Shown here in pieces: positions 1-64,000 of a DNA stretch of 64,000 nt (positions are counted from its first letter, which is position 1; each line of letters opens with the position of its first letter). The translations under genes and the position numbers were made by a program. Under the pieces are notes generated by a model. That model was not told the DNA's origin. It did not search any database and was given only the letters and a program-made list of their open reading frames with translations. Source of the stretch: Granulicella sp. S190 (lineage in GTDB: Bacteria > Acidobacteriota > Terriglobia > Terriglobales > Acidobacteriaceae); contig NZ_LMUD01000039.1 in the NCBI RefSeq assembly GCF_009766095.1, positions 98,762-162,761 on the forward strand, read 5' to 3'.

Positions 1-587
1 GTCCCAAACAGCCGCCGCAGAGGCCTCTGTATCGCTCGCAGCAGCGTACGGGCCGCCAGAATCGCAGCCGCCAGCAGAACCAGCGCAATCGAAGCCGCGA
101 CCACCGGATGGTGAGTCGCGAACCACGTCAACCCAACCGCCGCAACATCTTCGGTCGAGCTCAACGCAATATTCGAAACCGGCTCCGGACTAGGCGTAAC
201 CGCCGCACGCAAAGCCGTCTTCGACCCATGCGCCGCCAACGCCACTGCCGCTCCAATGGCGGTCGCCAGCACCTGCATCTGCGGCGAAAGCTGCGAGCTT
301 GCGTGATACGCCACCAGCGCCGCAATCGGAATTCGAATCACCGTATGCAGCGCGTTCCAGATCATATCGAACGCAGGAATCTTATCCGCCACAAACTCGA
401 TCGCAAACATGATCCCGCACACCACCAGCACCCAGGTGTGCCCCAACGAGTCCAGTCCAGGAGGCAACGCCACCCACTGCGTACGCGCCAGCAGCCCCAG
501 CGTCAGCACCGTGGCATAGATGTTCAGCCCAGCCGCAAAGCTGGCCGCAATCACAAGCGCCGTAATGTTCGCCGGGCTGAAGCTCAT
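1..587 (-). CDS. DUF4126 membrane protein (C-terminus cut by window edge)
   Basis: Reading leftwards from the ATG at 585-587 the frame stays open to the window edge, giving 195 codons. The protein begins MSFSPANITALVIAASF and has several hydrophobic stretches (residues about 7-35, 52-70, 85-125 and 165-190), so it is a multi-pass inner-membrane protein. The conserved feel of 'AAGLNIYATVLTLGLLAR' near the N-terminus and of 'AAHGSKTALRAAVTPSPEPVSN' in the second half matches the DUF4126 family as I know it. The biochemical role of this family is not established. It is transcribed in the same direction as the dGTPase gene just upstream (62 bp gap), so the two may share a transcript. The last residues are missing because the window starts inside the gene. 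Confidence 0.75.
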   Translation of the reverse strand, partial: MSFSPANITALVIAASFAAGLNIYATVLTLGLLARTQWVALPPGLDSLGHTWVLVVCGIMFAIEFVADKIPAFDMIWNALHTVIRIPIAALVAYHASSQLSPQMQVLATAIGAAVALAAHGSKTALRAAVTPSPEPVSNIALSSTEDVAAVGLTWFATHHPVVAASIALVLLAAAILAARTLLRAIQRPLRRLFG

Positions 588-649
588 TTGGCTGAAAGTG
601 TACCCTCTCTCGAAAGAGACCGTGCACTTTTATTATTTGGCAGAAAGCT

Positions 650-1792
650 CTATCGCCGCACCGCGCGCTTGATCTGCGCGTACTGCAACAGGATGAAGCT
701 ATCGGTCATACCGGCGATGTAGTCGGCTACGACGCGCGCCAGACCCTGCTTCTCGACCGACTCGAAGTGGTTCACCGGCAGCTCCTCGGGATCGTTGATC
801 CAGTAGTCGAACAGCGCCGTGACCACCTCCTCCGCCTTATCATGCTCATGTTCAAGCGCCCGGCAGGTGTAGAGAGTGTCGTAGAGGTACTGTTTCTCCT
901 GCAGACGCTGAGCCTCAACCTCAGGCGAAAACAACGCCAGCCGGCTCGGATGCCTGCGGATATCGGCAAGCGATTCAGCCCCTATTGCATGCGTGTTGAG
1001 AGCAGTATTTTCAATCAGGTCATCGGTAAGGACGTTCTGCATCAACTGCAATGCTTCGTTGAACAGGAACTTCTCATCGACTCCAGCATGCTCCCGCTCC
1101 ACGGTCTTGTAACAGCGCGCAACAATATCCACATGTTCGCAGATGTGGCCGATCTCAAGCAGCCCCGACTCGACGCCATCATCGAGATCTGCCGTCAGGT
1201 AGGCGATCTCGTCGGCCAGATCGATCAACTGCGCCTCCAGCGGGGGACGCTGTTCGAGCAGTAAGCCCGTCAGATCGGGATGCTTCTCGATACTGTAGTC
1301 ACGCGAGTGTTTGATGATACCCTCGCGAACGCCCAGCGTCAGGTTCAACCCACGATGAGCCGCATATCGCAGCTCAAAGTGGTCGACGATGCGCAGAGCA
1401 TGAATATTATGGTCGAACCCGCGGCCATGGCGCTTCAGGCACTTGTCGAGCGCTCGCTCCCCGGCGTGTCCGAACGGCGGGTGGCCGATGTCATGGACCA
1501 GCGCCAGGGTCTCCGCCAGATCTTCCTGAAGTCCCAGCGCTGCTGCCGCCGCTCTGGCGATCTGTGCAACCTCAATGGTGTGGGTAAGGCGGCTGCGAAA
1601 GTGGTCCGAAGCGCGGCTGGTGAACACCTGCGTCTTCCCTGCCAGCCGACGGAAGGCTCTGGCCTGCACAATCCGCTCCCGATCCCGCTGAAACGGAGTC
1701 CGCGACGGCCGAAAAGGTGCCGGATACACACGTGTGAGCAGCAGGTCGCCCGGATCGGCAACGACCGCGCAGTGATGGAGCTCGAGGGACAT
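650..1792 (-). CDS. dgt: Deoxyguanosinetriphosphate triphosphohydrolase-like protein (dGTPase, HD domain)
   Basis: The 380-residue protein is an HD-superfamily phosphohydrolase of the dGTPase-like type, which hydrolyses dNTPs to deoxynucleosides and tripolyphosphate and helps keep dNTP pools in balance. Visible metal ligands are H71 (in RLTHTIEV), the H100-D101 pair in LALVHDIGHPPFGHAGE, and a later Asp in LADEIAYLTADLDD near residue 195. 'QARAFRRLAGKTQVF' near the N-terminus is typical of the shorter, type-2 bacterial branch, and the length also fits that branch. The ATG at 1792 is preceded by GGAG six bases upstream. The gene lies 69 bp downstream of the TPR gene, with a strong hairpin in between, so it may be transcribed separately or by read-through. 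Substrate specificity within this family varies and cannot be read from sequence. Confidence 0.9.
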   Translation of the reverse strand: MSLELHHCAVVADPGDLLLTRVYPAPFRPSRTPFQRDRERIVQARAFRRLAGKTQVFTSRASDHFRSRLTHTIEVAQIARAAAAALGLQEDLAETLALVHDIGHPPFGHAGERALDKCLKRHGRGFDHNIHALRIVDHFELRYAAHRGLNLTLGVREGIIKHSRDYSIEKHPDLTGLLLEQRPPLEAQLIDLADEIAYLTADLDDGVESGLLEIGHICEHVDIVARCYKTVEREHAGVDEKFLFNEALQLMQNVLTDDLIENTALNTHAIGAESLADIRRHPSRLALFSPEVEAQRLQEKQYLYDTLYTCRALEHEHDKAEEVVTALFDYWINDPEELPVNHFESVEKQGLARVVADYIAGMTDSFILLQYAQIKRAVRR

Positions 1793-1813
1793 GGTCTACT
1801 CCAGTGTAAACGG

Positions 1814-1847
1814 CAGAGGCCCCTCGAGATCTCTCGAAGGGCCTCTG
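1814..1847 (-). terminator. Hairpin between the TPR gene and dgt
   Basis: CAGAGGCCC at 1814-1822 pairs perfectly with GGGCCTCTG at 1839-1847, and the inner segments TCGAGA/TCTCGA continue the pairing, so nearly the whole 34 bases can fold into one long stem. It lies 15 bp after the stop of the minus-strand TPR gene and about 20 bp before the dgt start. Only a weak T-rich stretch follows on the minus strand (GTTTAC), so it is a probable terminator or a 5' structure of the dgt transcript. Confidence 0.55.
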
Positions 1848-1861
1848 GTCGAACTGCTTAT

Positions 1862-3955
1862 CTACTGTTTGACCGGTGCGGTTCCACCCTTCGCCAGCTT
1901 CACGCGAGCGTTCTCGAGCTTGTGCTGCACCTTCGCCACATCCATTGGGTCAGCATCCGCCGGCAGGGATCGGGAATACTCCGTCATCGACCTCTCCCAC
2001 TGGGCTACCGCCATCTTCAGGTTCCCGGTCTTCTCATAGACCTCCCCCAAGTGGTCGTGAACCGTAGGATCCGTGTTAATCCTCTCATTCGCCTTGCGCA
2101 AATTTTCTTCAGCCAGCGCATATTGACCCGACTTGTAGTAAGCCCACCCAAGCGAATCCAGGAAAGCACCATTCTGCGGGTCGAGCTCAACTGCCTTCCG
2201 AATCATCGTCAACGCCTCAGGAAGCCGAACGCCACGATCTGCCAGCATGTAGCCAAGATAGTTGAGAACGGTTGCGTTCTGTGGATCGATCGCCAGCGCC
2301 TTCCGGAACTCGGCTTCGGCCAGATCGTACTGCTTCTGCCGGTCGTAAAGCGCGCCGCGCAGAAACGCTACATAAAGCCTCTCATCCGGCTTCGTCGCCA
2401 GCGCATCAGCGCTCGTCAGCTCAACAGAAGCCTCCTGGTAACGTTTCAGGCGTGTATAAATCTGGGCCAAAGCCAGATGCGAATCACGTTCATCCGGTGT
2501 CCCCTTTGTCGCCAGCAGCTGCGCATTCGCCAACGCAATGCCTTGCTCAGCCGAACCGGTATCGGCAAGCTGCCCGGCATACATCAACTGAATCCCATGA
2601 TCGTTCGGCATCACCTTCGCGATCTCAGCAGCAGTTGCAGTAGCTTCCTTCCACTCATGGGCATCACGATAGGCGTCAATCTGGCCCTGATAGCCACTCT
2701 TGACGTAATCACCGCCAAGAGAAACCAGTTGTTTGTATGCAGCGACAGCGTCTACAGTCTTGTTTTCCTCGCGGTAGATGATAGCCAGGCGGTCTAGAAA
2801 GATTGAACGGTTCGCCTTCTCCCCATCGGTATACTTCCCGTCGGGATGCGCAGAATCTGCCACTAGCTTGGATAAAACTCCAGTCGCATCGTCATATCTA
2901 CCCAACGAGTCATAGATAAGAGCCTCGTTGTAAGTAAGCTCCAGCGAGTCTGGAGCTAAAGGTTTAGCTTTTTCCAATGTCTTCAGGGCATCGTCATAGT
3001 GCCCTTGTCTCCGCTCAATCTCGGAGATGTGGATTTGCGATTGAGCATCCTGCGGCTCGGCAGCGACGATGCCATTCAGCACCTTAAGCGCCTCATCAAG
3101 CTGACCATCCGCCAGCAAAGCATTTGCGAGACCCCGCTCGGTGTCCAGGTTGTCAGGCTCAAGATCCAAGGCCCGATGATAGGCGGCAATCGCATCTTTA
3201 TTCTTCTTCAGTTGTTCATAGCTTGCTCCTAGAGCAAATTCGACGCGAGGTGAACGATCATCAACCGGCACGGCATTGAGCACATCGGCAGCACGTTTTG
3301 GATCTCCCTGCTCGCTGTAAAGTCGCGCCATGTTGAGCGCAACTTCTTCCGAATTTGCGTCAATGCCTTGTGCTGCCTTGAACTGCGCCTCCGCTTTGCC
3401 GGAGTCATGATTCAAACCGTAAAGCTGGCCCAGGAGTAGATGCGCCTCTACATCGTTCGGTTTTAGCTGCGCGAGTTTCTCGTATTCTGTGATCGCCAGT
3501 TGAAGCATTTGGCCGGACTGTGGGGTCTGCATATCGCCCAGCGACCGAAGATAGACCTTTCCCAGCAACGTATGCGCTTCAATATCATCGGGATTCTTCC
3601 CCACCTGATCTTGCGCAGCTGTTACGGCCTCCCGAATACGACCAATCTTAAAGTAAAGGTCAGCTAGACCATCTTGCAGAAGACGTGAATTTGGATCGGC
3701 ATCGAGAGCCAATTTGTACTGCTCCACCGCTTGTGTGGCGTAATCTGACCGTCCAGCATTAACTGCCATATCTTCATATAGTCGCGCTAACCCATAGTGA
3801 TAGTAAGAAGAGGCTCGATCAACCTGTACTGAAGTCACTGAACTCTTCGCAGTATCTGGTGTTTGAGCGACCAATGTATGAGCTATAAAGAAAAACGCTG
3901 CAACGGGAATCAAACGGGAGTAACGAAGAGAGGAGGCACGTAAGAGAGGTGTCAT
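1862..3955 (-). CDS. Secreted/periplasmic tetratricopeptide-repeat protein
   Basis: The 697-residue protein starts with a signal peptide (MTPLLRASSLRYSRLIPVAA, then FFFIAHTLVAQ with a cleavage-like VAQ) followed by an almost continuous array of TPR units. Recognisable repeats have the pattern A..Y..AL...P.N, for example AIAAYHRALDLEPDNLDTE, AEAEFRKALAIDPQNATVLNYLGY and ALTMIRKAVELDPQNGAFLDSLGWAYY. I estimate at least twelve repeats. TPR solenoids bind other proteins, so this is probably a periplasmic scaffold or assembly factor; there is no catalytic domain. The upstream ATG at 4000 would add 15 residues ahead of the signal peptide, so 3955 is preferred. It is in the same direction as purH (upstream) and dgt (downstream), but the gaps of 156 and 69 bp do not argue for tight coupling. 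The exact partner is unknown. Confidence 0.85.
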   Translation of the reverse strand: MTPLLRASSLRYSRLIPVAAFFFIAHTLVAQTPDTAKSSVTSVQVDRASSYYHYGLARLYEDMAVNAGRSDYATQAVEQYKLALDADPNSRLLQDGLADLYFKIGRIREAVTAAQDQVGKNPDDIEAHTLLGKVYLRSLGDMQTPQSGQMLQLAITEYEKLAQLKPNDVEAHLLLGQLYGLNHDSGKAEAQFKAAQGIDANSEEVALNMARLYSEQGDPKRAADVLNAVPVDDRSPRVEFALGASYEQLKKNKDAIAAYHRALDLEPDNLDTERGLANALLADGQLDEALKVLNGIVAAEPQDAQSQIHISEIERRQGHYDDALKTLEKAKPLAPDSLELTYNEALIYDSLGRYDDATGVLSKLVADSAHPDGKYTDGEKANRSIFLDRLAIIYREENKTVDAVAAYKQLVSLGGDYVKSGYQGQIDAYRDAHEWKEATATAAEIAKVMPNDHGIQLMYAGQLADTGSAEQGIALANAQLLATKGTPDERDSHLALAQIYTRLKRYQEASVELTSADALATKPDERLYVAFLRGALYDRQKQYDLAEAEFRKALAIDPQNATVLNYLGYMLADRGVRLPEALTMIRKAVELDPQNGAFLDSLGWAYYKSGQYALAEENLRKANERINTDPTVHDHLGEVYEKTGNLKMAVAQWERSMTEYSRSLPADADPMDVAKVQHKLENARVKLAKGGTAPVKQ

Positions 3956-4111
3956 GATGTAGTTTCCTGTGCCGAGGGAATGGAAGCCAAAGCGATGCAA
4001 CTAGACACTGGTTAGACGGTACCGCCGACCGATTGGATGCAGGGTGGCACAGACCAGCCATTTTGACAGCATGGCGGTGATTATATCCACGTTTGAAACA
4101 AAATCGGAGGA

Positions 4112-5728
4112 TTATCCATGACGGAAGTGCCTGACGCCTGTGAATGCCATAGCGATACCCAATCGATCGGCAGCCTCAACGACCTCGGCATCCCGCACTG
4201 AGCCGCCCGGTTGAATTACCGCTGTAGCCCCCGCTTTTGCAACAACCTCTAACCCGTCAGCGAAGGGGAAAAAGGCATCAGAGGCGGCTACTGTACCGTT
4301 TAGCGGTAGTACAGCTTTCATGGCACCAAAACGTGCTGCATCCACTCGACTCATCTGGCCTGCCCCAATACCGACTGTCTGACCATGTCCATTGCTAAAA
4401 CGAGCGTAGACAATTGCATTTGATTTGACGTGCTTGCACACCCGCCATGCAAAGAGGAGCGCACGCGACTCCTCTGCGGTAGGGTTGCGCTTAGAGACGA
4501 TCTTGAGCTCCCCTGCTTTGATACGCAGTTGGTCGGCATTCTGTACCAACAATCCGCCTGAAACCTGCTTCAAAATACGTCGTGTCTCGGCAGGTAAAAT
4601 TTCGATTAGGCGGAGATTCTTCTTCGTCGCAAAACGTTCCAGTGCCTCTGCAGTAAAAGAAGGTGCCACAATCGCTTCGACGAATAGCTTGGCGATTTCA
4701 TCCGCTGCGGCAGCATCCACCTCGCGATTGATACCAATTACACCGCCAAATGCCGATACTGGATCAGACTCAAGCGCCCGCTGGTAGGCTTCAACTACAG
4801 TTGCGCCAGTAGAAGCTCCGCAGGGGTTTGTATGTTTTATGATGACAACCGCAGGTTCATCGAACTCGCTTACTAGCTCCCAACAGGCATCAAGATCCAC
4901 GATGTTGTTGTAGCTAAGCTCCTTACCTTGTAACTGTCTGGCATTCGCTATACCGTTTTTGCTACCGTCCGTGTAGAGAGCGGCTTTCTGATGAGGGTTT
5001 TCCCCATAACGAAGAGTCTTGAGGATCGGTTGGATGACACGAATTGTTGGCGGTAGCTGCTCTTGCGAAAAGGCAGCCTTGCCACCAGGAGTTTCGATGC
5101 TTTCCAGTGCTGTCGCTATACCGGCATCGTAAGCTGCTGTGACAGCGAAAGCCTTCTTGGCGAGAGTCCAACGTGTTGAATGGCTCAAGCTGCCAGAGTT
5201 TGCAGCCATCTCATCTGCCAATCGTGCGTAGTCCGTACCCGATGTCACGATCGCGACATCCGCGAAGTTTTTCGCCGCCGATCGCACCATCGAAGGTCCA
5301 CCTATATCAATATTTTCGATAATGTCAGCAAAGGCAACTCCGGGACGATTGGCTGTGTTCTCAAACGCATAAAGGTTCACCACGACCATATCGATTGGCT
5401 CGATATGGTGTTCGGCTACAGAGGTCAGGTGTTCCGCATTGTCGCGAATGTGCAATATTCCTCCATGAACCTTTGGATGGAGCGTCTTCACGCGACCATC
5501 GAGCATCTCGGGAAATCCAGTCAGATCGCTAATATCACGCACCTGCAGGCCGGCTTCGCGTAGCGTACGAGCAGTTCCGCCCGTCGAAACCAGATCGACA
5601 TCGAACGAAGCTAGGATTCGAGCGAAATCAACAAGCCCAGTCTTATCGGTCACTGACAGTAAAGCGCGGCGAATCTGACGAAGATCAGTAGAAACAGCTG
5701 AGGAATCAATATCGTGTTCAATCATCAC
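4112..5728 (-). CDS. purH: Bifunctional AICAR formyltransferase / IMP cyclohydrolase
   Basis: This enzyme carries out the last two steps of de novo purine synthesis: 10-formyl-THF-dependent formylation of AICAR, then ring closure to IMP. The 538 residues split into an N-terminal MGS-like cyclohydrolase domain (residues about 20-210, with LVSTGGTARTL at 47-57, DGRVKTLHPKVHGG at 77-90 and IDIGGPSMVRSAAKN) and a C-terminal AICAR transformylase domain with YGENPHQ at 241-247 and the catalytic KHTNPCGA at 298-305. The end IAMAFTGVRHFRHG is the usual C-terminus. The start is either GTG at 5728 or the overlapping ATG at 5725; the family does not decide between them. pyrD starts upstream on the same strand with only a 37-bp gap, so purine and pyrimidine synthesis genes are probably cotranscribed here. 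Confidence 0.97.
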   Translation of the reverse strand: MMIEHDIDSSAVSTDLRQIRRALLSVTDKTGLVDFARILASFDVDLVSTGGTARTLREAGLQVRDISDLTGFPEMLDGRVKTLHPKVHGGILHIRDNAEHLTSVAEHHIEPIDMVVVNLYAFENTANRPGVAFADIIENIDIGGPSMVRSAAKNFADVAIVTSGTDYARLADEMAANSGSLSHSTRWTLAKKAFAVTAAYDAGIATALESIETPGGKAAFSQEQLPPTIRVIQPILKTLRYGENPHQKAALYTDGSKNGIANARQLQGKELSYNNIVDLDACWELVSEFDEPAVVIIKHTNPCGASTGATVVEAYQRALESDPVSAFGGVIGINREVDAAAADEIAKLFVEAIVAPSFTAEALERFATKKNLRLIEILPAETRRILKQVSGGLLVQNADQLRIKAGELKIVSKRNPTAEESRALLFAWRVCKHVKSNAIVYARFSNGHGQTVGIGAGQMSRVDAARFGAMKAVLPLNGTVAASDAFFPFADGLEVVAKAGATAVIQPGGSVRDAEVVEAADRLGIAMAFTGVRHFRHG

Positions 5729-5765
5729 CTGACTATTCTAAGCCAGCGGAAGCTAAGTCACACCT

Positions 5766-6704
5766 TTAGAGTAAGGCGGTTCCTGTGAGCGAACTTACTT
5801 GAACGATTTCGTGTGAGGAGCACCAACGTTTTAGAGCATTGGCAATATTTTCGACGGCACGGGGATCTGCGTAGCTGGCCGTCCCAACTTGCACTGCCGT
5901 GGCTCCTGCCATCATGAACTCCACTGCATCTTCGGCCCTCACGATTCCTCCCATGCCGACGATTGGAATGGTCACGTTCTTTGAAACCTCGTGTACCATT
6001 CGCACTGCAATCGGCTTAATCGCGGGTCCAGAGAGTCCTCCGGTGACGTTGGCTATACGAGGCAGCCTTGTCTCGACATCGATGGCAAGAGAGACAAAGG
6101 TATTGACGAGTGAAACCGAATCCGCTCCACCGTCGGCTGCAACGCGGGCCATCAATCCGATGTCGGTGACATTAGGGGAAAGCTTGACCATAAGAGGTCG
6201 GCGAGCGACTGCCTTGCACCGCGCAACCAGCTCCCAAAGCTGAGGTGGATCAGTGCCGAAGACCATACCTCCATGACTCGTATTGGGGCAACTTGCATTT
6301 AGCTCATACATCGCGATGCCAGGTGCATCATTCAAAGCCTGAATGACCTCAAGACAATCTTCGATGGTAAAACCGAATACATTTGCAATAATGACTGCAC
6401 CCTTAACTTTCCTCAGTTTAGGAAGCTTTTCGGCGATAAAAGCTCTAACTCCCATATTCTGCAGTCCAATAGCATTCATCATCCCTGCAGACGTTTCTAT
6501 AATCCGCGGAGCGGGATTACCTGCCATTGGTTCGCGTGACAACCCTTTGGTAACAAATCCTCCAATACGCTCCAAGGAGACAATATCCTCGAACTCAACT
6601 CCGTAGCCAAAAGTTCCGCTTGCGGCAATCACAGGTGATGCAAATTCAACCCCTGCCACGGTTACTCGCATATCAGGATCTTTACTTCGTTTAGAGGCGT
6701 TCAC
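5766..6704 (-). CDS. pyrD: Dihydroorotate dehydrogenase, class 1B catalytic subunit
   Basis: The enzyme oxidises dihydroorotate to orotate in pyrimidine synthesis, using FMN. The TIM-barrel motifs are complete: SPVIAASGTFGYG near the start, KGLSREP, the substrate loop ELNASCPNTSHGG with Cys as the catalytic base (Cys marks class 1; Ser would be class 2), LMVKLSPNVTD, SLVNTF, GGLSGPAIKPIA and the FMN-phosphate site IVGMGGI / AGATAVQVGTA. Class 1B enzymes normally work with the iron-sulphur/FAD subunit PyrK; no pyrK lies in this window. I chose GTG at 6704 because AGAGGAAGA directly precedes it; ATG at 6671 (MRVTVAGVEF) and ATG at 6737 are alternatives. It is followed by purH in the same direction (37 bp) and is divergent from serS. 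Confidence 0.93.
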   Translation of the reverse strand: MNASKRSKDPDMRVTVAGVEFASPVIAASGTFGYGVEFEDIVSLERIGGFVTKGLSREPMAGNPAPRIIETSAGMMNAIGLQNMGVRAFIAEKLPKLRKVKGAVIIANVFGFTIEDCLEVIQALNDAPGIAMYELNASCPNTSHGGMVFGTDPPQLWELVARCKAVARRPLMVKLSPNVTDIGLMARVAADGGADSVSLVNTFVSLAIDVETRLPRIANVTGGLSGPAIKPIAVRMVHEVSKNVTIPIVGMGGIVRAEDAVEFMMAGATAVQVGTASYADPRAVENIANALKRWCSSHEIVQVSSLTGTALL

Positions 6705-6860
6705 TCTTCCTCTTTCCTTCCAGTTGTTCTCGCGCATCTGCCCTGATCACTGTAGTCAGCACCGAGACAAACTTTCGCATATTCCTAAGGGTAACTTCAT
6801 TTTGCTGCGATTGCGCGGTCTTATCCCCGTTTCCCAGCGAAGACGCTAAAATGTATAGTG

Positions 6861-8189
6861 ATGATCGATCTTGCATTTGTGCGGGCGAACCTGCCCCTCG
6901 TAGAAGAAAAATTACGTGCACGTGGAATGGACCCCTCCACTGCGCTAGGTAACTTCACAGATATCGACCGCAAACGCCGCGAAGCCATTACTCAAGTAGA
7001 AACACTTAAAGCCCAGCGCAACAGGCTGACGGACGAGATTGCAAAGCTAAAGCGCGAAGGTGCCGACACCACCTCGCAGGCTTATCAAACACGATCTCTT
7101 AAGTCTGAGGCGGAGTATCTCGAATCGGCTGCAGCAGTCTCCGACTCGCGCCTGCGTGAGATTTTACAGGCTCTCCCCAATCTTCCCCAGGATGACGTTC
7201 CTACTGGCAAGTCGGCCGAAGAAAATCGTGAAGAAAAGACCTGGGGTGACAAACATTCCTTCGAATTCACCGCCAAACCTCACTGGGAGCTTGGCGAGTC
7301 GCTAGGAATTCTAGACTTCAACCGCGCTGCCAAGATCTCTGGCTCGCGCTTTGTCGTCCACTTTGGTCAGGGGGCAAGGCTGGAGCGTGCTCTCGCAAAC
7401 TATATGCTCGACCTTCATACCAAAGAGCATGGCTATACCGAGGTTCTCCCGCCTTACATGGTCAATTCGAAGTCACTCTTTGGCACTGGCCAGTTACCCA
7501 AGTTCGCCGAAGACCTCTTTCATTGCGATGACAAAGGCAGCTACGAGCCCGGAGTCTATCAGGAGAACGACCACTGGCTCATCCCCACCGCTGAGGTGCC
7601 CGTTACAAACCTTTTTCGCGATGAGACTCTGGACGAATCACAGCTTCCGATATCCTTCTGCGCTTACACTCCATGTTTCCGCTCTGAGGCAGGATCCTAC
7701 GGTAAGGATGTTCGCGGCATGATTCGACAGCATCAGTTTCAGAAGGTCGAATTAGTAAAGTTTGTACGTCCGGAAGATTCGGGTGTCGAACACGAACGCC
7801 TTACCCGGCATGCAGAGACCGTGCTCGAACGCCTCGGTCTGCCCTATCGGCGCATGCTGTTATGTGCTGGGGATATGGGGTTTTCTGCATCCAAGACTTA
7901 TGATCTGGAAGTCTGGCTACCCGGCCAAAGCCTCTATCGAGAAATCTCTTCCTGTTCGAACTTTGGGTCATTCCAGGCTCGCAGGGCAAATATTCGCTAT
8001 CGCCCGGCCGGAGCAAAAAAGAGTGAATTTCTTCACACGCTTAACGGTAGCGGTCTTGCCGTAGGCCGCACCTATCTTGCAATCTTGGAAAACTATCAGC
8101 AAGCAGATGGCACCATACGGATCCCAGCGGTGTTAGTTCCTTATATGAACGGCGATACTGTCATTCGCAAACAACAGGGCAGGAGCTAA
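6861..8189 (+). CDS. serS: Serine--tRNA ligase
   Basis: Class II aminoacyl-tRNA synthetase that charges tRNA-Ser (and tRNA-Sec if present). The N-terminal 110 residues form the helical-hairpin arm ([20 protein letters not shown] and the following helix), typical of SerRS. The catalytic core shows motif 2 around [20 protein letters not shown] and motif 3 [16 protein letters not shown] followed by [11 protein letters not shown]. The length of 442 residues is normal. A GTG at 6858 immediately precedes the ATG at 6861 in frame; either could be used. It is the first gene of a compact plus-strand trio: the next start lies 3 bp after the stop, with its ribosome-binding site AGGAGC overlapping the end of serS. 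Confidence 0.97.
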
Positions 8190-8192
8190 TCC

Positions 8193-8573
8193 ATGTTCAA
8201 ACTAATTCGAAACTACATCTTTTGGGCTTATGAGCGGGGTAGCTTCCATTATGACGTTATGGTGACAGCCATTCTAGTCTTCATGTTTGTCTCACCATAC
8301 TTCATCGACTTCAAGGACAAACCTGTTGAGACTGTTGCGCTACATGCGAGCGAGGTGTTGGTTCGAGAAGCTGGAAGCTCTGGAGGAAGCAGCCGTTTCA
8401 TCTACCAGGTTCGGGCAGATGATATGAGCGGCGCGAGTACGGATTCTGAGCGCAAAGCTTCAATCCTACGTGTAATTGAACCGATCTCGGGGGAGGTATC
8501 CTTGGAACGGTACGAAGCTGTTCGTGATACCCAAGGCAAAATCATCGCTTACAACGCCTGGGTCCTACGCTAA
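8193..8573 (+). CDS. Small membrane-anchored protein of unknown function
   Basis: The 126-residue protein has one clear membrane segment (VMVTAILVFMFVSPYFIDF, residues about 22-40) followed by an about 85-residue soluble part (ALHASEVLVREAG through LERYEAVRDTQGKIIAYNAWVLR) that would lie outside the cytoplasmic membrane if the helix acts as a signal anchor. I do not recognise a named domain. The start is secure: AGGAGC sits six bases upstream, inside the serS stop region, and the gap to serS is 3 bp. The LolA-like gene follows 44 bp downstream, so the natural guess is a role connected with outer-membrane lipoprotein handling, but that rests on position only. Confidence 0.75.
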   Translation: MFKLIRNYIFWAYERGSFHYDVMVTAILVFMFVSPYFIDFKDKPVETVALHASEVLVREAGSSGGSSRFIYQVRADDMSGASTDSERKASILRVIEPISGEVSLERYEAVRDTQGKIIAYNAWVLR

Positions 8574-8617
8574 ACATCTTGACGCATAAGGCATCTAACA
8601 AATGGGAGCACCTGATT

Positions 8618-9322
8618 ATGACCACCCTAAGACGCATCGCGACCTTACTCATCTTATCGTCAGTCGTTTCAGGGCTCGCTATATCCTCCGCATTTGCACA
8701 ACCAAAGCCGGGCCATCTGGATGAAGTATTACGGCAGATGGATGCAGCGAGCCTGAAGTTCCAGTCGACGGAGGCCAGTTTTCAGTGGGATCTCTACGAG
8801 AAGGTTGTGCAGCAGACGACCACGCAGAAAGGTACCATCTACTTCAAAAAAGAAGGGCCTGTAACTGTAATGGGAGTGAAGATGGTTTCTCCCTCTCTCA
8901 AGATTATCGAATTCAAGAATGGGCTACTTCGACTCTACGATCCTTCTATCGATCATCTGACGGTCGTTGATGCAACAAAAAATAAAGCTCAGCTAGAAAG
9001 TTTTCTGACAGTAGGCTTCGGTGGCAGCGGAAAAGATCTCGCAAAGGCATGGACAATCTCGGACTTAGGAGATGAGATAGTCAACGGCGTGCAAACAGCA
9101 AAGCTGGATTTAGTTCCCAAAGATCCCGCACTTCGCAACAATTGCACTCACATGACCATCTGGGTTGACCCTGTGCGCGGAATCGAATTGAAACAAAGCC
9201 TTTATCTACCTTCAGAAGACTATAGAACCGCTGTTTACAACAATATCAAATACAACCAGGGCGTCGACACCAAGCCGTATCAGATAAAAACCGACGGCAA
9301 GACCACTACCGATTCACACTAA
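8618..9322 (+). CDS. LolA-like outer-membrane lipoprotein carrier protein
   Basis: The 234-residue protein has a signal peptide (TTLRRIATLLILSSVVSGL, ending AISSAFA) and then the features of the LolA/LolB/RseB fold: an early helix LDEVLRQMDAASLKFQSTEA, a run of strands (TQKGTIYFKKEG, VMGVKMVSPSLKIIEFKNGLLRLYDPSIDHLTVVDA), and the later pattern TAKLDLVPKDPALRN..THMTIWVDPVRGIELKQSLY, which is typical of LolA-like proteins in Acidobacteria. LolA carries lipoproteins across the periplasm to the outer membrane. The ATG at 8618 is chosen because it gives the signal peptide; an earlier TTG at 8579 would add 13 hydrophilic residues. It ends the serS trio and is convergent with the M29 peptidase gene, whose stop lies 37 bp away. 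Whether it is the main LolA or a paralogue cannot be told. Confidence 0.8.
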   Translation: MTTLRRIATLLILSSVVSGLAISSAFAQPKPGHLDEVLRQMDAASLKFQSTEASFQWDLYEKVVQQTTTQKGTIYFKKEGPVTVMGVKMVSPSLKIIEFKNGLLRLYDPSIDHLTVVDATKNKAQLESFLTVGFGGSGKDLAKAWTISDLGDEIVNGVQTAKLDLVPKDPALRNNCTHMTIWVDPVRGIELKQSLYLPSEDYRTAVYNNIKYNQGVDTKPYQIKTDGKTTTDSH

Positions 9323-9359
9323 GATGCTTTAGCCTTGACTGGCGCTATTACGACATCGA

Positions 9360-10418
9360 TTATGCATCGAGCAAGAAATGGCCGTCGCGCATAATTTGCT
9401 CTTCGCCATCCGCGTCTCCAAGCCAAATGCTGAACTCCAGACCGACCACATCGATGTGAGTAGATGATTTCCATGGAGCTCCAGTGTGAGCCCCGTACGG
9501 ATCTCCGAAGGCGATGTGGATCCCCGGGAACTTTTCGTCTTGAAGAATGTTACCTATGACGCGATCAACGCCGATGTTCGTGCCGATGGCAAACTCACCG
9601 ACACGGTCGGAGTTCTCGTCAGTGTGAGTGTAGGTCCAGAAGTCTCGCTCCAAATCTTTGTTCTCGCTGGAGACTTTAGTAATGCGGTTTCCTTCGATAT
9701 TAATAGTCAACGGCTGTGCACGTAGGATCCCATAGCGCGCACAAAGATAATCGCCAACAACGCCGTCAACCACAAAAACACCGTTCACCTCGCCGGGTGC
9801 TGTAAAACACTCGCCGCCAGGAAGATTACCCCACTTTTCAGTGGAGATAATTCCAGAGGTCTTAAACCATCGATAGTCAGGATTGAACTGGGCATGAATG
9901 TCCGTACCCGCTGGGGTTGTAGCGCGAACGTATGTGGCGACACGGACCTTATCAAGGACCGCTTGTGAGAGGCGATCAATAGCGAGGAAGTCGGCGCGCA
10001 TTCCTTGGGTCATGATTTCAGGGGTGATGTTGACCATGTGTGCGTGGCGCATACGGCGGCGATTGACAACGTCTGTCATCTGCATGCGACTGCGGAGTTC
10101 GTTCGGCTGGACTTCAACTGCAAAAATGCTGACCTGCGAAGTCTCCATATCAGCAAGGATTGCCGCAGGAAGATCAGTGAGAGGTCGCGGCGAGAGGGCT
10201 TCGAGGACGAAAGCATTCCAGGTGCAGCCGATGCGCTCTAGTTCGGCGACGAGAGAGGCCGCAATGGTGAGGCAGCGCTCGTCGGTGATGAGAGTGACCT
10301 TCTCGTTGGGCTGGACGCGCAGGCAGGTGGTGACCGCGTTACGAGCGCCTGGTGTGAACTCTGCTGGGAAGGCGGTGGCGCGAAGGTCTGGTGCTGTCTG
10401 TATTGCTTGATCCATCAT
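9360..10418 (-). CDS. M29 family aminopeptidase
   Basis: The 352-residue protein matches the M29 (thermophilic aminopeptidase, AmpS/PepS/aminopeptidase T) metallopeptidases, which remove N-terminal residues from peptides with two Co/Zn ions. Expected ligand motifs are present in order: the Glu-rich STEKWGNLPGGECFTAPGE, RVGEFAIGTN (metal-ligand Glu in VGE), and the C-terminal IHIAFGDPYGAHTGAP..STHIDVV with its histidines and aspartate. The family is usually 370-410 residues, so this is a slightly short member lacking part of the N-terminal region. Two ATGs (10418 and 10415) are in tandem. It is convergent with the LolA-like gene and sits 506 bp downstream of the YbdK-like ligase on the same strand, a context that could link it to breakdown of the product of that cluster (inference). 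Confidence 0.85.
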   Translation of the reverse strand: MMDQAIQTAPDLRATAFPAEFTPGARNAVTTCLRVQPNEKVTLITDERCLTIAASLVAELERIGCTWNAFVLEALSPRPLTDLPAAILADMETSQVSIFAVEVQPNELRSRMQMTDVVNRRRMRHAHMVNITPEIMTQGMRADFLAIDRLSQAVLDKVRVATYVRATTPAGTDIHAQFNPDYRWFKTSGIISTEKWGNLPGGECFTAPGEVNGVFVVDGVVGDYLCARYGILRAQPLTINIEGNRITKVSSENKDLERDFWTYTHTDENSDRVGEFAIGTNIGVDRVIGNILQDEKFPGIHIAFGDPYGAHTGAPWKSSTHIDVVGLEFSIWLGDADGEEQIMRDGHFLLDA

Positions 10419-10924
10419 GGGTGCGGCCTTCCGAGTAAAACTTCTCTCTAAGATAGCTTGTTACCGCTGCCTTACAGGAGGAAAAGGAATCTCTCTTAGC
10501 GGGAGTGGCCATCCGATAGAGCCCTACCCCATCGTTTCTGTTCTAAAGTATTCCATCGTTGAGACTTAGGTTTGGACTTGGTTTTGCCCCGTTGCGTTAG
10601 GTCTTGAAGATGTTATGGAGTTTTGTAGAGTCTTCATTTTCTATGAACTGTCGGTAAAAAAGAAACCCCGACGCCTGTCGGGGTTTCCATTTATAGGACT
10701 GTGTTAATTATATCGGGTTCGGACGGGTGGTGTGCCACCCGAATCTGCTTGTCTGGCAAGGGGATTTGTAGCTTAGGGCTTGACAGGATGTTTAAGGCGT
10801 CTGGTTGGCAGTAGCGAAGAATGGAGGCGGTAGTGATAACGCATCACCGAGGCAAAAGGCAACAAACGCAGATTCCCTTCGGGAATGACAACAGCAAAAT
10901 AAATGGTGGGATTCCTCGCTGCGC
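10419..10924 (-). other. 506-bp intergenic stretch with terminator and dispersed-repeat modules
   Basis: No coding frame is convincing here. It holds a perfect terminator-like hairpin (10663-10686), a second hairpin GGGTGG-TGTG-CCACCC (10725-10740) that begins a segment ending in GGGCTTGACAGG near 10788, and a segment 'gattcccttcgggaatgaca' at 10872-10891. The second and third pieces resemble parts of the 24.1-24.7 kb intergenic region, so they look like copies of a dispersed intergenic repeat. Confidence 0.6.
10663..10686 (-). terminator. Rho-independent terminator downstream of the YbdK-like gene
   Basis: AAACCCCGAC (10663-10672) and GTCGGGGTTT (10677-10686) form a perfect 10-bp stem with a four-base loop. 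On the minus strand the stem is followed by a run of six T (complement of 10655-10660), the standard rho-independent layout. It lies about 240 bp past the stop of the YbdK-like gene, so it would end the minus-strand transcript of the amide-ligase cluster before the M29 peptidase gene. Confidence 0.85.
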
Positions 10925-12028
10925 TTAGAGGCCGGCGCGGGTTTCTGCGGCCATGTAGTCGACTACGGATTTGAGGCTGCCGGTTTCGTGGAAGACCTTG
11001 AGCTGGCGATCGGCACCGGTGCCTTGCGCAAGCATGGTGTGAATGTAGTTGAGCTCGTTGCGACTGCCTAGCTCGTCTACGACGTCGTCGATGAATGCAA
11101 GATATTCGAGGATGAGCTCTCGGACAGGAACTTCGGTTTGTTTGCCAAAGTCGATCATCTTGCCGTCGATGCCGTAGCGAACGGCGCGGAATTTGTTTTC
11201 CATGAGCAGCGCGCGGGAGTACTGGCGATAGTCGATGTTCTTTGAGTGTAGGTGCCAGAGTTTGCATGCTGTAGCCTGAATTAGTGCCGCGATGGCAATT
11301 GACTCTTGCGCACGGAGGGGAATATCGCAAATGCGGACCTCGACAGTATCGAAGAAAGGATGAGGACGTACATCCCACCAAATTTTTTTTGCATTGTCGA
11401 TCGAGTTGGTCTTGATAAGTAGGTTGACGTAGCTCTCAAACTCCGAGTAGCTGGCGAAACTATCGGGGAGATTAGTGCGAGGAAAGTTTTCAAAGACCTT
11501 GGCGCGGTAGCTCTTGTAGCCCGTCTCCATTCCTAGCCAAAAGGGGGAGTTAGTGGAGAGGGCGAGGATGTGAGGAAGGAAGTAGCGAAGCGAGTTCATG
11601 ATGCGGATGGCGGCTTCGCGGTCTTCAATGCCGACGTGTACGTGGAGGCCGAAGATGAGGTTGGCTCGGGCAACGAGCTGGAGGTCTTCGACAACCTGAG
11701 CATAGCGGGGGTCAGGGTAGATTTCCTGAACGCGCCAGTCAGCAAAAGGATGCGTGGCTCCGGCGATGAGCAGAAGGTTGTGCTCTTCGGCTAACGCGAT
11801 CATGTTGCGGCGGAGATCGAAGAGATCCTCTTGCGCTACCTGAATGTTGCTGCAGATGCGAGTGCCTACTTCGATGACGGACTGATGCATCTCGGCCTTG
11901 ACGCGCTCTTCGAGGCGGAGCTTGCCCTTAGCGAGCATTTCAGTCGCAATGTGCGAGCGTAGATCGCGGGTTTCGGGGTCTACTGTCTGGTACTCCTCTT
12001 CGATGCCTAGCGTGAAGGATGGCCGCAT
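10925..12028 (-). CDS. YbdK-type carboxylate-amine ligase (GCS2 family)
   Basis: The 367-residue protein belongs to the glutamate-cysteine ligase GCS2/YbdK family (COG2170), ATP-dependent enzymes that join a carboxylate to an amine. Evidence: the opening TLGIEEEYQTVDPETRDL with the metal/ATP-binding Glu cluster, LLLIAGATHPFADW, NLIFGLHVHVGIEDRE, LALSTNSPFWLGMETGYKSYR, WWDVRPHPFFDTVEVRICDIP and NKFRAVRYGIDGKMIDF. E. coli YbdK has weak glutamate-cysteine ligase activity in vitro but its physiological substrate is unknown, so no symbol is given. The start at 12028 has CAGGAGAG just upstream; an earlier in-frame ATG at 12067 lacks one. It is the last gene of a minus-strand group (esterase, ATP-grasp, YbdK) and is separated from the ATP-grasp gene by 396 bp containing an apparent gene remnant. 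Confidence 0.9.
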   Translation of the reverse strand: MRPSFTLGIEEEYQTVDPETRDLRSHIATEMLAKGKLRLEERVKAEMHQSVIEVGTRICSNIQVAQEDLFDLRRNMIALAEEHNLLLIAGATHPFADWRVQEIYPDPRYAQVVEDLQLVARANLIFGLHVHVGIEDREAAIRIMNSLRYFLPHILALSTNSPFWLGMETGYKSYRAKVFENFPRTNLPDSFASYSEFESYVNLLIKTNSIDNAKKIWWDVRPHPFFDTVEVRICDIPLRAQESIAIAALIQATACKLWHLHSKNIDYRQYSRALLMENKFRAVRYGIDGKMIDFGKQTEVPVRELILEYLAFIDDVVDELGSRNELNYIHTMLAQGTGADRQLKVFHETGSLKSVVDYMAAETRAGL

Positions 12029-12424
12029 ACACTCTCCTGTTTTCAGTTTGAGTGAGAAGCGTATCATCCGGGGCTTTTTAAGGGTGAAGGGTTCTTGAAG
12101 TGGGCTTTGTAAGAACGAGGCTGCACTCGCGAACAGCCTCGTTCGCCGGCTTTGTCAGGCCGTCAGCGCGGCTCGGTATAGTTCTGGGCGTAAGCATTCT
12201 CAACTCCGGGCAGAATCTCCAGGATGGAGAAGTAGCGGTCCCAAAAGGGCGTTTCGCGCAGCTCTTAGACCAAAAGCTCTGCTAGTGATCATCAAAGGCA
12301 TTGTGGACGGGCCGGCGAACGCAAAGAGAGAGATGCCGAAGGTCTAGAGTCTCGTGTAAGACGAGCTATGTTCGGGTATCTCTCCGCAGATTGGGTCAGC
12401 AGCAGCCCGCCAGTGGAGGGGCGG
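12029..12424 (-). other. 396-bp stretch with an inverted repeat and a gene remnant
   Basis: No intact gene. AACGAGGCTG (12114-12123) and CAGCCTCGTT (12134-12143) are a perfect 10-bp inverted repeat with a 10-base loop and no following T-run. Just beyond it lies a short open stretch (12163-12264, minus strand) that reads like the C-terminus of a real protein (listed separately). Confidence 0.5.
12163..12264 (-). pseudogene. Possible C-terminal remnant of a lost gene
   Basis: Read leftwards from 12264, immediately after an in-frame TAA, the sequence gives about 33 residues ([18 protein letters not shown] then [15 protein letters not shown]) and a TGA at 12163-12165. The composition (aromatic, acidic, a PFWDRYF patch and regular amphipathic spacing) is protein-like rather than random, but no start codon is in frame. 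It sits in the unusually wide gap between the ATP-grasp and YbdK-like genes, where a third gene of the operon could once have stood. I do not recognise the family. Small sample size makes this tentative. Confidence 0.3.
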
Positions 12425-13468
12425 TCAAGGAGCTTTCTTGGCGGATTTCTTTGTGGCTGTCTTTTTAACTGCCTTTGCCGGGGCTTTTTTCGGTGACGCT
12501 TTCGTGGCTGTCACAGCGGCAGGTTGCTTTGTCGCCGGACCGGCGAGGAAAGAGCCCCAGTTCAACTGCTTCTGGAGCGTGCTGGCGAATTGCGCTTTCT
12601 TTACGGCGAGGTTTGCGACTTTGTCGACGATCCACTCGAAACTTTCTTTGCCGACGGAGTGGAGGTCCGCGTCAGGTGCGGGGTTCATGAAGTCGATGGC
12701 GTAGGGGATGCCATCTTCTACTGCGAACTCTACAGTATTGAGGTCGTAGCCGAGGGCTTTGCATAGGGTTAGGGCATCTTTTTCGACGCGCTTGAGGAGC
12801 TTCTTATCGTACTCAGGTGGGTCGAGGACGTAGCGCTGCTCATGCGGGCGGCGCGGGTCGTAGGGCATAATTCGGACGTCGGCCTGACCTACAACGTAAC
12901 AGCGGAAGTACTCTTTGAAGTTGACTGCGGCCTGAAGGGTCATGCAAAGGTCGCGGGTCTGGTCGTAGGCGTGGAAGAACTCGTCGCGGTTGTGAACGTG
13001 AAAGACATCGCGCCAACCACCGCCATCATGTGGCTTGAGAAAGGCCGGGAAACCTACATAGTCGAAGATTCCGTCCCAGTCGAGGGGAAACTGAAGATTT
13101 CGAAGTGAGCGCTCGTTAATTTGTGGAGGAAACCTCTTATGGGGCAAAAGGACGGTCTTTGGGACAGCCACGCCTAACTTCGCAGCCAGAGCATAGTTGA
13201 AGAACTTATCGTCCGCCGACCACCAAAAAGGATTGTTGATGATCTGTGTGCCGGTAAGGGCAGCGTTCTTGAGAAATGCTCGGTAGAAAGGCATGTCGTG
13301 GGAGATACGATCGACGATGACGGCGTAGCCTGAGGGCGCGGCCATTTGAACTCCACCTACGCAGACGAACTCAGCCCGAATGCCCTCGATCTCCATTCCG
13401 TTGATGCGATCGACCAACGCACCGGGAAAGGTATTTTCCATTCCGAACAGGACACCGATCTTCTTCAC
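12425..13468 (-). CDS. ATP-grasp ligase-like protein with Lys/Ala/Pro-rich tail
   Basis: About 347 residues. An N-terminal pre-ATP-grasp domain (KKIGVLFGMENTFPGALVDRIN) is followed by ATP-grasp features: VGFPAFLKPHDGGGWRDVF (ATP-binding Lys and glycine loop), CYVVGQADVRIMPYDP, and the metal site TVEFAVEDGIPYAIDFMNPAPDADL, where D and N in DFMNP would hold magnesium. ATP-grasp ligases join a carboxylate to an amine through an acyl phosphate. The last about 30 residues are a basic, low-complexity tail with repeated KKAP/AKK patterns, like a histone H1 tail, which suggests binding to nucleic acid or another polyanion. I chose GTG at 13468 because GGAGG lies five bases upstream; ATG at 13480 would add four residues. 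The esterase gene ends 43 bp upstream on the same strand. Substrate is unknown. Confidence 0.8.
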   Translation of the reverse strand: MKKIGVLFGMENTFPGALVDRINGMEIEGIRAEFVCVGGVQMAAPSGYAVIVDRISHDMPFYRAFLKNAALTGTQIINNPFWWSADDKFFNYALAAKLGVAVPKTVLLPHKRFPPQINERSLRNLQFPLDWDGIFDYVGFPAFLKPHDGGGWRDVFHVHNRDEFFHAYDQTRDLCMTLQAAVNFKEYFRCYVVGQADVRIMPYDPRRPHEQRYVLDPPEYDKKLLKRVEKDALTLCKALGYDLNTVEFAVEDGIPYAIDFMNPAPDADLHSVGKESFEWIVDKVANLAVKKAQFASTLQKQLNWGSFLAGPATKQPAAVTATKASPKKAPAKAVKKTATKKSAKKAP

Positions 13469-13511
13469 TGAATCCTCCATAGAAGGTTATTAGGTGAGTT
13501 TTGCTTGCGAA

Positions 13512-14222
13512 CTAGAGATAAGTCTGCAACATTCTCTGCCACCAAGGCCAGTCATGGCCTGTGTTATCGCCCCAAACGTCGAGACGGCAGGGAATATTTT
13601 TATTGTGAAAGATCTGTGCCATTCGTTCGTTGTCGTTCCAACATTGATCATGCACACCTGTTGCGAGGACATAAGTGTTACGACGGTAACGATCGAGATA
13701 CCAAGGGTCGCCGATATTGGGGAGATAGTGCATGGGGATATTGAAGTAGCAGTCGTCATCGTAGTAACCGCGGAGAAAGTTGGAAGGATCAAACGCTCCA
13801 CTCATAGAAAGCATGCCAGTGAAAATATCGGGATGCCGAAGGGCAGTATTCATAGCATGATAGCCGCCAAAGCTAGTGCCGATGGCACCTAGACCGGAGT
13901 ACTGATTCAACTGGCGGATAAGAGGTACCACCTCCTTGATGATGTAGTTGTCATACTGCAATTGGCGAGCTATGCGCCAGCGTGGTGGAACATCACGGTT
14001 GTACCAGCTTTCTCCGTCGACCGAGTCGACGCAATAGAGCTGGAGGTGGCCGTGCTCGAGCTTGTCCTGAACGGTGCTGACCATTTGGCGGTCTTCAAAC
14101 TCGTAGAAGCGGCCGCAGGACGTGGGGAAGACGATTGCGGGATAGCCTGCGTGTCCGAAGGCAAGCAGTTCCATATCACGCCCAAGAGAGGGTGAGAACC
14201 ATTTGTGGTATTCGCGTTTCAT
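13512..14222 (-). CDS. Esterase-like alpha/beta hydrolase (COG4947 type)
   Basis: The 236-residue protein MKREYHKWFSPSLGRDMELL is an alpha/beta hydrolase of the putative-esterase class. The nucleophile elbow is GAIGTSFGGYHAMN (Ser about 117), an acidic residue is available in TGVHDQCWNDNERM, and the histidine lies in GDNTGHDWPWWQRML near the C-terminus. There is no signal peptide, so it acts in the cytoplasm. Proteins of this type are often found beside ATP-grasp and YbdK-like ligases as I recall, which fits here: the ATP-grasp gene follows in the same direction. The start at 14222 matches the conserved N-terminus; an upstream ATG at 14249 would add nine residues. It is divergent from the second esterase gene (start about 14367). 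Substrate unknown; hydrolysis of an ester or amide conjugate is inference. Confidence 0.8.
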   Translation of the reverse strand: MKREYHKWFSPSLGRDMELLAFGHAGYPAIVFPTSCGRFYEFEDRQMVSTVQDKLEHGHLQLYCVDSVDGESWYNRDVPPRWRIARQLQYDNYIIKEVVPLIRQLNQYSGLGAIGTSFGGYHAMNTALRHPDIFTGMLSMSGAFDPSNFLRGYYDDDCYFNIPMHYLPNIGDPWYLDRYRRNTYVLATGVHDQCWNDNERMAQIFHNKNIPCRLDVWGDNTGHDWPWWQRMLQTYL

Positions 14223-14366
14223 CGAGCTCCCTCTGCTAGTCTGATGCAATCGTATTTTATTGGAGAAGCTTCTTCAGCATTGAAACAATTATCGCCATCC
14301 CAATCCATTCCGGCGCTTGAGACTCTTGAGTGCAAAACTACTTCTGCGAACTCGCCCGCAGGCGAG

Positions 14367-15164
14367 ATGAGTGAGCATATCGCAAACGATCTCGATTCCA
14401 ATCCGAGATATATTGTGCGCGAATTTCACTCGGAGATTTTGCCTGACGACCGCGCAGTGTCGGTGTATCTGCCTCCTCAGTACCTGCAGCAGGAAGAACG
14501 CCGCTTCCCTGTTTTTTACCTGCAGGATGGGCAAAACTTGTTTGACGGGCGCACTTCTTATCTCGCGGGACAAACCTGGAATGCTCATACCACAGCCGAC
14601 CGGCTCACGTTGGACGGTGAGATCGAGCCTGTGATCCTAGTAGGGGTTGCCAATACGGGGCTTCGTCGAATGGCGGAGTACACGCCGACGCGTGACTTCA
14701 AGATGGGTGGTGGCGAAGGCCGCAACTATGGGAGACTGCTGGTCGAGGAGCTGAAGCCGCTAATCGACAACTCCTACCGCACGTTACGAGGGGCGAAAGA
14801 CACAGGCCTTGGCGGGTCTTCTTTAGGAGGATTGATCTCGCTTTATGTTGGCTTTACATGTCCAGAGGTGTTCGGAAAGCTGGCAGCGATGTCGCCTTCG
14901 CTCTGGTGGAATCAGCGCAGTGTTGTTCGCATGCTCGACTTGCGCAGCTCAAAGCCTGAATTGCGTATCTGGCTGGATATAGGGACAGCAGAGGGAGCGC
15001 GTCATGTGCGGGATGCGGATTTACTAGAGCGTGTGTTAGTGAAGCACGGCTGGAAGGCTGGGAAAGACTTTGTTTATATGAAGGATCCTGATGGCGTCCA
15101 CGATGAAAATGCCTGGTCGGCACGCTTTGGGGATGTATTGCGGTTCCTCTTTCCGCCCGTTTAA
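14367..15164 (+). CDS. Esterase family alpha/beta hydrolase (COG2819 type)
   Basis: The 265-residue protein reads MSEHIANDLDSNPRYIV, then VREFHSEILPDDRAVSVYLPPQYL and FPVFYLQDGQNLFDG, the usual opening of the Fes/IroE/COG2819 putative esterases. The nucleophile is in DTGLGGSSLGGLISLY, LSPSLWWNQRSV follows, and the catalytic His is in DPDGVHDENAWSARF. These enzymes cleave esters such as acylated sugars or siderophore lactones; some members are cytoplasmic. No signal peptide is seen from the ATG at 14367. In-frame ATGs at 14244 and 14205 exist, but the latter would overlap the divergent gene's start. Together with the minus-strand esterase, ATP-grasp and YbdK-like genes it forms a candidate functional group around a shared divergent promoter region (14223-14366). 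Confidence 0.8.
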   Translation: MSEHIANDLDSNPRYIVREFHSEILPDDRAVSVYLPPQYLQQEERRFPVFYLQDGQNLFDGRTSYLAGQTWNAHTTADRLTLDGEIEPVILVGVANTGLRRMAEYTPTRDFKMGGGEGRNYGRLLVEELKPLIDNSYRTLRGAKDTGLGGSSLGGLISLYVGFTCPEVFGKLAAMSPSLWWNQRSVVRMLDLRSSKPELRIWLDIGTAEGARHVRDADLLERVLVKHGWKAGKDFVYMKDPDGVHDENAWSARFGDVLRFLFPPV

Positions 15165-15182
15165 GGGAGTTTCGCTTCTCCG

Positions 15183-15211
15183 TTGCGAAAAGCTGTGTTT
15201 TCAGCCATACT
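15183..15211 (+). promoter_or_regulatory. Possible sigma-70-type promoter for the rpsP operon
   Basis: TTGCGA at 15183-15188 and CATACT at 15206-15211 are spaced by 17 bases, about 90 bp ahead of rpsP. The match to TTGACA/TATAAT is only partial, and an AT-rich alternative (taatatatc, about 15222-15230) is nearby. Confidence 0.25.
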
Positions 15212-15302
15212 TAGATGTTGGGTAATATATCTAAGGTCCCTGTTCAGAGAAAGATTCGACAGCGCGGCTATGTCACCCAAACCAAAAATGTTCTGAAAGG
15301 CA

Positions 15303-15563
15303 ATGCCAGTGTTGATGATCCGTTTGGCGCGCGTTGGAGCGCGTAAGCAACCGCACTACCGTATCGTTGTTATTGAAAAAGACCGCGCCCGTAACGGCCG
15401 GTCGGTCGAGGTTGTCGGCACCTACAATCCGCGTACAAACCCTGCGACGGTTGACCTAAAGCGTGACCGTATTGACTACTGGACTGGCAATGGAGCGCAA
15501 TTGTCGGAGCGCGTTGGAAAGCTGATGGCGCATAAGCCATCAGAAGCTGTAGCCGTCGCCTAA
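15303..15563 (+). CDS. rpsP: 30S ribosomal protein S16
   Basis: The 86-residue protein carries the S16 signature MIRLARVGARKQPHYRIVVIEKDRARNGRSVEVVGTYNP in its first 45 residues and the following RDRIDYWTGNGAQLSERV. S16 is an early-assembly protein of the small subunit. The ATG at 15303 gives MPVLMIRLAR; a GTG at 15309 would give the more usual shorter N-terminus. It heads the ribosome-maturation group rpsP-khpA-rimM-trmD-rplS, with a strong hairpin just after its stop. Confidence 0.97.
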   Translation: MPVLMIRLARVGARKQPHYRIVVIEKDRARNGRSVEVVGTYNPRTNPATVDLKRDRIDYWTGNGAQLSERVGKLMAHKPSEAVAVA

Positions 15564-15578
15564 GGGTCACTGGTCGAT

Positions 15579-15617
15579 GCTATCTTTGGGCATAAGATGT
15601 TGGTTCCCAAAGATAGC
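15579..15617 (+). promoter_or_regulatory. Perfect 12-bp hairpin between rpsP and khpA
   Basis: GCTATCTTTGGG (15579-15590) is the exact reverse complement of CCCAAAGATAGC (15606-15617), with a 15-base loop. It lies 16 bp after the rpsP stop, in a 291-bp gap (15564-15854) that is unusually wide for this operon. No T-run follows, so it is not a standard terminator; an RNA-processing or mRNA-stability element, or a site that lowers expression of the downstream genes relative to S16, is more likely. The rest of the gap holds nothing I recognise. Confidence 0.6.
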
Positions 15618-15854
15618 TGACACAGTATGTTCCAAGTGCTTCGCACTGCACACCTTTTGACGTAGACTCCTTGGTATTGCACAGTCGCATGCAGTTGGCC
15701 TTGCAAAAGCAGAGAGCCCAGGGTGTACAGCCTTGGACGCTCTGCGACCGATGATTTGCTCGTTGCAGCACTTTTTCAAAGATCTCGCATTAGACGAGAC
15801 AGAGGGAAAGAGCTTGAGCGTTTCATCGTGACTCCCAGACCCAGAAGGTGTGTG

Positions 15855-16154
15855 ATGACCCAGGCAACTCAGTTTCCTGCAGGGGAAAACCCTGTAAAGA
15901 ACATGACAGACCTTGTAGCGGAGATAGCCCGTGCCTTGGTAGACGACCCAGACAGTGTCTCGGTCGAGGCCATACAAGATGGCGAAAGCACCGCGATTCG
16001 TTTGCGGGTTGCCACCAGTGATGTAGGCAAAGTGATAGGCAAACAGGGTCGAACAGCACGTTCTATGAGAACGATCCTGAGTGCAGCCAGCATGAAGCTG
16101 AAGCATCGTTTTTCATTAGACATCGTGGAACACGACCCGCCAGCCGCGCCCTAG
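15855..16154 (+). CDS. khpA: KH-domain RNA-binding protein KhpA (YlqC family)
   Basis: About 99 residues with a single KH domain: LVAEIARALVDDPDSVSV near the start, then IRLRVATSDVGKVIGKQGRTARSMRTIL, which contains the GXXG RNA-binding loop (GKQG), and LKHRFSLDIVEHDP at the end. Proteins of this family bind RNA and work in ribosome assembly and, with KhpB, in cell-length control in some bacteria. Its position between rpsP and rimM is the conserved one. The ATG at 15855 was chosen because the conserved region begins soon after; a longer frame from 15723 would add a non-conserved 44 residues. Confidence 0.93.
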   Translation: MTQATQFPAGENPVKNMTDLVAEIARALVDDPDSVSVEAIQDGESTAIRLRVATSDVGKVIGKQGRTARSMRTILSAASMKLKHRFSLDIVEHDPPAAP

Positions 16155-16209
16155 AGTACTGATCACGCACACACTTGCTGGGCTCATGCGTTGGTTTAAA
16201 TTTTTCTAT

Positions 16210-16815
16210 ATGACGCAAAATGCTCCAGCCTGGATTGTGTTAGCTCATCTGCTTCGACCGCAAGGTCGCAAAGGCGAGCTGCTGGCAGAACTGTTTACTG
16301 ACTTTCCTGAACGGTTCGAGGATCAGACTAGAGTGTTCCTCGCCCCTTCAGGCTTTGCAGGGGGGGAGGCAGAAGCTCGTCTCGCTGAAATCGTGGAGTT
16401 CTGGCTGCCCGTAGGGAAGAATGAGGGTCGCGTCGTGCTGCAGTTTGCAGATGTTCTCACTATCTCTGATGCGCAGTTGATCGCAGGCATGGATGTGCTT
16501 GTGCCACGGGAGGAGAGGCTTCCGTTGGACGACGACTCGGTTTACATAAGCGAGTTGGTAGGCTGCACGGTGTTTGACGGCATAGTTCCCGTTGGCATCA
16601 TAGACAACGTACAATTTGCCACCACCGCTGATGGAGTTCGGCGTCTGAGCGATGCTGCTCCGCTGCTGGAGGTGACGTCGGTGGCTGGTGAGGAGATTTT
16701 AATTCCTTTTGTGAAGGCGTTTCTGATTGAAGTGGATACGCAAGCGAAACGCATTGAGATGAAGCTGCCCGAAGGTTTGGTCGAGGTAAATAAAAACTCT
16801 AATGGCAAGAGTTAG
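16210..16815 (+). CDS. rimM: Ribosome maturation factor RimM
   Basis: The 201-residue protein has the RimM N-terminal domain (PAWIVLAHLLRPQGRKGELLAELFTDFPERF, then FADVLTISDAQLIAGMDVLVPREERLPLDDD) and a PRC-barrel-like C-terminal half (ISELVGCTVFDGIVPVGIIDNVQF, EILIPFVKAFLIEVDTQAKRIEMKLPEGL). RimM binds S19 and helps mature the 3' domain of the 30S subunit. Two starts are possible: ATG 16186, which adds eight residues, and ATG 16210 (MTQNAPAW), which fits the family better; neither has a strong ribosome-binding site. It follows khpA in the same direction, 55 bp away. Unusually it is followed by an antisense gene rather than directly by trmD. Confidence 0.95.
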   Translation: MTQNAPAWIVLAHLLRPQGRKGELLAELFTDFPERFEDQTRVFLAPSGFAGGEAEARLAEIVEFWLPVGKNEGRVVLQFADVLTISDAQLIAGMDVLVPREERLPLDDDSVYISELVGCTVFDGIVPVGIIDNVQFATTADGVRRLSDAAPLLEVTSVAGEEILIPFVKAFLIEVDTQAKRIEMKLPEGLVEVNKNSNGKS

Positions 16816-16848
16816 TTCCAAGTTAGAGCCAAAACCTAGAAAATACCG

Positions 16849-17739
16849 CTAGAAGTGGTAGGCCACGCCTATTGAAACAATTGGATAGACGGGAACTTTC
16901 TTTAGATCTTCGTTGAGGATTTGGATCTCCTGTCTGAGGCTGGTCTGCGCCTCTGGGTTCTTCATAAAACTGACACAACCTTCACTTGTGCAGGCGGTTC
17001 CACTCAGATTGACGTCAATGGTGGCTGCCCCTGTATATGCGACTCCAAACTCAACGGGGACTGTGAGGTGATGATTGTCACGCGGCAGAGTATTCCCGAA
17101 GCCAAGCAACAGCATAGGTGAAAGATTATGCGGATAGATGACGGACATGGTGCCGTGAACAGGATCATCAACGCTATTGAGAAAGCTTTGGTCGCCGAGC
17201 GTAAAGTTCTTCCCTGCGGGGACCGTGGCAACCGATGACACGGTGTTTCGAGAATAAAGAACACCAGGACTGATGTGAAAGGTGTGACCTGTAGGAAACC
17301 AATCGAGAGTGGTCTGCGAGGATTTGAAGTGCAAACTTGCGTTGTAGTTCACCCCATCGATGCCAAAGGGGTAGGCGAAAGTTAAGTAGCTGATACCAGA
17401 ACGGATATTGAAGCATCGGAGTAGTGGTGTCGCCAGCTCTATGCCAGCTCCTAAAGTACTGCCTTTGACACTAACGGCTACTGTACGGAACGGGTTCTGT
17501 GACGGCAGTCTCTTTGCAGAATGAGTTGTCAGGCTGTTGCGTATCAACCCTTCATTACTGGATGAATCACGGGCTGACTTGGTAGGCTCTGAGATCGAGA
17601 GACTATTTGTGGTCGTGGGTATCGTGAGAGCGAGTTGCGGCGCTATTGAATCCGGCAATATCTGATCCTGCGCCTCGGCAGTAAAACCAAAAGATACTGA
17701 CAGCAGAAACAGTAGCGCGATAAGTTTTAGCTGCAGCAT
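16849..17739 (-). CDS. Predicted outer-membrane beta-barrel or secreted protein, unknown
   Basis: From ATG 17739 the 296-residue protein starts with a signal peptide (MLQLKLIALLFLLSVSFGF, then TAEAQ) and continues with about 70 residues of Ser/Thr-rich linker and a strand-rich region (VAVSVKGSTLGAGIELATPLL, NIRSGISYLTFAYPFGIDGV, TVPVEFGVAYTGAATIDVNLSG). The C-terminal VSIGVAYHF ends in an aromatic, as in proteins assembled by BAM. I do not recognise a named family. It lies on the minus strand between rimM and trmD, convergent with rimM (33-bp gap) and divergent from trmD (163-bp gap), so it breaks a normally continuous operon. An upstream ATG at 17796 would put 19 residues ahead of the signal peptide. 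Confidence 0.65.
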   Translation of the reverse strand: MLQLKLIALLFLLSVSFGFTAEAQDQILPDSIAPQLALTIPTTTNSLSISEPTKSARDSSSNEGLIRNSLTTHSAKRLPSQNPFRTVAVSVKGSTLGAGIELATPLLRCFNIRSGISYLTFAYPFGIDGVNYNASLHFKSSQTTLDWFPTGHTFHISPGVLYSRNTVSSVATVPAGKNFTLGDQSFLNSVDDPVHGTMSVIYPHNLSPMLLLGFGNTLPRDNHHLTVPVEFGVAYTGAATIDVNLSGTACTSEGCVSFMKNPEAQTSLRQEIQILNEDLKKVPVYPIVSIGVAYHF

Positions 17740-17902
17740 ATCAAGGCTCTTGCGGCCTGCCGCGATGATCTGAAAGACGATAGATACACTGGTCATCCCT
17801 GTAAGATTTTCGTTTGAAATCAGTCTGGTGGTTCTACAACTTCCAAGTGATATGGTGCAATCTGGAAGTCATAAACAACCGACCGCACCTCACTTATCGT
17901 CT

Positions 17903-18718
17903 ATGCGTTTTGATATCATCACGATCTTTCCCGACTTTTTCTCAGGTCCCTTTGACTTTGGGATTCTTAAACGCGCCCGTATTGCAGGTCTTGTCGATAT
18001 TGCTACTTATGACTTGCGCAGCTTCACGCACGACCGCCATCGAACGGTAGACGACCGCCCGTTTGGCGGAGGTGAAGGCATGGTGCTAAAGGCGCAACCA
18101 ATCTATGAAGCAATGCAGTCAATAAATGTTTCTCCGAAAGAATCGCGAGAAAGACAGAAGGAGACGGTGATTCTTTTGTCAGCTCAAGGACAGCCATTTA
18201 CTCAATCGTTGGCTCATGAGTTATCTAAGACGGAGAGAGTTATCATTTTGTGCGGACGCTATGAAGGAATCGACGAGCGGGTCAATGAACTTCTGTGTGA
18301 CCGCGAAGTTTCGATTGGAGATTACGTCTTATCAGGTGGAGAGCTTGCAGCGGCAGTAATTGTGGATGCCGTGGTTCGACTGCTGCCCGGGGCGCTTGGG
18401 AATCCCGACTCTTCGCGATTCGAAAGCTTTGGCGCAAAGGAGGTCCACTCCGAAAGTGTTGACCGCGCTGGGGCACCGCGATCAACTTATGGAGCAGGAG
18501 GATTGTTGGACTATCCCCATTACACGCGACCCGCTGATTTCTTGGGAATGACAATTCCGGAGGCATTAGCTGGAGGTAACCACGAGACAATCCGGCGGTG
18601 GCGTCGCAGAATGGCGTTGAAGAAGACTCTTCAAAACCGCCCTGATCTGTTAGAGAGGATCGAGATCACCGACGAAGACCGGGAAATTCTTGCGGAGTTG
18701 CGCGAATGCGGAGAATAA
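17903..18718 (+). CDS. trmD: tRNA (guanine-N1-)-methyltransferase TrmD
   Basis: The 271-residue SPOUT methyltransferase adds a methyl to N1 of G37 in tRNAs that read CNN codons, which prevents frameshifting. Motifs: MRFDIITIFPDFFSGPFDFGILKRAR at the start, YDLRSFTHDRHRTVDDRPFGGGEGMVLK, VILLSAQGQPFTQSLA, the trefoil-knot SAM site IILCGRYEGIDERVNE and EVSIGDYVLSGGELAAAVIVDAVVRLLPG, and YTRPADFLGMTIPEALAGGNHETIRRWRR. The start at 17903 gives the family N-terminus; ATG 17828 would add 25 unrelated residues. It belongs to the rpsP-khpA-rimM-trmD-rplS group but here has its own upstream region because of the antisense gene before it. Confidence 0.97.
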   Translation: MRFDIITIFPDFFSGPFDFGILKRARIAGLVDIATYDLRSFTHDRHRTVDDRPFGGGEGMVLKAQPIYEAMQSINVSPKESRERQKETVILLSAQGQPFTQSLAHELSKTERVIILCGRYEGIDERVNELLCDREVSIGDYVLSGGELAAAVIVDAVVRLLPGALGNPDSSRFESFGAKEVHSESVDRAGAPRSTYGAGGLLDYPHYTRPADFLGMTIPEALAGGNHETIRRWRRRMALKKTLQNRPDLLERIEITDEDREILAELRECGE

Positions 18719-18818
18719 TAAGATTAGGCTAGTTAACGGGTTTCTGGCCTGCGATTCCTCCGGAAAGTGAAGATTTCGTGTACACTAAAGGTCGAGTCCA
18801 ACATAGGAAAGTTGTGTC

Positions 18819-19181
18819 ATGTCCATTCATCCCATTATGCAGAAACTGGCCGCTAAATTAGAGCGGACCGATCTACCCGCGTTCGCCCCTGGCGATACAG
18901 TTCGAGTTCAAGTAAAGATTCGTGAAGGCGAGAAAGAGCGTCTGCAGGCTTTTGAAGGCATGGTGATAGCGTGCCGTAAGGGAGCGCAGGGATCCTTCAC
19001 TGTTCGAAAGATGAGCTTCGGCCAAGGCGTCGAGCGTATCTTTCCATACAACTCTAAGGTTGTCGACAAAGTGGAAAAGGTACGTTCCTACGAGGTTCGT
19101 CGTTCGAAGCTATTCTACCTCCGTGGTCTGCGAGGCAAGGCCGCTCGTCTGCGCGAGGTTGAGCGCGCCACCACGAAGTAA
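18819..19181 (+). CDS. rplS: 50S ribosomal protein L19
   Basis: The 120-residue protein has the L19 signature: [63 protein letters not shown] and [21 protein letters not shown]19 sits at the subunit interface of the ribosome. It follows trmD by 100 bp in the same direction, and a perfect terminator-like hairpin lies 24 bp after its stop, so it probably ends the main transcript of the operon. Confidence 0.98.
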
Positions 19182-19204
19182 GCATTCTGTTCCTGTTTTC
19201 CACT

Positions 19205-19230
19205 AAAGCCACGACTTCGGTCGTGGCTTT
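19205..19230 (+). terminator. Rho-independent terminator after rplS
   Basis: AAAGCCACGAC (19205-19215) and GTCGTGGCTTT (19220-19230) form a perfect 11-bp stem closed by the very stable TTCG tetraloop, ending in TTT. It lies 24 bp past the rplS stop and just before rnhB, so rnhB is probably expressed by read-through or its own promoter. Confidence 0.88.
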
Positions 19231-19267
19231 GCTTTGCCTGATGGTTATACACTCAGGCTTGAAGAGC

Positions 19268-20044
19268 ATGGCTTCGACTCCCTCCATACGTGCGACCCGT
19301 AAGGTTACAGCAGCTACAGCAAAACAACGCATGCTCAAGCAACTGGTGTGCAGCGACGCGCCAGAGCAAGCTCTGCGGTATCACGGATTTCAACGGATCG
19401 CGGGAGTAGACGAAGTAGGTCGAGGTGCATTGTTTGGCCCCGTAGTTGCCGCCGCAGTGATTCTACCCAAGTCTTTGGAGGAGTTATCGAACGCAGGTCT
19501 GAAAGATTCGAAACAGATGACTCGGGAGGAGCGAGAGTCGCTCAACCAGCAGATACGCGCGATGGCAATGGCAGTGTGCGTAGCCGAAGTCGACGCAGAG
19601 ACGATCGACCGCATAAATATCTATCAGGCAACTCGCCTGGCAATGCTCGCAGCGGTGCAGGGGTTGACGGTTGCTCCAGATCATTTGTTGATCGATGCCA
19701 TGATACTCGATCATCCTTGCCGGCAAACAAAGCTTATCTACGGAGATGCCCTGAGTCTTTCTATTGCGGCTGCTTCCGTCATCGCGAAGGTACATCGCGA
19801 TGCATTGATGAGAGAGCTGGACGCAATTCATCCTGGATACGGGCTGGCATCGCATAAAGGATATGGAACCCCGGAACATCGGCGAGCGCTGGCGGAAATA
19901 GGACCGTGTGCGCTGCATCGTAGGAGTTTTGCGCCAGTTCGCGGAGTTGATCCTGAAGCAGCACTTGAGCAGGTTATAAGCGCTGAACTTCTATTTGAAG
20001 ATGCAGATCTGGACGCGAACTTAAAGCAAGCTGAGTGGGCATGA
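19268..20044 (+). CDS. rnhB: Ribonuclease HII
   Basis: About 258 residues. RNase HII removes RNA from RNA/DNA hybrids and single ribonucleotides from DNA. The catalytic motif IAGVDEVGRGALFGPVVAAAV holds the first Asp and Glu, LIDAMILDHP the next Asp and IAAASVIAKVHRDALM the last; GYGLASHKGYGTPEHRRAL and ALHRRSFAPVR are also typical. The N-terminal about 35 residues before RYHGFQRIAGVDE are not conserved and basic. Alternative starts are ATG 19223 and ATG 19331; 19268 follows a short purine-rich AAGAG. It follows rplS across a terminator and is convergent with the DUF2235 gene, whose stop lies 45 bp away. Confidence 0.93.
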   Translation: MASTPSIRATRKVTAATAKQRMLKQLVCSDAPEQALRYHGFQRIAGVDEVGRGALFGPVVAAAVILPKSLEELSNAGLKDSKQMTREERESLNQQIRAMAMAVCVAEVDAETIDRINIYQATRLAMLAAVQGLTVAPDHLLIDAMILDHPCRQTKLIYGDALSLSIAAASVIAKVHRDALMRELDAIHPGYGLASHKGYGTPEHRRALAEIGPCALHRRSFAPVRGVDPEAALEQVISAELLFEDADLDANLKQAEWA

Positions 20045-20089
20045 AGTTCGTTCCGTGCGTTGCCCCCAGACTGTCTGATAAAGAGCCAA

Positions 20090-21238
20090 TCAAGGGTGAG
20101 CTTGCGGGAAGCCGCAAGGGCTATCAGGCTCGGCGTTACTTTTCCAATCAGGATTTGTCTCCCAGTCGCTCGGCAGATTAGGCGGTCTATAGGTTGGGTC
20201 GACGGCCAGTTTCTTCCAAACAGTTTCGTGAACATTGGAGTTAGGCGGAATTGATCGAGAGGCTCCAAGCGGGATTCGCCACTTCTTTCTTTGAGTCTTT
20301 GCGTCATAATACGAGTGCGGGAAAATCTCTAGAATCCACCACGGCAGAGTGAGTGAATTATGTTCGCGCTGGGCCGGATTTGGGGGAATCTCCGATGTGT
20401 TGGGGGTCCTGGAAAGAATTTGATTCGCGTGATCGGGATTAACGAGCAATCCCAGTGAGATGGCTTCACAAAGCATCCACTGCAAAGTGATCTGTGAGAG
20501 ACCAGCCTCGGCACTGGGGTAGGAGCCTCCGATATCGGAGTGCACACCCGAGAACCATACCTGCTTGATGCTCTGACCGGGAAAGGGTGTTCCCCACAAA
20601 TTACTTTGGAAGTAGCAACGGCGCTCGTCGATAGAGATGGCGTGCCGTCCATTGAGCATGTCTGGATTGCGTCCAGTGTAGGGAAGCTTCAGAGGGTCCC
20701 ATATCCAGCCGACGGAGCTGACCGTATCCCACACCCCGACTAGGTGCAAAGGACAAGGTCGGCAGAAAGTCGCTTTGAATCCTTCTGCTACGAGAAAGGT
20801 ATGAGTCATACCGTCGGCTTTACGACTTCGTTTGGCGTACATCTTTACGACGTAGGGAATAAGACCGTCATTGCCAGGACAGAGGAGACCGAACATTTGA
20901 AGGACACCTGCGATGGCGCGGGCAGTATATGCTCCTCGACTGAATCCGAAGAGAAACACGGCATCTCCCTGTTCATAGACGTCCATCAGATAGCGATAAG
21001 CATCGGCGACATTGGCCAGAAGACCCGCACCGAAGGCAAGGCCTGCAACAATGGACACGGCCGCACTCAGCTTGTTAGTCGAGGTAGGAGAACCTTCGGT
21101 TCCGACGCCGGGATGATAGTAGCCAACCTGACGCTTACCGTCGATCAGGAGAGCCTGGTAGAGCTTGACTACATTGGAGTTGTTATCGCCGTAGGCATTG
21201 CCGGTGCCGTCACAGCAGATGACGATATTCTTCGCCAT
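20090..21238 (-). CDS. DUF2235 domain alpha/beta hydrolase
   Basis: The 382-residue protein starts MAKNIVICCDGTGNAYGDNNSNVVKLYQAL, the hallmark opening of DUF2235, and has the nucleophile elbow FLFGFSRGAYTARAIAGVL, then LVGVWDTVSSVG and QVWFSGVHSDIGGSY with the candidate catalytic Asp/His. DUF2235 proteins are alpha/beta hydrolases; several are type VI secretion phospholipase effectors (Tle1), others are housekeeping proteins of unknown substrate. There is no VgrG, PAAR or other secretion gene near it and no signal peptide, so an effector role is not supported. The ATG at 21238 has AGGAGC seven bases upstream; the frame extends further upstream without sense. It is divergent from pdxH. Confidence 0.85.
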   Translation of the reverse strand: MAKNIVICCDGTGNAYGDNNSNVVKLYQALLIDGKRQVGYYHPGVGTEGSPTSTNKLSAAVSIVAGLAFGAGLLANVADAYRYLMDVYEQGDAVFLFGFSRGAYTARAIAGVLQMFGLLCPGNDGLIPYVVKMYAKRSRKADGMTHTFLVAEGFKATFCRPCPLHLVGVWDTVSSVGWIWDPLKLPYTGRNPDMLNGRHAISIDERRCYFQSNLWGTPFPGQSIKQVWFSGVHSDIGGSYPSAEAGLSQITLQWMLCEAISLGLLVNPDHANQILSRTPNTSEIPPNPAQREHNSLTLPWWILEIFPHSYYDAKTQRKKWRIPLGASRSIPPNSNVHETVWKKLAVDPTYRPPNLPSDWETNPDWKSNAEPDSPCGFPQAHP

Positions 21239-21422
21239 GCAATATGCTCCTGATTGTTGGTGACACGAATGATATGTGGCGAAGTGGTGAGAAAGAAAGA
21301 CATTTGTGACAGTAACCTCTAAAAGAAGAACTGTTTCACGCTTTGCACTTGCTGAGAGCATGCAGAGACATTGAATCGACCGGCTGGCTACGTCTCTAAA
21401 CTTGAATCGGATTGAGGCTTTG

Positions 21423-22019
21423 ATGAGTGAAATTGACGTTGACGATGCGGTTGATCCGATAGCACTTTTCAGGCTGTGGATGAAAGACGCGGACGAGAGA
21501 GAGATAAACGATCCGAATGCGGTGGCGTTAGCTACGGCTACCCGTGAGGGGGTGCCGAGTGTGCGCATGGTGCTGATGAAACGTCTTGATACCCAGGGGT
21601 TCTGCTTCTACACGAATGCAGAGAGTCAGAAGGGGACGGAGTTGGCGGAGAATCTCAAGGCTGCGATGTGCTTTCACTGGAAGTCGTTGCGGCGGCAGGT
21701 GCGGGTTGTGGGGAGCGTGGTGCAGTTGCCCCCAGAGGATGCAGATGAGTACTTTCATAGCCGGTCAAGACTGAGCCAGCTCGGTGCAGCTGCCTCACAG
21801 CAGAGTCGCGTCGTGGCCTCGCGGGAGGTGCTTGTGAGTCGCGTAAAGGAGCTGGAGCGCGAGTTTCCGGGAGAGATTCCTCGACCGGATTACTGGCGAG
21901 GTTACGTTCTTCGACCAGAGCAGATCGAGTTCTGGAAGGACGGTGAAGGGCGGTTGCACGACCGTTTTTTGTTTACGCGAGTCGGCGATGGGTGGAGCAA
22001 AGAACGACTGTTTCCGTAG
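21423..22019 (+). CDS. pdxH: Pyridoxamine 5'-phosphate oxidase
   Basis: The 198-residue FMN enzyme oxidises pyridoxine or pyridoxamine 5'-phosphate to pyridoxal phosphate. Motifs: PNAVALATATREGVPSVRMVLMKRLDTQGFCFYTN (FMN binding), KGTELAENLKAAMCFHWKSLRRQVRVVG, FHSRSRLSQLGAAASQQSRV and the C-terminal PRPDYWRGYVLRPEQIEFWKDGEGRLHDR with the R-x-R end region. The length is normal. The ATG at 21423 is preferred over a TTG at 21402. It stands alone: divergent from DUF2235 and convergent with the DUF1800 gene (11-bp gap). Confidence 0.96.
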   Translation: MSEIDVDDAVDPIALFRLWMKDADEREINDPNAVALATATREGVPSVRMVLMKRLDTQGFCFYTNAESQKGTELAENLKAAMCFHWKSLRRQVRVVGSVVQLPPEDADEYFHSRSRLSQLGAAASQQSRVVASREVLVSRVKELEREFPGEIPRPDYWRGYVLRPEQIEFWKDGEGRLHDRFLFTRVGDGWSKERLFP

Positions 22020-22030
22020 TATCCAGCTCC

Positions 22031-24121
22031 TCAGCGGAGTTGAAACTCGGGGCTGCCCATTACCAGCGCTGTGAGGAGGTTGAGGGTATCTGTGGAGTTG
22101 GTGGTGGGGATTTCAGTAATTTGTTTGTGGATCAATTGATTGGTTTGAGTCGATACCTCGCCGTCAATCAGCGTTGATTCGAGGACATGGAGGGCTATGT
22201 CCTGGCCGTTCCCATCGGGTGCTGGGCTGGGGTTGGTGTTTAGTTCAGAGGTGAGGAGTGCCTCGGAGAACTTTGCCCTGTTGGATTTTTCTTTCTCGGA
22301 CATTTGTTGGGCTGATGGGTTGGATGGCTGGGCCATCAGGCCCAGCGCGAGGACGTGGGCGGAGTCGAACTTCTGGTTGGCGAACTTGCTGCCGGTGAGG
22401 GCATAGGCAAAGTTGAGGCGGTCAACGAGGGCGGTGGAGTTCATCCACTGGTCTGCGGTGATGTAGTAGCCGGTGGGGGGTAGCGCGTAGTAGAGAGGCA
22501 TCCCCATCGTCTTCAGGGTGTTGACCAGAGCGCCTGGATTGACGGGGTCTGTGGCGGTGGTGCGGAAGGCGGAGGCTACGAACTCCATCGGCGTCTTGAC
22601 CTTGTTCCGGAAGTATCTCGTGGAGTTGAACTCCGGGGATTGAACGAGGAGGCGAAGGATGGCTTTGATGTCTCCGTCGGTGGAGAGATAGGTCGCGGCC
22701 ATGCGGTCGACCAGGGCGGGCGGCGGCTGATCAGCGACGAATCGCTGGGCCAATTTGTAACTGATGAAGTGCGCGGTGTGCGGGTCGGCAGCGAGGAGGG
22801 TCAGGGCTTCGATTCCCTCTTTCATGCCTGCCTGCTGGGCTGCCGGAGTGTTTGGGGGGAGGGTGGGGTCGGAGGAGATGGTGTGGCCAAGCCACCTCTT
22901 GGGGCCGGGTTCGTGTTTCTTGTTGTCGTAGAGGAAGGGGCCCCCCTGGTTGGGGCGGTCGACGGTCCAGCCGGTGAGGATGGAGGAGAGTGCGGTGACG
23001 TCAGCCTGGGTGTAGCCGCCGTTGACGCCTACGGTGTGAAGCTCCATGACTTCCCTGCCGTAGTTCTCGTTGAGGCCCTTGTTGCCCCTCTTCGAGTTGG
23101 GGTTGGCGGGGTTGACTCCGTTGGCCTGAGAGTCAGGGCCGATGGAGAGCCAGTTGTCGAGGTAGACCATCATGGCTGGGCTGGTGGCCGTGGCCAGCAG
23201 TAGCTCGCGGAACTTGCCGAGGGCGTGTTTGCGGATGACATCGCGCTCGTAGCTGGTGGTGTACCAGTTGTCGGAGTCTTTGCCGAGGAAGATGTTGAAG
23301 TGATTGAACCAGAAGTCGGTCATGACCTCCTGGAGCTGACGCTCGCTGAGGATGGCCCGGAGCACCTTAGCCTGGGCTAGCTCGCTGGCAATGTTGTAGG
23401 TGGCGCCGACGTTGGCGGCCATGCCGTTGAAGATCTCACGCTCGCGAGGGTTGAAGTCGGCGAGGAGGAGATTTTTCTGGTCGCCTGCCACGTAGGTGGT
23501 GAAGGCGATGCGGTCGGGTACCGGGAGCTTGATGAGCGCGGCCATTCGCTGGTCTTTCGGGAGGGAGAAGAGGTCTCCCGCGATGCGGGCGGCGGTGGCC
23601 TGGTCGGTCTTCTTCTGCGCGGCGGCTTCGGCGTCGGTGGGGGGAGTGAGTTCGGGCTGGCCATTGGCGTTGATCTTCTTCGCTTCGACGTCTTTTTTGT
23701 ACTTATTGACCTGGACCTCGTACATGGCTAGGAGGAGGGGGTCGGTGGGGTAGGGGTGCTTGCCTTCGGCTACTTGCTGGATGGTGAAGCGGTCGGGAAA
23801 GAGTTGGAGGGCCTGGTCTGGCGGCAGGTTGAGAGTGGTGTAGGTGGCGAGGCGGTGGTCGAGGGCGGCGTCGGGGATGGTGGCGGGGTTGAGCTGCTGC
23901 TCGAACCATTTCTCCGAGGTGAGGGTGAGGATTTTTTCGAGATCGCCGGGGCGGGGGCCGAAGGTGAAGCGGTTGAGGAGCTGCTGCGCTCTCTGTTGTT
24001 CGGTGAGAGGCACCAGCGGAGCCGACTTTGCTGGCTTGGGTTTGCTGGGCTTCGGTTTTTGCTGGGCGAACAGGGGCGCTGCGATCAATAAAACGATGAG
24101 AGTTGCTACGAGCCTTCGCAT
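22031..24121 (-). CDS. DUF1800 domain secreted protein
   Basis: The 696-residue protein has a signal peptide (MRRLVATLIVLLIAAPLFA) and a Lys/Pro-rich linker (QKPKPSKPKPAKSAP), followed by the DUF1800 domain: LLNRFTFGPRPGDLEKIL, DFWFNHFNIFLGKDSDNWYTTSYERDVIRKHALGKFRELLLATA, MMVYLDNWLSIGPDSQ, NENYGREVMELHTVGVNGGYTQADV, GWTVDRPN and the C-terminal VLALGLMAQPSNP region. The function of DUF1800 is unknown; in many genomes it is followed by a DUF1501 gene. Here the gene downstream is the convergent pdxH, and upstream is 561 bp without a gene, so the usual partner is missing locally. A hydrophilic insertion of about 40 residues (KKDVEAKKINANGQPELTPPTDAEAAAQKK pattern) lies near residue 155. Confidence 0.88.
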   Translation of the reverse strand: MRRLVATLIVLLIAAPLFAQQKPKPSKPKPAKSAPLVPLTEQQRAQQLLNRFTFGPRPGDLEKILTLTSEKWFEQQLNPATIPDAALDHRLATYTTLNLPPDQALQLFPDRFTIQQVAEGKHPYPTDPLLLAMYEVQVNKYKKDVEAKKINANGQPELTPPTDAEAAAQKKTDQATAARIAGDLFSLPKDQRMAALIKLPVPDRIAFTTYVAGDQKNLLLADFNPREREIFNGMAANVGATYNIASELAQAKVLRAILSERQLQEVMTDFWFNHFNIFLGKDSDNWYTTSYERDVIRKHALGKFRELLLATATSPAMMVYLDNWLSIGPDSQANGVNPANPNSKRGNKGLNENYGREVMELHTVGVNGGYTQADVTALSSILTGWTVDRPNQGGPFLYDNKKHEPGPKRWLGHTISSDPTLPPNTPAAQQAGMKEGIEALTLLAADPHTAHFISYKLAQRFVADQPPPALVDRMAATYLSTDGDIKAILRLLVQSPEFNSTRYFRNKVKTPMEFVASAFRTTATDPVNPGALVNTLKTMGMPLYYALPPTGYYITADQWMNSTALVDRLNFAYALTGSKFANQKFDSAHVLALGLMAQPSNPSAQQMSEKEKSNRAKFSEALLTSELNTNPSPAPDGNGQDIALHVLESTLIDGEVSTQTNQLIHKQITEIPTTNSTDTLNLLTALVMGSPEFQLR

Positions 24122-24682
24122 GGACGCCTCTGGTGGGTTAGACCTGAGTTCGGGTGGTGAAGTTGCGTTTCGGGTTTTGGGGTACCCCCCTCCTCCTCCG
24201 CGGGGTATCTTGGGCGCAAGTCTATTGGATGGAGTGGTTTACAGGGGGTGAGTGGCTGTAAAATATTCCATCCAAATGAGTTACGCGCAAAATACTTGTT
24301 ATGAGTGAGTTAGCGAGTGTTCGGGTCTGCCGTGTTTTTTATGCTCTGTCTTCTAAGTATAGAAGTTGACGGTGAACTGATGCGCCACGCGAATATGCTG
24401 GATTGGCGCGGGTTTCGAGTGGACTGATGCTTGACAGGTTTGTTGGGCGACACGGGCTTCTGATGTCGTCGTTTTGTGGTGCCTGGGTGGTTCCCTAGTG
24501 CAAATATGCGGTCGTTCGCTCGGGACGGTCGCTGGAGTGGGCTTCGTTCTATCGGGATGCCAGGAATAGAAACAGCAGATTCCTCCCCTTCGCTGCGGAA
24601 TGACAGACGAAACAGACTACGGCAACAACCTGATGCCGAGATTCTTCGCTTCGCTCAAAGTGACTAGCGGGAACGATATGAG
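24122..24682. other. 561-bp gene-free stretch containing dispersed-repeat modules
   Basis: No frame looks coding. The segment near 24379-24440 (GCGCCACGCGAATATGCTG... to ...TGCTTGACAGG) parallels the one near 10731-10788, and 24571-24614 (gattcctccccttcgctgcgg then aatgacag) parallels 10872-10891. A further copy of the last type (gattcttcgcttcgctcaaag, then tgac) follows at 24641. These look like pieces of a short interspersed intergenic repeat. Confidence 0.45.
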
Positions 24683-25393
24683 CTAGGCGGAGCTGGGGCG
24701 CGCGGGGATTGGTGCGGGCTTTTTGAGGCGCTTCATCGCGGTATAGGCTACGCGGGCCAGCAGGAGGATGACGAGAACTACCGTGTCCTTCCATGGGGCG
24801 TTGTTGCCTTTTTTGACCAGCCACCAGAAATGGATGACTCCAGCAATACCGGCGAGGTAGACAAGGCGGTGGAGGCGCTGCCAGTTTTTGCCGCCCATGG
24901 CTCGCATGATGAAGGCTGGCGAGGTGCAGGCGAGTGCGAGGAGGAGAAGCCACGCGAAGAGACCAACCTGGATGAAGCGACGCTTGAGGAGGTCGTCGAG
25001 CATGTGTGGCCATACGAGCCTCCATTGGGTGACGAGGGCGCCCGGGTGGCCTGCGCGGAGGCCTGTGAGGGCTGTCTGTACGTCGTAGCCGGAGAAGAGG
25101 AAGATGTAGGTCGCAAGATGCAGGGTGGCGTAAAAGAAGGCATAGAGGCCGAGAAGGCGGCGAAGGCGGATGAGGAAGCCGAGGCTGGTGGCGAGGCGGC
25201 GTATGGGGGTGATGGCGAGCGAGGTGAAGAGGAGGTAGAGGGTCCAGTCGCCAGTGAAGTGGGTGATGTAGTTGACAGGGTCGGCGTTGAGGGCGAGGCC
25301 GCCTGAGGTGTAGAAGTGCCAGAGCCAGGCGATGGGAGCGAGGCAGAGGAGGTGGAGCAGGACTTTGAGGGCGATGATGGCGCGCTTGGACAT
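24683..25393 (-). CDS. msrQ: MsrQ heme-binding membrane subunit of the MsrPQ methionine sulfoxide reductase
   Basis: The 236-residue protein has about six membrane helices and reads like the YedZ/MsrQ family: ITHFTGDWTLYLLFTSLAITPIRRL, LRRLLGLYAFFYATLHLATYIFL (a His heme ligand), FAWLLLLALACTSPAFIMRAMGGKNWQRLHRLVYLAGIAGVIHFWWLVKKG (two further His). MsrQ passes electrons from the quinone pool or flavin to periplasmic MsrP, which repairs oxidised methionines in envelope proteins. The C-terminus is a short KKPAPIPARPSSA tail. Its partner msrP lies at 26301-27296 on the same strand, but a DUF1275 gene on the opposite strand separates them, so the pair cannot be a simple two-gene operon here. Confidence 0.9.
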   Translation of the reverse strand: MSKRAIIALKVLLHLLCLAPIAWLWHFYTSGGLALNADPVNYITHFTGDWTLYLLFTSLAITPIRRLATSLGFLIRLRRLLGLYAFFYATLHLATYIFLFSGYDVQTALTGLRAGHPGALVTQWRLVWPHMLDDLLKRRFIQVGLFAWLLLLALACTSPAFIMRAMGGKNWQRLHRLVYLAGIAGVIHFWWLVKKGNNAPWKDTVVLVILLLARVAYTAMKRLKKPAPIPARPSSA

Positions 25394-25499
25394 TCGGTGG
25401 AGTTAGTTTAGCTTGCGGCTGCTGGGATGAGACGCACGGAGGAGATTTGAGTTACAGCGGTGGTTCTGAGTGGGGTTGGTGGGTGAGGGAAACTTTGCG

Positions 25500-26276
25500 A
25501 TGATAAAGACGGACGGTGCAATGCCAGTTCTTTATCTTCGCAGATTGACGGGGAGTCAACGGAGCCAGAAGGCGAATCGGCAGCTTGCGCACTTTCTGGC
25601 GTTTATCGCGGGTGCGGCAAACGCTGGAGGATATGTTGCGGTGAAGCAGTACACGTCGCACATGTCCGGGATCGTGTCGGCGATGGCGGATGCGACGGCA
25701 GCGCAGGATTTGGGATGGCTGGCAGCGGGGATGAGTGCTCTGCTGGCATTTCTGGCGGGCGCGGCGACCACGGCGATTCTGGTGAACTGGGGACGAAGAC
25801 GGGATTTGAAGAGCGAGTATGCGCTGCCGATGATGATGGAGGCGGGACTGCTGTTGTGTTTTGGGTTGATGGGCAGCCATCTGGCTCGGCATGAGTGGTT
25901 TGTGGTGCCGATGACGGTGGCGCTGCTGTGCTTCACGATGGGAGTTCAGAATGCGATTATCACGAAGATCTCTCAGGCTGAGATACGGACGACGCATGTG
26001 ACGGGGATGGTGACCGATATTGGGATTGAGCTGGGGAAGGCGCTCTACTGGAATCGGCGGAACAACGATGCAGAGCGTGCGGTGCGGGCGGACCTGAACA
26101 AGCTTTGGCTGCTGACTTCTCTGGTTGGGCTTTTCTTTGTCGGCGGGGTGGTGGGGGCGGTCGGGTTTCGGCTTGCTGGGTTTGTTGCGACGCTGCCGTT
26201 AGCCGTGGTTCTGCTGATGCTGGCGATTGTTCCGGTGATTGATGATCTGAGGGACCTGCGATTGGGAGATGCCTAG
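25500..26276 (+). CDS. DUF1275 (YoaK-type) membrane protein
   Basis: About 258 residues with five or six hydrophobic helices: FLAFIAGAANAGGYVAV, LAAGMSALLAFLAGAATTAILV, YALPMMMEAGLLLCFGLMGS, VPMTVALLCFTMGVQNAIITKIS and two near the C-terminus. The pattern AFIAGAANAGGY...TSHMSG and GVQNAIITK...RTTHVTGMVTDIGIELGK is diagnostic of DUF1275/YoaK. The function is unknown. GTG 25470 and ATG 25521 are other possible starts. It lies between msrQ (divergent, 106-bp gap) and msrP (convergent, 24-bp gap), on the opposite strand to both, which makes it look like an insertion into a former msrPQ unit. Confidence 0.88.
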   Translation: MIKTDGAMPVLYLRRLTGSQRSQKANRQLAHFLAFIAGAANAGGYVAVKQYTSHMSGIVSAMADATAAQDLGWLAAGMSALLAFLAGAATTAILVNWGRRRDLKSEYALPMMMEAGLLLCFGLMGSHLARHEWFVVPMTVALLCFTMGVQNAIITKISQAEIRTTHVTGMVTDIGIELGKALYWNRRNNDAERAVRADLNKLWLLTSLVGLFFVGGVVGAVGFRLAGFVATLPLAVVLLMLAIVPVIDDLRDLRLGDA

Positions 26277-26300
26277 AGCGGCGGATCGCAACGCTGCTTC

Positions 26301-27296
26301 TCAGTAGAATTTCTTGAGGTCCATGCCGGCGTACATGCTGGCGACCTGATCGCTGTAGCCGTTGAACATCTGCGTGGGGATGTTGCGTGGGAAGAGGCTC
26401 GAGTCCAGGCGGCGCTCGTGGGCCTGGGACCAGCGGGCGTTGTCGTAGTTGGGATTGACGTTGGAGTAGAAACCGTACTCGCCGCCATCGGCTTCGTTCC
26501 AAGTGGTCTCGGGCTGCTTGTCGGTGAAGTGGAAGCGGACTATGGCCTTGGCGGATTTGTAGCCGTACTTCCAAGGAACGATGACGCGGACGGGGGCTCC
26601 GTTCTGGTTGGGCAGGACCTGACCGTAGCAGCCGAAGGTGAGGAGGGTGAGCGGGTTCATGGCCTCGTCCATGCGGAGGCCTTCGCGATAGGGCCAGTCG
26701 TAGCCGCTGGGTTCGTCGGGCATGACCTTGCGATTGTTGTAGGAGAAGAACTGCACGTATTTTGCGCTGGGGAGCGGCTGGCAGAAGTTGATGAACTCGG
26801 AGAGCGAGTAGCCGTCCCAGGGGATGACCATGGACCAGGCTTCGACGCAGCGGAAGCGGTAGACGCGCGATTCGAGTGGGCGGTAGTTGATGAGGTCGTC
26901 GATGTTGATGGTCTGGGGTTTCTTGACCATGCCTGTGATCTGGATAGGCCAAGGACGGGTCTGGAGACGATAGGCTTCGTGGGAGGGATCGGACTTGTCG
27001 GTGCCGTACTCGTAGAAGTTGTTATAGGTGCTGGCTTTGGCGAAGGGAGTCTGCGGCTCATCGACGGTGTATTTGCTGGGGATGGTTTTGAGCGGCTCTC
27101 CGGCGGCGTACACCGCGGTTGGAGGGTCGATGAGCGAGGGGATGGCGCGAGCGGCGAGAGCGGCTGCGCCAAAGGTGGCGGCTCCGGTGAGGAACCGACG
27201 CCGGCTCTGCTGACGTTGCTGCTCAAAGACCTCCTGGGGAGTGATCTCTGAGGAGCGGATGGTGCCGTTGTGGCTCGGAGATTTACGGAGGAGCAT
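26301..27296 (-). CDS. msrP: MsrP molybdopterin methionine sulfoxide reductase catalytic subunit
   Basis: The 331-residue periplasmic enzyme reduces methionine sulfoxide in envelope proteins. A Tat signal is clear: SRRRFLTGAATFGAAALAARA (twin Arg at the start of the run). The sulfite-oxidase-fold molybdopterin domain follows with YNNFYEYGTDKSDP, YRFRCVEAWSMVIPWDGYSL (the Cys in FRCVE ligates molybdenum), FGCYGQVLPNQNGAPVRVIVPWKYGYKSAK and NPNYDNARWSQAHERR. ATG 27296 gives MLLRKSPSHNG; an upstream ATG at 27326 is possible. msrQ is further downstream on the same strand beyond the intervening DUF1275 gene. It is divergent from the PIG-L gene. Confidence 0.94.
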   Translation of the reverse strand: MLLRKSPSHNGTIRSSEITPQEVFEQQRQQSRRRFLTGAATFGAAALAARAIPSLIDPPTAVYAAGEPLKTIPSKYTVDEPQTPFAKASTYNNFYEYGTDKSDPSHEAYRLQTRPWPIQITGMVKKPQTINIDDLINYRPLESRVYRFRCVEAWSMVIPWDGYSLSEFINFCQPLPSAKYVQFFSYNNRKVMPDEPSGYDWPYREGLRMDEAMNPLTLLTFGCYGQVLPNQNGAPVRVIVPWKYGYKSAKAIVRFHFTDKQPETTWNEADGGEYGFYSNVNPNYDNARWSQAHERRLDSSLFPRNIPTQMFNGYSDQVASMYAGMDLKKFY

Positions 27297-27431
27297 AGGG
27301 TGTTTCCCTTCTATATCTGCATTCATAAGACTCTTAATGGGAGCCCCTGGTTACAAAACGATGCAGAAGGGGCAATGGATGGAAGATTTGGAAGTGATAG
27401 GAGATGGGAGGTTGTGAGAGATTAGAAGGCA

Positions 27432-30251
27432 ATGACTTCTAAACGGGTTATAGCGGGTCTGGGTGCGGTATCGGTGATGGCGCTGGTGGTGGCAGGCGGG
27501 GTGGTGAGCTGCCAGGAGCTGCGGGAGACGGCGAACCTTGCCGGGGAGCAGGTAAAGCCGGCGGTTGGGGTGCAGAAGATTGCGGCGAATGAGGGATCGA
27601 CGGCGCTGTGGCAGAGCCTGGTGAAGCTGCGGACGCGGGCGAGCCTGATGATGATTGTGGCGCATCCTGATGATGAGGATGGCGGAATGCTGACCTATGA
27701 GGCTCGGGGGCAGGGCGCGCATGTGGCGATGCTGACGCTGACCCGCGGGGAGGGTGGACAGAACCTGATGTCTGCCGATTTTGACGACGCGCTGGGGCTG
27801 GTGCGGACGCAGGAGTTGCTGGCTGCGGGCCGGTATATGGGGATCGACCAGATGTGGGGGACGCAGGTGGACTTCGGATTTTCGAAGACGAAGGAGGAGA
27901 GCTTCGAGAACTGGGGGCATGATCGCGTGTTGTATGACGCGGTGCGGGCGGTGAGACTGTATCGGCCGCTGGTGGTGACGGCGGTGTTTGTCGGTGGGAT
28001 TACGGATGGGCATGGGCAGCACCAGGTGTCGGGTGAGATGGCGCAGGAGGTGTTCGACGCGGCGGGCGATCCGAAGGTGTTTCCGGATCAGATTGCAGCA
28101 GGGCTGATGCCGTGGAGTCCGCTGAAGGTTTATGCGCGGGTGCCGTTTTTTTCGGTGACGGCGAAGGGGATGTACGACTATGCGACGGGCAAGTACGCTC
28201 CGGCGCGTTTCTATAACTACGTGACGAAGGAGTGGACGACAGAGTCTCCGAAGGCGAATGTGGAGGTGCCGGAGGGAGACTATAGCCCGGTGCTGGGGAT
28301 GACGTACCTGCAGTTTGCGCGGATGGGGCTGGGGCTCCAGAAGACGCAGAACGGCGGGATGGGTGTGCCGTCGGCGGGGAGGTTCGATGTACCGTATCAC
28401 CGGTATGGGTCGCGGGTGAATGCGGGTGAGGAGGAGAAGGGATTCTTCGATGGCGTGGATACAACGCTTACTGGGATGAGTACGCTTGCTCCGGGCGAGA
28501 GTACTTTTTTGAAGCAGGACCTGGCCAAGATCGATGGGCTGGTGGGGCAGGCTGCTGGCGTTTATAAGATTGCTGTGCCGGAGAAGACGGCTCCGTTTTT
28601 GCGGGATGGGTTGAAGGCTACCGATGAGCTGATTGCGAAGGTGGAGGCGAGCGGACTGACGGCTCGGGAGAAGTACGATCTGTTGCATGAGCTGCAGGTG
28701 AAACGGACGCAGTTCAACGATGCAATTGTGCAGGCGCTGGGGCTGAGTCTGCGGGCGCAGGTGATGGGCAAGGCGGAGACGGGGCCGTTTGCACGGTTTA
28801 GCGATGGCTCGGATACGTTTGTGACGGCGGTGCCGGGGCAGAGCTTTGGCGTGCAGATGCTGGTGGTAAATGGAAGCGCGGTGCCGGTGACGTTGAAGCG
28901 CGCGGGGCTTGCTTCAAATGCTGGGGCTACTTATGAGGATTCCGGTGCGAAGGCTGGTGCGGGGCCGAAGACGATTGTGAGTGGTGAGGCTTTTCAGGAT
29001 TCGTTCCAGGTGAAGCTGCCTGCGGACGCGACGGTGACGCGGCCTCCATTTACACGGCCGGGGATCGAGCAGGCTTATTACACCGTGGCTGATCCGACGT
29101 TGCGGAATGCGTCGCTTCCCTTGCCTGCTTTGACGGCGTGGGTGACTGTGGACTACGACGGTGTGGAGGTGAAGCTGGGGCAGCAGGTGCAGACACTGCA
29201 TCGCGTGACCGGACTGGGGACGGTGTATGAGCCGCTGGTGGTGGCTCCGGCGATCTCGGTGGCGGTGTCGCCTTCGGCGGGAGTGGTGCCGCTGACGGAG
29301 AAGACGCTGATGGTGACGGCAAAGGTGAAGAGCAACGTGAAGGGCGCGGCGACGGGCACGGTGAAGCTGGAGCTGCCGAAAGGCTGGACAGCTTCACCTG
29401 CGACGGCGGAGTTTTCACTGGTGAAGGATGGGGATTCTGCGGATGTGCCGTTTGTAGTGACGCCGGAGAAGATGGCGGAGACGGCGTATACGATGACGGC
29501 GGTGGCGACGTACGACGGTAAGGAGTATCGCGAGGGGTATAAGACGGTCGGGTATGCGGGTTTGCTGCCGGCGAATCTTTATCGGCCTGCGACGTATCGG
29601 GCGCGTGGGACGGATGTGAAGGTGGCTCCGGGGTTGAAGGTGGGGTATCTGCCGGGCACCGGGGATGAGGTGCAGGCTTCGCTGGAGAATCTGGGCGTGC
29701 ATGCGACGACGCTGACGATGGGCGATATTTCCGGTGGAAGGCTGGGCGGATATGACGTGGTGGTGCTTGGGGTGAGGGCGTACGCGGCGCATCCGGGGTT
29801 GGCGGCGGCGAATGGACAGCTGCTGCAGTATGCGAAGAACGGCGGCGTGGTGATCGTGCAGTACAACCTGGGGAACTTCGACTACGGGCCTTATTCGTTC
29901 TCGCTGGGGGATGCGGAGAAGGTGGTGGATGAGAAGGCTCCTGTGCAACTGGTGGTGCCTGACAGTCCGGTGTTGAGTTGGCCAAACAGGATTACAGCGC
30001 GGGACTTCGATGGGTGGGTGGAGGAGCGAGGTCACGGGTTTATGGAGAGGTGGGACTCGCAGTATGTTGCTCCGCTGGAGACGCATGATCCTGGGCAGGA
30101 TCCGCAGAAGGGTGGGCTGTTGGTGGCGAAGACGGGTAAAGGCGCTTATGTGTATGTGGCGCTGGCGCTGTATCGCGAGCTGCCGGAGGGTGTGCCGGGG
30201 GCGTATCGGCTGTTTGCGAATCTGTTGAGCCTGGGGAAGGCTTCGAATTAG
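27432..30251 (+). CDS. PIG-L family deacetylase lipoprotein with NEW3-like and ThuA/GATase-like C-terminal regions
   Basis: The 939-residue protein starts with a lipoprotein-type signal (MTSKRVIAGLGAVSVMALVV, then VVSC with Cys 27). The PIG-L (GlcNAc de-N-acetylase) zinc motif AHPDDE lies at 77-82 and the second ligand HGQHQ at 194-198. After a roughly 300-residue middle part, residues about 605-690 (VAVSPSAGVVPLTEKTLMVTAKV through PKGWTASPATAEFSLVKDG) look like a NEW3/alpha-galactosidase-associated beta-sandwich. Residues about 735-935 (LKVGYLPGTGDEVQASLENLG, YDVVVLGVRAYAAHPGLAAANGQ, LLQYAKNGGVVIVQYN) look like a ThuA/class-I glutamine-amidotransferase-like fold. Together they suggest a large surface enzyme that removes acyl groups from an amino sugar. 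Codons are strikingly G-rich. Module borders are estimates. Confidence 0.82.
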   Translation: MTSKRVIAGLGAVSVMALVVAGGVVSCQELRETANLAGEQVKPAVGVQKIAANEGSTALWQSLVKLRTRASLMMIVAHPDDEDGGMLTYEARGQGAHVAMLTLTRGEGGQNLMSADFDDALGLVRTQELLAAGRYMGIDQMWGTQVDFGFSKTKEESFENWGHDRVLYDAVRAVRLYRPLVVTAVFVGGITDGHGQHQVSGEMAQEVFDAAGDPKVFPDQIAAGLMPWSPLKVYARVPFFSVTAKGMYDYATGKYAPARFYNYVTKEWTTESPKANVEVPEGDYSPVLGMTYLQFARMGLGLQKTQNGGMGVPSAGRFDVPYHRYGSRVNAGEEEKGFFDGVDTTLTGMSTLAPGESTFLKQDLAKIDGLVGQAAGVYKIAVPEKTAPFLRDGLKATDELIAKVEASGLTAREKYDLLHELQVKRTQFNDAIVQALGLSLRAQVMGKAETGPFARFSDGSDTFVTAVPGQSFGVQMLVVNGSAVPVTLKRAGLASNAGATYEDSGAKAGAGPKTIVSGEAFQDSFQVKLPADATVTRPPFTRPGIEQAYYTVADPTLRNASLPLPALTAWVTVDYDGVEVKLGQQVQTLHRVTGLGTVYEPLVVAPAISVAVSPSAGVVPLTEKTLMVTAKVKSNVKGAATGTVKLELPKGWTASPATAEFSLVKDGDSADVPFVVTPEKMAETAYTMTAVATYDGKEYREGYKTVGYAGLLPANLYRPATYRARGTDVKVAPGLKVGYLPGTGDEVQASLENLGVHATTLTMGDISGGRLGGYDVVVLGVRAYAAHPGLAAANGQLLQYAKNGGVVIVQYNLGNFDYGPYSFSLGDAEKVVDEKAPVQLVVPDSPVLSWPNRITARDFDGWVEERGHGFMERWDSQYVAPLETHDPGQDPQKGGLLVAKTGKGAYVYVALALYRELPEGVPGAYRLFANLLSLGKASN

Positions 30252-30340
30252 CGGTTTGGGGTAAAGATAAAACACGCAACTGCAAAATGCGGGGGTCTCT
30301 CCGCTGCGGTGCTCACGATGAGACTGTGATCAGCTTCGGT

Positions 30341-30460
30341 CGAGATGACGATATTTTCTCTGGTGCGGATAAAGACGAGGCGAGACAGAAGCGACGTGGT
30401 TGAGATAACAATGTTTTCTCTTGTGTGGATAGAGGCGAGGCGAGACAGAAGCCGCGTGGT
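30341..30460. repeat. Two tandem copies of a 60-bp unit
   Basis: 30341-30400 and 30401-30460 align base for base without gaps: the cores 'attttctctggtgcggata' and 'gttttctcttgtgtggata' are followed in both by agacgaggcgagacagaagc-like sequence and end in cgtggt. About ten positions differ. The array lies immediately before the hydratase gene (start 30479) in a 227-bp gap and has no coding frame. Confidence 0.75.
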
Positions 30461-30478
30461 TGAGAGACACTGGACGAC

Positions 30479-31246
30479 ATGATGACTGGCGAGAGAGAGA
30501 AGCAACTGATGGAGGCAGCGGACCTGCTGCTCGATGCGCGGCGGACGGGCGTGGCGATCGAGGATCTGCCGGAGGCTTTGCAGCCGACGACGCTCGATGA
30601 GGCTTACTTTCTGCAGGACGTGATTGCGCTGGCGTATGGCGAGATTGGCGGGTGGAAGATCGGGGCTCCGAGCGCCGAGGCTACGCCGATGTTTGCTCCG
30701 ATGCCGCTGGCGTGGATGGCGCGGGATGGGGCGGTGGTCGGTGGCGTGCGGAGGGTTCGCGGGTTGGAGGCGGAGATTGCCTTTTTGCTGGGGCAGGATC
30801 TGCCGCTGAGGACACAGGCTTACTCCTCCGAGGAGATCGCAGCGGCGATTGCGAGCTGTCATCCGGTGATTGAGGTGATTGAGAGTGGGTTGCTCGATCC
30901 GTTGAAGGCGGCGAAGATGTCGATGCTCGGCGACCTGCAGATGCATGGCGGGTTTGTGTATGGGCCTGCTGTGGCGGATTGGCAGAAGATTGACTTCAAG
31001 ACAGAGCATGTGGCGATTGCCGTGGATGGGGCGGTGAGGGTGGACCGGACGGGATCGAATACTTCGGGGAATCTGATGCGGTTGTTGCCGTGGCTGGCGA
31101 ATGAAGGCGCTGCGCGGACTGGGGGTCTGAAGGCCGGGCAGTGGGTGACGACGGGAAGCTGGACCGGGGTGACGATGGCGGATTCGAACTCAGCGGCTGA
31201 TGTGACTTTTGCGAACGCTGGCGCGGTGCATATGCGGTTTGAGTAG
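30479..31246 (+). CDS. 2-keto-4-pentenoate hydratase / FAH-fold hydratase (MhpD-like)
   Basis: The 255-residue protein has the FAH fold in its MhpD-like form: EAYFLQDVIALAYGEIGGWKIGAPS, GLEAEIAFLLGQDLPLR (Glu metal ligands), ASCHPVIEVIESGLLDPLK and GSNTSGNLMRLLPWLANEGAARTGGLKAGQWVTTGSWTGVT. Members hydrate 2-hydroxypenta-2,4-dienoates from aromatic ring cleavage or decarboxylate related keto acids. A Lys in GGWKIGAP and the acidic pair are the expected catalytic residues. No other meta-cleavage genes are in the window, but tyrosine-degradation genes (hppD, fahA) lie 1-4 kb away, so a role in aromatic breakdown is reasonable inference. There are tandem ATGs at 30479 and 30482. Confidence 0.8.
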   Translation: MMTGEREKQLMEAADLLLDARRTGVAIEDLPEALQPTTLDEAYFLQDVIALAYGEIGGWKIGAPSAEATPMFAPMPLAWMARDGAVVGGVRRVRGLEAEIAFLLGQDLPLRTQAYSSEEIAAAIASCHPVIEVIESGLLDPLKAAKMSMLGDLQMHGGFVYGPAVADWQKIDFKTEHVAIAVDGAVRVDRTGSNTSGNLMRLLPWLANEGAARTGGLKAGQWVTTGSWTGVTMADSNSAADVTFANAGAVHMRFE

Positions 31247-31310
31247 AGCTGCGGATGTCTCTGGCAGGGTGATGACGGAGAGGATTGCGTTTCTACTTTT
31301 CTCTAAGATT

Positions 31311-31440
31311 TGTCCTGCCGGACGGGCGCCCTGCGCGGGCTGCGGCCACTTCGCGGCTTGTATACCTTTTCGATGTCAGGGGAGAGATTTCGGTCCTCCC
31401 GTTGGTCGGGAGGACTGTTTTCGACTGGATTCCAGCTGCC
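31311..31440. repeat. Structured dispersed repeat, copy 1
   Basis: Starts with tgtcctgccggacgggc, then small hairpin-forming pieces GCCCTGCGCGGGC and GGCCACTTCGCGGC, and ends with a perfect 9-bp stem GTCCTCCCG (31393-31401) / CGGGAGGAC (31407-31415) around the loop TTGGT. It lies between convergent genes: the MhpD-like hydratase and the arginine-dihydrolase-like gene. Copies 2 and 3 are at 32405 and 35145. Confidence 0.75.
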
Positions 31441-31442
31441 GC

Positions 31443-32321
31443 TTAGAGTGCTGCGCGGCTTAGCTTCATGACCAGGCATTTGGCGGCGCCGCCGGCTTTG
31501 AGGAACTCGGTGAGGGCGACTTCGAGGATGTTGAAGCCGCGTGATTCGAGCTGATGGCGGAGATCGGCGCTGATGTTGTTGAGGATGATGGTGCGGTCGA
31601 CGTTGATGGCGTTGCAGGCGAAACAGACGGCGTCGGACTCGCAGACGATGATTCGTTTTTCGAGGGGGTAGAAGGCTTCGATCTTTGCACGGGAGGCTTT
31701 GTCGAAGGCTTCGGGAAAGTACATGATGTAGCCGCCTTCGAGTGGGGCGAAGCAGGTGTCTAGGTGGTAGAAGCGCGGGTCGACGAGGTGGAGCGAGGTG
31801 ACCTCGATGCCCCAGATTTTGCGGAGGGGATTGTGGCTGGAGGGGTCGGTGCGTGGGCCGTAGCCAACCCAGAGGCGGGTGCCGTCGGTGGAGAAGAGGG
31901 CGTCGCCTTCCCCTTCGAAGGGAGTGGTGCGTGGGGTGTCGACGACGGTGTAGCCGGCCTGCTGAAACCAGCGGCGGAAGTGCGGCTCTTCGCCCTGGCG
32001 CTCGGGATGGAAGAAGCTGCTGATGGCGACGGTGCCGTTGCGCTCGAGACCGGCATTGGCGGTGAAGACCATATCGGGAGAGCCGGGTTGGGGTTCGACG
32101 AGCTGGACGTCGGCGATGGTGTTGACGGCTTCGTAGAGCCGCTGCCACTGCTCGGCGGCGCGGGTGCGCGAAGAGGCGTGGACGTTGCCGGCCATCCAGG
32201 GATTGATGACGTAGTTGACGTCGTAGAGCTTGGGGGGGCACATGAGGAAGGTTGCTGCTGGTGCGGGAACGATCGTAGCTAGGATCGCCGGGGTGGTGAT
32301 CTCGATTGGCTGGGTGCTCAT
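31443..32321 (-). CDS. Arginine dihydrolase / dimethylargininase-family enzyme
   Basis: The 292-residue protein belongs to the guanidino-group-modifying superfamily (penta-beta-alpha propeller). MCPPKLYDVNYVINPWMAGN (residues 27-46) matches the opening of the ArgZ/AgrE-type arginine dihydrolase domain, which turns arginine into ornithine, CO2 and ammonia. Other markers are PDMVFTANAGL (82-92), FEGEGD (135-140), FYHLDTCF (184-191, catalytic His) and Cys 282 in GGAAKCLVMKL, the expected nucleophile. Dimethylarginine dimethylaminohydrolase is the main alternative; the MCPP...NPWM motif argues for the dihydrolase type. It is in the same direction as hppD and fahA upstream, but 248 bp containing a repeat copy separates it, so cotranscription is uncertain. 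Confidence 0.82.
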   Translation of the reverse strand: MSTQPIEITTPAILATIVPAPAATFLMCPPKLYDVNYVINPWMAGNVHASSRTRAAEQWQRLYEAVNTIADVQLVEPQPGSPDMVFTANAGLERNGTVAISSFFHPERQGEEPHFRRWFQQAGYTVVDTPRTTPFEGEGDALFSTDGTRLWVGYGPRTDPSSHNPLRKIWGIEVTSLHLVDPRFYHLDTCFAPLEGGYIMYFPEAFDKASRAKIEAFYPLEKRIIVCESDAVCFACNAINVDRTIILNNISADLRHQLESRGFNILEVALTEFLKAGGAAKCLVMKLSRAAL

Positions 32322-32404
32322 GTGTTAGAGCATGAAGGAGCGCGGAAGGCGCGTCAATGCTAATGATTATGCATTTGTAACGGATATTTATACATAAAAA
32401 GAGA

Positions 32405-32530
32405 TGTCCTGCCGGACGGGCTCACTGCGCGTGGGGCGATCACTTCATGACTTGTATGCCGCTTCGCTTGGCGCTCCGATTGGTCGCGATGGAGATGATT
32501 CCGACCACCGGGAGAACCACGCGAAGCTCT
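32405..32530. repeat. Structured dispersed repeat, copy 2
   Basis: Again begins tgtcctgccggacgggc, continues with ACTGCGCGTGGGGCGATCA and cacttcatgacttgtatgcc, and ends with the partly palindromic CTCCGATTGGTC ... GACCACCGGGAG. It is the most diverged copy. It lies between the arginine-dihydrolase-like gene and hppD. Confidence 0.7.
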
Positions 32531-32569
32531 AAAAAGGCGTGCGAACGCCCGCGCTCCGCGCAGGAGGCT

Positions 32570-33712
32570 TTAGAGATTGCCGCGTAGCTCTTGTTCGCGC
32601 TCGATGGCTTCAAAGAGGGCTTTGAAGTTTCCCTTGCCGAAGCTGCGGCTTCCTTTGCGCTGGATGATCTCGTAGAAGACTGTGGGACGGTCTTCTACCG
32701 GCTTGGTGAAGATCTGGAGCATGTAGCCTTCGTTGTCACGATCGACGAGGATGCCCAGCTTTTCGAGGTCTTCGATGGGCTCGTCGATCTTGCCGATGCG
32801 GGTTTGGAGGTCGGTGTAGTAGGAGTGGGGGACGGTGAGGAAGTCGACGCCTTGCTGCTTCATGGCGGCGACGGTGGTCAGGATATCGTTCGTGGCGAGG
32901 GCCATGTGCTGAACGCCGGGACCGGGGTAGAAGTCGAGATACTCCTCGATCTGGGACTTGCGGCGTCCTTCGGCTGGCTCGTTGATGGGGAACTTGACGT
33001 AGCCGTTGCCGTTGGCCATGACCTTGGACATGAGCGCGGAGTACTCGGTGGAGATGTCGTTGTCGTCGAAGTGCTGGTAGAGACCGAAGCCCATGACATC
33101 GCGGTAAAAGTCGACCCACTGGTTCATGGAGTTCCAACCGACGTTGCCGACGATGTGGTCGATGTGAAGGAGGCCGACTGGGCGAGCAATGTCGTCGTGG
33201 GGAACGGCCTTGTAGCCGGGGAAGAAGGCTCCAGTGTAGTGGGTGCGCTCGACGAAGGTGTGGATGGTGTCGCCGTAGGCGGCGATGCTGGAGGTGACGA
33301 TGCGGCCGTGGTCGTCTTTGAACTCGGTGGGTTCCTGAACGCTTCGAGCTCCGCGGCTGGTGGTCTCGAGCCAGGACTGGCGGGCGTCGTCGACCCAGAG
33401 GGCGATGGCATGGACACCATCGCCGTGCTTGTCGACGTGGCGGGCGATGTCGGAGTCGGAGCGGAGAGCGGTGGTGAGGACGAAGCGGACTTTTCCCTGC
33501 TGGAGGACGTAGCTGGCGCGGTCGCGCTGTCCGGTCTCCGGGCCTGAGTAGGCGACCAGGGACATGCCGAAGGCGACGCGGTAGAAGTAGGCGGCCTGAC
33601 GGGCGTTGCCAACGAAGAACTCGACGTGGTCGGTGCCTTTGAGGGGGAGGAAGTCGGGGATGGTTTCGGGGGTGGTGTGGGACTGGGTGTGAACTGGGGC
33701 GTGTGTTGCCAT
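32570..33712 (-). CDS. hppD: 4-hydroxyphenylpyruvate dioxygenase
   Basis: The 380-residue enzyme converts 4-hydroxyphenylpyruvate to homogentisate, the second step of tyrosine degradation. It has two vicinal-oxygen-chelate domains: LKGTDHVEFFVGNARQAAYFYRVAFGMSLVAY (N-terminal) and LHIDHIVGNVGWNSMNQWVDFYRDVMGFGL (C-terminal, the His in HIDHIVGNV as first iron ligand), then GVQHMALATNDILTTV (second His) and VFYEIIQRKGSRSFGKGNFKALFEAIEREQELRGNL (Glu ligand and the gating C-terminal helix). It follows fahA on the same strand with a 93-bp gap, so the pair likely forms an operon. The intermediate step, homogentisate 1,2-dioxygenase, is not in the window. Confidence 0.97.
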   Translation of the reverse strand: MATHAPVHTQSHTTPETIPDFLPLKGTDHVEFFVGNARQAAYFYRVAFGMSLVAYSGPETGQRDRASYVLQQGKVRFVLTTALRSDSDIARHVDKHGDGVHAIALWVDDARQSWLETTSRGARSVQEPTEFKDDHGRIVTSSIAAYGDTIHTFVERTHYTGAFFPGYKAVPHDDIARPVGLLHIDHIVGNVGWNSMNQWVDFYRDVMGFGLYQHFDDNDISTEYSALMSKVMANGNGYVKFPINEPAEGRRKSQIEEYLDFYPGPGVQHMALATNDILTTVAAMKQQGVDFLTVPHSYYTDLQTRIGKIDEPIEDLEKLGILVDRDNEGYMLQIFTKPVEDRPTVFYEIIQRKGSRSFGKGNFKALFEAIEREQELRGNL

Positions 33713-33805
33713 AGCGAGTCTCCGATTCGCGGGCTCGTCGCCCGGCTTCTACAGGATGAGAATAGTCCACCCGGGTGAGGGTTGGCTAGGTTGGCCCGGG
33801 CGACC

Positions 33806-35107
33806 TTAGGTGTGGGCTGGGAGGATGGTGGCGCGGCACTCGCCGAGGCCGATGCGGGGGTGGTTGGGGGCTTCGCAGGAGCCACGGAGGATGATCTCAT
33901 CGCCGTCTTCGAGGAAGGTGCGGGACTCTCCGGTGGGAAGGAGGATGGGTTGGGTTCCGTTGCGGGTGAGCTCGAGGAGGCAGCCGGCGGAGGATTCGGC
34001 TGGGCCGGAGATGGTTCCTGTAGCGAGGAGGTCTCCGACCTGAAGGTTGCAGCCATTGCTGGTGTGATGGGCGATGAGCTGGGCTGGGGTCCAGTAGAGG
34101 TCCTGGGCGTTGGAGTTGCTTAGGAGATAGGGTTGGAGCTTATTGGCGGACGTAGCCTTGGTTGAAAGAAATACTTCAAGTTTTACATCCAGACTTCCAT
34201 GCTTTTGATCGGAGATGGAATGGAGGTAAGGGAGAGGCTTGGGGTCGGTACTGTCGCGGTGAAATGCCGGGGCGTGAAATGGCTCGAGCGCGGCCATGGG
34301 GGTGACCCAGGGGGAGACGGTGGTGGCAAAGTTTTTGGCGAGGAATGGGCCGAGAGGCTGGTACTCCCAGGATTGAATGTCGCGGGCGGACCAGTCGTTG
34401 AGGAGGCTGATGCCGAAGAGATGGTGGGCAGCTGCTCCTATTGGGATAGGCGAACCCAGGAGGCTGGGCTGGCCGACGTAAAGTGCTAGTTCAAGTTCGT
34501 AGTCTAATGCATTGGTGGGATGGAAGTTAGGTTTAGCGGTCAGATCGGTGGGTCGGGATTGTCCTGAAGGGCGGGTGATGGGTGTTCCGCTGGGGATGAT
34601 GGAGGAGGCGCGACCATGGTAGCCGATAGGAATGTGCCTGTAGTTTGGCAGGAGGGGTTGGTCGGGACGGAATAGTTGGCCAACGCGGGTGGCGTGGTGG
34701 ATGGAGGCGTAGAAGTCGGTGTAGTTAGGGACATGGATTGGCTTTGCAAGGGTGGCTCCGGCGATGGAGTGGAGAGCAGCTTCGGCTGCTTGTCGTTTTG
34801 CCGGATCGGCTTTGGCGTGGAGGAGGGTGGTGAGGGTCTCGCGGAGGAGCGTCCAGGAGCGATGGCCGAGGGACATCAGGGCATTGAGGGTGGGGGCCTG
34901 ACAGGCTTCCACCAGCGTGGGTGGGAGAAGGCCGGAGGCGGCGCAGGCGTGAAGGTCCAGTAGGTGGGATCCGATGGCGACGCAGAGGTGCTGCTGGCCT
35001 TCGTGCTCGAAGGCGCCGTAGGGGAGATGGGTGAGGGGGAAGTCTGTGGTGGCAGTGTTGGCTTCGGGGAGCCAGCTCTCGTGAGGATGCGCGGTTCGAT
35101 TTGCCAT
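33806..35107 (-). CDS. fahA: Fumarylacetoacetase
   Basis: The 433-residue enzyme catalyses the last step of tyrosine degradation, splitting fumarylacetoacetate to fumarate and acetoacetate. The N-terminal SH3-like domain (ESWLPEANTATTDFPLTHLPYGAF) precedes the FAH catalytic domain: DFYASIHHATRVGQLFRP (Asp and His of the active site), PIGYHGRASSIIPSGTPITRPSGQ, LDYELELALYVGQ (Glu ligands), LLNDWSARDIQSWEYQPLGPFLAKNFATTVSPWVTP and LQVGDLLATGTISGP. The motifs are complete and the length is normal for FAHs of this group. hppD follows in the same direction. A repeat copy lies just upstream of its start. Confidence 0.97.
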   Translation of the reverse strand: MANRTAHPHESWLPEANTATTDFPLTHLPYGAFEHEGQQHLCVAIGSHLLDLHACAASGLLPPTLVEACQAPTLNALMSLGHRSWTLLRETLTTLLHAKADPAKRQAAEAALHSIAGATLAKPIHVPNYTDFYASIHHATRVGQLFRPDQPLLPNYRHIPIGYHGRASSIIPSGTPITRPSGQSRPTDLTAKPNFHPTNALDYELELALYVGQPSLLGSPIPIGAAAHHLFGISLLNDWSARDIQSWEYQPLGPFLAKNFATTVSPWVTPMAALEPFHAPAFHRDSTDPKPLPYLHSISDQKHGSLDVKLEVFLSTKATSANKLQPYLLSNSNAQDLYWTPAQLIAHHTSNGCNLQVGDLLATGTISGPAESSAGCLLELTRNGTQPILLPTGESRTFLEDGDEIILRGSCEAPNHPRIGLGECRATILPAHT

Positions 35108-35144
35108 GGGGAATGATAGCCCGTCCGGCGTTCGTTTTAAGCTA

Positions 35145-35260
35145 TGTCCTGCCGGACGGGCGCCCTGCGCGGGCAGCGGTCACTTCGTGACTTGTCATTG
35201 CTTCGCGAGGTGCTCCCGTTGGTCGCAGACTAGAGATCGTGCCGGACCAACGGGAGGAGC
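35145..35260. repeat. Structured dispersed repeat, copy 3
   Basis: Begins with the same tgtcctgccggacgggc, contains the hairpins GCCCTGCGCGGGC and GTCACTTCGTGAC, and ends with a perfect 12-bp inverted repeat: CTCCCGTTGGTC (35213-35224) and GACCAACGGGAG (35245-35256). It lies between fahA and the RND permease. The terminal arms keep pairing in copies 1 and 3 although their loop differs, which suggests selection for the folded form. Confidence 0.78.
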
Positions 35261-35270
35261 TACGGGGTTC

Positions 35271-38200
35271 TTAGTGGCTCGGCTGCTCCCTGCTTGGAGC
35301 TACGGCTTTTTTGCCAGAGAGGTTGGTGAGAATGGTCTTCAGGATGACGTAGAGGACTGGGATGAAGAAGAGGTTGAGGACGGTGGAGAGCACCATGCCG
35401 CCGACGATGGCGGTGCCGACCGAGTGGCGGCCGTAGGCTCCAGCGCCGGTTGCGAAGTAGAGTGGACCGACCCCGAGGATGAAGGCGATGGAGGTCATGA
35501 GGATGGGGCGCAGGCGAAGTTCGGCGGCTTCGATGGCGGCTTCGATGATGGTGCGGCCCTGAGCCAGGAGCTGCTCGGCGAACTCAACGATGAGGATCGA
35601 GTTTTTGGCGGAGAGACCGATGAGCATGACGAGACCGATCTGGACGTAGACGTCATCGACCAGGCCGCGGAGCGAGACGAGCGAGAGGGCTCCAAGGATC
35701 GCCATGGGGACGGCGAGAAGGATGATGAACGGCAGCGCGAAGGACTCGTACTGCGCCGAGAGGGTGAGATAGACGACGAGCAGGCCGAGACCGAAGATGA
35801 TGATGGCTTTGCCGGCGGACTCTACCTCTTCGAGGGCGAGGCCGGTCCAGGAGTAGGTCATGCCTTGAAGCTTGTTCTTTTCGAAGAGCTTGATCATGGC
35901 GTCGTTACCCTGGCCGGAGCTGACGCCAGGTGCGGGCGAGCCGTCGATCTCGGCGGAGCGGAAGAGGTTGTAGTGGTTGATGACCTGTGGGCCTGAGATC
36001 TGGGTGACCGTCGCGAGGTTGTCGAGCGGGATCATCTGGTTGGTGTTGGAGCGGACGTAGTACTGGCGCAGATCCTGCGCGTTGCGGCGGTACTGCTCGT
36101 CTGCCTGGACGTAGACGCGGTAGGAGCGATTATTGAAGTTGAAGTCGTTGATGTAGCTGGAGCCCATGAATGTTCCGAGGGCTGCAGTGATCTGGGCGAA
36201 GGGAACGCCGATGGTCTCCGCTTTTTGACGGTCGATGGTGACCTGAAGCTGGGGGTCGTTCGAGGTGAACTGCGTGTTCATGGCGGTGAGGCCTGAGCCG
36301 GGGGCGCTGCCCTGCGCGACCAGAGTATGGGCTACGCGGGAGATGTCGTCGAAGGTGTTGCGACCGCCATCCTGCAGGATGAACTGGAATCCGCCGACGG
36401 TGCCTAGACCGGCCACGGCGGGCGGCTCGGCGGCGAAGGCAATGCCTCCGGGTACGCCGAAGAGCTTGGGTCCTACGTCGCGAACGATCTCTCTTGCAGT
36501 GAACTTCTCACCCATCTTAGTGCGGTCGTTGATGGGCTTAAGTGGAGCAAAGATGAGGCCTGAGTTGGGTGAGCTGCCGCCGGCAAGCGAGAAGCCCATG
36601 ACGGAGAAGGTGCCAAAGACGCCATCGTTTTTGCGAACCACCTCGGAGACGCGGTCGGCGAACTCGCCGGTGTAGCTGAGAGATGCGCCCGGGGGCGTCT
36701 GGATGATGATGAGGAAGTAGGACTGGTCTTCCTGCGGGATGAAGGCGGTGGGGACGTAGTTGTACATGAACGCCGTAGCAGCGAGGGCTCCAACGAAGAA
36801 GAGAAGCATGACGTAGCGGATGCGGACGACGAAGGTGACCATGCGCGCGTAGGTGCGGATGACCCATTGGATGAGGGCTTCGATGGGGTTTAGGAGGAGG
36901 CCCATGATGCCGGTCTTCTTCTGCTCCGGGCGAAGAAGAATGGCAGCGAGTGCCGGCGAGAGCGTGAGGGCATTAAAGGCCGAGATCGCGATGGAGAAGG
37001 CGATGGTGAGGGAGAACTGCTTGTAGAGAATGCCGGTGGTGCCGGGGAAGAAGCTGACCGGGATGAAGACGGAGATGAGCACGAGCGAGGTGGCGATGAC
37101 GGCGCTGGTGACCTCGGCCATGGCGATGCTGGTGGCCTTGTGCGGGTCTGAGGAGGTTTCGGCAATGCCCTCGCCGCCTTTTTCTCCTGAGAGAGTGTCG
37201 GGAGCGTAAGGGTCGGGCTCGTTCAGCTCGTGGCGCTCGGGAATGACGGAGTGGCCAGAGAGATGGCGCTGTACGTTCTCGATGACGACGATGGCGTCGT
37301 CCACGACGAGACCTGTAGCGAGGGTGATGCCGAAGAGGGTGAGCGAGTTGATGCTGAAGCCGAAGATCTTGATGAAGGCGAAGGTCCCGATGAGCGAGAC
37401 TGGGATGGTGACGGCGGGGATGATGGTGGCGCGCCAGTCCTGCAGGAAGAGGAAGATGACGATGATGACGATGATGACGGCTTCGCCGATGGTGGTGACG
37501 ACCTCGTGGACCGACTCGCCGATTACGAGGGTGGTATCGACAGCGATGATGCCCTGCATGCCGGGGGGGAAGTTCTTCTGCAGCTCGGCGAGGACGGCGC
37601 GACACTTCTTATCGACGTCGAGGGCGTTGGCGTTGGAGAGTTGCTGGACACCGACGCCGATGGCGTCTCCGCCGGAGTATTTGAGCGCGGTGCTGTAGGT
37701 TTCTGCGCCCAGCTCTGCGCGGCCGATGTCTTTGAAGAGGACGACCCCGCCTGCGGTGGGATTGTTTTTGATGACGATGTTTTCAAACTGCTTGGGATCG
37801 TCGAATCGACCGACGACGCGGACGGCCATCTGGAAGACCTGCTTAGGGTCAGACGGCGGCTGGCCTAACTGACCGGCGGGGACTTCCACGTTCTGCTCGG
37901 CGAGGGCGTTGGTGACATCGAGCGCGGTGAGTCCGCGGGCGGCGAGGCGATTGGGATCGAGCCAGAGGCGCATGGCGTACTTGCGCTCGCCGAAGATGAC
38001 GACCGCGCCGACACCGGGGACGCGCTTGAGCGCATCGCTGACGTAGACGTCGAGGTAGTTCGAGATGAAGGCCGGGGAGAGCGAGTGGTCGGGCGAGAGG
38101 AAGCCGGCGGCGAAGACGAAGTTCGAGTTCGCCTTGGTGATGCTGATACCGGTGTTGTTGACGGTGGCGGGCAGACGGCCTTGAACGGTGGCGACGCGGT

Positions 38201-38528
38201 TCTGGACGTCGACGGCGGCGATATCGAGATCGTAGCCGGTATCGAAGGTGATGGTAATGGACGAGGTGCCGTCGTTGGAGCTGGTGGAGCTGATGTAGCG
38301 CATGCCCTCGACGCCGTTGATGGCCTGCTCGAGGATGATGGTGACGGCGGACTCTACATCTTTGGAGTTGGCGCCGATGTAGTTGCTGCTGACGATGACC
38401 TGCGGTGGCGCGAGGGTCGGATAGAGCGAGATGGGCAGCGACGGGATGCAGACCGCTCCGGCGAGAACAATGAGAAGCGCGCAGACCGTGGCGAAGATCG
38501 GACGACGAATAAAGAAATCTACGAACAA
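35271..38528 (-). CDS. RND efflux pump inner-membrane permease (HAE1/AcrB family)
   Basis: The 1085-residue protein starts MFVDFFIRRPIFATVCALLIVLAGA, the standard first helix of AcrB/MexB-type proton-driven drug exporters. Typical blocks follow: QVIVSSNYIGANSKDVESAVTIILEQAINGVEGMRYISS, LDPNRLAARGLTALDVTNALAEQNVEVPAGQLGQPP, the TM4 region TLFGITLATGLVVDDAIVVIENVQRHL with the proton-relay Asp pair, YVPTAFIPQEDQSYFLI, and C-terminal LVMLIGLSAKNSILIVEFAEQL. Twelve membrane helices and two large periplasmic loops are expected. The length is about 40 residues over average. It follows its adaptor gene (94-bp gap, same strand). No outer-membrane TolC-type channel gene lies in the window, so the pump must borrow one. 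Substrate unknown. Confidence 0.95.
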   Translation of the reverse strand: MFVDFFIRRPIFATVCALLIVLAGAVCIPSLPISLYPTLAPPQVIVSSNYIGANSKDVESAVTIILEQAINGVEGMRYISSTSSNDGTSSITITFDTGYDLDIAAVDVQNRVATVQGRLPATVNNTGISITKANSNFVFAAGFLSPDHSLSPAFISNYLDVYVSDALKRVPGVGAVVIFGERKYAMRLWLDPNRLAARGLTALDVTNALAEQNVEVPAGQLGQPPSDPKQVFQMAVRVVGRFDDPKQFENIVIKNNPTAGGVVLFKDIGRAELGAETYSTALKYSGGDAIGVGVQQLSNANALDVDKKCRAVLAELQKNFPPGMQGIIAVDTTLVIGESVHEVVTTIGEAVIIVIIVIFLFLQDWRATIIPAVTIPVSLIGTFAFIKIFGFSINSLTLFGITLATGLVVDDAIVVIENVQRHLSGHSVIPERHELNEPDPYAPDTLSGEKGGEGIAETSSDPHKATSIAMAEVTSAVIATSLVLISVFIPVSFFPGTTGILYKQFSLTIAFSIAISAFNALTLSPALAAILLRPEQKKTGIMGLLLNPIEALIQWVIRTYARMVTFVVRIRYVMLLFFVGALAATAFMYNYVPTAFIPQEDQSYFLIIIQTPPGASLSYTGEFADRVSEVVRKNDGVFGTFSVMGFSLAGGSSPNSGLIFAPLKPINDRTKMGEKFTAREIVRDVGPKLFGVPGGIAFAAEPPAVAGLGTVGGFQFILQDGGRNTFDDISRVAHTLVAQGSAPGSGLTAMNTQFTSNDPQLQVTIDRQKAETIGVPFAQITAALGTFMGSSYINDFNFNNRSYRVYVQADEQYRRNAQDLRQYYVRSNTNQMIPLDNLATVTQISGPQVINHYNLFRSAEIDGSPAPGVSSGQGNDAMIKLFEKNKLQGMTYSWTGLALEEVESAGKAIIIFGLGLLVVYLTLSAQYESFALPFIILLAVPMAILGALSLVSLRGLVDDVYVQIGLVMLIGLSAKNSILIVEFAEQLLAQGRTIIEAAIEAAELRLRPILMTSIAFILGVGPLYFATGAGAYGRHSVGTAIVGGMVLSTVLNLFFIPVLYVILKTILTNLSGKKAVAPSREQPSH

Positions 38529-38622
38529 GGCTGACCTCTAACCGGAGCGGCTGGCCCGGTGGCGAAACGTGAGACATGCGGAGCCAAAAGCAGACTCCGC
38601 AGGAGGAGATAAATCCAGCTGC

Positions 38623-39714
38623 TTAGCCGAGCGGCTTGACCGGCGCGCCTTCCTGCAAAAACTGCAGGCCCGAGATAATGACTTTTTCTCCGGTCTTGAG
38701 ACCGCCGATAACGGGATAGGTGTTGCCTACGGTTTCGCCTACTGTGACCGGGATCTGATGGGCGATGTAGCCATCCCCTTTAGGCGTGGCGACGTAAACG
38801 AAGGTCTGACCGCCGACGAGACTGACGGCGAGGACTGGGATGGTAGGAGCAGGAGCGGTGCTCCAGGTGATGCGGGCCTTGACCAGTTGCTGATTGCGAA
38901 GAAGCTCAGCGGTGCGCGGAATCTCGGCCTTGGCGAGAATGCTTTGCAGGCCGTTATCAACCTGAGGCGAGATGAAGCTAACGGTCGATTTGACGAGGAC
39001 GTTTCCGGCTGTATCAAGGATAGCGACGGGAAGACCTCTGCGGACCATCGAAGCACGCTCGGTGGGAATGTAGATGTAGGCCTCAAGGTCTGCGTTCTCA
39101 TCCACCGTGGTGAGGACGGTGGTGGGCGAGACGTAGTCGCCGAGGTGCACGGGGATGTCGCCTACGATGCCATTGAAGGGAGCTCGGATGTCGTAGTAGG
39201 CGAGCTGCTGCTTCTGGGTGTCGGTGAGTGCGGCGTTGGATTCGTAGTCGCCCTTGGAGTTTTCGTAGGCCTGATTGGCCTGGTCATAGGCGTCGCGCGA
39301 GACGACACCAGCCTCGAAGAGTTTGCGTTGGCGCTCGACTTCAATCTTGTTGTAGTCGTAGACGGCCTTTTTCTGCGATTGAGTGCCCTGCTGGGACTGG
39401 ACCGAGGCGAGCTGCTTGAGCGGATCGACGCGCATGAGCACCTGGCCGGCCTTGACGACATCGCCGGACTTCACAAAGATCTTGACCAGGTTGCCGTCCA
39501 CTTGCGGCTGCATGGTGGAGGAGCGGCGGCTCTTGATGGTTGCAACGTAGGTGTCGGAGTTGGGAACAGGCGAGAGCGACACGGGTGCAACCTGCACAGG
39601 CATAGCCTGAGGAGCAGCGGCAGGAGGAGCGGCAGGCTTGCATCCAGCGACCAGGCATACGGCCGCGCAGACAAGCACAGGGAGGACGCGGGGGGTGTTC
39701 GAGATCAGAGGCAC
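38623..39714 (-). CDS. RND efflux periplasmic adaptor (membrane fusion) lipoprotein
   Basis: The 363-residue protein is a lipoprotein (PVLVCAAVCLVAGC lipobox, Cys near residue 25) followed by a Pro/Ala-rich linker and the AcrA/MexA fold: TYVATIKSRRSSTMQPQVDGNLVKIFVKSGDVVKAGQVLMRVDP (lipoyl half), a coiled-coil hairpin about residues 105-165 (LASVQSQQGTQSQKKAVYDY and AYENSKGDYESNAALTDTQK), DIRAPFNGIVGDIPVHLGDYVSPTTVLTTV, then the beta-barrel and a C-terminal domain ending EKVIISGLQFLQEGAPVKPLG. It links the inner-membrane pump to an outer-membrane channel. It is the first gene of the two-gene pump operon. No regulator gene adjoins it. Confidence 0.94.
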   Translation of the reverse strand: MPLISNTPRVLPVLVCAAVCLVAGCKPAAPPAAAPQAMPVQVAPVSLSPVPNSDTYVATIKSRRSSTMQPQVDGNLVKIFVKSGDVVKAGQVLMRVDPLKQLASVQSQQGTQSQKKAVYDYNKIEVERQRKLFEAGVVSRDAYDQANQAYENSKGDYESNAALTDTQKQQLAYYDIRAPFNGIVGDIPVHLGDYVSPTTVLTTVDENADLEAYIYIPTERASMVRRGLPVAILDTAGNVLVKSTVSFISPQVDNGLQSILAKAEIPRTAELLRNQQLVKARITWSTAPAPTIPVLAVSLVGGQTFVYVATPKGDGYIAHQIPVTVGETVGNTYPVIGGLKTGEKVIISGLQFLQEGAPVKPLG

Positions 39715-39932
39715 AGAACTTCTCCTTCACGGGCGACGACTTCAAAAGACAAGCCACAGATAAGTGGCAACAGCAGTAGACAAGAAAATTAGCGACGCAA
39801 GTTTCTGCGGATCAGCAAGTTATCTGACAACAGCTCAAGGATGTCCATTTTAGATGAGATGGTCCGTGAAAGGGTTCGGAATGTGTAACGAAAGAGTTTT
39901 TGGAGCTGGCCCTACCAATTTTGGTGCAGATA

Positions 39933-40703
39933 TCAGGCGTCGAGAGTGCTTTTTTCGGTGAAAGAAAAGGGGTTGAAGCTCTGGTGGCGATCAAACGCAT
40001 CGGCGTGCTCGGCGCGCTTGAGCCAGTTTATGACAAGATACGTGACCGGAGTGGCAATTACTTCGTAACCAACCTTAAGGGCGTATCCGGTGACAATGAT
40101 GTTAATAAGGATGCGGACGGGATAGATTCCACCGAAGGTGAGGGTAATGACGAGGATGGTATCGACGGCCTGACCGACGATGGTGGAACCGATGGTTCGG
40201 GTCCAGAGCTTGCGTCCGTTGGTCAAAAGCTTGAGCCGCGCCATGGTGTAGGAGTTGGCGAACTCGCCCGCCCAGAAGGCGACGAGGCTTGCGGCGAGGA
40301 TGCGGGGGATGAAGCCGAAGACGGTAGCAAATGCCTGCTGGTTATGCCAGCCGGGGGCGGATGGGAGCGCGATGACGACGGCTCCTATGAGGTAGAGGAG
40401 CGCGGTGCCAAAGAAACCAAGCCAGATGGCGCGGCGCGAGGCGGCGAAGCCGTAGACCTCGGTAAAGACGTCTCCGAAGATATAGGTGACGGGAAAGAGG
40501 AGAACCGCACCGCTGACGGCGAACGGGCCGAGCGACCATGACCCGAGATGGATAGGGCCAAGTAGGCAGACCTTTTGCGCGATCAGGTTCGAGACGAGGA
40601 GGATGACGACGAAGGCGGTCGTGAGGGCGTCGAGGTACCTGAAGCTGCGAAGAGATGATGGCGTGGTGCTCGGCTGGATGGAATTGGGTTGGGAGGGCAT
40701 CAT
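39933..40703 (-). CDS. Queuosine precursor transporter (YhhQ/VUT family)
   Basis: The 256-residue protein has about six membrane helices: LTTAFVVILLVSNLIAQKVCLLG, LLFPVTYIFGDVFTEVYGFAASRRAIWLGFFG, LLYLIGAVVIALP, RILAASLVAFWAGEFANSYTMARLKLLT, GSTIVGQAVDTILVITLTFGG and IIVTGYALKVGYEVIATPVTYLVINWLKR. The string PVTYIFGDVFTEVYG and TIVGQAVDTILV are diagnostic for the YhhQ family, which imports preQ0/preQ1 for queuosine tRNA modification. No queC, queE or queF is in the window. It stands alone, 120 bp from tRNA-Glu, which is itself not a queuosine tRNA in terms of anticodon (TTC has no G34). Confidence 0.93.
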   Translation of the reverse strand: MMPSQPNSIQPSTTPSSLRSFRYLDALTTAFVVILLVSNLIAQKVCLLGPIHLGSWSLGPFAVSGAVLLFPVTYIFGDVFTEVYGFAASRRAIWLGFFGTALLYLIGAVVIALPSAPGWHNQQAFATVFGFIPRILAASLVAFWAGEFANSYTMARLKLLTNGRKLWTRTIGSTIVGQAVDTILVITLTFGGIYPVRILINIIVTGYALKVGYEVIATPVTYLVINWLKRAEHADAFDRHQSFNPFSFTEKSTLDA

Positions 40704-40811
40704 TTATCAGTATGCCGTGGGAGTGAAGGGCGCGCCAGTTTTTGACAGAGCATGGCTCGCTTGTTAGCGTTAGGAGTGGTGAGGGCGCTGCTGGAGCCGT
40801 CAACCTGATGT

Positions 40812-40889
40812 GTCCCCGTCGTCTAGCCCGGCCCAGGACACCGCCCTTTCACGGCGATAACATGGGTTCGAATCCCATCGGGGACACCA
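40812..40889 (+). tRNA. tRNA-Glu (TTC)
   Basis: Cloverleaf: acceptor GTCCCCG (40812-40818) pairs with CGGGGAC (40879-40885), discriminator A, and the CCA is encoded (40887-40889). The anticodon loop CTTTCAC (40846-40852) carries TTC at 40848-40850; the T arm is ATGGG-TTCGAAT-CCCAT. The anticodon stem has four Watson-Crick pairs and a C40841/A40857 mismatch at its outer end. The gene reads glutamate codons GAA and GAG. Confidence 0.95.
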
Positions 40890-40994
40890 AGAAGCACAAG
40901 GGTTTTGAGCAAAACACACTCGCGCTTTTGAAACTATAGTCGTGGTCGGATATGAGCCTCGCGAGTGAGCTGTCGGGCGACGATGCATTAGCTC

Positions 40995-41240
40995 TCATTC
41001 AGGATCGTGTATCGGCTGCTCGACGTAAAGGCTGAAGCAATCTATTTGGTCGCGATCGACCAACCCTATCCGTCGCGTGCCAAAGGCCGATATCATGCAG
41101 GCCGCAGCCGCAAGACTTGACGTATAGCCTTCCGAACAAAAGACGATCACCTTGATGTCTTGATCGGTGGCAACTGGCAGCCACGCTCCGGAAGCGGGAT
41201 CGACGCACCTGGAGTGTGCCTAGAGCCTCAATCGCCGAGG
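40995..41240 (-). pseudogene. Rhodanese-like sulfurtransferase remnant
   Basis: Read leftwards, one frame ending in TGA at 40995-40997 gives WLPVATDQDIKVIVF, CSEGYTSSLAAAACMISAFG and then VDRDQIDCFSLYVEQPIHDPE. The segment VIVFCSEGYTSSLAAAA matches the active-site loop region of single-domain rhodaneses (VIVVCxEGYxSSLAAA...LG). An in-frame TAG lies just upstream of the AHSRCVDPASG segment and the preceding bases continue only in another frame, so the N-terminal part is frameshifted or deleted. The conserved loop Cys is kept, but without a start codon or N-terminal half it cannot give a normal enzyme. It lies between tRNA-Glu and the bactofilin gene. Confidence 0.6.
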
Positions 41241-41362
41241 GCGCGACGTCCGAAGCAACCTCCGCAGCGGACACAAAAGTGTTATGTCCAGATGGCTGCA
41301 CTCTGGATACCGTGAAGATCATTAGCAGTCCAAATCCATCTGCATTTAGGAAGGTAATAGAA

Positions 41363-41698
41363 ATGGTAGAAATCAACGTACATCGGACTTTGATAGGCAA
41401 GTCTCTCATCCTCAAAGGTGAGATCACAGGTCTTGAGGCAATGCATATTGAAGGTCGAGTTGAAGGGTCCATTGCACTTCCCGGTCACACGATCACAGTG
41501 GGGCGAAACGGTCAGACGGAGGCTCAACTGATAGCTAGCGAAATAGTTGTGCTTGGACAAGTTCGCGGTAACTGTCAGGCGAGCGATCACCTTGACATTC
41601 GGAGCGAAGGGTCGATGAGTGGAGACGCGATCGTATCGAGAATATCCATCGCCGATGGAGCCTTCGTCAAAGGAAACATAGACGTTCGCCGCTCCTGA
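41363..41698 (+). CDS. Bactofilin-family polymer-forming protein
   Basis: The 111-residue protein MVEINVHRTLIGKSLILKGEI is a small bactofilin (DUF583): one beta-helix domain with the repeated pattern TLIGKSLILKGEITGLEAMHIEGRVEGSIALPGHTITVGRNGQTEAQLIASEIVVLGQVRGN. Bactofilins self-assemble into filaments and shape the cell or position other proteins at the envelope. The length is at the lower end of the family because there are almost no tails. ATG 41363 is used since the conserved region begins there; a longer frame from 41216 would add 49 residues overlapping the rhodanese remnant. It is convergent with the HTH-PD40 gene (19-bp gap) and has no M23 peptidase neighbour, which is common elsewhere. 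Confidence 0.88.
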   Translation: MVEINVHRTLIGKSLILKGEITGLEAMHIEGRVEGSIALPGHTITVGRNGQTEAQLIASEIVVLGQVRGNCQASDHLDIRSEGSMSGDAIVSRISIADGAFVKGNIDVRRS

Positions 41699-41717
41699 AT
41701 GAGGTGACGCAATATGG

Positions 41718-43757
41718 TCACGGCAGATCCAGCAACACTATATTCGAGCGCTCTTGCACTCGTTCGAGGACAACGTCGCGGCCATCTGGAGAGATGTCGA
41801 AGTCACCAATGTCGAAGTCGGATGCGATGTTGGTCAACTGTCGCTCGGCGCCCGTTTTGAGGTCGATGAGCCAGAGATTCTTATGATTAATCTCTCCTCG
41901 CAGGAACACCAGGGTCTGTCCTCCAGGCAGGAGTGCCAGATGTCTAGCGCCGCGAGTAAGAGCCAGATCTGGCACGGGATGCGCTACGGCTTCGGCAGTG
42001 ACAGCTTTCACAGAAAGTGTAGTGCCGATGTCCGGTCCTGAGTAGACAACGAAGCGGCCATCCGGCGCCCACACGGGATCGACCGAGTACTCCCGGACAA
42101 AGGGAGTGGGTGAGTGGCCGTCGATCGGCACACGGAAGAGACGTGGGACGCCGCGATCAACAACCGCCGAGGTGATCGATTGACCATCGGGCCTCCATGC
42201 TGGAGCGCCCTGAAGATCGAGCGAATCCGCGAGATTCCGCGTGTTCGTGCCGTCCGCCTTCATCACATACAGGAGCGTCTTTCTGCGTTGTCTAACCGAG
42301 AATGCGACATACTGTCCATCCGGGGAGATTGCCGGGCCGCCAAAGACTTGCGCTCCTTCGCCACGCCACAGCTCTGTGCTGGCTCCGTTAGCGAGCTTCC
42401 AGATGCTCTCGCTTGTGCTGGTCGCAGAGATGTACAAAAGATAATTTGGCCCCAGTCGCGGAGAAGATCCCGTCATCGTTGTCAGCGGGATTGGAGTGGC
42501 TCCCGACACATTCGTTGTTGAATCATTGAGAGGCAATCGCCAGAGTGTCTTCTTCGGACTTGCAAGCGTGCAAACCAGACGGCGACCGTCGGCGCTTGCC
42601 GCGAGCGAAGTGTAATGGTCAAGACCGGATGTCAGCCGGTGGGGAATACGACGCTCGACGTCCATGCTGTAAAGCCATGGCCCCGAACCATCGGGATCGC
42701 TGGAGAGATACATCAGCGTCCGAGGGTCCAGTAGAACCGGGTAGATCACGCGCCCGGTCTGCGATGTCATCCGTTCGGGACTTCCACCCTTCGGACGAAT
42801 ACGCCAGACGTCTAGTTTGTCAGGGGGAGTTCCCTGGACGAAATAGAGAAACGCCATATCGGGCGACCACGACGGGAAGTGGTCGTGGAGCCCTGCAGGC
42901 GCGGTGAAGATAGGCCGGTTCTCCGATCGCACGTTGCCGTCGGAGACGAACATCGGGTCCCCGGGTCCCGGCGTGTGGTAGACCAGGCGGGCCCCATCGG
43001 GCGACCAATCGTATTCCGCCACCCCTTCAAGGTATGGCCTTGGCGCGCCTCCGAGTGTGGGTACGGCCCAGACGCCGATACTCCCTGCACTCGGTCCGTC
43101 CAACTTCCGAGTCCAAAAGGTGACGAGAGATCCATCGGGCGAGAACCCCAGGGTCCGGATGGAGGAGTTGGCCAGTTCCGAAACACTCCCACGGGTAAGG
43201 TTGTGGAACTCACCCGAACCGACCTGCGTTATCCAGACGTCCATCTGTCCGTCCCGATCCGAAAGGAACGCAACGAGGTGTCCGTCACGGGACACCGCGG
43301 CGGCTTGCTCCAGCCCAGCGAAGTCCGTCACCGTCTGAAAGCGTGCGTTAGCGATAGGGTTTCGCCAGAAATACTCTGTTCTTTGAAGCCAGAGGGCTGC
43401 TCCAATTACCAGTGCTGCTGCAGCTGCCAGCGGCAAGATCAATCTCCATCGGGCAAGCGATCTCGATGTCGCCAACTGCGGCGTCGGCGCCGGAAGGTCT
43501 TCGACGGTGGCAATATTTCCATTCTCCTGCGCTGGTTGAAGGTTCCGGCTGCGCATCCATGCATCCAGGTCTGCCCGGGAGGCGTAAACCGAGCCCATCC
43601 TGTCATGCAGATGTCGGTGGACTGGCATCCCCTCCCGCTTCTCCCAACGCTGAACCGTCGTCACGTCGCGTTTGAGGTAGGCTGCGATCTCCTTCCAGGA
43701 GTCCAGCCGGTCTTCAAGTCGCTCGGATAACGGGATACCAAGGGATGGTTCGCCCAT
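41718..43757 (-). CDS. HTH-TM-PD40 one-component membrane regulator
   Basis: The 679-residue protein has an N-terminal winged/excisionase-type DNA-binding domain (residues about 18-72: LDSWKEIAAYLKRDVTTVQRWEKREGMPVHRH...SRADLDAWMRSR), a linker, one membrane helix (about 104-124, LILPLAAAAALVIGAALWL), and a periplasmic TolB-like beta-propeller with repeated SPDG/SxDG blades (GFSPDGSLVTFWT, YDWSPDGARLVYHT, SWSPDMAFLYFV, AISPDGQYVAFSV, DISPDGRDVVLER). The layout says that an external signal is read by the propeller and passed to DNA, as in ToxR-like regulators, but this is inference. ATG 43757 has AGGAG six bases upstream. It is divergent, with a 205-bp gap, from a secreted protein that may be its target. 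Confidence 0.85.
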   Translation of the reverse strand: MGEPSLGIPLSERLEDRLDSWKEIAAYLKRDVTTVQRWEKREGMPVHRHLHDRMGSVYASRADLDAWMRSRNLQPAQENGNIATVEDLPAPTPQLATSRSLARWRLILPLAAAAALVIGAALWLQRTEYFWRNPIANARFQTVTDFAGLEQAAAVSRDGHLVAFLSDRDGQMDVWITQVGSGEFHNLTRGSVSELANSSIRTLGFSPDGSLVTFWTRKLDGPSAGSIGVWAVPTLGGAPRPYLEGVAEYDWSPDGARLVYHTPGPGDPMFVSDGNVRSENRPIFTAPAGLHDHFPSWSPDMAFLYFVQGTPPDKLDVWRIRPKGGSPERMTSQTGRVIYPVLLDPRTLMYLSSDPDGSGPWLYSMDVERRIPHRLTSGLDHYTSLAASADGRRLVCTLASPKKTLWRLPLNDSTTNVSGATPIPLTTMTGSSPRLGPNYLLYISATSTSESIWKLANGASTELWRGEGAQVFGGPAISPDGQYVAFSVRQRRKTLLYVMKADGTNTRNLADSLDLQGAPAWRPDGQSITSAVVDRGVPRLFRVPIDGHSPTPFVREYSVDPVWAPDGRFVVYSGPDIGTTLSVKAVTAEAVAHPVPDLALTRGARHLALLPGGQTLVFLRGEINHKNLWLIDLKTGAERQLTNIASDFDIGDFDISPDGRDVVLERVQERSNIVLLDLP

Positions 43758-43962
43758 CTAGCTCTCCTGAGTGATCCGCAGTGTATAGCCGACCCGGAAT
43801 CCCAAATTGTACCTCGACGCTGTAGCGGCACAGCAGAATGCGGCATTCGACGGCAAGTTGAGGAATAGCTGCAGTTCTGTTCCTTACCGCTTGAAAGCCG
43901 CGGCTCCGGTGTTCGATTGTGTGCGTGCGTTTCAAAATAAATCTCAAATTAGAGGATCGTTC
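43758..43962. promoter_or_regulatory. Divergent intergenic region between HTH-PD40 regulator and secreted protein
   Basis: This 205-bp gap must carry promoters in both directions. I can see the ribosome-binding sites at each edge (AGGAG for the regulator, AGAGGA before 43963) but no operator palindrome that I would trust. It is the first place to look for a binding site of the membrane regulator. Confidence 0.4.
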
Positions 43963-44592
43963 ATGAAAAGCAACACCCTGACTTCGGCAGCACGCATACT
44001 CTCACTGCTCCTATTGATTTCTGGAACCTGTGCGTTAGCGCAGGGGCCCAGGCCAGTACACTTCGGCGGCCTGTTCAACGACTACGTACCCCTGAGTGCC
44101 ACTATCAGTGGCAGCCCCTACGAGATGCATGGTCAATGGTCCATGGACGTGCACCCGGAATGGGGCACGGCCGACTTCGCAGCGGATATGACAATGTCCG
44201 GCTTTGGAAGGACAGAGGCGGGCGCTGTCGATCCGACGCAGCCCATAGTGAACCCTCATACACACCATATCAAGCTGACGAACGTCAGGATCACCTGGGA
44301 CATGATCGGCTGCCCCACCTACGGAACACCCGTCCCCACGGTGGGCTTTCAGTTGAACGGCAAGGTCAGCCTCTTGACGGGGAATGGGCAAATCGCACCC
44401 TTCGAGACGGATCCGCCTTCCTCGACACTGCAGGTCTGCATCAGCGGAGGGACCGAAGGCCGGTACACGGTCCAGACTTCGAACATGACACTGGTGTTTG
44501 GGGGGCTGGCGGCAAACAAACACTTCGGGCCGCAGGCTATTCATGGCGTCGTACGCATCGCACCAACCGAACCGTTCGGAATAGTTCGATAA
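43963..44592 (+). CDS. Secreted protein of unknown function
   Basis: The 209-residue protein has a signal peptide (MKSNTLTSAARILSLLLLIS then GTCALAQ) and a mature part with several small beta-like motifs: VHFGGLFNDYVPLSATISGSPYEMHGQWSMDVHPEWGTADFAADMTMSGFG, NPHTHHIKLTNVRITWDMIGCP and TLQVCISGGTEGRYTVQTSNMTLVFGG. Two cysteines could form a disulfide. The HTHH string could bind metal. I do not recognise the family. AGAGGA lies six bases before the start. It is divergent from the HTH-PD40 regulator and followed by a strong terminator (44659-44685), so it is a single-gene unit. Confidence 0.75.
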   Translation: MKSNTLTSAARILSLLLLISGTCALAQGPRPVHFGGLFNDYVPLSATISGSPYEMHGQWSMDVHPEWGTADFAADMTMSGFGRTEAGAVDPTQPIVNPHTHHIKLTNVRITWDMIGCPTYGTPVPTVGFQLNGKVSLLTGNGQIAPFETDPPSSTLQVCISGGTEGRYTVQTSNMTLVFGGLAANKHFGPQAIHGVVRIAPTEPFGIVR

Positions 44593-44658
44593 GTTCCTCG
44601 ACTAACGATCAATTCGAATAATTATTGTCACTTCGATCAATTCCGGCACCCTAGAAAG

Positions 44659-44685
44659 GGGGCTGTCTCACTGGGAGACAGCCCC
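44659..44685. terminator. Terminator hairpin between convergent genes
   Basis: GGGGCTGTCTC (44659-44669) and GAGACAGCCCC (44675-44685) form a perfect 11-bp stem with a five-base loop. It lies 67 bp past the plus-strand secreted-protein gene and about 140 bp past the stop of the minus-strand STAS gene; it could serve both, with a short TTTC tail on the minus strand. Confidence 0.75.
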
Positions 44686-44826
44686 TGGGACAAGTGAGCC
44701 TCTGCGAGTCCGTTATTAACAGACTAGTAACGGCATTGGATTTTTGCCATACAACTCGTCTGGAGATGACGAACAAAAGTCGTACTGCCTGAATGCCTGG
44801 GTGCTGACCGAATTCGCGTTGGGTTG

Positions 44827-45174
44827 TCAGGCGACGTTGATGCCGTGGTCCTCTGCCTGGCCGAAGACAGAAAGCAGGTTGGTCATCTTCAGCACGTTGC
44901 GGAGCTGCTTGCCCAGGTGAAGCAGCTTGAACTCGCAGTTCCCTTGCCTGGCGGCCGAGTAGAGGCGTACTAACGCGCCGAGACCCATGCTGTCGACGTA
45001 GGTGAGATCTGCCAGGTCGATGGTTACCGATTTGAGTTGAGGAAGCTGGCGCTTCACGTCCTGGTAGAACTCTTCGGTTGCACCTGCGACCAAGCGGCCG
45101 TGACACTTCACAACGGCTGTGTCTCCGTCGCGCTCGACCTCAAAGGTTAGGACTTTGTGGACTTCTTCTGGCAT
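44827..45174 (-). CDS. STAS-domain anti-sigma-factor antagonist-like protein
   Basis: The 115-residue protein is a single STAS domain: LTFEVERDGDTAVVKCHGRLVAGATEEFYQDVKRQLPQLKSVTIDLADLTYVDSMGLGALVRLYSAARQG. The DSMGLG motif carries the serine that is phosphorylated in SpoIIAA-type antagonists. Such proteins bind anti-sigma kinases in a partner switch. No RsbW-like kinase or sigma factor gene adjoins, so its partner is elsewhere. The ATG at 45174 is preceded by AGGAGC at about eight bases; a longer frame to 45246 lacks a ribosome-binding site. It is 133 bp downstream of the double-patatin gene, same strand. Confidence 0.88.
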   Translation of the reverse strand: MPEEVHKVLTFEVERDGDTAVVKCHGRLVAGATEEFYQDVKRQLPQLKSVTIDLADLTYVDSMGLGALVRLYSAARQGNCEFKLLHLGKQLRNVLKMTNLLSVFGQAEDHGINVA

Positions 45175-45307
45175 TTGGCTTGCTCCTGACAGACGACGAA
45201 CATTGGGCTGGAATATTGCCGGGAGAATTCTCGCATACGGGGCCACGTGCAGGAGAAAATTTGTGTCGAAGCGGGGCCGTCGTGAGAAGTGCTAAGGTCG
45301 CTAACTC

Positions 45308-48300
45308 TTACGGATGCGCGGCATCGGTGCTGCAGACGACGTAGACGTTCTTCGCTTCCGGAGCGTGTGCCTGGGTAAAGGGGCAGAGGAAGGATGACGG
45401 ACCGATTTTGAAGTACGGGCAGGAGTTTGCCGGCGTCGATGTGGGCCTGTCTGCGGGTGCGATCCACTCTACGAGCTTATCGTTTTGCGCGAGCCTTTCG
45501 CGAACGTGGTGGTTCTTCGAGAACTGCTGCATGCTTCGATAGCAGCCATCTCCGATGGAGGCCTGCACTCTTTGAGTTCGCATTCCGAGCGAGTTGCAGA
45601 AGGCAAAGGTGGGGTTAATGTGATTCGCGTCTGTGGGCGTGATATCGACGACTGCGCCTGCGACGAAGCCGTTCAAAAACTCAAGCTGCCGAGGGTCTAA
45701 AGCAGACAGATTCTGTTGGCCGATCTCGCGGAGGATAGAGAGACTCTTTCGTGCGGAGGTCTTGAAGGTGCTTGTCTTGCTTTCGTAGGAGAGGCTCGTC
45801 GCGCGATCCTTGACGGCAAACATGGTGTCCGATTGCACGTTAACGTCAGGCACTGGGGAGGCGTTGAGCCCAGCGGAGATGATGAGATTGGGGCTGGCGG
45901 CTCGCGATTGCACACGTGCTTGTACCTCAGCAGGGCTGGCGAAGGGTACAGCGCGTTGAATCGCGGAGAGAACTTCGAGCGCGGGGAAGAAGGGAAGGTT
46001 ATCGAACATGCCTCCGTCGGCAAAGTAGCGATCCATTCTTCCTGCTCCCGGCATGAGCTCAGCCTCGGTACGGGCGGCAAAGACGGCAGGAAAGGCGCTT
46101 GAGCAGAGGCCTTGCTGGGTGGCGCTCCAACTTGGGGCGGTGGTGAGAAAGTCTCTGCCCAGCACCAGCGACGAGCTGGAGTTGAGGAATGAGGTTGTTC
46201 CGAAGAAGGCGACCTTACGACCAGAGGGTGTGTTGTCCTGATAGGGCTGAACCTTCGTCAACTCATCGCCTGATGCGCTGAATGCGAGCAGGCGACGAGT
46301 CTCGGCTTCGAGCAAAGAGACACCCATGATGCAGCTTTGGATGTCGAAGCTGGCGAGGGTCTCGCGTCTCACTTCGCTGAGGAATCGGGCTACAGCCTCG
46401 CTAAAGTGGCCTGCAACGAACTGCGATGAGATCGCGGCGGTGCTTATGTGCGGAATGACGAAGAGTGAAGACAAGGCATCCGTCAAGACCGGGGGCGCTC
46501 CTGTGGCGGCGTAGCCAGCGTCTGACTGCGAACCGCTGCGGACTTTGCGTGCCAGCTCCGAAGGAGAGAGGCGGATCTCTCTTGCGCGAATGCCAAGCTG
46601 CTTGGTTGCGTTCTTCAGAGTGAAGGTGAGCGATACCTTCTTGTCGACGTGGGAGAACAGAGCGGTGAGGTCGGATAAGACCTCTGGCGCTTTGGCCGGA
46701 TCGCCTACGGTCATGCGGCAGAGGGCTCCGCCCATCAACGTACCGACAGAGGCACCGACTACGAGGTCAGGAAAGAGTTCAGTCTGGTACATCGCCGCCA
46801 TGACGCCGATGTGGAATGCACCACGAAAGACGCCTCCGCTGCCAAGGAAGATAACCTTGGACTTCTCTTCTGCAAGCTGCGGAAACAGGTTTACCAGTTG
46901 CTTATTCGTTGGCGGTGCCTGCTGTCCGTAGGTTTGCAGGGCGCCTTCCTGAGGAGCGCCAGGGCTGACTGCGGGCCGATACTCGAGCACGCCGGTGCAG
47001 GTGTCGCAGACGGCTTTCAGTCCTCCGCAGCCGGTCATAGCACCAGCGCGGCGGGGGGCGACGTGAGCGAGCAGCTTTATGCAGGAGACCTTCGCGGCTC
47101 CATGCCGGAGCAGGTGAATGTCTTCGCGGTACAGAGTTTCGAGCGTGGCACGACAGCCGTCTGCCACGGTGCAGCGGAGCTTGTCATGATCGGGAGACAG
47201 GTCGTTGCCGAGATCGATCTGTTTGCGTGGAGCAATCTCATCCGCAAAGATGATGAGGACGCCGGGGGAGTCGGGGATCAACAGCCGACGATGCCACTCC
47301 AAGCGGGAGAGGTTGTTGGTCTGACGGACCTCCTGCCGGGTATCGCGGCGCTTGGCGAGCTGGATGGCCGTCTGTGCCGAGAGGACGATGTCTGGACAAG
47401 GCATTCCCGGAGCGTCTTGTATAGAGCCGTCGTAGCCGGTGGGCACGTTATAGACAACATGCAAAGAAGGCGTTACACCGTCTTTCCGCATGAGGCACTC
47501 GCGAAGATCGGGATCGCTGAGGCGCTTACACCAGTCAAAGAACGCGGGGAGCGGGTTGGTCCGCACGGAGGCTCCGTCGATCACCTGAAAGGTCTTGGGG
47601 TTGGTTGCGGTTTGCGTGGCGATCCATTGCCGACCAACTGCCTGGGGCGGCAGCAAGCCTGGAATGGCAAGCGCGGCTGTGAGCGCATCCACCACCGGCA
47701 TATTCTCTTTCAGGATGATCTGGTCAGTTTCTTCCAAGGCTGCGCAGACGAACAGAGCCTTTACGGCATCGGGTGGAGGACCATGGAGAACGAAGTCGGG
47801 CGCACCTTTGACAAACAGATCGTAGATCGCGCGTCTTACTTCGAAAGGATGGAGCAACCCCTTCGTGATATCGAGATTGTCTGCAACGACTTTGAGCAGG
47901 AGTTTTCCGTACCAGGTTCGCTTTTCGGCGACTCCGGGTTTCTGTGCCTTCGGCTTACCGGACGCGGTCACCTTGTTGTAAGCCCAACGATCGAGCAAGA
48001 GAAATATGCAGAACAGCACCGCCAGAATGCATGGCCATCGGAGCTTCGACGGTATATCGCACACCCCTAATAACCAATAGAGTCCCCAGATAGAGAGTGC
48101 CAGCAGCGCAGCCAGCAGCAGTGGCGCGAACCATGCGAAGAGGTACATGGGCCAGCCGATGAGAGGTCTCACGGTCTTGCGTCGGGAGGTAAGGAATCCT
48201 CCCTCGGCGATCCACTGCGGGCTGCGAACCAGATGAAAGTTCACGCCCAACACGGAGAGGAAGAGGTTCCAGTAAAACGAGATCCAGGTGAGTATCCGTA

Positions 48301-48808
48301 CGCCGTAGCGTTCGGAGCGCCGGACGTACATGACGGCGAGCGTGGCGACGCTGCTGAGCCGCACAGGGAGGTTCGCCAGCCAGATGCCACACTTGGTCAG
48401 AAGGTAGTAGTGACGGCGAGCGTACTCCGACTCTTTGGAGAGGCTTGCCGGGACAGAGGGGTCTCGCGCGGGCGGAGTCTCGGAGAAAAAATCTACCGGG
48501 TTTGGGAGCGCATCCCAGAGGGGGCCGATGGGATTCTGCGTGATCGCCTGATAGTACCGCTGGTACCAGCGCCAACGCTTGACTTCGAGGTCGTCGCCGT
48601 CTTCGTGCTCGAGCTCTTCGTAGACGCGACGCATGGCAGCTGCGGCGATGGTCCCCATGGATATTCCGGTTGCGACCTTTGGCCTCTCGCGGTCTGCCGC
48701 TAACCATGCATGTACCGCCCCGGCCGAGAAGGAGGTTCCTTCGGGGCCGGAGGTGAAGGCGACAGCGTCGTTACCGCCAGTACGTAATGGTGCCTGGGGA
48801 GAGTCCAT
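45308..48808 (-). CDS. Double patatin-like phospholipase with membrane insertion and cysteine cluster
   Basis: The 1166-residue protein holds two patatin domains. Domain 1: oxyanion loop SGPEGTSFSAG (20-30), nucleophile GISMG (48-52) and catalytic Asp in DGA (411-413). Between them lies a region with several hydrophobic helices (about 173-193, 224-250, 258-272), so the fold is split by a membrane segment. Domain 2: GSGGVFRG (656-663), GASVG (685-689) and DGG (931-933). Cysteines at 594, 601 and 604 (CGGLKAVCDTC) and several near the C-terminus could bind zinc. Patatins hydrolyse acyl esters of phospholipids or galactolipids. Most bacterial patatins are 250-400 residues and have a single domain, so this architecture is unusual. 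The STAS gene follows downstream; no secretion system is nearby. Activity of either site is inference. Confidence 0.85.
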   Translation of the reverse strand: MDSPQAPLRTGGNDAVAFTSGPEGTSFSAGAVHAWLAADRERPKVATGISMGTIAAAAMRRVYEELEHEDGDDLEVKRWRWYQRYYQAITQNPIGPLWDALPNPVDFFSETPPARDPSVPASLSKESEYARRHYYLLTKCGIWLANLPVRLSSVATLAVMYVRRSERYGVRILTWISFYWNLFLSVLGVNFHLVRSPQWIAEGGFLTSRRKTVRPLIGWPMYLFAWFAPLLLAALLALSIWGLYWLLGVCDIPSKLRWPCILAVLFCIFLLLDRWAYNKVTASGKPKAQKPGVAEKRTWYGKLLLKVVADNLDITKGLLHPFEVRRAIYDLFVKGAPDFVLHGPPPDAVKALFVCAALEETDQIILKENMPVVDALTAALAIPGLLPPQAVGRQWIATQTATNPKTFQVIDGASVRTNPLPAFFDWCKRLSDPDLRECLMRKDGVTPSLHVVYNVPTGYDGSIQDAPGMPCPDIVLSAQTAIQLAKRRDTRQEVRQTNNLSRLEWHRRLLIPDSPGVLIIFADEIAPRKQIDLGNDLSPDHDKLRCTVADGCRATLETLYREDIHLLRHGAAKVSCIKLLAHVAPRRAGAMTGCGGLKAVCDTCTGVLEYRPAVSPGAPQEGALQTYGQQAPPTNKQLVNLFPQLAEEKSKVIFLGSGGVFRGAFHIGVMAAMYQTELFPDLVVGASVGTLMGGALCRMTVGDPAKAPEVLSDLTALFSHVDKKVSLTFTLKNATKQLGIRAREIRLSPSELARKVRSGSQSDAGYAATGAPPVLTDALSSLFVIPHISTAAISSQFVAGHFSEAVARFLSEVRRETLASFDIQSCIMGVSLLEAETRRLLAFSASGDELTKVQPYQDNTPSGRKVAFFGTTSFLNSSSSLVLGRDFLTTAPSWSATQQGLCSSAFPAVFAARTEAELMPGAGRMDRYFADGGMFDNLPFFPALEVLSAIQRAVPFASPAEVQARVQSRAASPNLIISAGLNASPVPDVNVQSDTMFAVKDRATSLSYESKTSTFKTSARKSLSILREIGQQNLSALDPRQLEFLNGFVAGAVVDITPTDANHINPTFAFCNSLGMRTQRVQASIGDGCYRSMQQFSKNHHVRERLAQNDKLVEWIAPADRPTSTPANSCPYFKIGPSSFLCPFTQAHAPEAKNVYVVCSTDAAHP

Positions 48809-48977
48809 TTCGTCAGCCTCGCAGAAATCAGGGGTGGGCCGAATGTATCCCAGGGAACAGATTATGCAAAGTAAATTAGTACGCCGGGATAGTTGCTCTG
48901 TACCTCGCGACGGTGACGCAGGCGGGCTCCTGGTCTAGCGTCACGAGCAGCTGCAATAGATGTATTCCGGTGCTCTT

Positions 48978-49589
48978 TTAGCTTCGGGCAAATTGGTATT
49001 TGCGCCGCGCCATACCCGCCAGTCCAAGCACTCCTGTGCCGAAGAGAGCGATGCTCGAGGGTTCGGGGGTCACATTGGTGCGGCTGGTTTCGTCGATAAA
49101 CTCTTCGAAGTTGTTACCGTCGTCGAAGAGGATATCCCCCTTGCCGTTTATTACCGGATTGAGGGAGCCAAAACTTCCACTCTTTACGATGGAAAGATCC
49201 GACGGGGTTCCAGAGTACAAGACCACAGGAGCCGCACCGGTCCCCTCGGCGATGAATGCCTCTCTCCCGTTATTGCAGATCTCTTCAGAACCCATGTACC
49301 CGACACCGCATTTGGCGCCGCTGTCATAGGCAAGAGAAGGGATGGAAAGACTCGTCGAAACCTCATGACCAGAGACGTACAGGGAGTAGCAAGGATCCCC
49401 GTGCGGATCACAATTCGGGCGATCGAGAACAAAATCGCCCGCGTCATCGATTCCGTAGATCGCGGTGTTATTGGAGTCCAGGGGCCCGAGAATCGCTGAC
49501 TTGTAAGTATCTGCAAGAGCAGACGAGTTAGAGAATCGTGGGAGCAGGACAACGAACGCGAAAGCCAAGAGCAAGAATGAGCGTTTCAT
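48978..49589 (-). CDS. PEP-CTERM sorting-domain protein
   Basis: The 203-residue protein has a signal peptide (MKRSFLLLAFAFVVLLPRF) and a C-terminal PEP-CTERM anchor: TPEPSSIALFGTGVLGLAGM followed by the basic ARRKY. Such proteins are cut and sorted by an exosortase (EpsH-type) during surface display, often with exopolysaccharide. The central 150 residues have no recognised domain, with a repeated style YGIDDAGDFVLD / INGKGDILFDDGNNF suggestive of beta-rich repeats, and four cysteines. No exosortase gene is in the window. It is upstream of and in the same direction as the patatin gene, separated by 169 bp. Confidence 0.88.
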   Translation of the reverse strand: MKRSFLLLAFAFVVLLPRFSNSSALADTYKSAILGPLDSNNTAIYGIDDAGDFVLDRPNCDPHGDPCYSLYVSGHEVSTSLSIPSLAYDSGAKCGVGYMGSEEICNNGREAFIAEGTGAAPVVLYSGTPSDLSIVKSGSFGSLNPVINGKGDILFDDGNNFEEFIDETSRTNVTPEPSSIALFGTGVLGLAGMARRKYQFARS

Positions 49590-49907
49590 CCGATGAACCT
49601 CGGGTGTGGATTAGGAGCCTCTGATAGTGCCGCTCGCAGAGAGAACGTATCAATTACCTCCGTATGAATCTGGAGACCTGCCATATCTTCTTCCCTGCCC
49701 CGGTGGCGCATGGAGTTCCCTGCTGCAGTTGGGGTAGCACGGAAGGTGTAGAGAAGTCAGACACCATTACGGCTATCTTGGCTAGAGATTCACCTTTTTG
49801 CCGATTCCTGGCCCTGGAACACTTGTTTTCTTTTTCTGCATAGAAGCTGTGGGTGAGGGTGTTGAATCCTCATCGGCAAAACTTTGTGATGCATTCCAGG
49901 AGACTCG
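49590..49907. other. 318-bp divergent intergenic region
   Basis: Lies between the PEP-CTERM gene (minus) and the Ig-like/lectin gene (plus). It contains the strong ribosome-binding site AGGAGACTCG ahead of 49908 and the T-rich run cttgttttctttttctgc near 49822-49839; I see no promoter or other element I would trust. Confidence 0.4.
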
Positions 49908-52859
49908 ATGTTCAACGTTGCCGCATTTCTCAATTTGCTTGTCGCTTCGTCCCTCTCCAAGGCGGGTGTTGCCATTTGGCCTGACGATCGACGGACGAGC
50001 AGCTTGAAGAAGCTCCGTGCGGGCATGCAACTTTTCGCTGCGACGACTGCTCTGCTGGTGATGACGGCGTGCGGCGGCGGATGGAATGGCTACTCTGGCG
50101 CACCGCCGACCATTACCAAGCAACCCGTTAATCAAACTGTGAATGTGGGACAGACGGCGACGTTCAGCGTTACCGCTACGGGCAGCGGGACACTTACCTA
50201 TCAGTGGTTCCTCAACGGGACCGCCATTTCAGGCGCCACTTCAAGCACTTACACAACGCCCGCAACGGCGAGCACCGATAGCGGCTCAGTCTTTACGGTT
50301 ACGGTAACGAATGCGTCGGGAAGTGTGACGAGTTCTCCGGCCACCCTGACGGTGACCGTGAGTTCCACGACAGTACCGCCGAGTGCGCCGCTGATTATCA
50401 GTCAACCGGCAAACCAGACCGTGCAGGTGGGACAGACTGCAACGTTCAGCGTGACGGCGAATGGAACTGCCCCTCTTACTTACCAGTGGTTCAAGAACGG
50501 AACACTGATTCCAGGTGCTACTTCCAGTAGTTACACGACGCCTGCCACAGTGATTGGCGATAACAATTCGCAGTTCACGGTGACCGTCACGAACGCGACC
50601 GGCGCGGCGACGAGCAATCCAGCAACCCTGACGGTCGTCAACACGACGCCTGTCGCCACCAGTCTGGCATGCAACTCTTCTACGCCTCCGTATAACTCGT
50701 CTGCGACCCTGGTTCCCATATTTTCGGGCGGGACCGCGGTGATCGGCTCGACGGGAGTCGGGAGCAGCGATATTACCTTGTCCGCTGTGAGCGGCAGCTC
50801 TTATTCGACTCCGCTGCTGATCTCAGCCAAGACCTACACGCTCTCGGTGACTGGGACCGGCGGAGCTGTTGCTTCTACGACCTGCACGGTGACTCCGATG
50901 AGTGTCACGATCTCGCCGATCTCTCCTGCGAATGCGACGATCGCGCCAGGGACGCAGACGTTTACCGCGACTGCTTCGGGCGGAACGACAAATACCCTGA
51001 TGTGGACTGCCAGCGCGGGTACTTTCATTGGGAACGTCTGGACCTCCCCCACTACGATTGGCACGTACACGATCACAGCAACAAGCGTCGATGAGCCATC
51101 GGTTGCGGTCACCACGACTGTAACGCTCAGCTTGCCGGTGATCACGGGGCAACCTCTCAACGTGAACGTGTGCAATGGCGCTACAACCACCCTCTCGGTG
51201 ACGGCGCTGTATGCGAGTACGTACCAGTGGTTCTTCAACGGATCGCCGATTGCCGGGGCTACGAGTTCCAGCTACTTTATCCCGAGCACGGTTGCGATGG
51301 ATGTGGGCAACTACACGGTCACGGTGACGAATGCAGCGGGTAGCGTTACCTCCAAACCCGCCAAGGTAGTGGTTGGAAGTTCTATCACCTCTAACCCTGT
51401 CAGCCTTTCGATCGTGCAGGGCCAGACTGCGACATTCTCGGTAGCGGCTACGGGAGACGCGCCGTTCAGCTACCAGTGGAATGTGATTGCCGCAGGCAGC
51501 TCGACAGGAACTGCGGTTACAGGTGCAACCTCAAGCGTCTACACGACACCGGTCGAGACTACAAGTTCGAGCGGAGAACAGTTCTACGCCACGGTTACAG
51601 ATAACTGTGGAAGCGTACTCACAAGTACTTCGGCTATGCTGACAGTCAATACCGGCAATGATCCACCTACGATCACCATGCAGCCTGTGGGCCAGACGGT
51701 GGCGATTGGTGGCACGGCGACGTTCACGGTGACAGCAGTCGGATCGCCAACGCTTACCTACCAGTGGTATCGGATTCCTGCTGGAAGCGTGACGGGGACT
51801 GCGGTTTCAGGCGCGACTGCGACGACTTACACCGTGCCCTCGAGTGCGACAACGATCAGCAACGATCAAGACGGCTACTACGTGATCGTCTCGAATCCCT
51901 ACGGGCAGGCCCTTTCGCAGACGGCCACACTGGCGGTGGGCAGCGGCATTCTGATTACGAAGCAGCCGATGGATGTTTATGTCAGCGCGGGTGATCCGGC
52001 TACCTTCTCGGTAACCGCTACCTCGGCCCTGCCGCTGACCTACCAGTGGTTCGAGGCAGCTCCAGGCAGTTCTCATTTCACCGCTATTCCAGGGGCTACG
52101 AGCACATCGTATACGCAGGCTACTACCGCTGTGTCCGACTCTGGTTCGGTGTTCTATGTTGTCGTGAGCAACGGGAGTTCTACTTCGGTGACGAGCCACT
52201 CTGCTTCACTCTTTGTTGGCAGCCTGACGGGAATCGGCAACTTGTGCGAGGGCTGGCAGTCTCTTGGCGATGCACTTCCTCCCGCGCCTGATTGCTCTAT
52301 TCAGTTATCCGCAGCGACGCTTGGTCAGCGAGGTGAGATCGTATGGCCAAACCTTATCTCCACGGGAGATCTTCAACTGAGCTTCACTCTTACTACAAGT
52401 AACTCGAGTACTCCGCCGGCGGATGGTTTTGCCATGACCCTGGGCGACCCATCGCTCGGAGCATCGCTGACGAGCATAGGGAATCCCGGAGGAGGGCTCG
52501 GTGCCGAAGGAATTCCTGGAGTCGTGCTGGCCTTCGATGACTACCATGATCCGGGAGATCCAGCAGTGCCCTATCTGGGAGTTGGCCGGGGAGAGACTGC
52601 GTTGTGGGAGAATCCCTACTTCAACGTCAACTCAAACATCCCCCCGCTGGCTGCTGCGGGAGCGACCGTAACGCATACTTATGTCGTCTCCCTTGCCCAA
52701 GGCGTGATGACGGTAACAATGGACGGAGTTCAGGTGTTTTCCGGCAACGTTACAGTGCCGCCTGTCGCCTACCTTTACTTCAGCGCTTCTACCGGGGCTC
52801 TCGACGAGCAGACGGTCATCAGCAACCTCTCATCCACTATTACCGCGCCGTCCAACTAA
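49908..52859 (+). CDS. Ig-like repeat lipoprotein with C-terminal L-type lectin-like domain
   Basis: The 983-residue protein has a lipoprotein-type signal near residues 40-55 (MQLFAATTALLVMTACGGG) and then about eight beta-sandwich repeats. Six are clearly Ig-like with the xYQWF/xYQWN core (for example TFSVTATGSGTLTYQWFLNG, TFSVTANGTAPLTYQWFKNG) and two, about residues 245-420, lack that tryptophan. From about residue 775 on, LCEGWQSLGDALPPAPDCSIQLS... DGFAMTLGDPSLGASL ... GVVLAFDDYHDP ... YVVSLAQGVMTVTMDGVQVFSG matches a legume-lectin-like fold. The start at 49908 is supported by AGGAG, which gives an unusual 39-residue extension before the signal; ATG 50025 is the alternative. It is followed 21 bp later by a small beta-barrel gene. 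The role is probably adhesion or carbohydrate binding at the surface. Confidence 0.85.
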   Translation: MFNVAAFLNLLVASSLSKAGVAIWPDDRRTSSLKKLRAGMQLFAATTALLVMTACGGGWNGYSGAPPTITKQPVNQTVNVGQTATFSVTATGSGTLTYQWFLNGTAISGATSSTYTTPATASTDSGSVFTVTVTNASGSVTSSPATLTVTVSSTTVPPSAPLIISQPANQTVQVGQTATFSVTANGTAPLTYQWFKNGTLIPGATSSSYTTPATVIGDNNSQFTVTVTNATGAATSNPATLTVVNTTPVATSLACNSSTPPYNSSATLVPIFSGGTAVIGSTGVGSSDITLSAVSGSSYSTPLLISAKTYTLSVTGTGGAVASTTCTVTPMSVTISPISPANATIAPGTQTFTATASGGTTNTLMWTASAGTFIGNVWTSPTTIGTYTITATSVDEPSVAVTTTVTLSLPVITGQPLNVNVCNGATTTLSVTALYASTYQWFFNGSPIAGATSSSYFIPSTVAMDVGNYTVTVTNAAGSVTSKPAKVVVGSSITSNPVSLSIVQGQTATFSVAATGDAPFSYQWNVIAAGSSTGTAVTGATSSVYTTPVETTSSSGEQFYATVTDNCGSVLTSTSAMLTVNTGNDPPTITMQPVGQTVAIGGTATFTVTAVGSPTLTYQWYRIPAGSVTGTAVSGATATTYTVPSSATTISNDQDGYYVIVSNPYGQALSQTATLAVGSGILITKQPMDVYVSAGDPATFSVTATSALPLTYQWFEAAPGSSHFTAIPGATSTSYTQATTAVSDSGSVFYVVVSNGSSTSVTSHSASLFVGSLTGIGNLCEGWQSLGDALPPAPDCSIQLSAATLGQRGEIVWPNLISTGDLQLSFTLTTSNSSTPPADGFAMTLGDPSLGASLTSIGNPGGGLGAEGIPGVVLAFDDYHDPGDPAVPYLGVGRGETALWENPYFNVNSNIPPLAAAGATVTHTYVVSLAQGVMTVTMDGVQVFSGNVTVPPVAYLYFSASTGALDEQTVISNLSSTITAPSN

Positions 52860-52880
52860 GAGGACGAGGAGAACGAGAAA

Positions 52881-53465
52881 ATGCGATCGCTTGTCTTGAT
52901 ATGTTTCTGGCTGATGGTTGGAACAACGGTCTGGGCCCAGGCCGTGGCTATAGGAGAGTCACACAGCGGCGACGCGGCCCTGGCCTATCACTGGGTGCAT
53001 ACGAATGCTCCTCCCGATGGAGGGTGCGGTTGCTTCCCACTGAATGGCGGCGGCATCTCCGCATCGTGGAACTTTGGCACGCGACTGGCCGCAGTGGGAG
53101 AGTTCAGTGTGGACCATACGAGCAATGCTCTCTCCTCAAGCAGATCGTTGACGCTGACCTCCTATCTTGGCGGTGCTCGCTATTACCTTCCGCGACCGTG
53201 GATGCATGGAGATCATGCCCTGCAGCCCTTTGTTCAGGTTCTTGTGGGAGGGGCGCACGCAGGCGGGGGGATGGCTGGCGTCGCCGACGGAACCTCTGCG
53301 TTTGCAGGCCGCCTTGGGGGAGGAGTCGACCTTCCGCTGAGGCCCGGGATCGCGATCAGGCTGATCCAGGCGGACTACTACATGACCACCTTTAAGAATG
53401 GGGCCGACGATCGTCAAAATAATATTCTGATAGGTGCCGGAGTCAGCTTTCGCTGGTTTCGATGA
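52881..53465 (+). CDS. Outer-membrane beta-barrel-like protein
   Basis: The 194-residue protein has a signal peptide (MRSLVLICFWLMVGTTVWAQ) and a mature part with alternating strands: AALAYHWVHTNAPP, ISASWNFGTRLAAVGEFSVDHTSN, SLTLTSYLGGARYYLP, ALQPFVQVLVGGAHAGG, AFAGRLGGGVDLPLRPGIAIRLIQADYYMTTF and NNILIGAGVSFRWFR, an eight-strand OmpA-like barrel by eye. The C-terminal Phe-Arg-Trp-Phe-Arg end suits BAM recognition. It begins 21 bp after the Ig/lectin gene, so both are very likely translated from one mRNA; a surface complex of adhesin and barrel anchor is a reasonable inference. A GCGCFPL Cys pair sits near residue 47. Confidence 0.78.
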   Translation: MRSLVLICFWLMVGTTVWAQAVAIGESHSGDAALAYHWVHTNAPPDGGCGCFPLNGGGISASWNFGTRLAAVGEFSVDHTSNALSSSRSLTLTSYLGGARYYLPRPWMHGDHALQPFVQVLVGGAHAGGGMAGVADGTSAFAGRLGGGVDLPLRPGIAIRLIQADYYMTTFKNGADDRQNNILIGAGVSFRWFR

Positions 53466-54112
53466 GTCTTTCCTTCGCTGGCTGATCTCTCTTGATTTCT
53501 TCTGCGGCAGATTCTCATACTGGTCCCGTTGTGCTCCGCATCGCGTCTCGCGAATTACTGCGATGAGCGTGGTGTAGGTTTTCCAGCAGGGTCCTGCTAT
53601 TACTTTTCTTCTCGGAGATCGGGTGCAACTCGATTACTTTCTTCGACGTCCACGATGCGGCGAATCTCTCTTTCTTATCAGCTCCTTTTTCATCCGCATG
53701 CATAAGCGTGTGCATTAATGGATGAGTTTTGTTCTGTGGGGAGTTAGTTCCCTACTTCTCCAGCTAGTGGCTATACAAAAAAAATCAAGGGTGGCCATAC
53801 CAACTTGCCTGAAATGCTCCTAACTTCATTTGTAGTTAGTAGCTCCCCTATTGTTTCGAGTTACTTTCACGACTAAGACGATAGTTTCAATGACTTATTC
53901 TGTTTTCAGTTGTAGGTTCTCCCTCTGAGCGTTCCTAGACTGGACAGTCTCTTGAAGTACTTATGAGGCAAGTGCCGCTCCCAGAGGTGTACGCGATAAC
54001 CTAGCTGCGATTCGCTCCAGAGCTGGCGTGTAAACAAGTTTGTCGATCCGCGAGGGTACCCCGCGGAATCGGGAAGTTGTGACTCATCTCGCCAGGTGAC
54101 AGGAGCTAACAG
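53466..54112 (+). other. 647-bp upstream region of the TonB receptor
   Basis: No convincing gene. It is AT-richer than its neighbours between 53720 and 53900 and then GC-richer towards the receptor. Small inverted pieces such as CCGCGAGGGTACCCCGCGG (54050-54068) can fold, and AGGAG lies nine bases before the receptor start at 54113. A promoter and a long 5' leader are likely; I could not identify a known riboswitch. Confidence 0.4.
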
Positions 54113-57100
54113 ATGAAAAAGCTTATTGGGGCGCTCATACTTTTTTTCGCGGCCACGATGATGGTGGAGGGACAGGCGATCTCGGTGAACGGGGGATCGA
54201 TTCAGGGCACGATTACGGACAGCACAGGAGCCATCGTGCCCGACGCCATGGTCGTCGTCCTTGGCAGCGACACCAACACTTCCAAGACCTTGAAGACCGA
54301 CTCGAGCGGCTTCTACAGTGTAGGGCCTCTGAATCCAGGGCCTTATATCGTGACTGTGACCGCTTCAGGATTCGAGAAGCTGACCGTGAAGACCATCGTT
54401 CGCACTGGTACGGCGACGAACGGAAACTTCAAGCTGTCGGTTGGATCTTCGACCGAAACAGTAGAGGTAAACGCCGGTGCTCTGCAGATTAATACGGATC
54501 AGGCGGGTGTCAGCGATGTGATCACGAAGGATCAGATCGACTCTCTCCCGGTGAACGGCCGCAACTTTCTCGACCTGGCTCAGATTGAGCCTGGCGTGAT
54601 TTTGCAGAGTGGCGAATCGTTCGATCCGACGAAGGCGGGGTACTCTGCCATCTCGACGAGCGGCGTCTCTGGCCGCACCACGCGCATTCTTCTCGACGGT
54701 CAAGACATCACAGATGAAACCGTCGGAACGACGATCTTCAATGTCTCGCAGGGCGCGATCGGTGACTTTCAATTGAATCGGTCGACGCAGGATGTCTCGG
54801 GCGAGGTTACTTCGACGGGTCAGGTGCTAGTCTCCACCAACTCAGGAACTAACCAGTTCCATGGACAGGCCTTCTATAATTTTCAGGATCACAGTGCGCT
54901 CTTCGCGAACACAGCAGGCGGAATCGATACGCCCTTTCAACGCAACCAGTTTGGCGGAAGCATAGGCGGACCTATTCTCAAGAACAAGCTTTTCTTCTTC
55001 GGGAATGCGGAACGGATTAAGCAGGAGTCGCCGGTTTCGATCACCATGTCTCCTCTGTTTGCGGCGATTCAGGCGGCACACCCGACGATTCCCTCTCCTT
55101 ACCGCGAGACCTACTCTACGGCGCGTCTGGACTACGACGGGCCAAGGGGCGTGCACTACTTCGTTCGCGCCAACTACGACGTGAATATCTCAAGCTCTAA
55201 CTTTGGCGCTGGATATGAGATCTATAACAATCGCGACAACACACCCGGGCTTGCGGGCGGCGCTGACTTTACGACAGGCCACTTCACTCACTCGTTCCGC
55301 GGAAGCTATGAAAAGTTTCACAATCTGCTGGTGGATGGCACGACTGGGAATACCAGTGTGTATAACGGTTTTCCCGGGTTGAACTTTCGTCTGAAGACGG
55401 CAGGTTTGTTCTCCGGGCCGAATGTTGATTCTCCGCAGAACACTTACCAATCGGATAAACAGTTTCGCTATGACGGGAGTTGGACGAAGAGCTCGCATTT
55501 GATCCGCTATGGTTACAGTCTTAACCGGATTCTTGGTGGTGGCTTTGCGAGTTTTCTTGGACTCGCTCCACGTGCGAGCCTTACGGCCTCGACAGAGCTA
55601 GCCAACTGTGGAGACGGCACGCCAGGTCCTTGCCCTTCAGATCCTTTGAACGGGTACTTCGCTTCGACGGTGTTATTTGGCAACGGGCAGGGCTTCTTTA
55701 CGGAGAACCCAGGCTTCGACTTGGCAGGCGGTGGCGTCGAAGATTGGCGCGAGGGCGCTTACGTGTCGGATAACTGGAAGATCACTCCAAGCTTTACGCT
55801 GACGGCGGGCGTTCGGTGGAGCGTCGATACCGATCGGGCCAACCAGGATCTTCCAACGCCGCTCTGTTCGGATGTAACTATTACCCCTTCGCCGTGCTCC
55901 GGAAGCGCGCCGTTGCTCGATCAATTTCAAGGGGGACTGGGAAAGAGGATCCATCAGCCGTATGCGAACTTTGGGCCCCAGCTCGGCTTTGCTTTCAGCC
56001 CCGGCGATCACAAGACGGTTGTTCGCGCGGCCTTCGGAATCTTTTATGAGGGTGACGTCTTCAACAATACGACAAACTCGCGACAGGCTTTGATTAAGAA
56101 GGGATTGTTTAATGACACGAGCCACAGCATCTGTGGCGGAACTAACTCGCTAACGCTGCCAAACGGCACCGTCGTTACGAGCGATGGAGGCGTTTCGATT
56201 GCCGATATCTGCACGGAGCCGTTGAGTCAGGCCGGGCAGCACTTCATCAACCTGCAAAACCTCTTCCAGCAGGTGACGGCCGCTGTGGGACCAGCCAGCA
56301 ACGGTCAGTATGTAGGAAATACGTTGACGATCGTCGGCGCGTATGCCGCTCCTTATCGGACTCCCTATTCGGAGCAGTGGAACGGCGGCATCCAGCGTGA
56401 AGTCTTCAAGGGCGGAGTGCTCTCGGTTGACTATATTCACAACTCGACGCTGAAGATCTCTCAGCAGATCGATGTGAACCGGGTAGGCGCTGCGCGCACA
56501 CTGAACACCGCAGCAGCGCAGAACGCCATCGCTACGACCACGTCAGGCTTAGGCTGTGCAGGCGGTTACAGTTCAGCGGCAATCACCTGCGCCATTGCCG
56601 CGGGCGCGCAGATAGCCGATTTTGCCGGCAACGGCCTGGACTCAGGCAATGCTTACCTCAACAGTAATCCCGCATCGTATAACGGGCTCACGGTGGCAAC
56701 CGGAGCTGCGTTCCCAGGGATCAATCCTGCTCTCGGCCAGGGCCTCTTTTTATTCCCCGCAGGAAGGTCTGGCTACGATGCTCTCCAGGCGGTGTTTCGT
56801 GAACAGAAGACGCATCCGGTTCCTGGAGTGATGAGTTCCAATCTGCAGATCTCGTACTCTTTTTCGCGAGCCATCTCCACAGCAAATCCCGCTACGAACG
56901 CTGGGAACACGGGTGTCGGGGATCAATTCTTTTCGTCGCCTTCTTATGACTATGACAATCCGACAGCGTACATAGGCAGGAGCGGGCTGGACCATACGCA
57001 TGAGGTTTCGTTCGGCGGATCGATGACGCTCAAGTACGGCCCGCAGGTAGGTATCATCGGCCACTTCTTCTCCGCGGCGGCGACTAACCTGTATCTCGAT

Positions 57101-57697
57101 AATGCTGGGACCAGTGGGAGTGCAGTAGGAGGGATCTTCCAGTCCGACGTGACCGGCGATGGAACGATCGGCGACATCGTTCCGGGAACGAACCCCGGCG
57201 ACTTTATGCATCGGTACAAGGGAAACAATCTCAACAAGCTGATCACGCAGTACAACTCGACGCAGGCAGGTCAGTTTACGCCAGCGGGCCAGGCCTTGCT
57301 TGCAGCTGGGCTCTTTTCTCCGGGACAACTGCTGGCGTTGCAGGCGACGCAACAGCCGATATCTCCTGTCCCTGAGGCGCAGGGACCGAACAATGCGTTC
57401 TATCGCAACCTGGACCTGAGCGTCTCGTATCCGATTCGCCTGGCTCGTTTGCGGGAGGGTATGTCGCTTGTTCCGGGCATCGCGTTCTACAACGTCGGCA
57501 ACTTCTCAAACTTCAAGGACTATATCGACGGCACGCTGGCGAATACGACAACCGCCCAAGGGGGGTCTCTTAGCGGCTTGCTGAATGGTCCGAGCAGCTT
57601 TGCGGACCACGATCTGAACCGGGTGCAGCGCGGCTCGGGTACGTCGGACATCGGTGGCCCGCGAACGACCGAGTTTCAGTTGAAGCTGAACTTTTAA
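54113..57697 (+). CDS. Oar-like TonB-dependent outer-membrane receptor with carboxypeptidase-regulatory N-terminal domain
   Basis: The 1194-residue protein has a signal peptide (MKKLIGALILFFAATMMVEG), a CarboxypepD_reg-like beta-sandwich (residues about 25-110: GTITDSTGAIVPDAMVVVLGSD, DSSGFYSVGPLNPGPYIVTVTASGFEK), and a TonB plug-like segment (ITKDQIDSLPVNGRNFLDLAQIEPGV, RTTRILLDGQDITDE). The rest is a long barrel (NQFHGQAFYNFQDHSALFAN, RNQFGGSIGGPILKNKLFFFGNAER, YGYSLNRILGG, DYIHNSTLKISQQI, SYSFSRAIST) ending with QLKLNF, a barrel-closing phenylalanine. This is the expanded Oar/TonB family abundant in Acidobacteria, used for uptake or sensing of large substrates. The start follows a clear AGGAG. 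It is a single-gene unit ended by a strong terminator. Confidence 0.93.
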   Translation: MKKLIGALILFFAATMMVEGQAISVNGGSIQGTITDSTGAIVPDAMVVVLGSDTNTSKTLKTDSSGFYSVGPLNPGPYIVTVTASGFEKLTVKTIVRTGTATNGNFKLSVGSSTETVEVNAGALQINTDQAGVSDVITKDQIDSLPVNGRNFLDLAQIEPGVILQSGESFDPTKAGYSAISTSGVSGRTTRILLDGQDITDETVGTTIFNVSQGAIGDFQLNRSTQDVSGEVTSTGQVLVSTNSGTNQFHGQAFYNFQDHSALFANTAGGIDTPFQRNQFGGSIGGPILKNKLFFFGNAERIKQESPVSITMSPLFAAIQAAHPTIPSPYRETYSTARLDYDGPRGVHYFVRANYDVNISSSNFGAGYEIYNNRDNTPGLAGGADFTTGHFTHSFRGSYEKFHNLLVDGTTGNTSVYNGFPGLNFRLKTAGLFSGPNVDSPQNTYQSDKQFRYDGSWTKSSHLIRYGYSLNRILGGGFASFLGLAPRASLTASTELANCGDGTPGPCPSDPLNGYFASTVLFGNGQGFFTENPGFDLAGGGVEDWREGAYVSDNWKITPSFTLTAGVRWSVDTDRANQDLPTPLCSDVTITPSPCSGSAPLLDQFQGGLGKRIHQPYANFGPQLGFAFSPGDHKTVVRAAFGIFYEGDVFNNTTNSRQALIKKGLFNDTSHSICGGTNSLTLPNGTVVTSDGGVSIADICTEPLSQAGQHFINLQNLFQQVTAAVGPASNGQYVGNTLTIVGAYAAPYRTPYSEQWNGGIQREVFKGGVLSVDYIHNSTLKISQQIDVNRVGAARTLNTAAAQNAIATTTSGLGCAGGYSSAAITCAIAAGAQIADFAGNGLDSGNAYLNSNPASYNGLTVATGAAFPGINPALGQGLFLFPAGRSGYDALQAVFREQKTHPVPGVMSSNLQISYSFSRAISTANPATNAGNTGVGDQFFSSPSYDYDNPTAYIGRSGLDHTHEVSFGGSMTLKYGPQVGIIGHFFSAAATNLYLDNAGTSGSAVGGIFQSDVTGDGTIGDIVPGTNPGDFMHRYKGNNLNKLITQYNSTQAGQFTPAGQALLAAGLFSPGQLLALQATQQPISPVPEAQGPNNAFYRNLDLSVSYPIRLARLREGMSLVPGIAFYNVGNFSNFKDYIDGTLANTTTAQGGSLSGLLNGPSSFADHDLNRVQRGSGTSDIGGPRTTEFQLKLNF

Positions 57698-57730
57698 CCT
57701 GCTGCGGCTCTTGATGGACAGATAAAACGG

Positions 57731-57765
57731 TGAAAGGGCAGATCACGTTGTGATTTGCCCTTTCA
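57731..57765. terminator. Long terminator hairpin between the TonB receptor and galT
   Basis: TGAAAGGGCAGATCAC (57731-57746) pairs with GTGATTTGCCCTTTCA (57750-57765) over 16 positions with one G-U pair and a three-base loop. It lies 34 bp after the receptor stop and 52 bp past the galT stop on the other strand, so it probably ends both convergent transcripts. Confidence 0.85.
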
Positions 57766-57817
57766 TCAGGTTTATAGAGGAGGCCGTCACAGACGACTGG
57801 AGAGCTAGTGCTCGGGC

Positions 57818-58864
57818 TTAGCTACCAGTGACTTTCAGACTTGCCTGTCGAAGCGTCTCTGCTGCCGATTCTGGGGTGATGTCGCGCTGGGGCGAACCGA
57901 GCAGCTCGTATCCGACCATGAACTTTCGGATGGTGGCCGACCGCAGCAGAGGCGGATAGAAGTGAGCATGAAACTGCCACTCGGGGTGCTCTTCGCCATC
58001 GCACGGGGCCGGATGCAGGCCCATGGAGTAGGGGAACGGCGTATCGAAGACCTGATCGTAGGTTGCGGTGACTAAATGCAGGATGGATGCGAAGTCAGAC
58101 CGCTCCGCTTCCGTGAAGGCCTGAAGGTCTGCAACGTGACGCCGCGGCAGAACCATGACTTCGAAGGGCCAAGTTGCCCAGAACGGAATCACGGCGAGGA
58201 AGCTGGCGTTTTGCGCTACAACACGCTCCCCTAGCAACTCCTCGAGCTTCTGGTACTCGCAGAGGAGAACGGTTTTATTCTTTGCGAGGTACTCGCGCTG
58301 ACCTGCCAACTCTGCTGCAATTTCATCGGGAATCGATCGGCTGGCCCAGAGCTGGCCATGAGGGTGCGGGTTGCTGGCTCCCATCATCGCTCCGCGATTC
58401 TCGAAGATCTGCACGTATTGAATGTCGTCACGCGCACCCAACTCGGCGTACTGCTCGGTCCACACATCGACGACTGCTCGAATCTCGGGCACAGACATCT
58501 TCGCCAGCGTGAGATCGTGACGCGGCGAGAAGCAGATCACGCGGCAGATTCCACTCTCACCCTCGGCAAGTAATAGCCCTTTGCTGCCTTCATCACTTGA
58601 GAAGTGTGGGGCGTCCGGTTTCAGTGCGGCGAAGTCGTTTTCAAAGACATAGGTGCTGGTGTATCTGTCCGTCTTTACACCGCCCGCACGCACATTGCCT
58701 GGACAGAGATAGCAGGTTGGATCGTAGGTCAGTGCGACCTCTGCTGTCTTTGTCTCTGTCTGGCCCTGCCACGGTCGCTGAGTTCGATGCGGAGAGACCA
58801 ACACCCACTCGCGCTTCAGAGGATTGAACCGTCGATGAGGATTCTGCTGAGCCAAAGGAATCAT
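57818..58864 (-). CDS. galT: Galactose-1-phosphate uridylyltransferase
   Basis: The 348-residue Leloir enzyme exchanges galactose 1-phosphate with UDP-glucose. Motifs: NPHRRFNPLKREWVLVSPHRTQRPWQG at the start, CYLCPGN (zinc Cys pair), YVFENDFAALKPD, GICRVICFSPRHDLTLAKMS, QIFENRGAMMGASNPHPHGQLWAS with the catalytic His-Pro-His, and VLPRRHVADLQ. ATG 58864 overlaps the galK stop (ATGA), so translation is coupled with galK. The frame extends 51 codons further upstream but only into galK's own sequence. No galE or galM is nearby. Confidence 0.97.
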   Translation of the reverse strand: MIPLAQQNPHRRFNPLKREWVLVSPHRTQRPWQGQTETKTAEVALTYDPTCYLCPGNVRAGGVKTDRYTSTYVFENDFAALKPDAPHFSSDEGSKGLLLAEGESGICRVICFSPRHDLTLAKMSVPEIRAVVDVWTEQYAELGARDDIQYVQIFENRGAMMGASNPHPHGQLWASRSIPDEIAAELAGQREYLAKNKTVLLCEYQKLEELLGERVVAQNASFLAVIPFWATWPFEVMVLPRRHVADLQAFTEAERSDFASILHLVTATYDQVFDTPFPYSMGLHPAPCDGEEHPEWQFHAHFYPPLLRSATIRKFMVGYELLGSPQRDITPESAAETLRQASLKVTGS

Positions 58865-60036
58865 CGCGCACCGTCGCTTTCTGCCATAGCCAGCGCGCCG
58901 TCCGAGGGGGCGCTGACGAAGCACTCCGCCGTGATGCCGGTGACTGCCGCGTAGTCCTTCCTTACGTTCGCAACAAACTGCTCCGCGGCCTCGGCGCGTA
59001 CGACGTTGACGGTGCATCCGCCGAAGCCGCCACCAGTGATTCGGGCTCCAAAGCAGCCGGGTTGCTGCATGGCGATCTCGACCAGTTTATCGACCTCCTC
59101 GCAGCTCGCGGCAAAGTCATCCCGCATACTTTTGTGGGCTTCGACCATGAGGGCACCAAACTGTTTCATATCGTCATGCAGAAGGGCTTCTCGGGCCTCC
59201 AACACGCGTTGGTTTTCGGTAATGATGTGCCGACATCGGGCAAAGCTTGCTGCGGACATCTTATCCTTACAGGACTCAAGGTCTGCGAGGGTCGCATCGC
59301 GGAGCAGCTTTACGCCTGGCAGTTCGCGCTGAAGGACTGCCTGCCCAGCCTCGACTTCATCGCTTCGGTCTCCATATTCGCCTGTAGCGACAGCGTGCTT
59401 CACCATTGAGTTGCAGATGACGACCCGCACCTGATCGGGGAGAGGCAGAAGCTCAAAGGTGAGAGAACGGCAGTCAAGCAGCATCGCGCGATGCGCCACG
59501 GCGCCAGCGACGACAAACTGATCCATGATGCCGCTCTTGGCGCCGACGTATTCGTTCTCGGCGCGTCGGCAGAGAGTTGCAAGCTTCTGAAGTGGGATGG
59601 CGACTCCGGCATGATCCAGCAGAGCCATCGCCGTCGCAACCTCGATGGAGGCAGAAGAGCTGAGGCCGGCTCCCAAAGGAACGTTCCCGGCAAGGGTCAT
59701 GTTGAAGCCGCCGACAGCGATGTTCTCCTGTTGCAGCGCCCAAAGTACACCTGAAGGATAGTCGGCCCAGCGCCCGTCGGCAGCGACCTGCAGCGGACCC
59801 GGTTCCAAGGAGATCTCCTCTTCGTAGTTCGCCGAGTAAAAGACAGCGCGCCCATCCTGCCTTCCACTAATAATGGCGACGGTTTGGAATCCTATCGCCA
59901 TAGGCATTACCAGACCGCCGGTATAGTCGGTGTGTTCCCCGATCAGATTCACGCGCGCCGGCGCGGCAAATCGTCGTCCTGGCTCACCAAATCGCTGCCG
60001 ATGTACCTGGAGCGCCTCTTCGTTATTTCCCTTCAT
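58861..60036 (-). CDS. galK: Galactokinase
   Basis: The 391-residue GHMP kinase phosphorylates galactose at C1. Motifs: APARVNLIGEHTDYTGGLVMPMAI (galactose-binding signature), NVPLGAGLSSSASIEVATA (ATP-binding GHMP loop), ENEYVGAKSGIMDQFV and the C-terminal GCFGARITGGGFGGCTVNVV. The length is typical. It is the first gene of the galK-galT pair and ends in the four-base ATGA overlap with galT. The upstream gap to the ABC permease gene is 73 bp on the same strand, so it may also be cotranscribed with the ABC genes, although a functional link is not obvious. Confidence 0.97.
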   Translation of the reverse strand: MKGNNEEALQVHRQRFGEPGRRFAAPARVNLIGEHTDYTGGLVMPMAIGFQTVAIISGRQDGRAVFYSANYEEEISLEPGPLQVAADGRWADYPSGVLWALQQENIAVGGFNMTLAGNVPLGAGLSSSASIEVATAMALLDHAGVAIPLQKLATLCRRAENEYVGAKSGIMDQFVVAGAVAHRAMLLDCRSLTFELLPLPDQVRVVICNSMVKHAVATGEYGDRSDEVEAGQAVLQRELPGVKLLRDATLADLESCKDKMSAASFARCRHIITENQRVLEAREALLHDDMKQFGALMVEAHKSMRDDFAASCEEVDKLVEIAMQQPGCFGARITGGGFGGCTVNVVRAEAAEQFVANVRKDYAAVTGITAECFVSAPSDGALAMAESDGAR

Positions 60037-60109
60037 TCAAAAAGACCCACATTTCAAAGTTGTATACGAAATCATCTTACAACCGTGAACGTGCCCGGTC
60101 GTTATCAGA

Positions 60110-62692
60110 TTATTCTTCGCGCAGAACTTCCAAGGGCTTTCGCCCCAAAATACGGTGGCTTGCCAGCCAACCGGTGGCGACAGTGAGTGCGGCTGTTCCC
60201 AAAAGCGCCGCCAAGGTCCACAGCCATTGGAAATGGTAGGTAACCGTAAGGCGCGTCAGCAGTACGCGGGCGATGATATTGGCGAAGAGGATGCCCACCA
60301 ATCCCGCAACCAGCCCCAGGACCGCAAATTCGATGGAGAAGACGGTGGCGATGCGGGCGCGCGTGGCTCCTAATGTCTTGAGAACCACCACCTCGCGGAT
60401 GCGGCGGTAGCGGGTTCCAGCGATCGAGCTGGCGAGGATGACGATGCCGGCGAAGATTGAAAACGCCGCCAGAAACTGGATAACGTAGGTGATCTGAACG
60501 ACTACCGAGCGCACGGTTTCCAGCGCCTGAGCGACGTTGATCACGGTCACTGTGGGGAAAGAGTTATAGAGCGCGCGTTGCAGGTCTCCGACATGATTCG
60601 GGTCGGCATGGACGCCTCCGTACCAGACCACCGGGAGACCCGCCAAGGCAGGCTGCGGCAGGATAAACTCCGCTCGCGAGTAGGCATGTTGCCCGTCGGA
60701 CTTTGTGAGAGCAGCTACTGTGGCGACAAACTGGGTATCCTGAGCGGCGAAGGTGATGTGCGAGCCAACGTGGACACCGAGCCTGTCTGCCTCGCGCTCT
60801 TCGACCGCGACGAATGGACGCTTCTCACCAGCGGACCACCAGTTCCCCGCAACCGTTCTGGTTCCCGGAGGTGCGACATCGGACCACGTGAGGCTGATCG
60901 AGCGGAGCATCCGCTTGGGAAAGTTTTTCAGCTTGGCCTGGTTGGCGGGGACGCCGTCGATCTCAACGATGCGCGATGAGACGACTGGAAGGAGTTCGGG
61001 CGGAGCGGTAACGCTTGGTTGCGACTTCAACAGTGTGCGGATACCGCCTACTTCTTCATTCGTGATGTCGATGAGGAAGACGTTCGGCAGGTTGGGAGCA
61101 GCGGAGATGTGAAGCTCCGAGACGACGGCCTGCTGCACGAGATAGACGGTCATGATCTGCATGACCCCCAAGCCCAGCGCTGCCAGCAGAGCAGCGGAAG
61201 GATTGCCGGGGCGATAGAGATTGGCGAGGCCGTGGCGAAGCGACGAGGGGAGATGAAGGCGGGTCTTGGAGAGAAAAAACCGGAGTCCGGCAAGAACTGC
61301 GACAGACGTAACCATCAGCACAGCGAGAACAGCTACCAGACCCAGCGAGAAGACCTCGCCTACCACCAGCGAGTCGCTAAGTGTCGTCGCGATCGCGGCG
61401 AGCCCTGCAAGGATGAGGACGGCAGCAGCAACCTGGGCGAGGTTCTTCGTGATTTTGCGCCACGCTGCTGTAATAAATGGGTCGTCGTTGTCTTCAACAG
61501 CTCTGCGAAGAATGAGGATGGGACGAACTCCACGGATATCGAGCAGCGGCGGCAGGGTGAAGAGGAGGGTTGTCAACAGGCCTGCGGCTAGTCCGGTGAT
61601 GACGGTGCGTAGCTGCAGATGTAGCTCGGTATCGACATGGATCAACCTCTCCAGCAGACGGGGAAAGCTAAGCTGAACGCCGACACCAAGCGCTACTCCG
61701 AGCAACCCTCCGGCCAGGCCGAGCAGGAGAGTCTGCAGGAGGTAGATCTTGATGATCTGTCCTGAGCGCGCGCCGAGGGACTTCATGATGGCGATGGTGT
61801 CCAGCCGCTGCTGAAGGTGGGCGCGCATGGCCATGGCGACGCCGATGGCTCCGAGGACGAGAGCCACCAGGCTCATCAATGAGAGCAGGCTCGTGGCTCG
61901 ATCAAGACCCTGCGTGAGAGCGGGATTGGTCTCCCTGTAGTCGATAACTTGTGCCTCTGGCAGGAGCTTTTCCAGACGCAGCTTCAGGTCGGCGACGGCT
62001 TTGTCAGAGATCGGCGCGCCGTTGCCGGGCTTCGGCACCTTGAAGAGATAACGCTGTCCGGCGTGGCTTCCTGGGGCAAGAAGACCGCTTGCTTCGAGCC
62101 CCTCTCGTGAGATCAGCACACGAGGACCCGCCGCGAAGCTTCCAGAGAGACGATCGGGTTCGTTAACCACAACCGACGCGATACGGAAGAGCTGTGTGCC
62201 GATCTTGAGCTGGTCTCCGACCTTAATATTTAGCCGCACCAGCAGATCGTCCGCTACGGCGACGGTGTTGGCATTTAACACGGTCTTCAACTGCGCAGCC
62301 GGTGCGAGCTCGACCGTTCCGTAGAAGGGATACATTGCAGGATCGACCGACTTAAGCGAGACGAGAAGAGGGTCGAGGGTCTTTGCAGAAGAGGCCATCG
62401 AGAGCAGTTCAGTGACCGGAGTGATCTCGACTCCTGTGGCCGCGATTTCGTCGAGTGCCTTCTGCTGATCGGGCGTCGGTTGTTGGAACATTCTTGCGGA
62501 GAGATCGGCAGCCATAATGGCGCGTGCTCGATTGAGAAGCGTGCTTCGGAAGGAAGAGGAGAAGCCACGAACTCCGGTGAGCGCGGCAACTCCGATCGCG
62601 ACCGAGAGAATGACGAAGAAGAACTTTCCGCGGGAGGAGTGCATCTCGCGAGCTGCGATCTTGGCGGCGGAGCGATAGGAGAGAGTGGCCAT
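60110..62692 (-). CDS. ABC transporter permease, YbbP-like with two FtsX domains
   Basis: The 860-residue membrane protein has the layout of the YbbP/COG3127 permeases: an N-terminal helix (FFVILSVAIGVAALTGVRGF), a large periplasmic part, a first FtsX domain (about 275-390: LGAIGVAMAMRAHLQQRLDTIAIMKSLGARSGQIIKIYLLQT), and a second FtsX domain at the C-terminus (VQITYVIQFLAAFSIFAGIVILASSIAGTRYRRIREVVVLKTLGATRARI) with eight or more helices in all. In E. coli the ybbA-ybbP genes are next to tesA, as here. The substrate of this type of transporter is not known. Its ATG overlaps the stop of the ATPase gene by one base (TGATG). Confidence 0.92.
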   Translation of the reverse strand: MATLSYRSAAKIAAREMHSSRGKFFFVILSVAIGVAALTGVRGFSSSFRSTLLNRARAIMAADLSARMFQQPTPDQQKALDEIAATGVEITPVTELLSMASSAKTLDPLLVSLKSVDPAMYPFYGTVELAPAAQLKTVLNANTVAVADDLLVRLNIKVGDQLKIGTQLFRIASVVVNEPDRLSGSFAAGPRVLISREGLEASGLLAPGSHAGQRYLFKVPKPGNGAPISDKAVADLKLRLEKLLPEAQVIDYRETNPALTQGLDRATSLLSLMSLVALVLGAIGVAMAMRAHLQQRLDTIAIMKSLGARSGQIIKIYLLQTLLLGLAGGLLGVALGVGVQLSFPRLLERLIHVDTELHLQLRTVITGLAAGLLTTLLFTLPPLLDIRGVRPILILRRAVEDNDDPFITAAWRKITKNLAQVAAAVLILAGLAAIATTLSDSLVVGEVFSLGLVAVLAVLMVTSVAVLAGLRFFLSKTRLHLPSSLRHGLANLYRPGNPSAALLAALGLGVMQIMTVYLVQQAVVSELHISAAPNLPNVFLIDITNEEVGGIRTLLKSQPSVTAPPELLPVVSSRIVEIDGVPANQAKLKNFPKRMLRSISLTWSDVAPPGTRTVAGNWWSAGEKRPFVAVEEREADRLGVHVGSHITFAAQDTQFVATVAALTKSDGQHAYSRAEFILPQPALAGLPVVWYGGVHADPNHVGDLQRALYNSFPTVTVINVAQALETVRSVVVQITYVIQFLAAFSIFAGIVILASSIAGTRYRRIREVVVLKTLGATRARIATVFSIEFAVLGLVAGLVGILFANIIARVLLTRLTVTYHFQWLWTLAALLGTAALTVATGWLASHRILGRKPLEVLREE

Positions 62693-63432
62693 CAGCCCTC
62701 GGCCAGAGCGGCTTCGCGCGGGGATTCGGCGGGGCTTGGATTAATCTCGTCGGCGATGATCAATCCATCGCGCAGCGTGATCCGCCGGTTGGCATAGGTG
62801 GCCAGCACCGGGTCATGAGTTACGAGAACGAGGGTGGTGCCCTCGGTACGATTCAGATTCAGCAGAAGCTCGAGCACGTGAGCGCCGTTGGTGGTGTCCA
62901 GATTGCCGGTGGGCTCGTCGGCCAGCACGATGGGCGGGCGCAGAATGAAGGCACGCGCGAGTGCTACTCGCTGCTGCTCGCCCCCGGATAACTGGACGGG
63001 ATAGTGATCCATACGATCGCCCAATCCGACGCTCGCAAGAAGATCGCGTGCGCGGGCGAGTCCGTTCTCTTTCGCATCGGCGTTCAATTCATGCGGCAGC
63101 AGAACGTTTTCGAGGGCGGTGAGCGTGGGGATCAACTGGTACGACTGGAAGACGAATCCGATGGTCTTCCCCCGAACCTGCGCCAGCTTGTCCTCCGGAA
63201 GATAGCTGATCGCGGTTCCGTTCAGGTGGACGTTGCCGGCGCTTGGAGTGTCCAGCCCAGCCAACAGCCCGAGGAGGGTCGACTTTCCGCTGCCGCTTGA
63301 ACCCATGATGGCAGCGAACTGTCTACGCGGAATGGTGAAGTCCAGACCTTTTAGGATATCGACTGTACGTGGCCCGTTGCGGATCGATTTGCGAAGGCCT
63401 TCTACGGCGATCATAGGAGTGGAGGATGTCAA
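62692..63432 (-). CDS. ABC transporter ATP-binding protein (YbbA-like)
   Basis: The 246-residue ATPase belongs to the LolD/MacB/YbbA group: Walker [10 protein letters not shown] in [23 protein letters not shown]-loop [21 protein letters not shown], signature [15 protein letters not shown], Walker [13 protein letters not shown] and the H-loop VTHDP. It drives the permease translated from the next gene (one-base overlap). It is divergent from the TesA-like esterase gene, with only 47 bp between, the same arrangement as in proteobacterial tesA-ybbA-ybbP regions. Confidence 0.95.
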
Positions 63433-63479
63433 CTTCGGGGATTCTCCTTCTTCGGCAACGGTTTTGATACTTTGTAAAG

Positions 63480-64000
63480 ATGCGGAGAACAGTGTCTGTA
63501 GCTATTCTAGCGGTCTTGTCTTTCTTGGTAGCGGCGCTTTCGCTGAGTGGCTGCCGTGCCGACAAGACACCGAAACAGTCTGGAGTGGCGGATTCGAGTC
63601 AGCCTTCCTCCGTGGGAGAGCCTCCTGCTGAAGCACCCGAGGGCGCTCCGGCCGCGGCGAACGACAAGAGGCCCGTCATCGTTTGTTTCGGCGACAGTCT
63701 TACCGCGGGCTACGGAACCGATCTCGGGCAAAGCTATCCCGACTATCTTCAGACGGATCTGAACGCGGAAGGATATAACTACCGCGTGGTCAATGAAGGC
63801 ATCAGCGGTAATACCACCAAGGACGGCGTTGACCGCCTGGACACGGTGCTCGCGCTGAAGCCGTCGGTGGTGGTGGTCGAGTTCGGCGGAAATGACGGTC
63901 TGCGTGGCCTGCGCATTGAAGATTCACGCACAAACCTGGACAAGATTGTTGGCACACTGAAGGCCAGTGGAACCAAGGTCGTTCTCGCGGGAATCACGCT
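63480..64000 (+). CDS. TesA-like SGNH/GDSL arylesterase-lysophospholipase lipoprotein (C-terminus cut by window edge)
   Basis: The first 173 codons are present. A lipoprotein signal (MRRTVSVAILAVLSFLVA then LSLSGC) is followed by a Pro/Ala/Glu-rich linker of about 40 residues and the SGNH start PVIVCFGDSLTAGYGTDLGQSYPDYL with the nucleophile Ser in GDSL, then VVNEGISGNTTKDGVDRLD (Gly and Asn of the oxyanion hole) and VVVVEFGGNDGLRG (block III GxND). The catalytic Asp/His lie beyond the edge. TesA-like enzymes hydrolyse aryl esters, lysophospholipids and acyl-CoA in vitro. It is divergent from the ybbA-like gene, a conserved neighbourhood. A lipobox is unusual for TesA, whose E. coli form has a plain signal peptide. 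Confidence 0.9.
   Translation, partial: MRRTVSVAILAVLSFLVAALSLSGCRADKTPKQSGVADSSQPSSVGEPPAEAPEGAPAAANDKRPVIVCFGDSLTAGYGTDLGQSYPDYLQTDLNAEGYNYRVVNEGISGNTTKDGVDRLDTVLALKPSVVVVEFGGNDGLRGLRIEDSRTNLDKIVGTLKASGTKVVLAGIT

Follow-up and report, generated by a model that had tools for sequence, protein, structure and literature searches.

YbdK-type ligases are widespread orphans, RimK and LysX/ArgX act on protein C-termini, and the known enzymes of the YgiC/glutathionylspermidine-synthetase fold act mostly on small molecules. Conserved amidoligase operons were reportedly described by Iyer et al. in 2009. The linkage of ligases of different folds has been seen before, according to one account (PMC4431377). 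Equally, in another account, YgiC and YjfC are termed peptidylpolyamine synthetases, and Cp1B is presented as a fungal ATP-grasp ligase of the GSS fold in E-64 synthesis, which forms an amide independently of an NRPS with trans-epoxysuccinate as substrate (PMC12568646). Judged by title and abstract opening, with large result sets being sampled, no paper was recognised as describing the gene set reported here, which is not to say that it is absent from print.

The window, a stretch of 64,000 nucleotides of contig NZ_LMUD01000039.1 of Granulicella sp. S190, carries the five genes that the initial annotation had proposed as an amide-conjugate system exactly between the end of M29 at position 9360 and the end of EST2 at position 15164. 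As seen in the open reading frames of the window, EST1, GRASP, GCS2 and M29 are located on the minus strand and EST2 is divergent. EST1 (13512..14222, minus strand, ATG at 14222) encodes a PF00756-type alpha/beta-hydrolase of 236 amino acids with S117, D192 and H223 invariant in 18/18 aligned homologues, and EST2 (14367..15164, plus strand), equally an esterase matching PF00756 in Pfam, likely starts at the ATG around 14367 in an open reading frame that opens at GTG 14205. The two start codons delimit a shared divergent upstream region (14223..14366). The start of the ATP-grasp ligase gene GRASP (12425..13468, minus strand) had been placed 43 bp past the EST1 stop, which is exact if translation starts at GTG 13468 with GGAGG upstream; an alternative ATG at 13480 overlaps this GGAGG. 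Conservation in the alignment sets in as a block at KKIG, just past this ATG. GCS2 (10925..12028, minus strand) starts with ATG 12028 behind GGAG in an open reading frame that opens at 12067. M29 (9360..10418, minus strand) encodes an aminopeptidase T-like metallopeptidase that passes the gathering score of PF02073 (52 bits versus 27) with residues 162-348, its N-terminal half extending beyond the Pfam match. A sigma-70 scan retrieved 3 sites versus 3.8 expected in shuffles with none in 14223..14366, no Rfam family exceeded its gathering score in 9000-16300 including the EST1/EST2 upstream region, and no tandem repeats were found at the locus.

The assignment of the two window ligases to unrelated folds was borne out. 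GCS2 is a YbdK-type carboxylate-amine ligase (PRK13515/NF010039), which passes NF010039 with 524.7 bits versus a cut-off of 371 and TIGR02050 with 307.9 bits versus 176.4, matches PF04107 with 213 bits and aligns with E. coli YbdK (1r8g) across 349 residues (E 2e-56); NF010039 was above cut-off in 0/14 control genomes. GRASP matches no Pfam family and remains a weak match to TIGR00768 rimK_fam, below its cut-off (24.9 bits versus 143.4). Its predicted structure is clearly RimK/LysX-like, superimposing on RimK (4iwx) with Z 22.7 and rmsd 2.9 over 265 aligned residues at 18% identity. K149, Q183, E251, D263 and N266, counted from ATG 13480, are ATP-grasp-type residues invariant in 30/30 homologues. 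The invariant residues of GRASP, EST1 and the additional ligase F9 (see below) we take to be of the active-site type, with the respective roles. Affiliation of GRASP with the R2K clade was considered and rejected as too weak, with R2K_2 matches at E <=0.01 in 4/30 members (best 0.0019) and 17.8 bits versus a cut-off of 26.2 in one member.

Occurrence of the genes together in other genomes had been set beforehand as the test on which the idea of one system would stand or fall, and loci from Acidobacteriota and Bacteroidota sustain it: gene order and co-occurrence identify one conserved set. Loci were compared for the best 80 of 536 confirmed GRASP relatives from named genomes, with loci of too short flank omitted for each count (n=54 to 78) and with locus groups taken from record titles, some of which look mis-binned (L058 'Rhodanobacteraceae', L045 'Verrucomicrobia'). 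Counts by tblastn were used because antisense-rich ORF clustering showed no GRASP tile in several loci. Among these best 80, EST1 is located on the same strand at most 1 kb upstream of GRASP in 62/78 loci, GCS2 downstream of GRASP in 54 of the 65 loci with enough sequence and EST2 on the opposite strand at most 4 kb upstream of GRASP in 39/61. M29 is found at most 7 kb downstream of GRASP in 35/42 loci outside Bacteroidota- and Ignavibacteria-type titles. The order EST1-GRASP-GCS2-(M29 or GATase)-F9 is kept in Acidobacteriota and Bacteroidota. The Bacteroidota loci possess M29 in 0/11 and EST2 in 3/11 cases, and show a GATase-like gene and, in some, a nearby M17 aminopeptidase. In four loci with Ignavibacteria-, Kapaibacterium- and Calditrichaeota-type titles the neighbours are mostly missing (EST1 0/4, GCS2 1/4). 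The membership initially suggested thus holds in part: EST1-GRASP plus GCS2-F9 is the stable core, while M29 and EST2 are clade-limited members of the neighbourhood. The GRASP-GCS2 gap amounts to approximately 0.4 kb here versus a median of 52 nt across 67 related loci, counted as far as the point where the tblastn match begins.

The window genes cannot be regarded as the whole system, as the initial annotation had it, since two more ligases, F9 and F12, are encoded on other contigs (C54 and C39, respectively), where they are no neighbours of the window set. F12 is a Ddl/BacD-like ATP-grasp protein. F9, often encoded downstream of GRASP-GCS2 in relatives, is a ligase of YgiC/glutathionylspermidine-synthetase fold, with structural matches to YjfC (Z 26.4), YgiC (25.8), GspS (24), GSS (23) and Cp1B (22.0); the superpositions with YgiC, YjfC and GspS (Z 24-26) cover 331-346 aligned residues with rmsd 3.2-3.8, and the GspS match extends across residues 1-403. 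Scans of Pfam and NCBIfam gave no clear family name: one member stays below the gathering score of PF03738 (GSP_synth; 14.7 versus 29.3 bits), which is matched by 1/23 members (E 0.0014), and PF14397 (ATPgrasp_ST) is matched by 4/23 (best E 0.00045). The class of F9 is assigned by structure only; its PDB sequence profile gave a single match with E 0.29.

Co-occurrence was assessed in 151 genomes, the own genome (G000) with 60 relatives and 90 Bacteroidota. Among the former 61, GCS2 is present in 20, F9 in 19 and both in 19, and the 18 genomes with strong F12 fall entirely inside the GCS2 set. Among the Bacteroidota, strong F9 is found in 23, GCS2 above cut-off in 22 and both in 21. Weak matches aside, F9 or GCS2 occurs without the other in four of the 151 genomes. 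GRASP is present in 24/24 Bacteroidota with F9 or GCS2 and in 18/18 with F12; none of the 151 genomes shows strong F9, strong F12 or close or over-cut-off GCS2 without GRASP, even unlinked. Left out as weak were the GCS2 matches of G057 and G060 (remote, 35%) and the F12 matches of G052, G053, G055, G058 and G060; further matches left out were GRASP of G086, F9 of G119 and GCS2 below cut-off in G102 and in G076, a Bacteroidota genome without GRASP (334.5 bits, cut-off 371), and a contig-end fragment of GRASP in G018 was scored as present. The Bacteroidota G079 and G158 have a more remote GRASP with the rest of the set missing. F12 is missing in 9/23 F9-bearing Bacteroidota and occurs without F9 in 4. 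Fisher p-values for co-occurrence range from 1e-6 to 1e-17, with shared ancestry ignored. As 7/23 F9-bearing Bacteroidota have F9 either more than 5 kb away from GRASP or on a different contig, and G000 has it on a different contig too, linkage alone does not explain the co-occurrence; equally, F9 as an obligate neighbour was discarded.

Very likely, this gene set of a soil bacterium, common with distant bacteria, joins small building blocks into a peptide-like molecule. We lean towards a glutamyl-peptide conjugate that would be synthesised step by step, independently of ribosome and NRPS, and that perhaps ends in a polyamine; the order of steps, the glutamyl and amine substrates and a recycling role we infer. 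Amide bonds would be formed one after another by as many as four ATP-dependent ligases belonging to two unrelated folds. GRASP, encoded beside the hydrolase EST1, would be the hub and make or extend a short peptide, with glutamate as the most likely substrate. A gamma-glutamyl-type bond would be added by GCS2, F9 might then activate the peptide carboxylate for joining to an amine, a polyamine or an amino acid, and F12 could provide another ligation in many members. EST1, EST2 and M29, or in Bacteroidota the GATase-like gene and in some the nearby M17, may hydrolyse or recycle the conjugates. The more specific version, in which the RimK-fold, YbdK-type and new GspS-fold ligases build a glutamyl-peptide-polyamine conjugate, glutathionylspermidine-like but formed without glutathione, in Acidobacteriota and Bacteroidota that use bacillithiol, is put forward as a tentative and rather doubtful proposal.

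Alternatively, GRASP might be a RimK-like ligase acting on a protein tail, its own Lys-rich tail or that of a partner, which GCS2 and F9 elaborate and the peptidase removes. RimK and LysX/ArgX are the closest folds of modelled GRASP, which possesses a predicted disordered Lys/Ala-rich C-terminal tail (12428..12535, minus strand, residues 316-351; pLDDT <50 for residues 316-350), and at least 25% K/R across the last 30 amino acids is found in 34/80 GRASP homologues and in none of four neighbouring families (0/71 GCS2, 0/65 EST1, 0/47 F9, 0/63 EST2). However, by the same measure the tail is missing in 46/80, many Bryobacterales-type loci included, the recurrent families listed (ORFs of at least 70 aa, small families not singly analysed) yielded no gene identifiable as a small acceptor, and the small-molecule preference of known F9-fold enzymes equally argues against this explanation, which we consider improbable.

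A glutathione-like thiol route, where GCS2 makes gamma-glutamylcysteine, F9 adds the third residue and EST1 is S-formylglutathione hydrolase-like, appears no more promising. It would agree with the gamma-glutamyl:cysteine ligase activity of YbdK indicated by a title (Lehmann 2004), with the 23 Foldseek matches of F9 at E <=0.001, every one in the GSS/GspS/YgiC/Cp1B group, with the PDB sequence search of EST1, led by an S-formylglutathione hydrolase (E 2.3e-4) barely ahead of another esterase (2.8e-4), and with the result for GshB (TIGR01380), above cut-off in 0/61 genomes with one match below it, in G060. On the other hand, BshC (TIGR03998) matches 61/61 genomes, 58 above cut-off (G000 402.5 bits), and bacillithiol, judged from BshC alone, would fill the thiol role; the gene set is patchy even inside one genus; GRASP is also needed, unlike for glutathione; and the nearest folds of F9 are peptidyl-polyamine synthetases. 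As BshC occurs in genomes with and without the set, the set does not replace glutathione, and this idea was demoted. The product is probably not glutathione: the earlier conclusion that standard glutathione synthesis is not at hand stands with the GshB result, but not its reasoning, as F9 with its eukaryotic glutathione-synthetase/GspS fold belongs to the set.

Lowest in our estimation, with little chance of holding, stands the explanation that the genes stay together solely through inheritance, EST1-GRASP having one function, GCS2-F9 another and M29 and EST2 being bystanders. In 7/27 GRASP-bearing genomes among the own genome and relatives, GRASP occurs without GCS2, F9 and strong F12, with EST1 adjoining in 7/7; M29 and EST2 are clade-limited as described; and M29 is preceded by a terminator-like hairpin in the GCS2/M29 interval (10661..10688, minus strand; 12 pairs, then six T), one of 9 such sites versus 6.5 expected in shuffles, a count that by itself is no evidence. 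Against this speak the identical gene order across different phyla and the consistent presence of GRASP with its partner ligases in the 151 genomes. A small Pup-like gene beside the ligase, as in pupylation (PafA/Dop with Pup), was not identified among the 40 recurrent families listed (ORFs of at least 70 aa, small families not singly analysed). A defence role is without support with 0/7 proteins matched by PADLOC, and GRASP had no match in a plasmid collection.

Curated libraries barely cover the families of the two most telling enzymes of the set, and the partner list for one YbdK-type subfamily predicts function. The set adds F9 as a GspS-fold family and points to a metabolite common to two phyla, while the co-occurrence leads to a question testable in cultured carriers such as Terriglobus, Granulicella, Polaribacter and Winogradskyella.

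Compared with the described systems, GRASP shares the fold and the ATP-grasp-type residues with RimK, LysX and ArgX, but is only 12-18% identical and differs by the TIGR00768 match below cut-off, EST1 as the usual partner and the Lys-rich tail. GCS2 is a member of the E. coli YbdK/PRK13515 group above the NF010039 cut-off, but here comes with a linkage to GRASP and F9. F9 resembles YgiC/YjfC and GspS in the whole-length fold and in the D...E-x-(N/Q) and KP...G-rich elements, whose motif roles are presumed, but is only 11-15% identical and encoded with GRASP and GCS2. In a comparison by motif reading alone with the Cp1B account (PMC12568646), T or Q replaces the arginine of R-x-D and Gln the Asn of E-x-N in F9; therefore its chemistry may differ. 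With Cp1B, F9 has the GSS fold in common, while no oxygenase or ANL ligase as in the Cp1B pathway was noticed among the recurrent families inspected near GRASP. As in conserved amidoligase operons, linked ligases of different folds come together here too.

Within the 5.05-Mb, 54-contig Granulicella genome, contig C33 carries the gene set between serS (6858-8189) on one side and the rimM-trmD-rplS-rnhB side (16186-20044) on the other, with a PF00756-type esterase (EST1), an ATP-grasp ligase of RimK/LysX fold (GRASP), a YbdK-type ligase (GCS2) and an M29 peptidase on the minus strand and a second PF00756-type esterase (EST2) on the plus strand. Judged from ribosome-binding sites, GRASP probably starts at GTG 13468 and GCS2 at ATG 12028; the former start bears out the 43 nt placed between the EST1 stop and GRASP by the initial annotation. 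GCS2 is a clear member of the YbdK subfamily (NF010039, 525 bits versus a cut-off of 371), alignable with E. coli YbdK (1r8g) across 349 residues. GRASP gave no match in Pfam; rimK_fam is matched by 30/30 homologues at E <=0.01 (best 6e-10), and the AlphaFold model (pLDDT 84.7) resembles RimK (Z 22.7) and LysX/ArgX (Z ~21.5). Its K149, Q183, E251, D263 and N266, numbered from ATG 13480, are invariant in all 30 aligned homologues, with roles that we assign on the assumption that they follow the ATP-grasp superfamily. Equally, EST1 S117 (GxSxG), D192 and H223 are kept in 18/18 aligned homologues, and the M29 peptidase matches PF02073 over its C-terminal half. A histone-H1-like Lys/Ala tail of variable length (12428-12535 in the window) is present on 34 of 80 GRASP homologues from several phyla; Pfam HC2 is matched by 2/30 members, and at two loci (L091, L101) a helix-hairpin-helix-type domain, apparent by eye, follows the tail. 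At 22000-40000 of the window, G+C is ~0.58-0.62 and GC skew 0.2 to 0.33, above the preceding 20 kb.

With the GRASP alignment as query, 536 relatives were confirmed in named genomes, and the best 80 of these were retained with flanks; neighbour counts take in only loci with sufficient flank, and groups were split by record title. Among these best 80 of 536, where Edaphobacter strains are the nearest named relatives at the locus (87-93% GRASP identity), EST1 lies <=1 kb upstream of GRASP in 62/78 and GCS2 <=3 kb downstream in 54/65, so that the co-occurrence elsewhere on which the proposal of one system hinged is observed. Equally, M29 is found <=7 kb from GRASP in 36/56, divergent EST2 <=4 kb in 39/61 and F9, a ligase of YgiC/YjfC/GspS fold encoded outside the window, <=9 kb in 37/54 of the same best 80. 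Between tblastn match ends, the median gap is 32 nt for EST1-GRASP (n=62) and 52 nt for GRASP-GCS2 (n=67). Bacteroidota-titled loci among the 80 carry EST1 (11/12), GCS2 (9/11), F9 (10/10), a GATase-like gene (PF00117; 11/11), EST2 (3/11) and M29 (0/11); the remaining, mostly acidobacterial loci carry EST1 (51/62), GCS2 (44/50), M29 (35/42), F9 (26/41), EST2 (36/48) and the GATase-like gene (0/45). Four Ignavibacteria-, Kapaibacterium- or Calditrichaeota-titled loci, a poorly covered group, have EST1 in 0/4 and GCS2 in 1/4.

An opposite-strand F12, a Ddl/BacD-like ATP-grasp ligase, and an M17 leucyl aminopeptidase, possibly the counterpart of M29, occur in Bacteroidota loci L093, L095-L098, L100, L101 and L103, followed by an EST2-like esterase in L095, L098, L100 and L103. 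At L107 and L105 (Ignavibacteria/Kapaibacterium-titled), a lipase-like hydrolase and a glycosyltransferase, identified by eye, neighbour GRASP instead of EST1/GCS2, and F9 of the L107 genome falls beyond the 21-kb locus (G070:C18). In L025, from a genome (G052) that shares its class with the Granulicella genome, EST1 runs divergent from GRASP, and a stretch 3' of GCS2 has 37% identity to the Bacteroidota GATase-like protein; the GATase variant thus extends to this class. Two GRASP loci ~460 kb apart on Terriglobus roseus chromosome NC_018014 (L051, L052) have identical listed matches, possibly a large duplication.

F9 and F12 (~400 aa each) recur beside the gene set in relatives and are encoded on contigs C54 and C39 of the Granulicella genome. 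A LuxR-type response regulator lies ~0.45 kb after F9 on C54 (L123), and in several relatives a gene resembling this regulator (family F27, 17 loci) comes after F9. No Pfam match above cut-off was obtained for the F9 members scored, with weak matches among 23 members to GSP_synth (1), ATPgrasp_ST (4) and TTL (1). The F9 model (pLDDT 92.2) gave 23 PDB matches at E <=0.001, all glutathione-synthetase-like, GspS, YgiC or Cp1B, headed in structure comparison by YjfC (Z 26.4, rmsd 3.5, 344 aligned) and YgiC (Z 25.8), with GspS (Z ~24) and glutathione synthetases (Z ~23) lower. D96, E113, Q115 and K303 are invariant in 23/23 members; compared with R139, D141, E163 and N165, the Cp1B motif residues reported in PMC12568646, motif order suggests that F9 has T/Q for the arginine and Q for the asparagine.

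Co-occurrence was counted in 61 genomes (the Granulicella genome and 60 relatives) and in 90 Bacteroidota. The 61 hold GRASP in 27, close GCS2 in 20, F9 in 19 and strong F12 in 18, jointly F9+GCS2 in 19, F12+GCS2 in 18 and F12+F9 in 17; the 90 hold strong GRASP in 29, F9 in 23, GCS2 above cut-off in 22 and F12 in 18, jointly F9+GCS2 in 21, F12+F9 in 14 and F12+GCS2 in 13. F9, GCS2 or F12 without GRASP was found in none of the counted sets, a GCS2 match without GRASP in G076 being below cut-off (334.5 bits). GRASP lies <=5 kb from F9 in 16/23 F9-bearing and from GCS2 in 15/22 GCS2-bearing Bacteroidota. Exceptions are F9 without GCS2 (G066, G109), GCS2 without F9 (G094, G051), F12 without F9 (G085, G094, G102, G106, G051), F9 without F12 (nine Bacteroidota, G020 and G052) and remote GRASP alone (G079, G158). 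Fisher p-values of 1e-6 to 1e-17 take no account of ancestry and serve as an indication only. In seven relatives, GRASP occurs without the other three ligases, and EST1 adjoins it in 7/7. From this retention and the co-occurrence pattern, two modules emerge, EST1-GRASP and GCS2-F9, F12 being independent in part.

What the analysis shows is how the genes are ordered, conserved and found together, which folds the proteins have and which residues do not vary; substrates and step order are inferred, and a peptide-amide conjugate pathway of the following general form is slightly favoured. GRASP and GCS2 would assemble a short glutamyl peptide, F9 would cap its carboxylate with an amine, since the nearest F9 folds join polyamines to peptides, in many lineages F12 may add one more residue, and trimming or recycling would fall to the hydrolases. 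That the amine is a polyamine is considerably more doubtful. The patchy set is not the source of a general thiol, because BshC is matched in 61/61 genomes and GshB above cut-off in 0/61, and bacillithiol-type thiols or their genes are reported from Acidobacteria and Bacteroidetes, a Polaribacter among them, in PMC6282198.

In a literature search no paper was recognised as dealing with this gene set, which argues only weakly that none exists. Linkage of ligases of differing folds was reportedly presented as a theme by Iyer in 2009. Since this theme is recognised (PMC4431377) and the search recognised no paper on the set, the gene set appears to be a new variant within the already known theme of linked ligases of differing folds.
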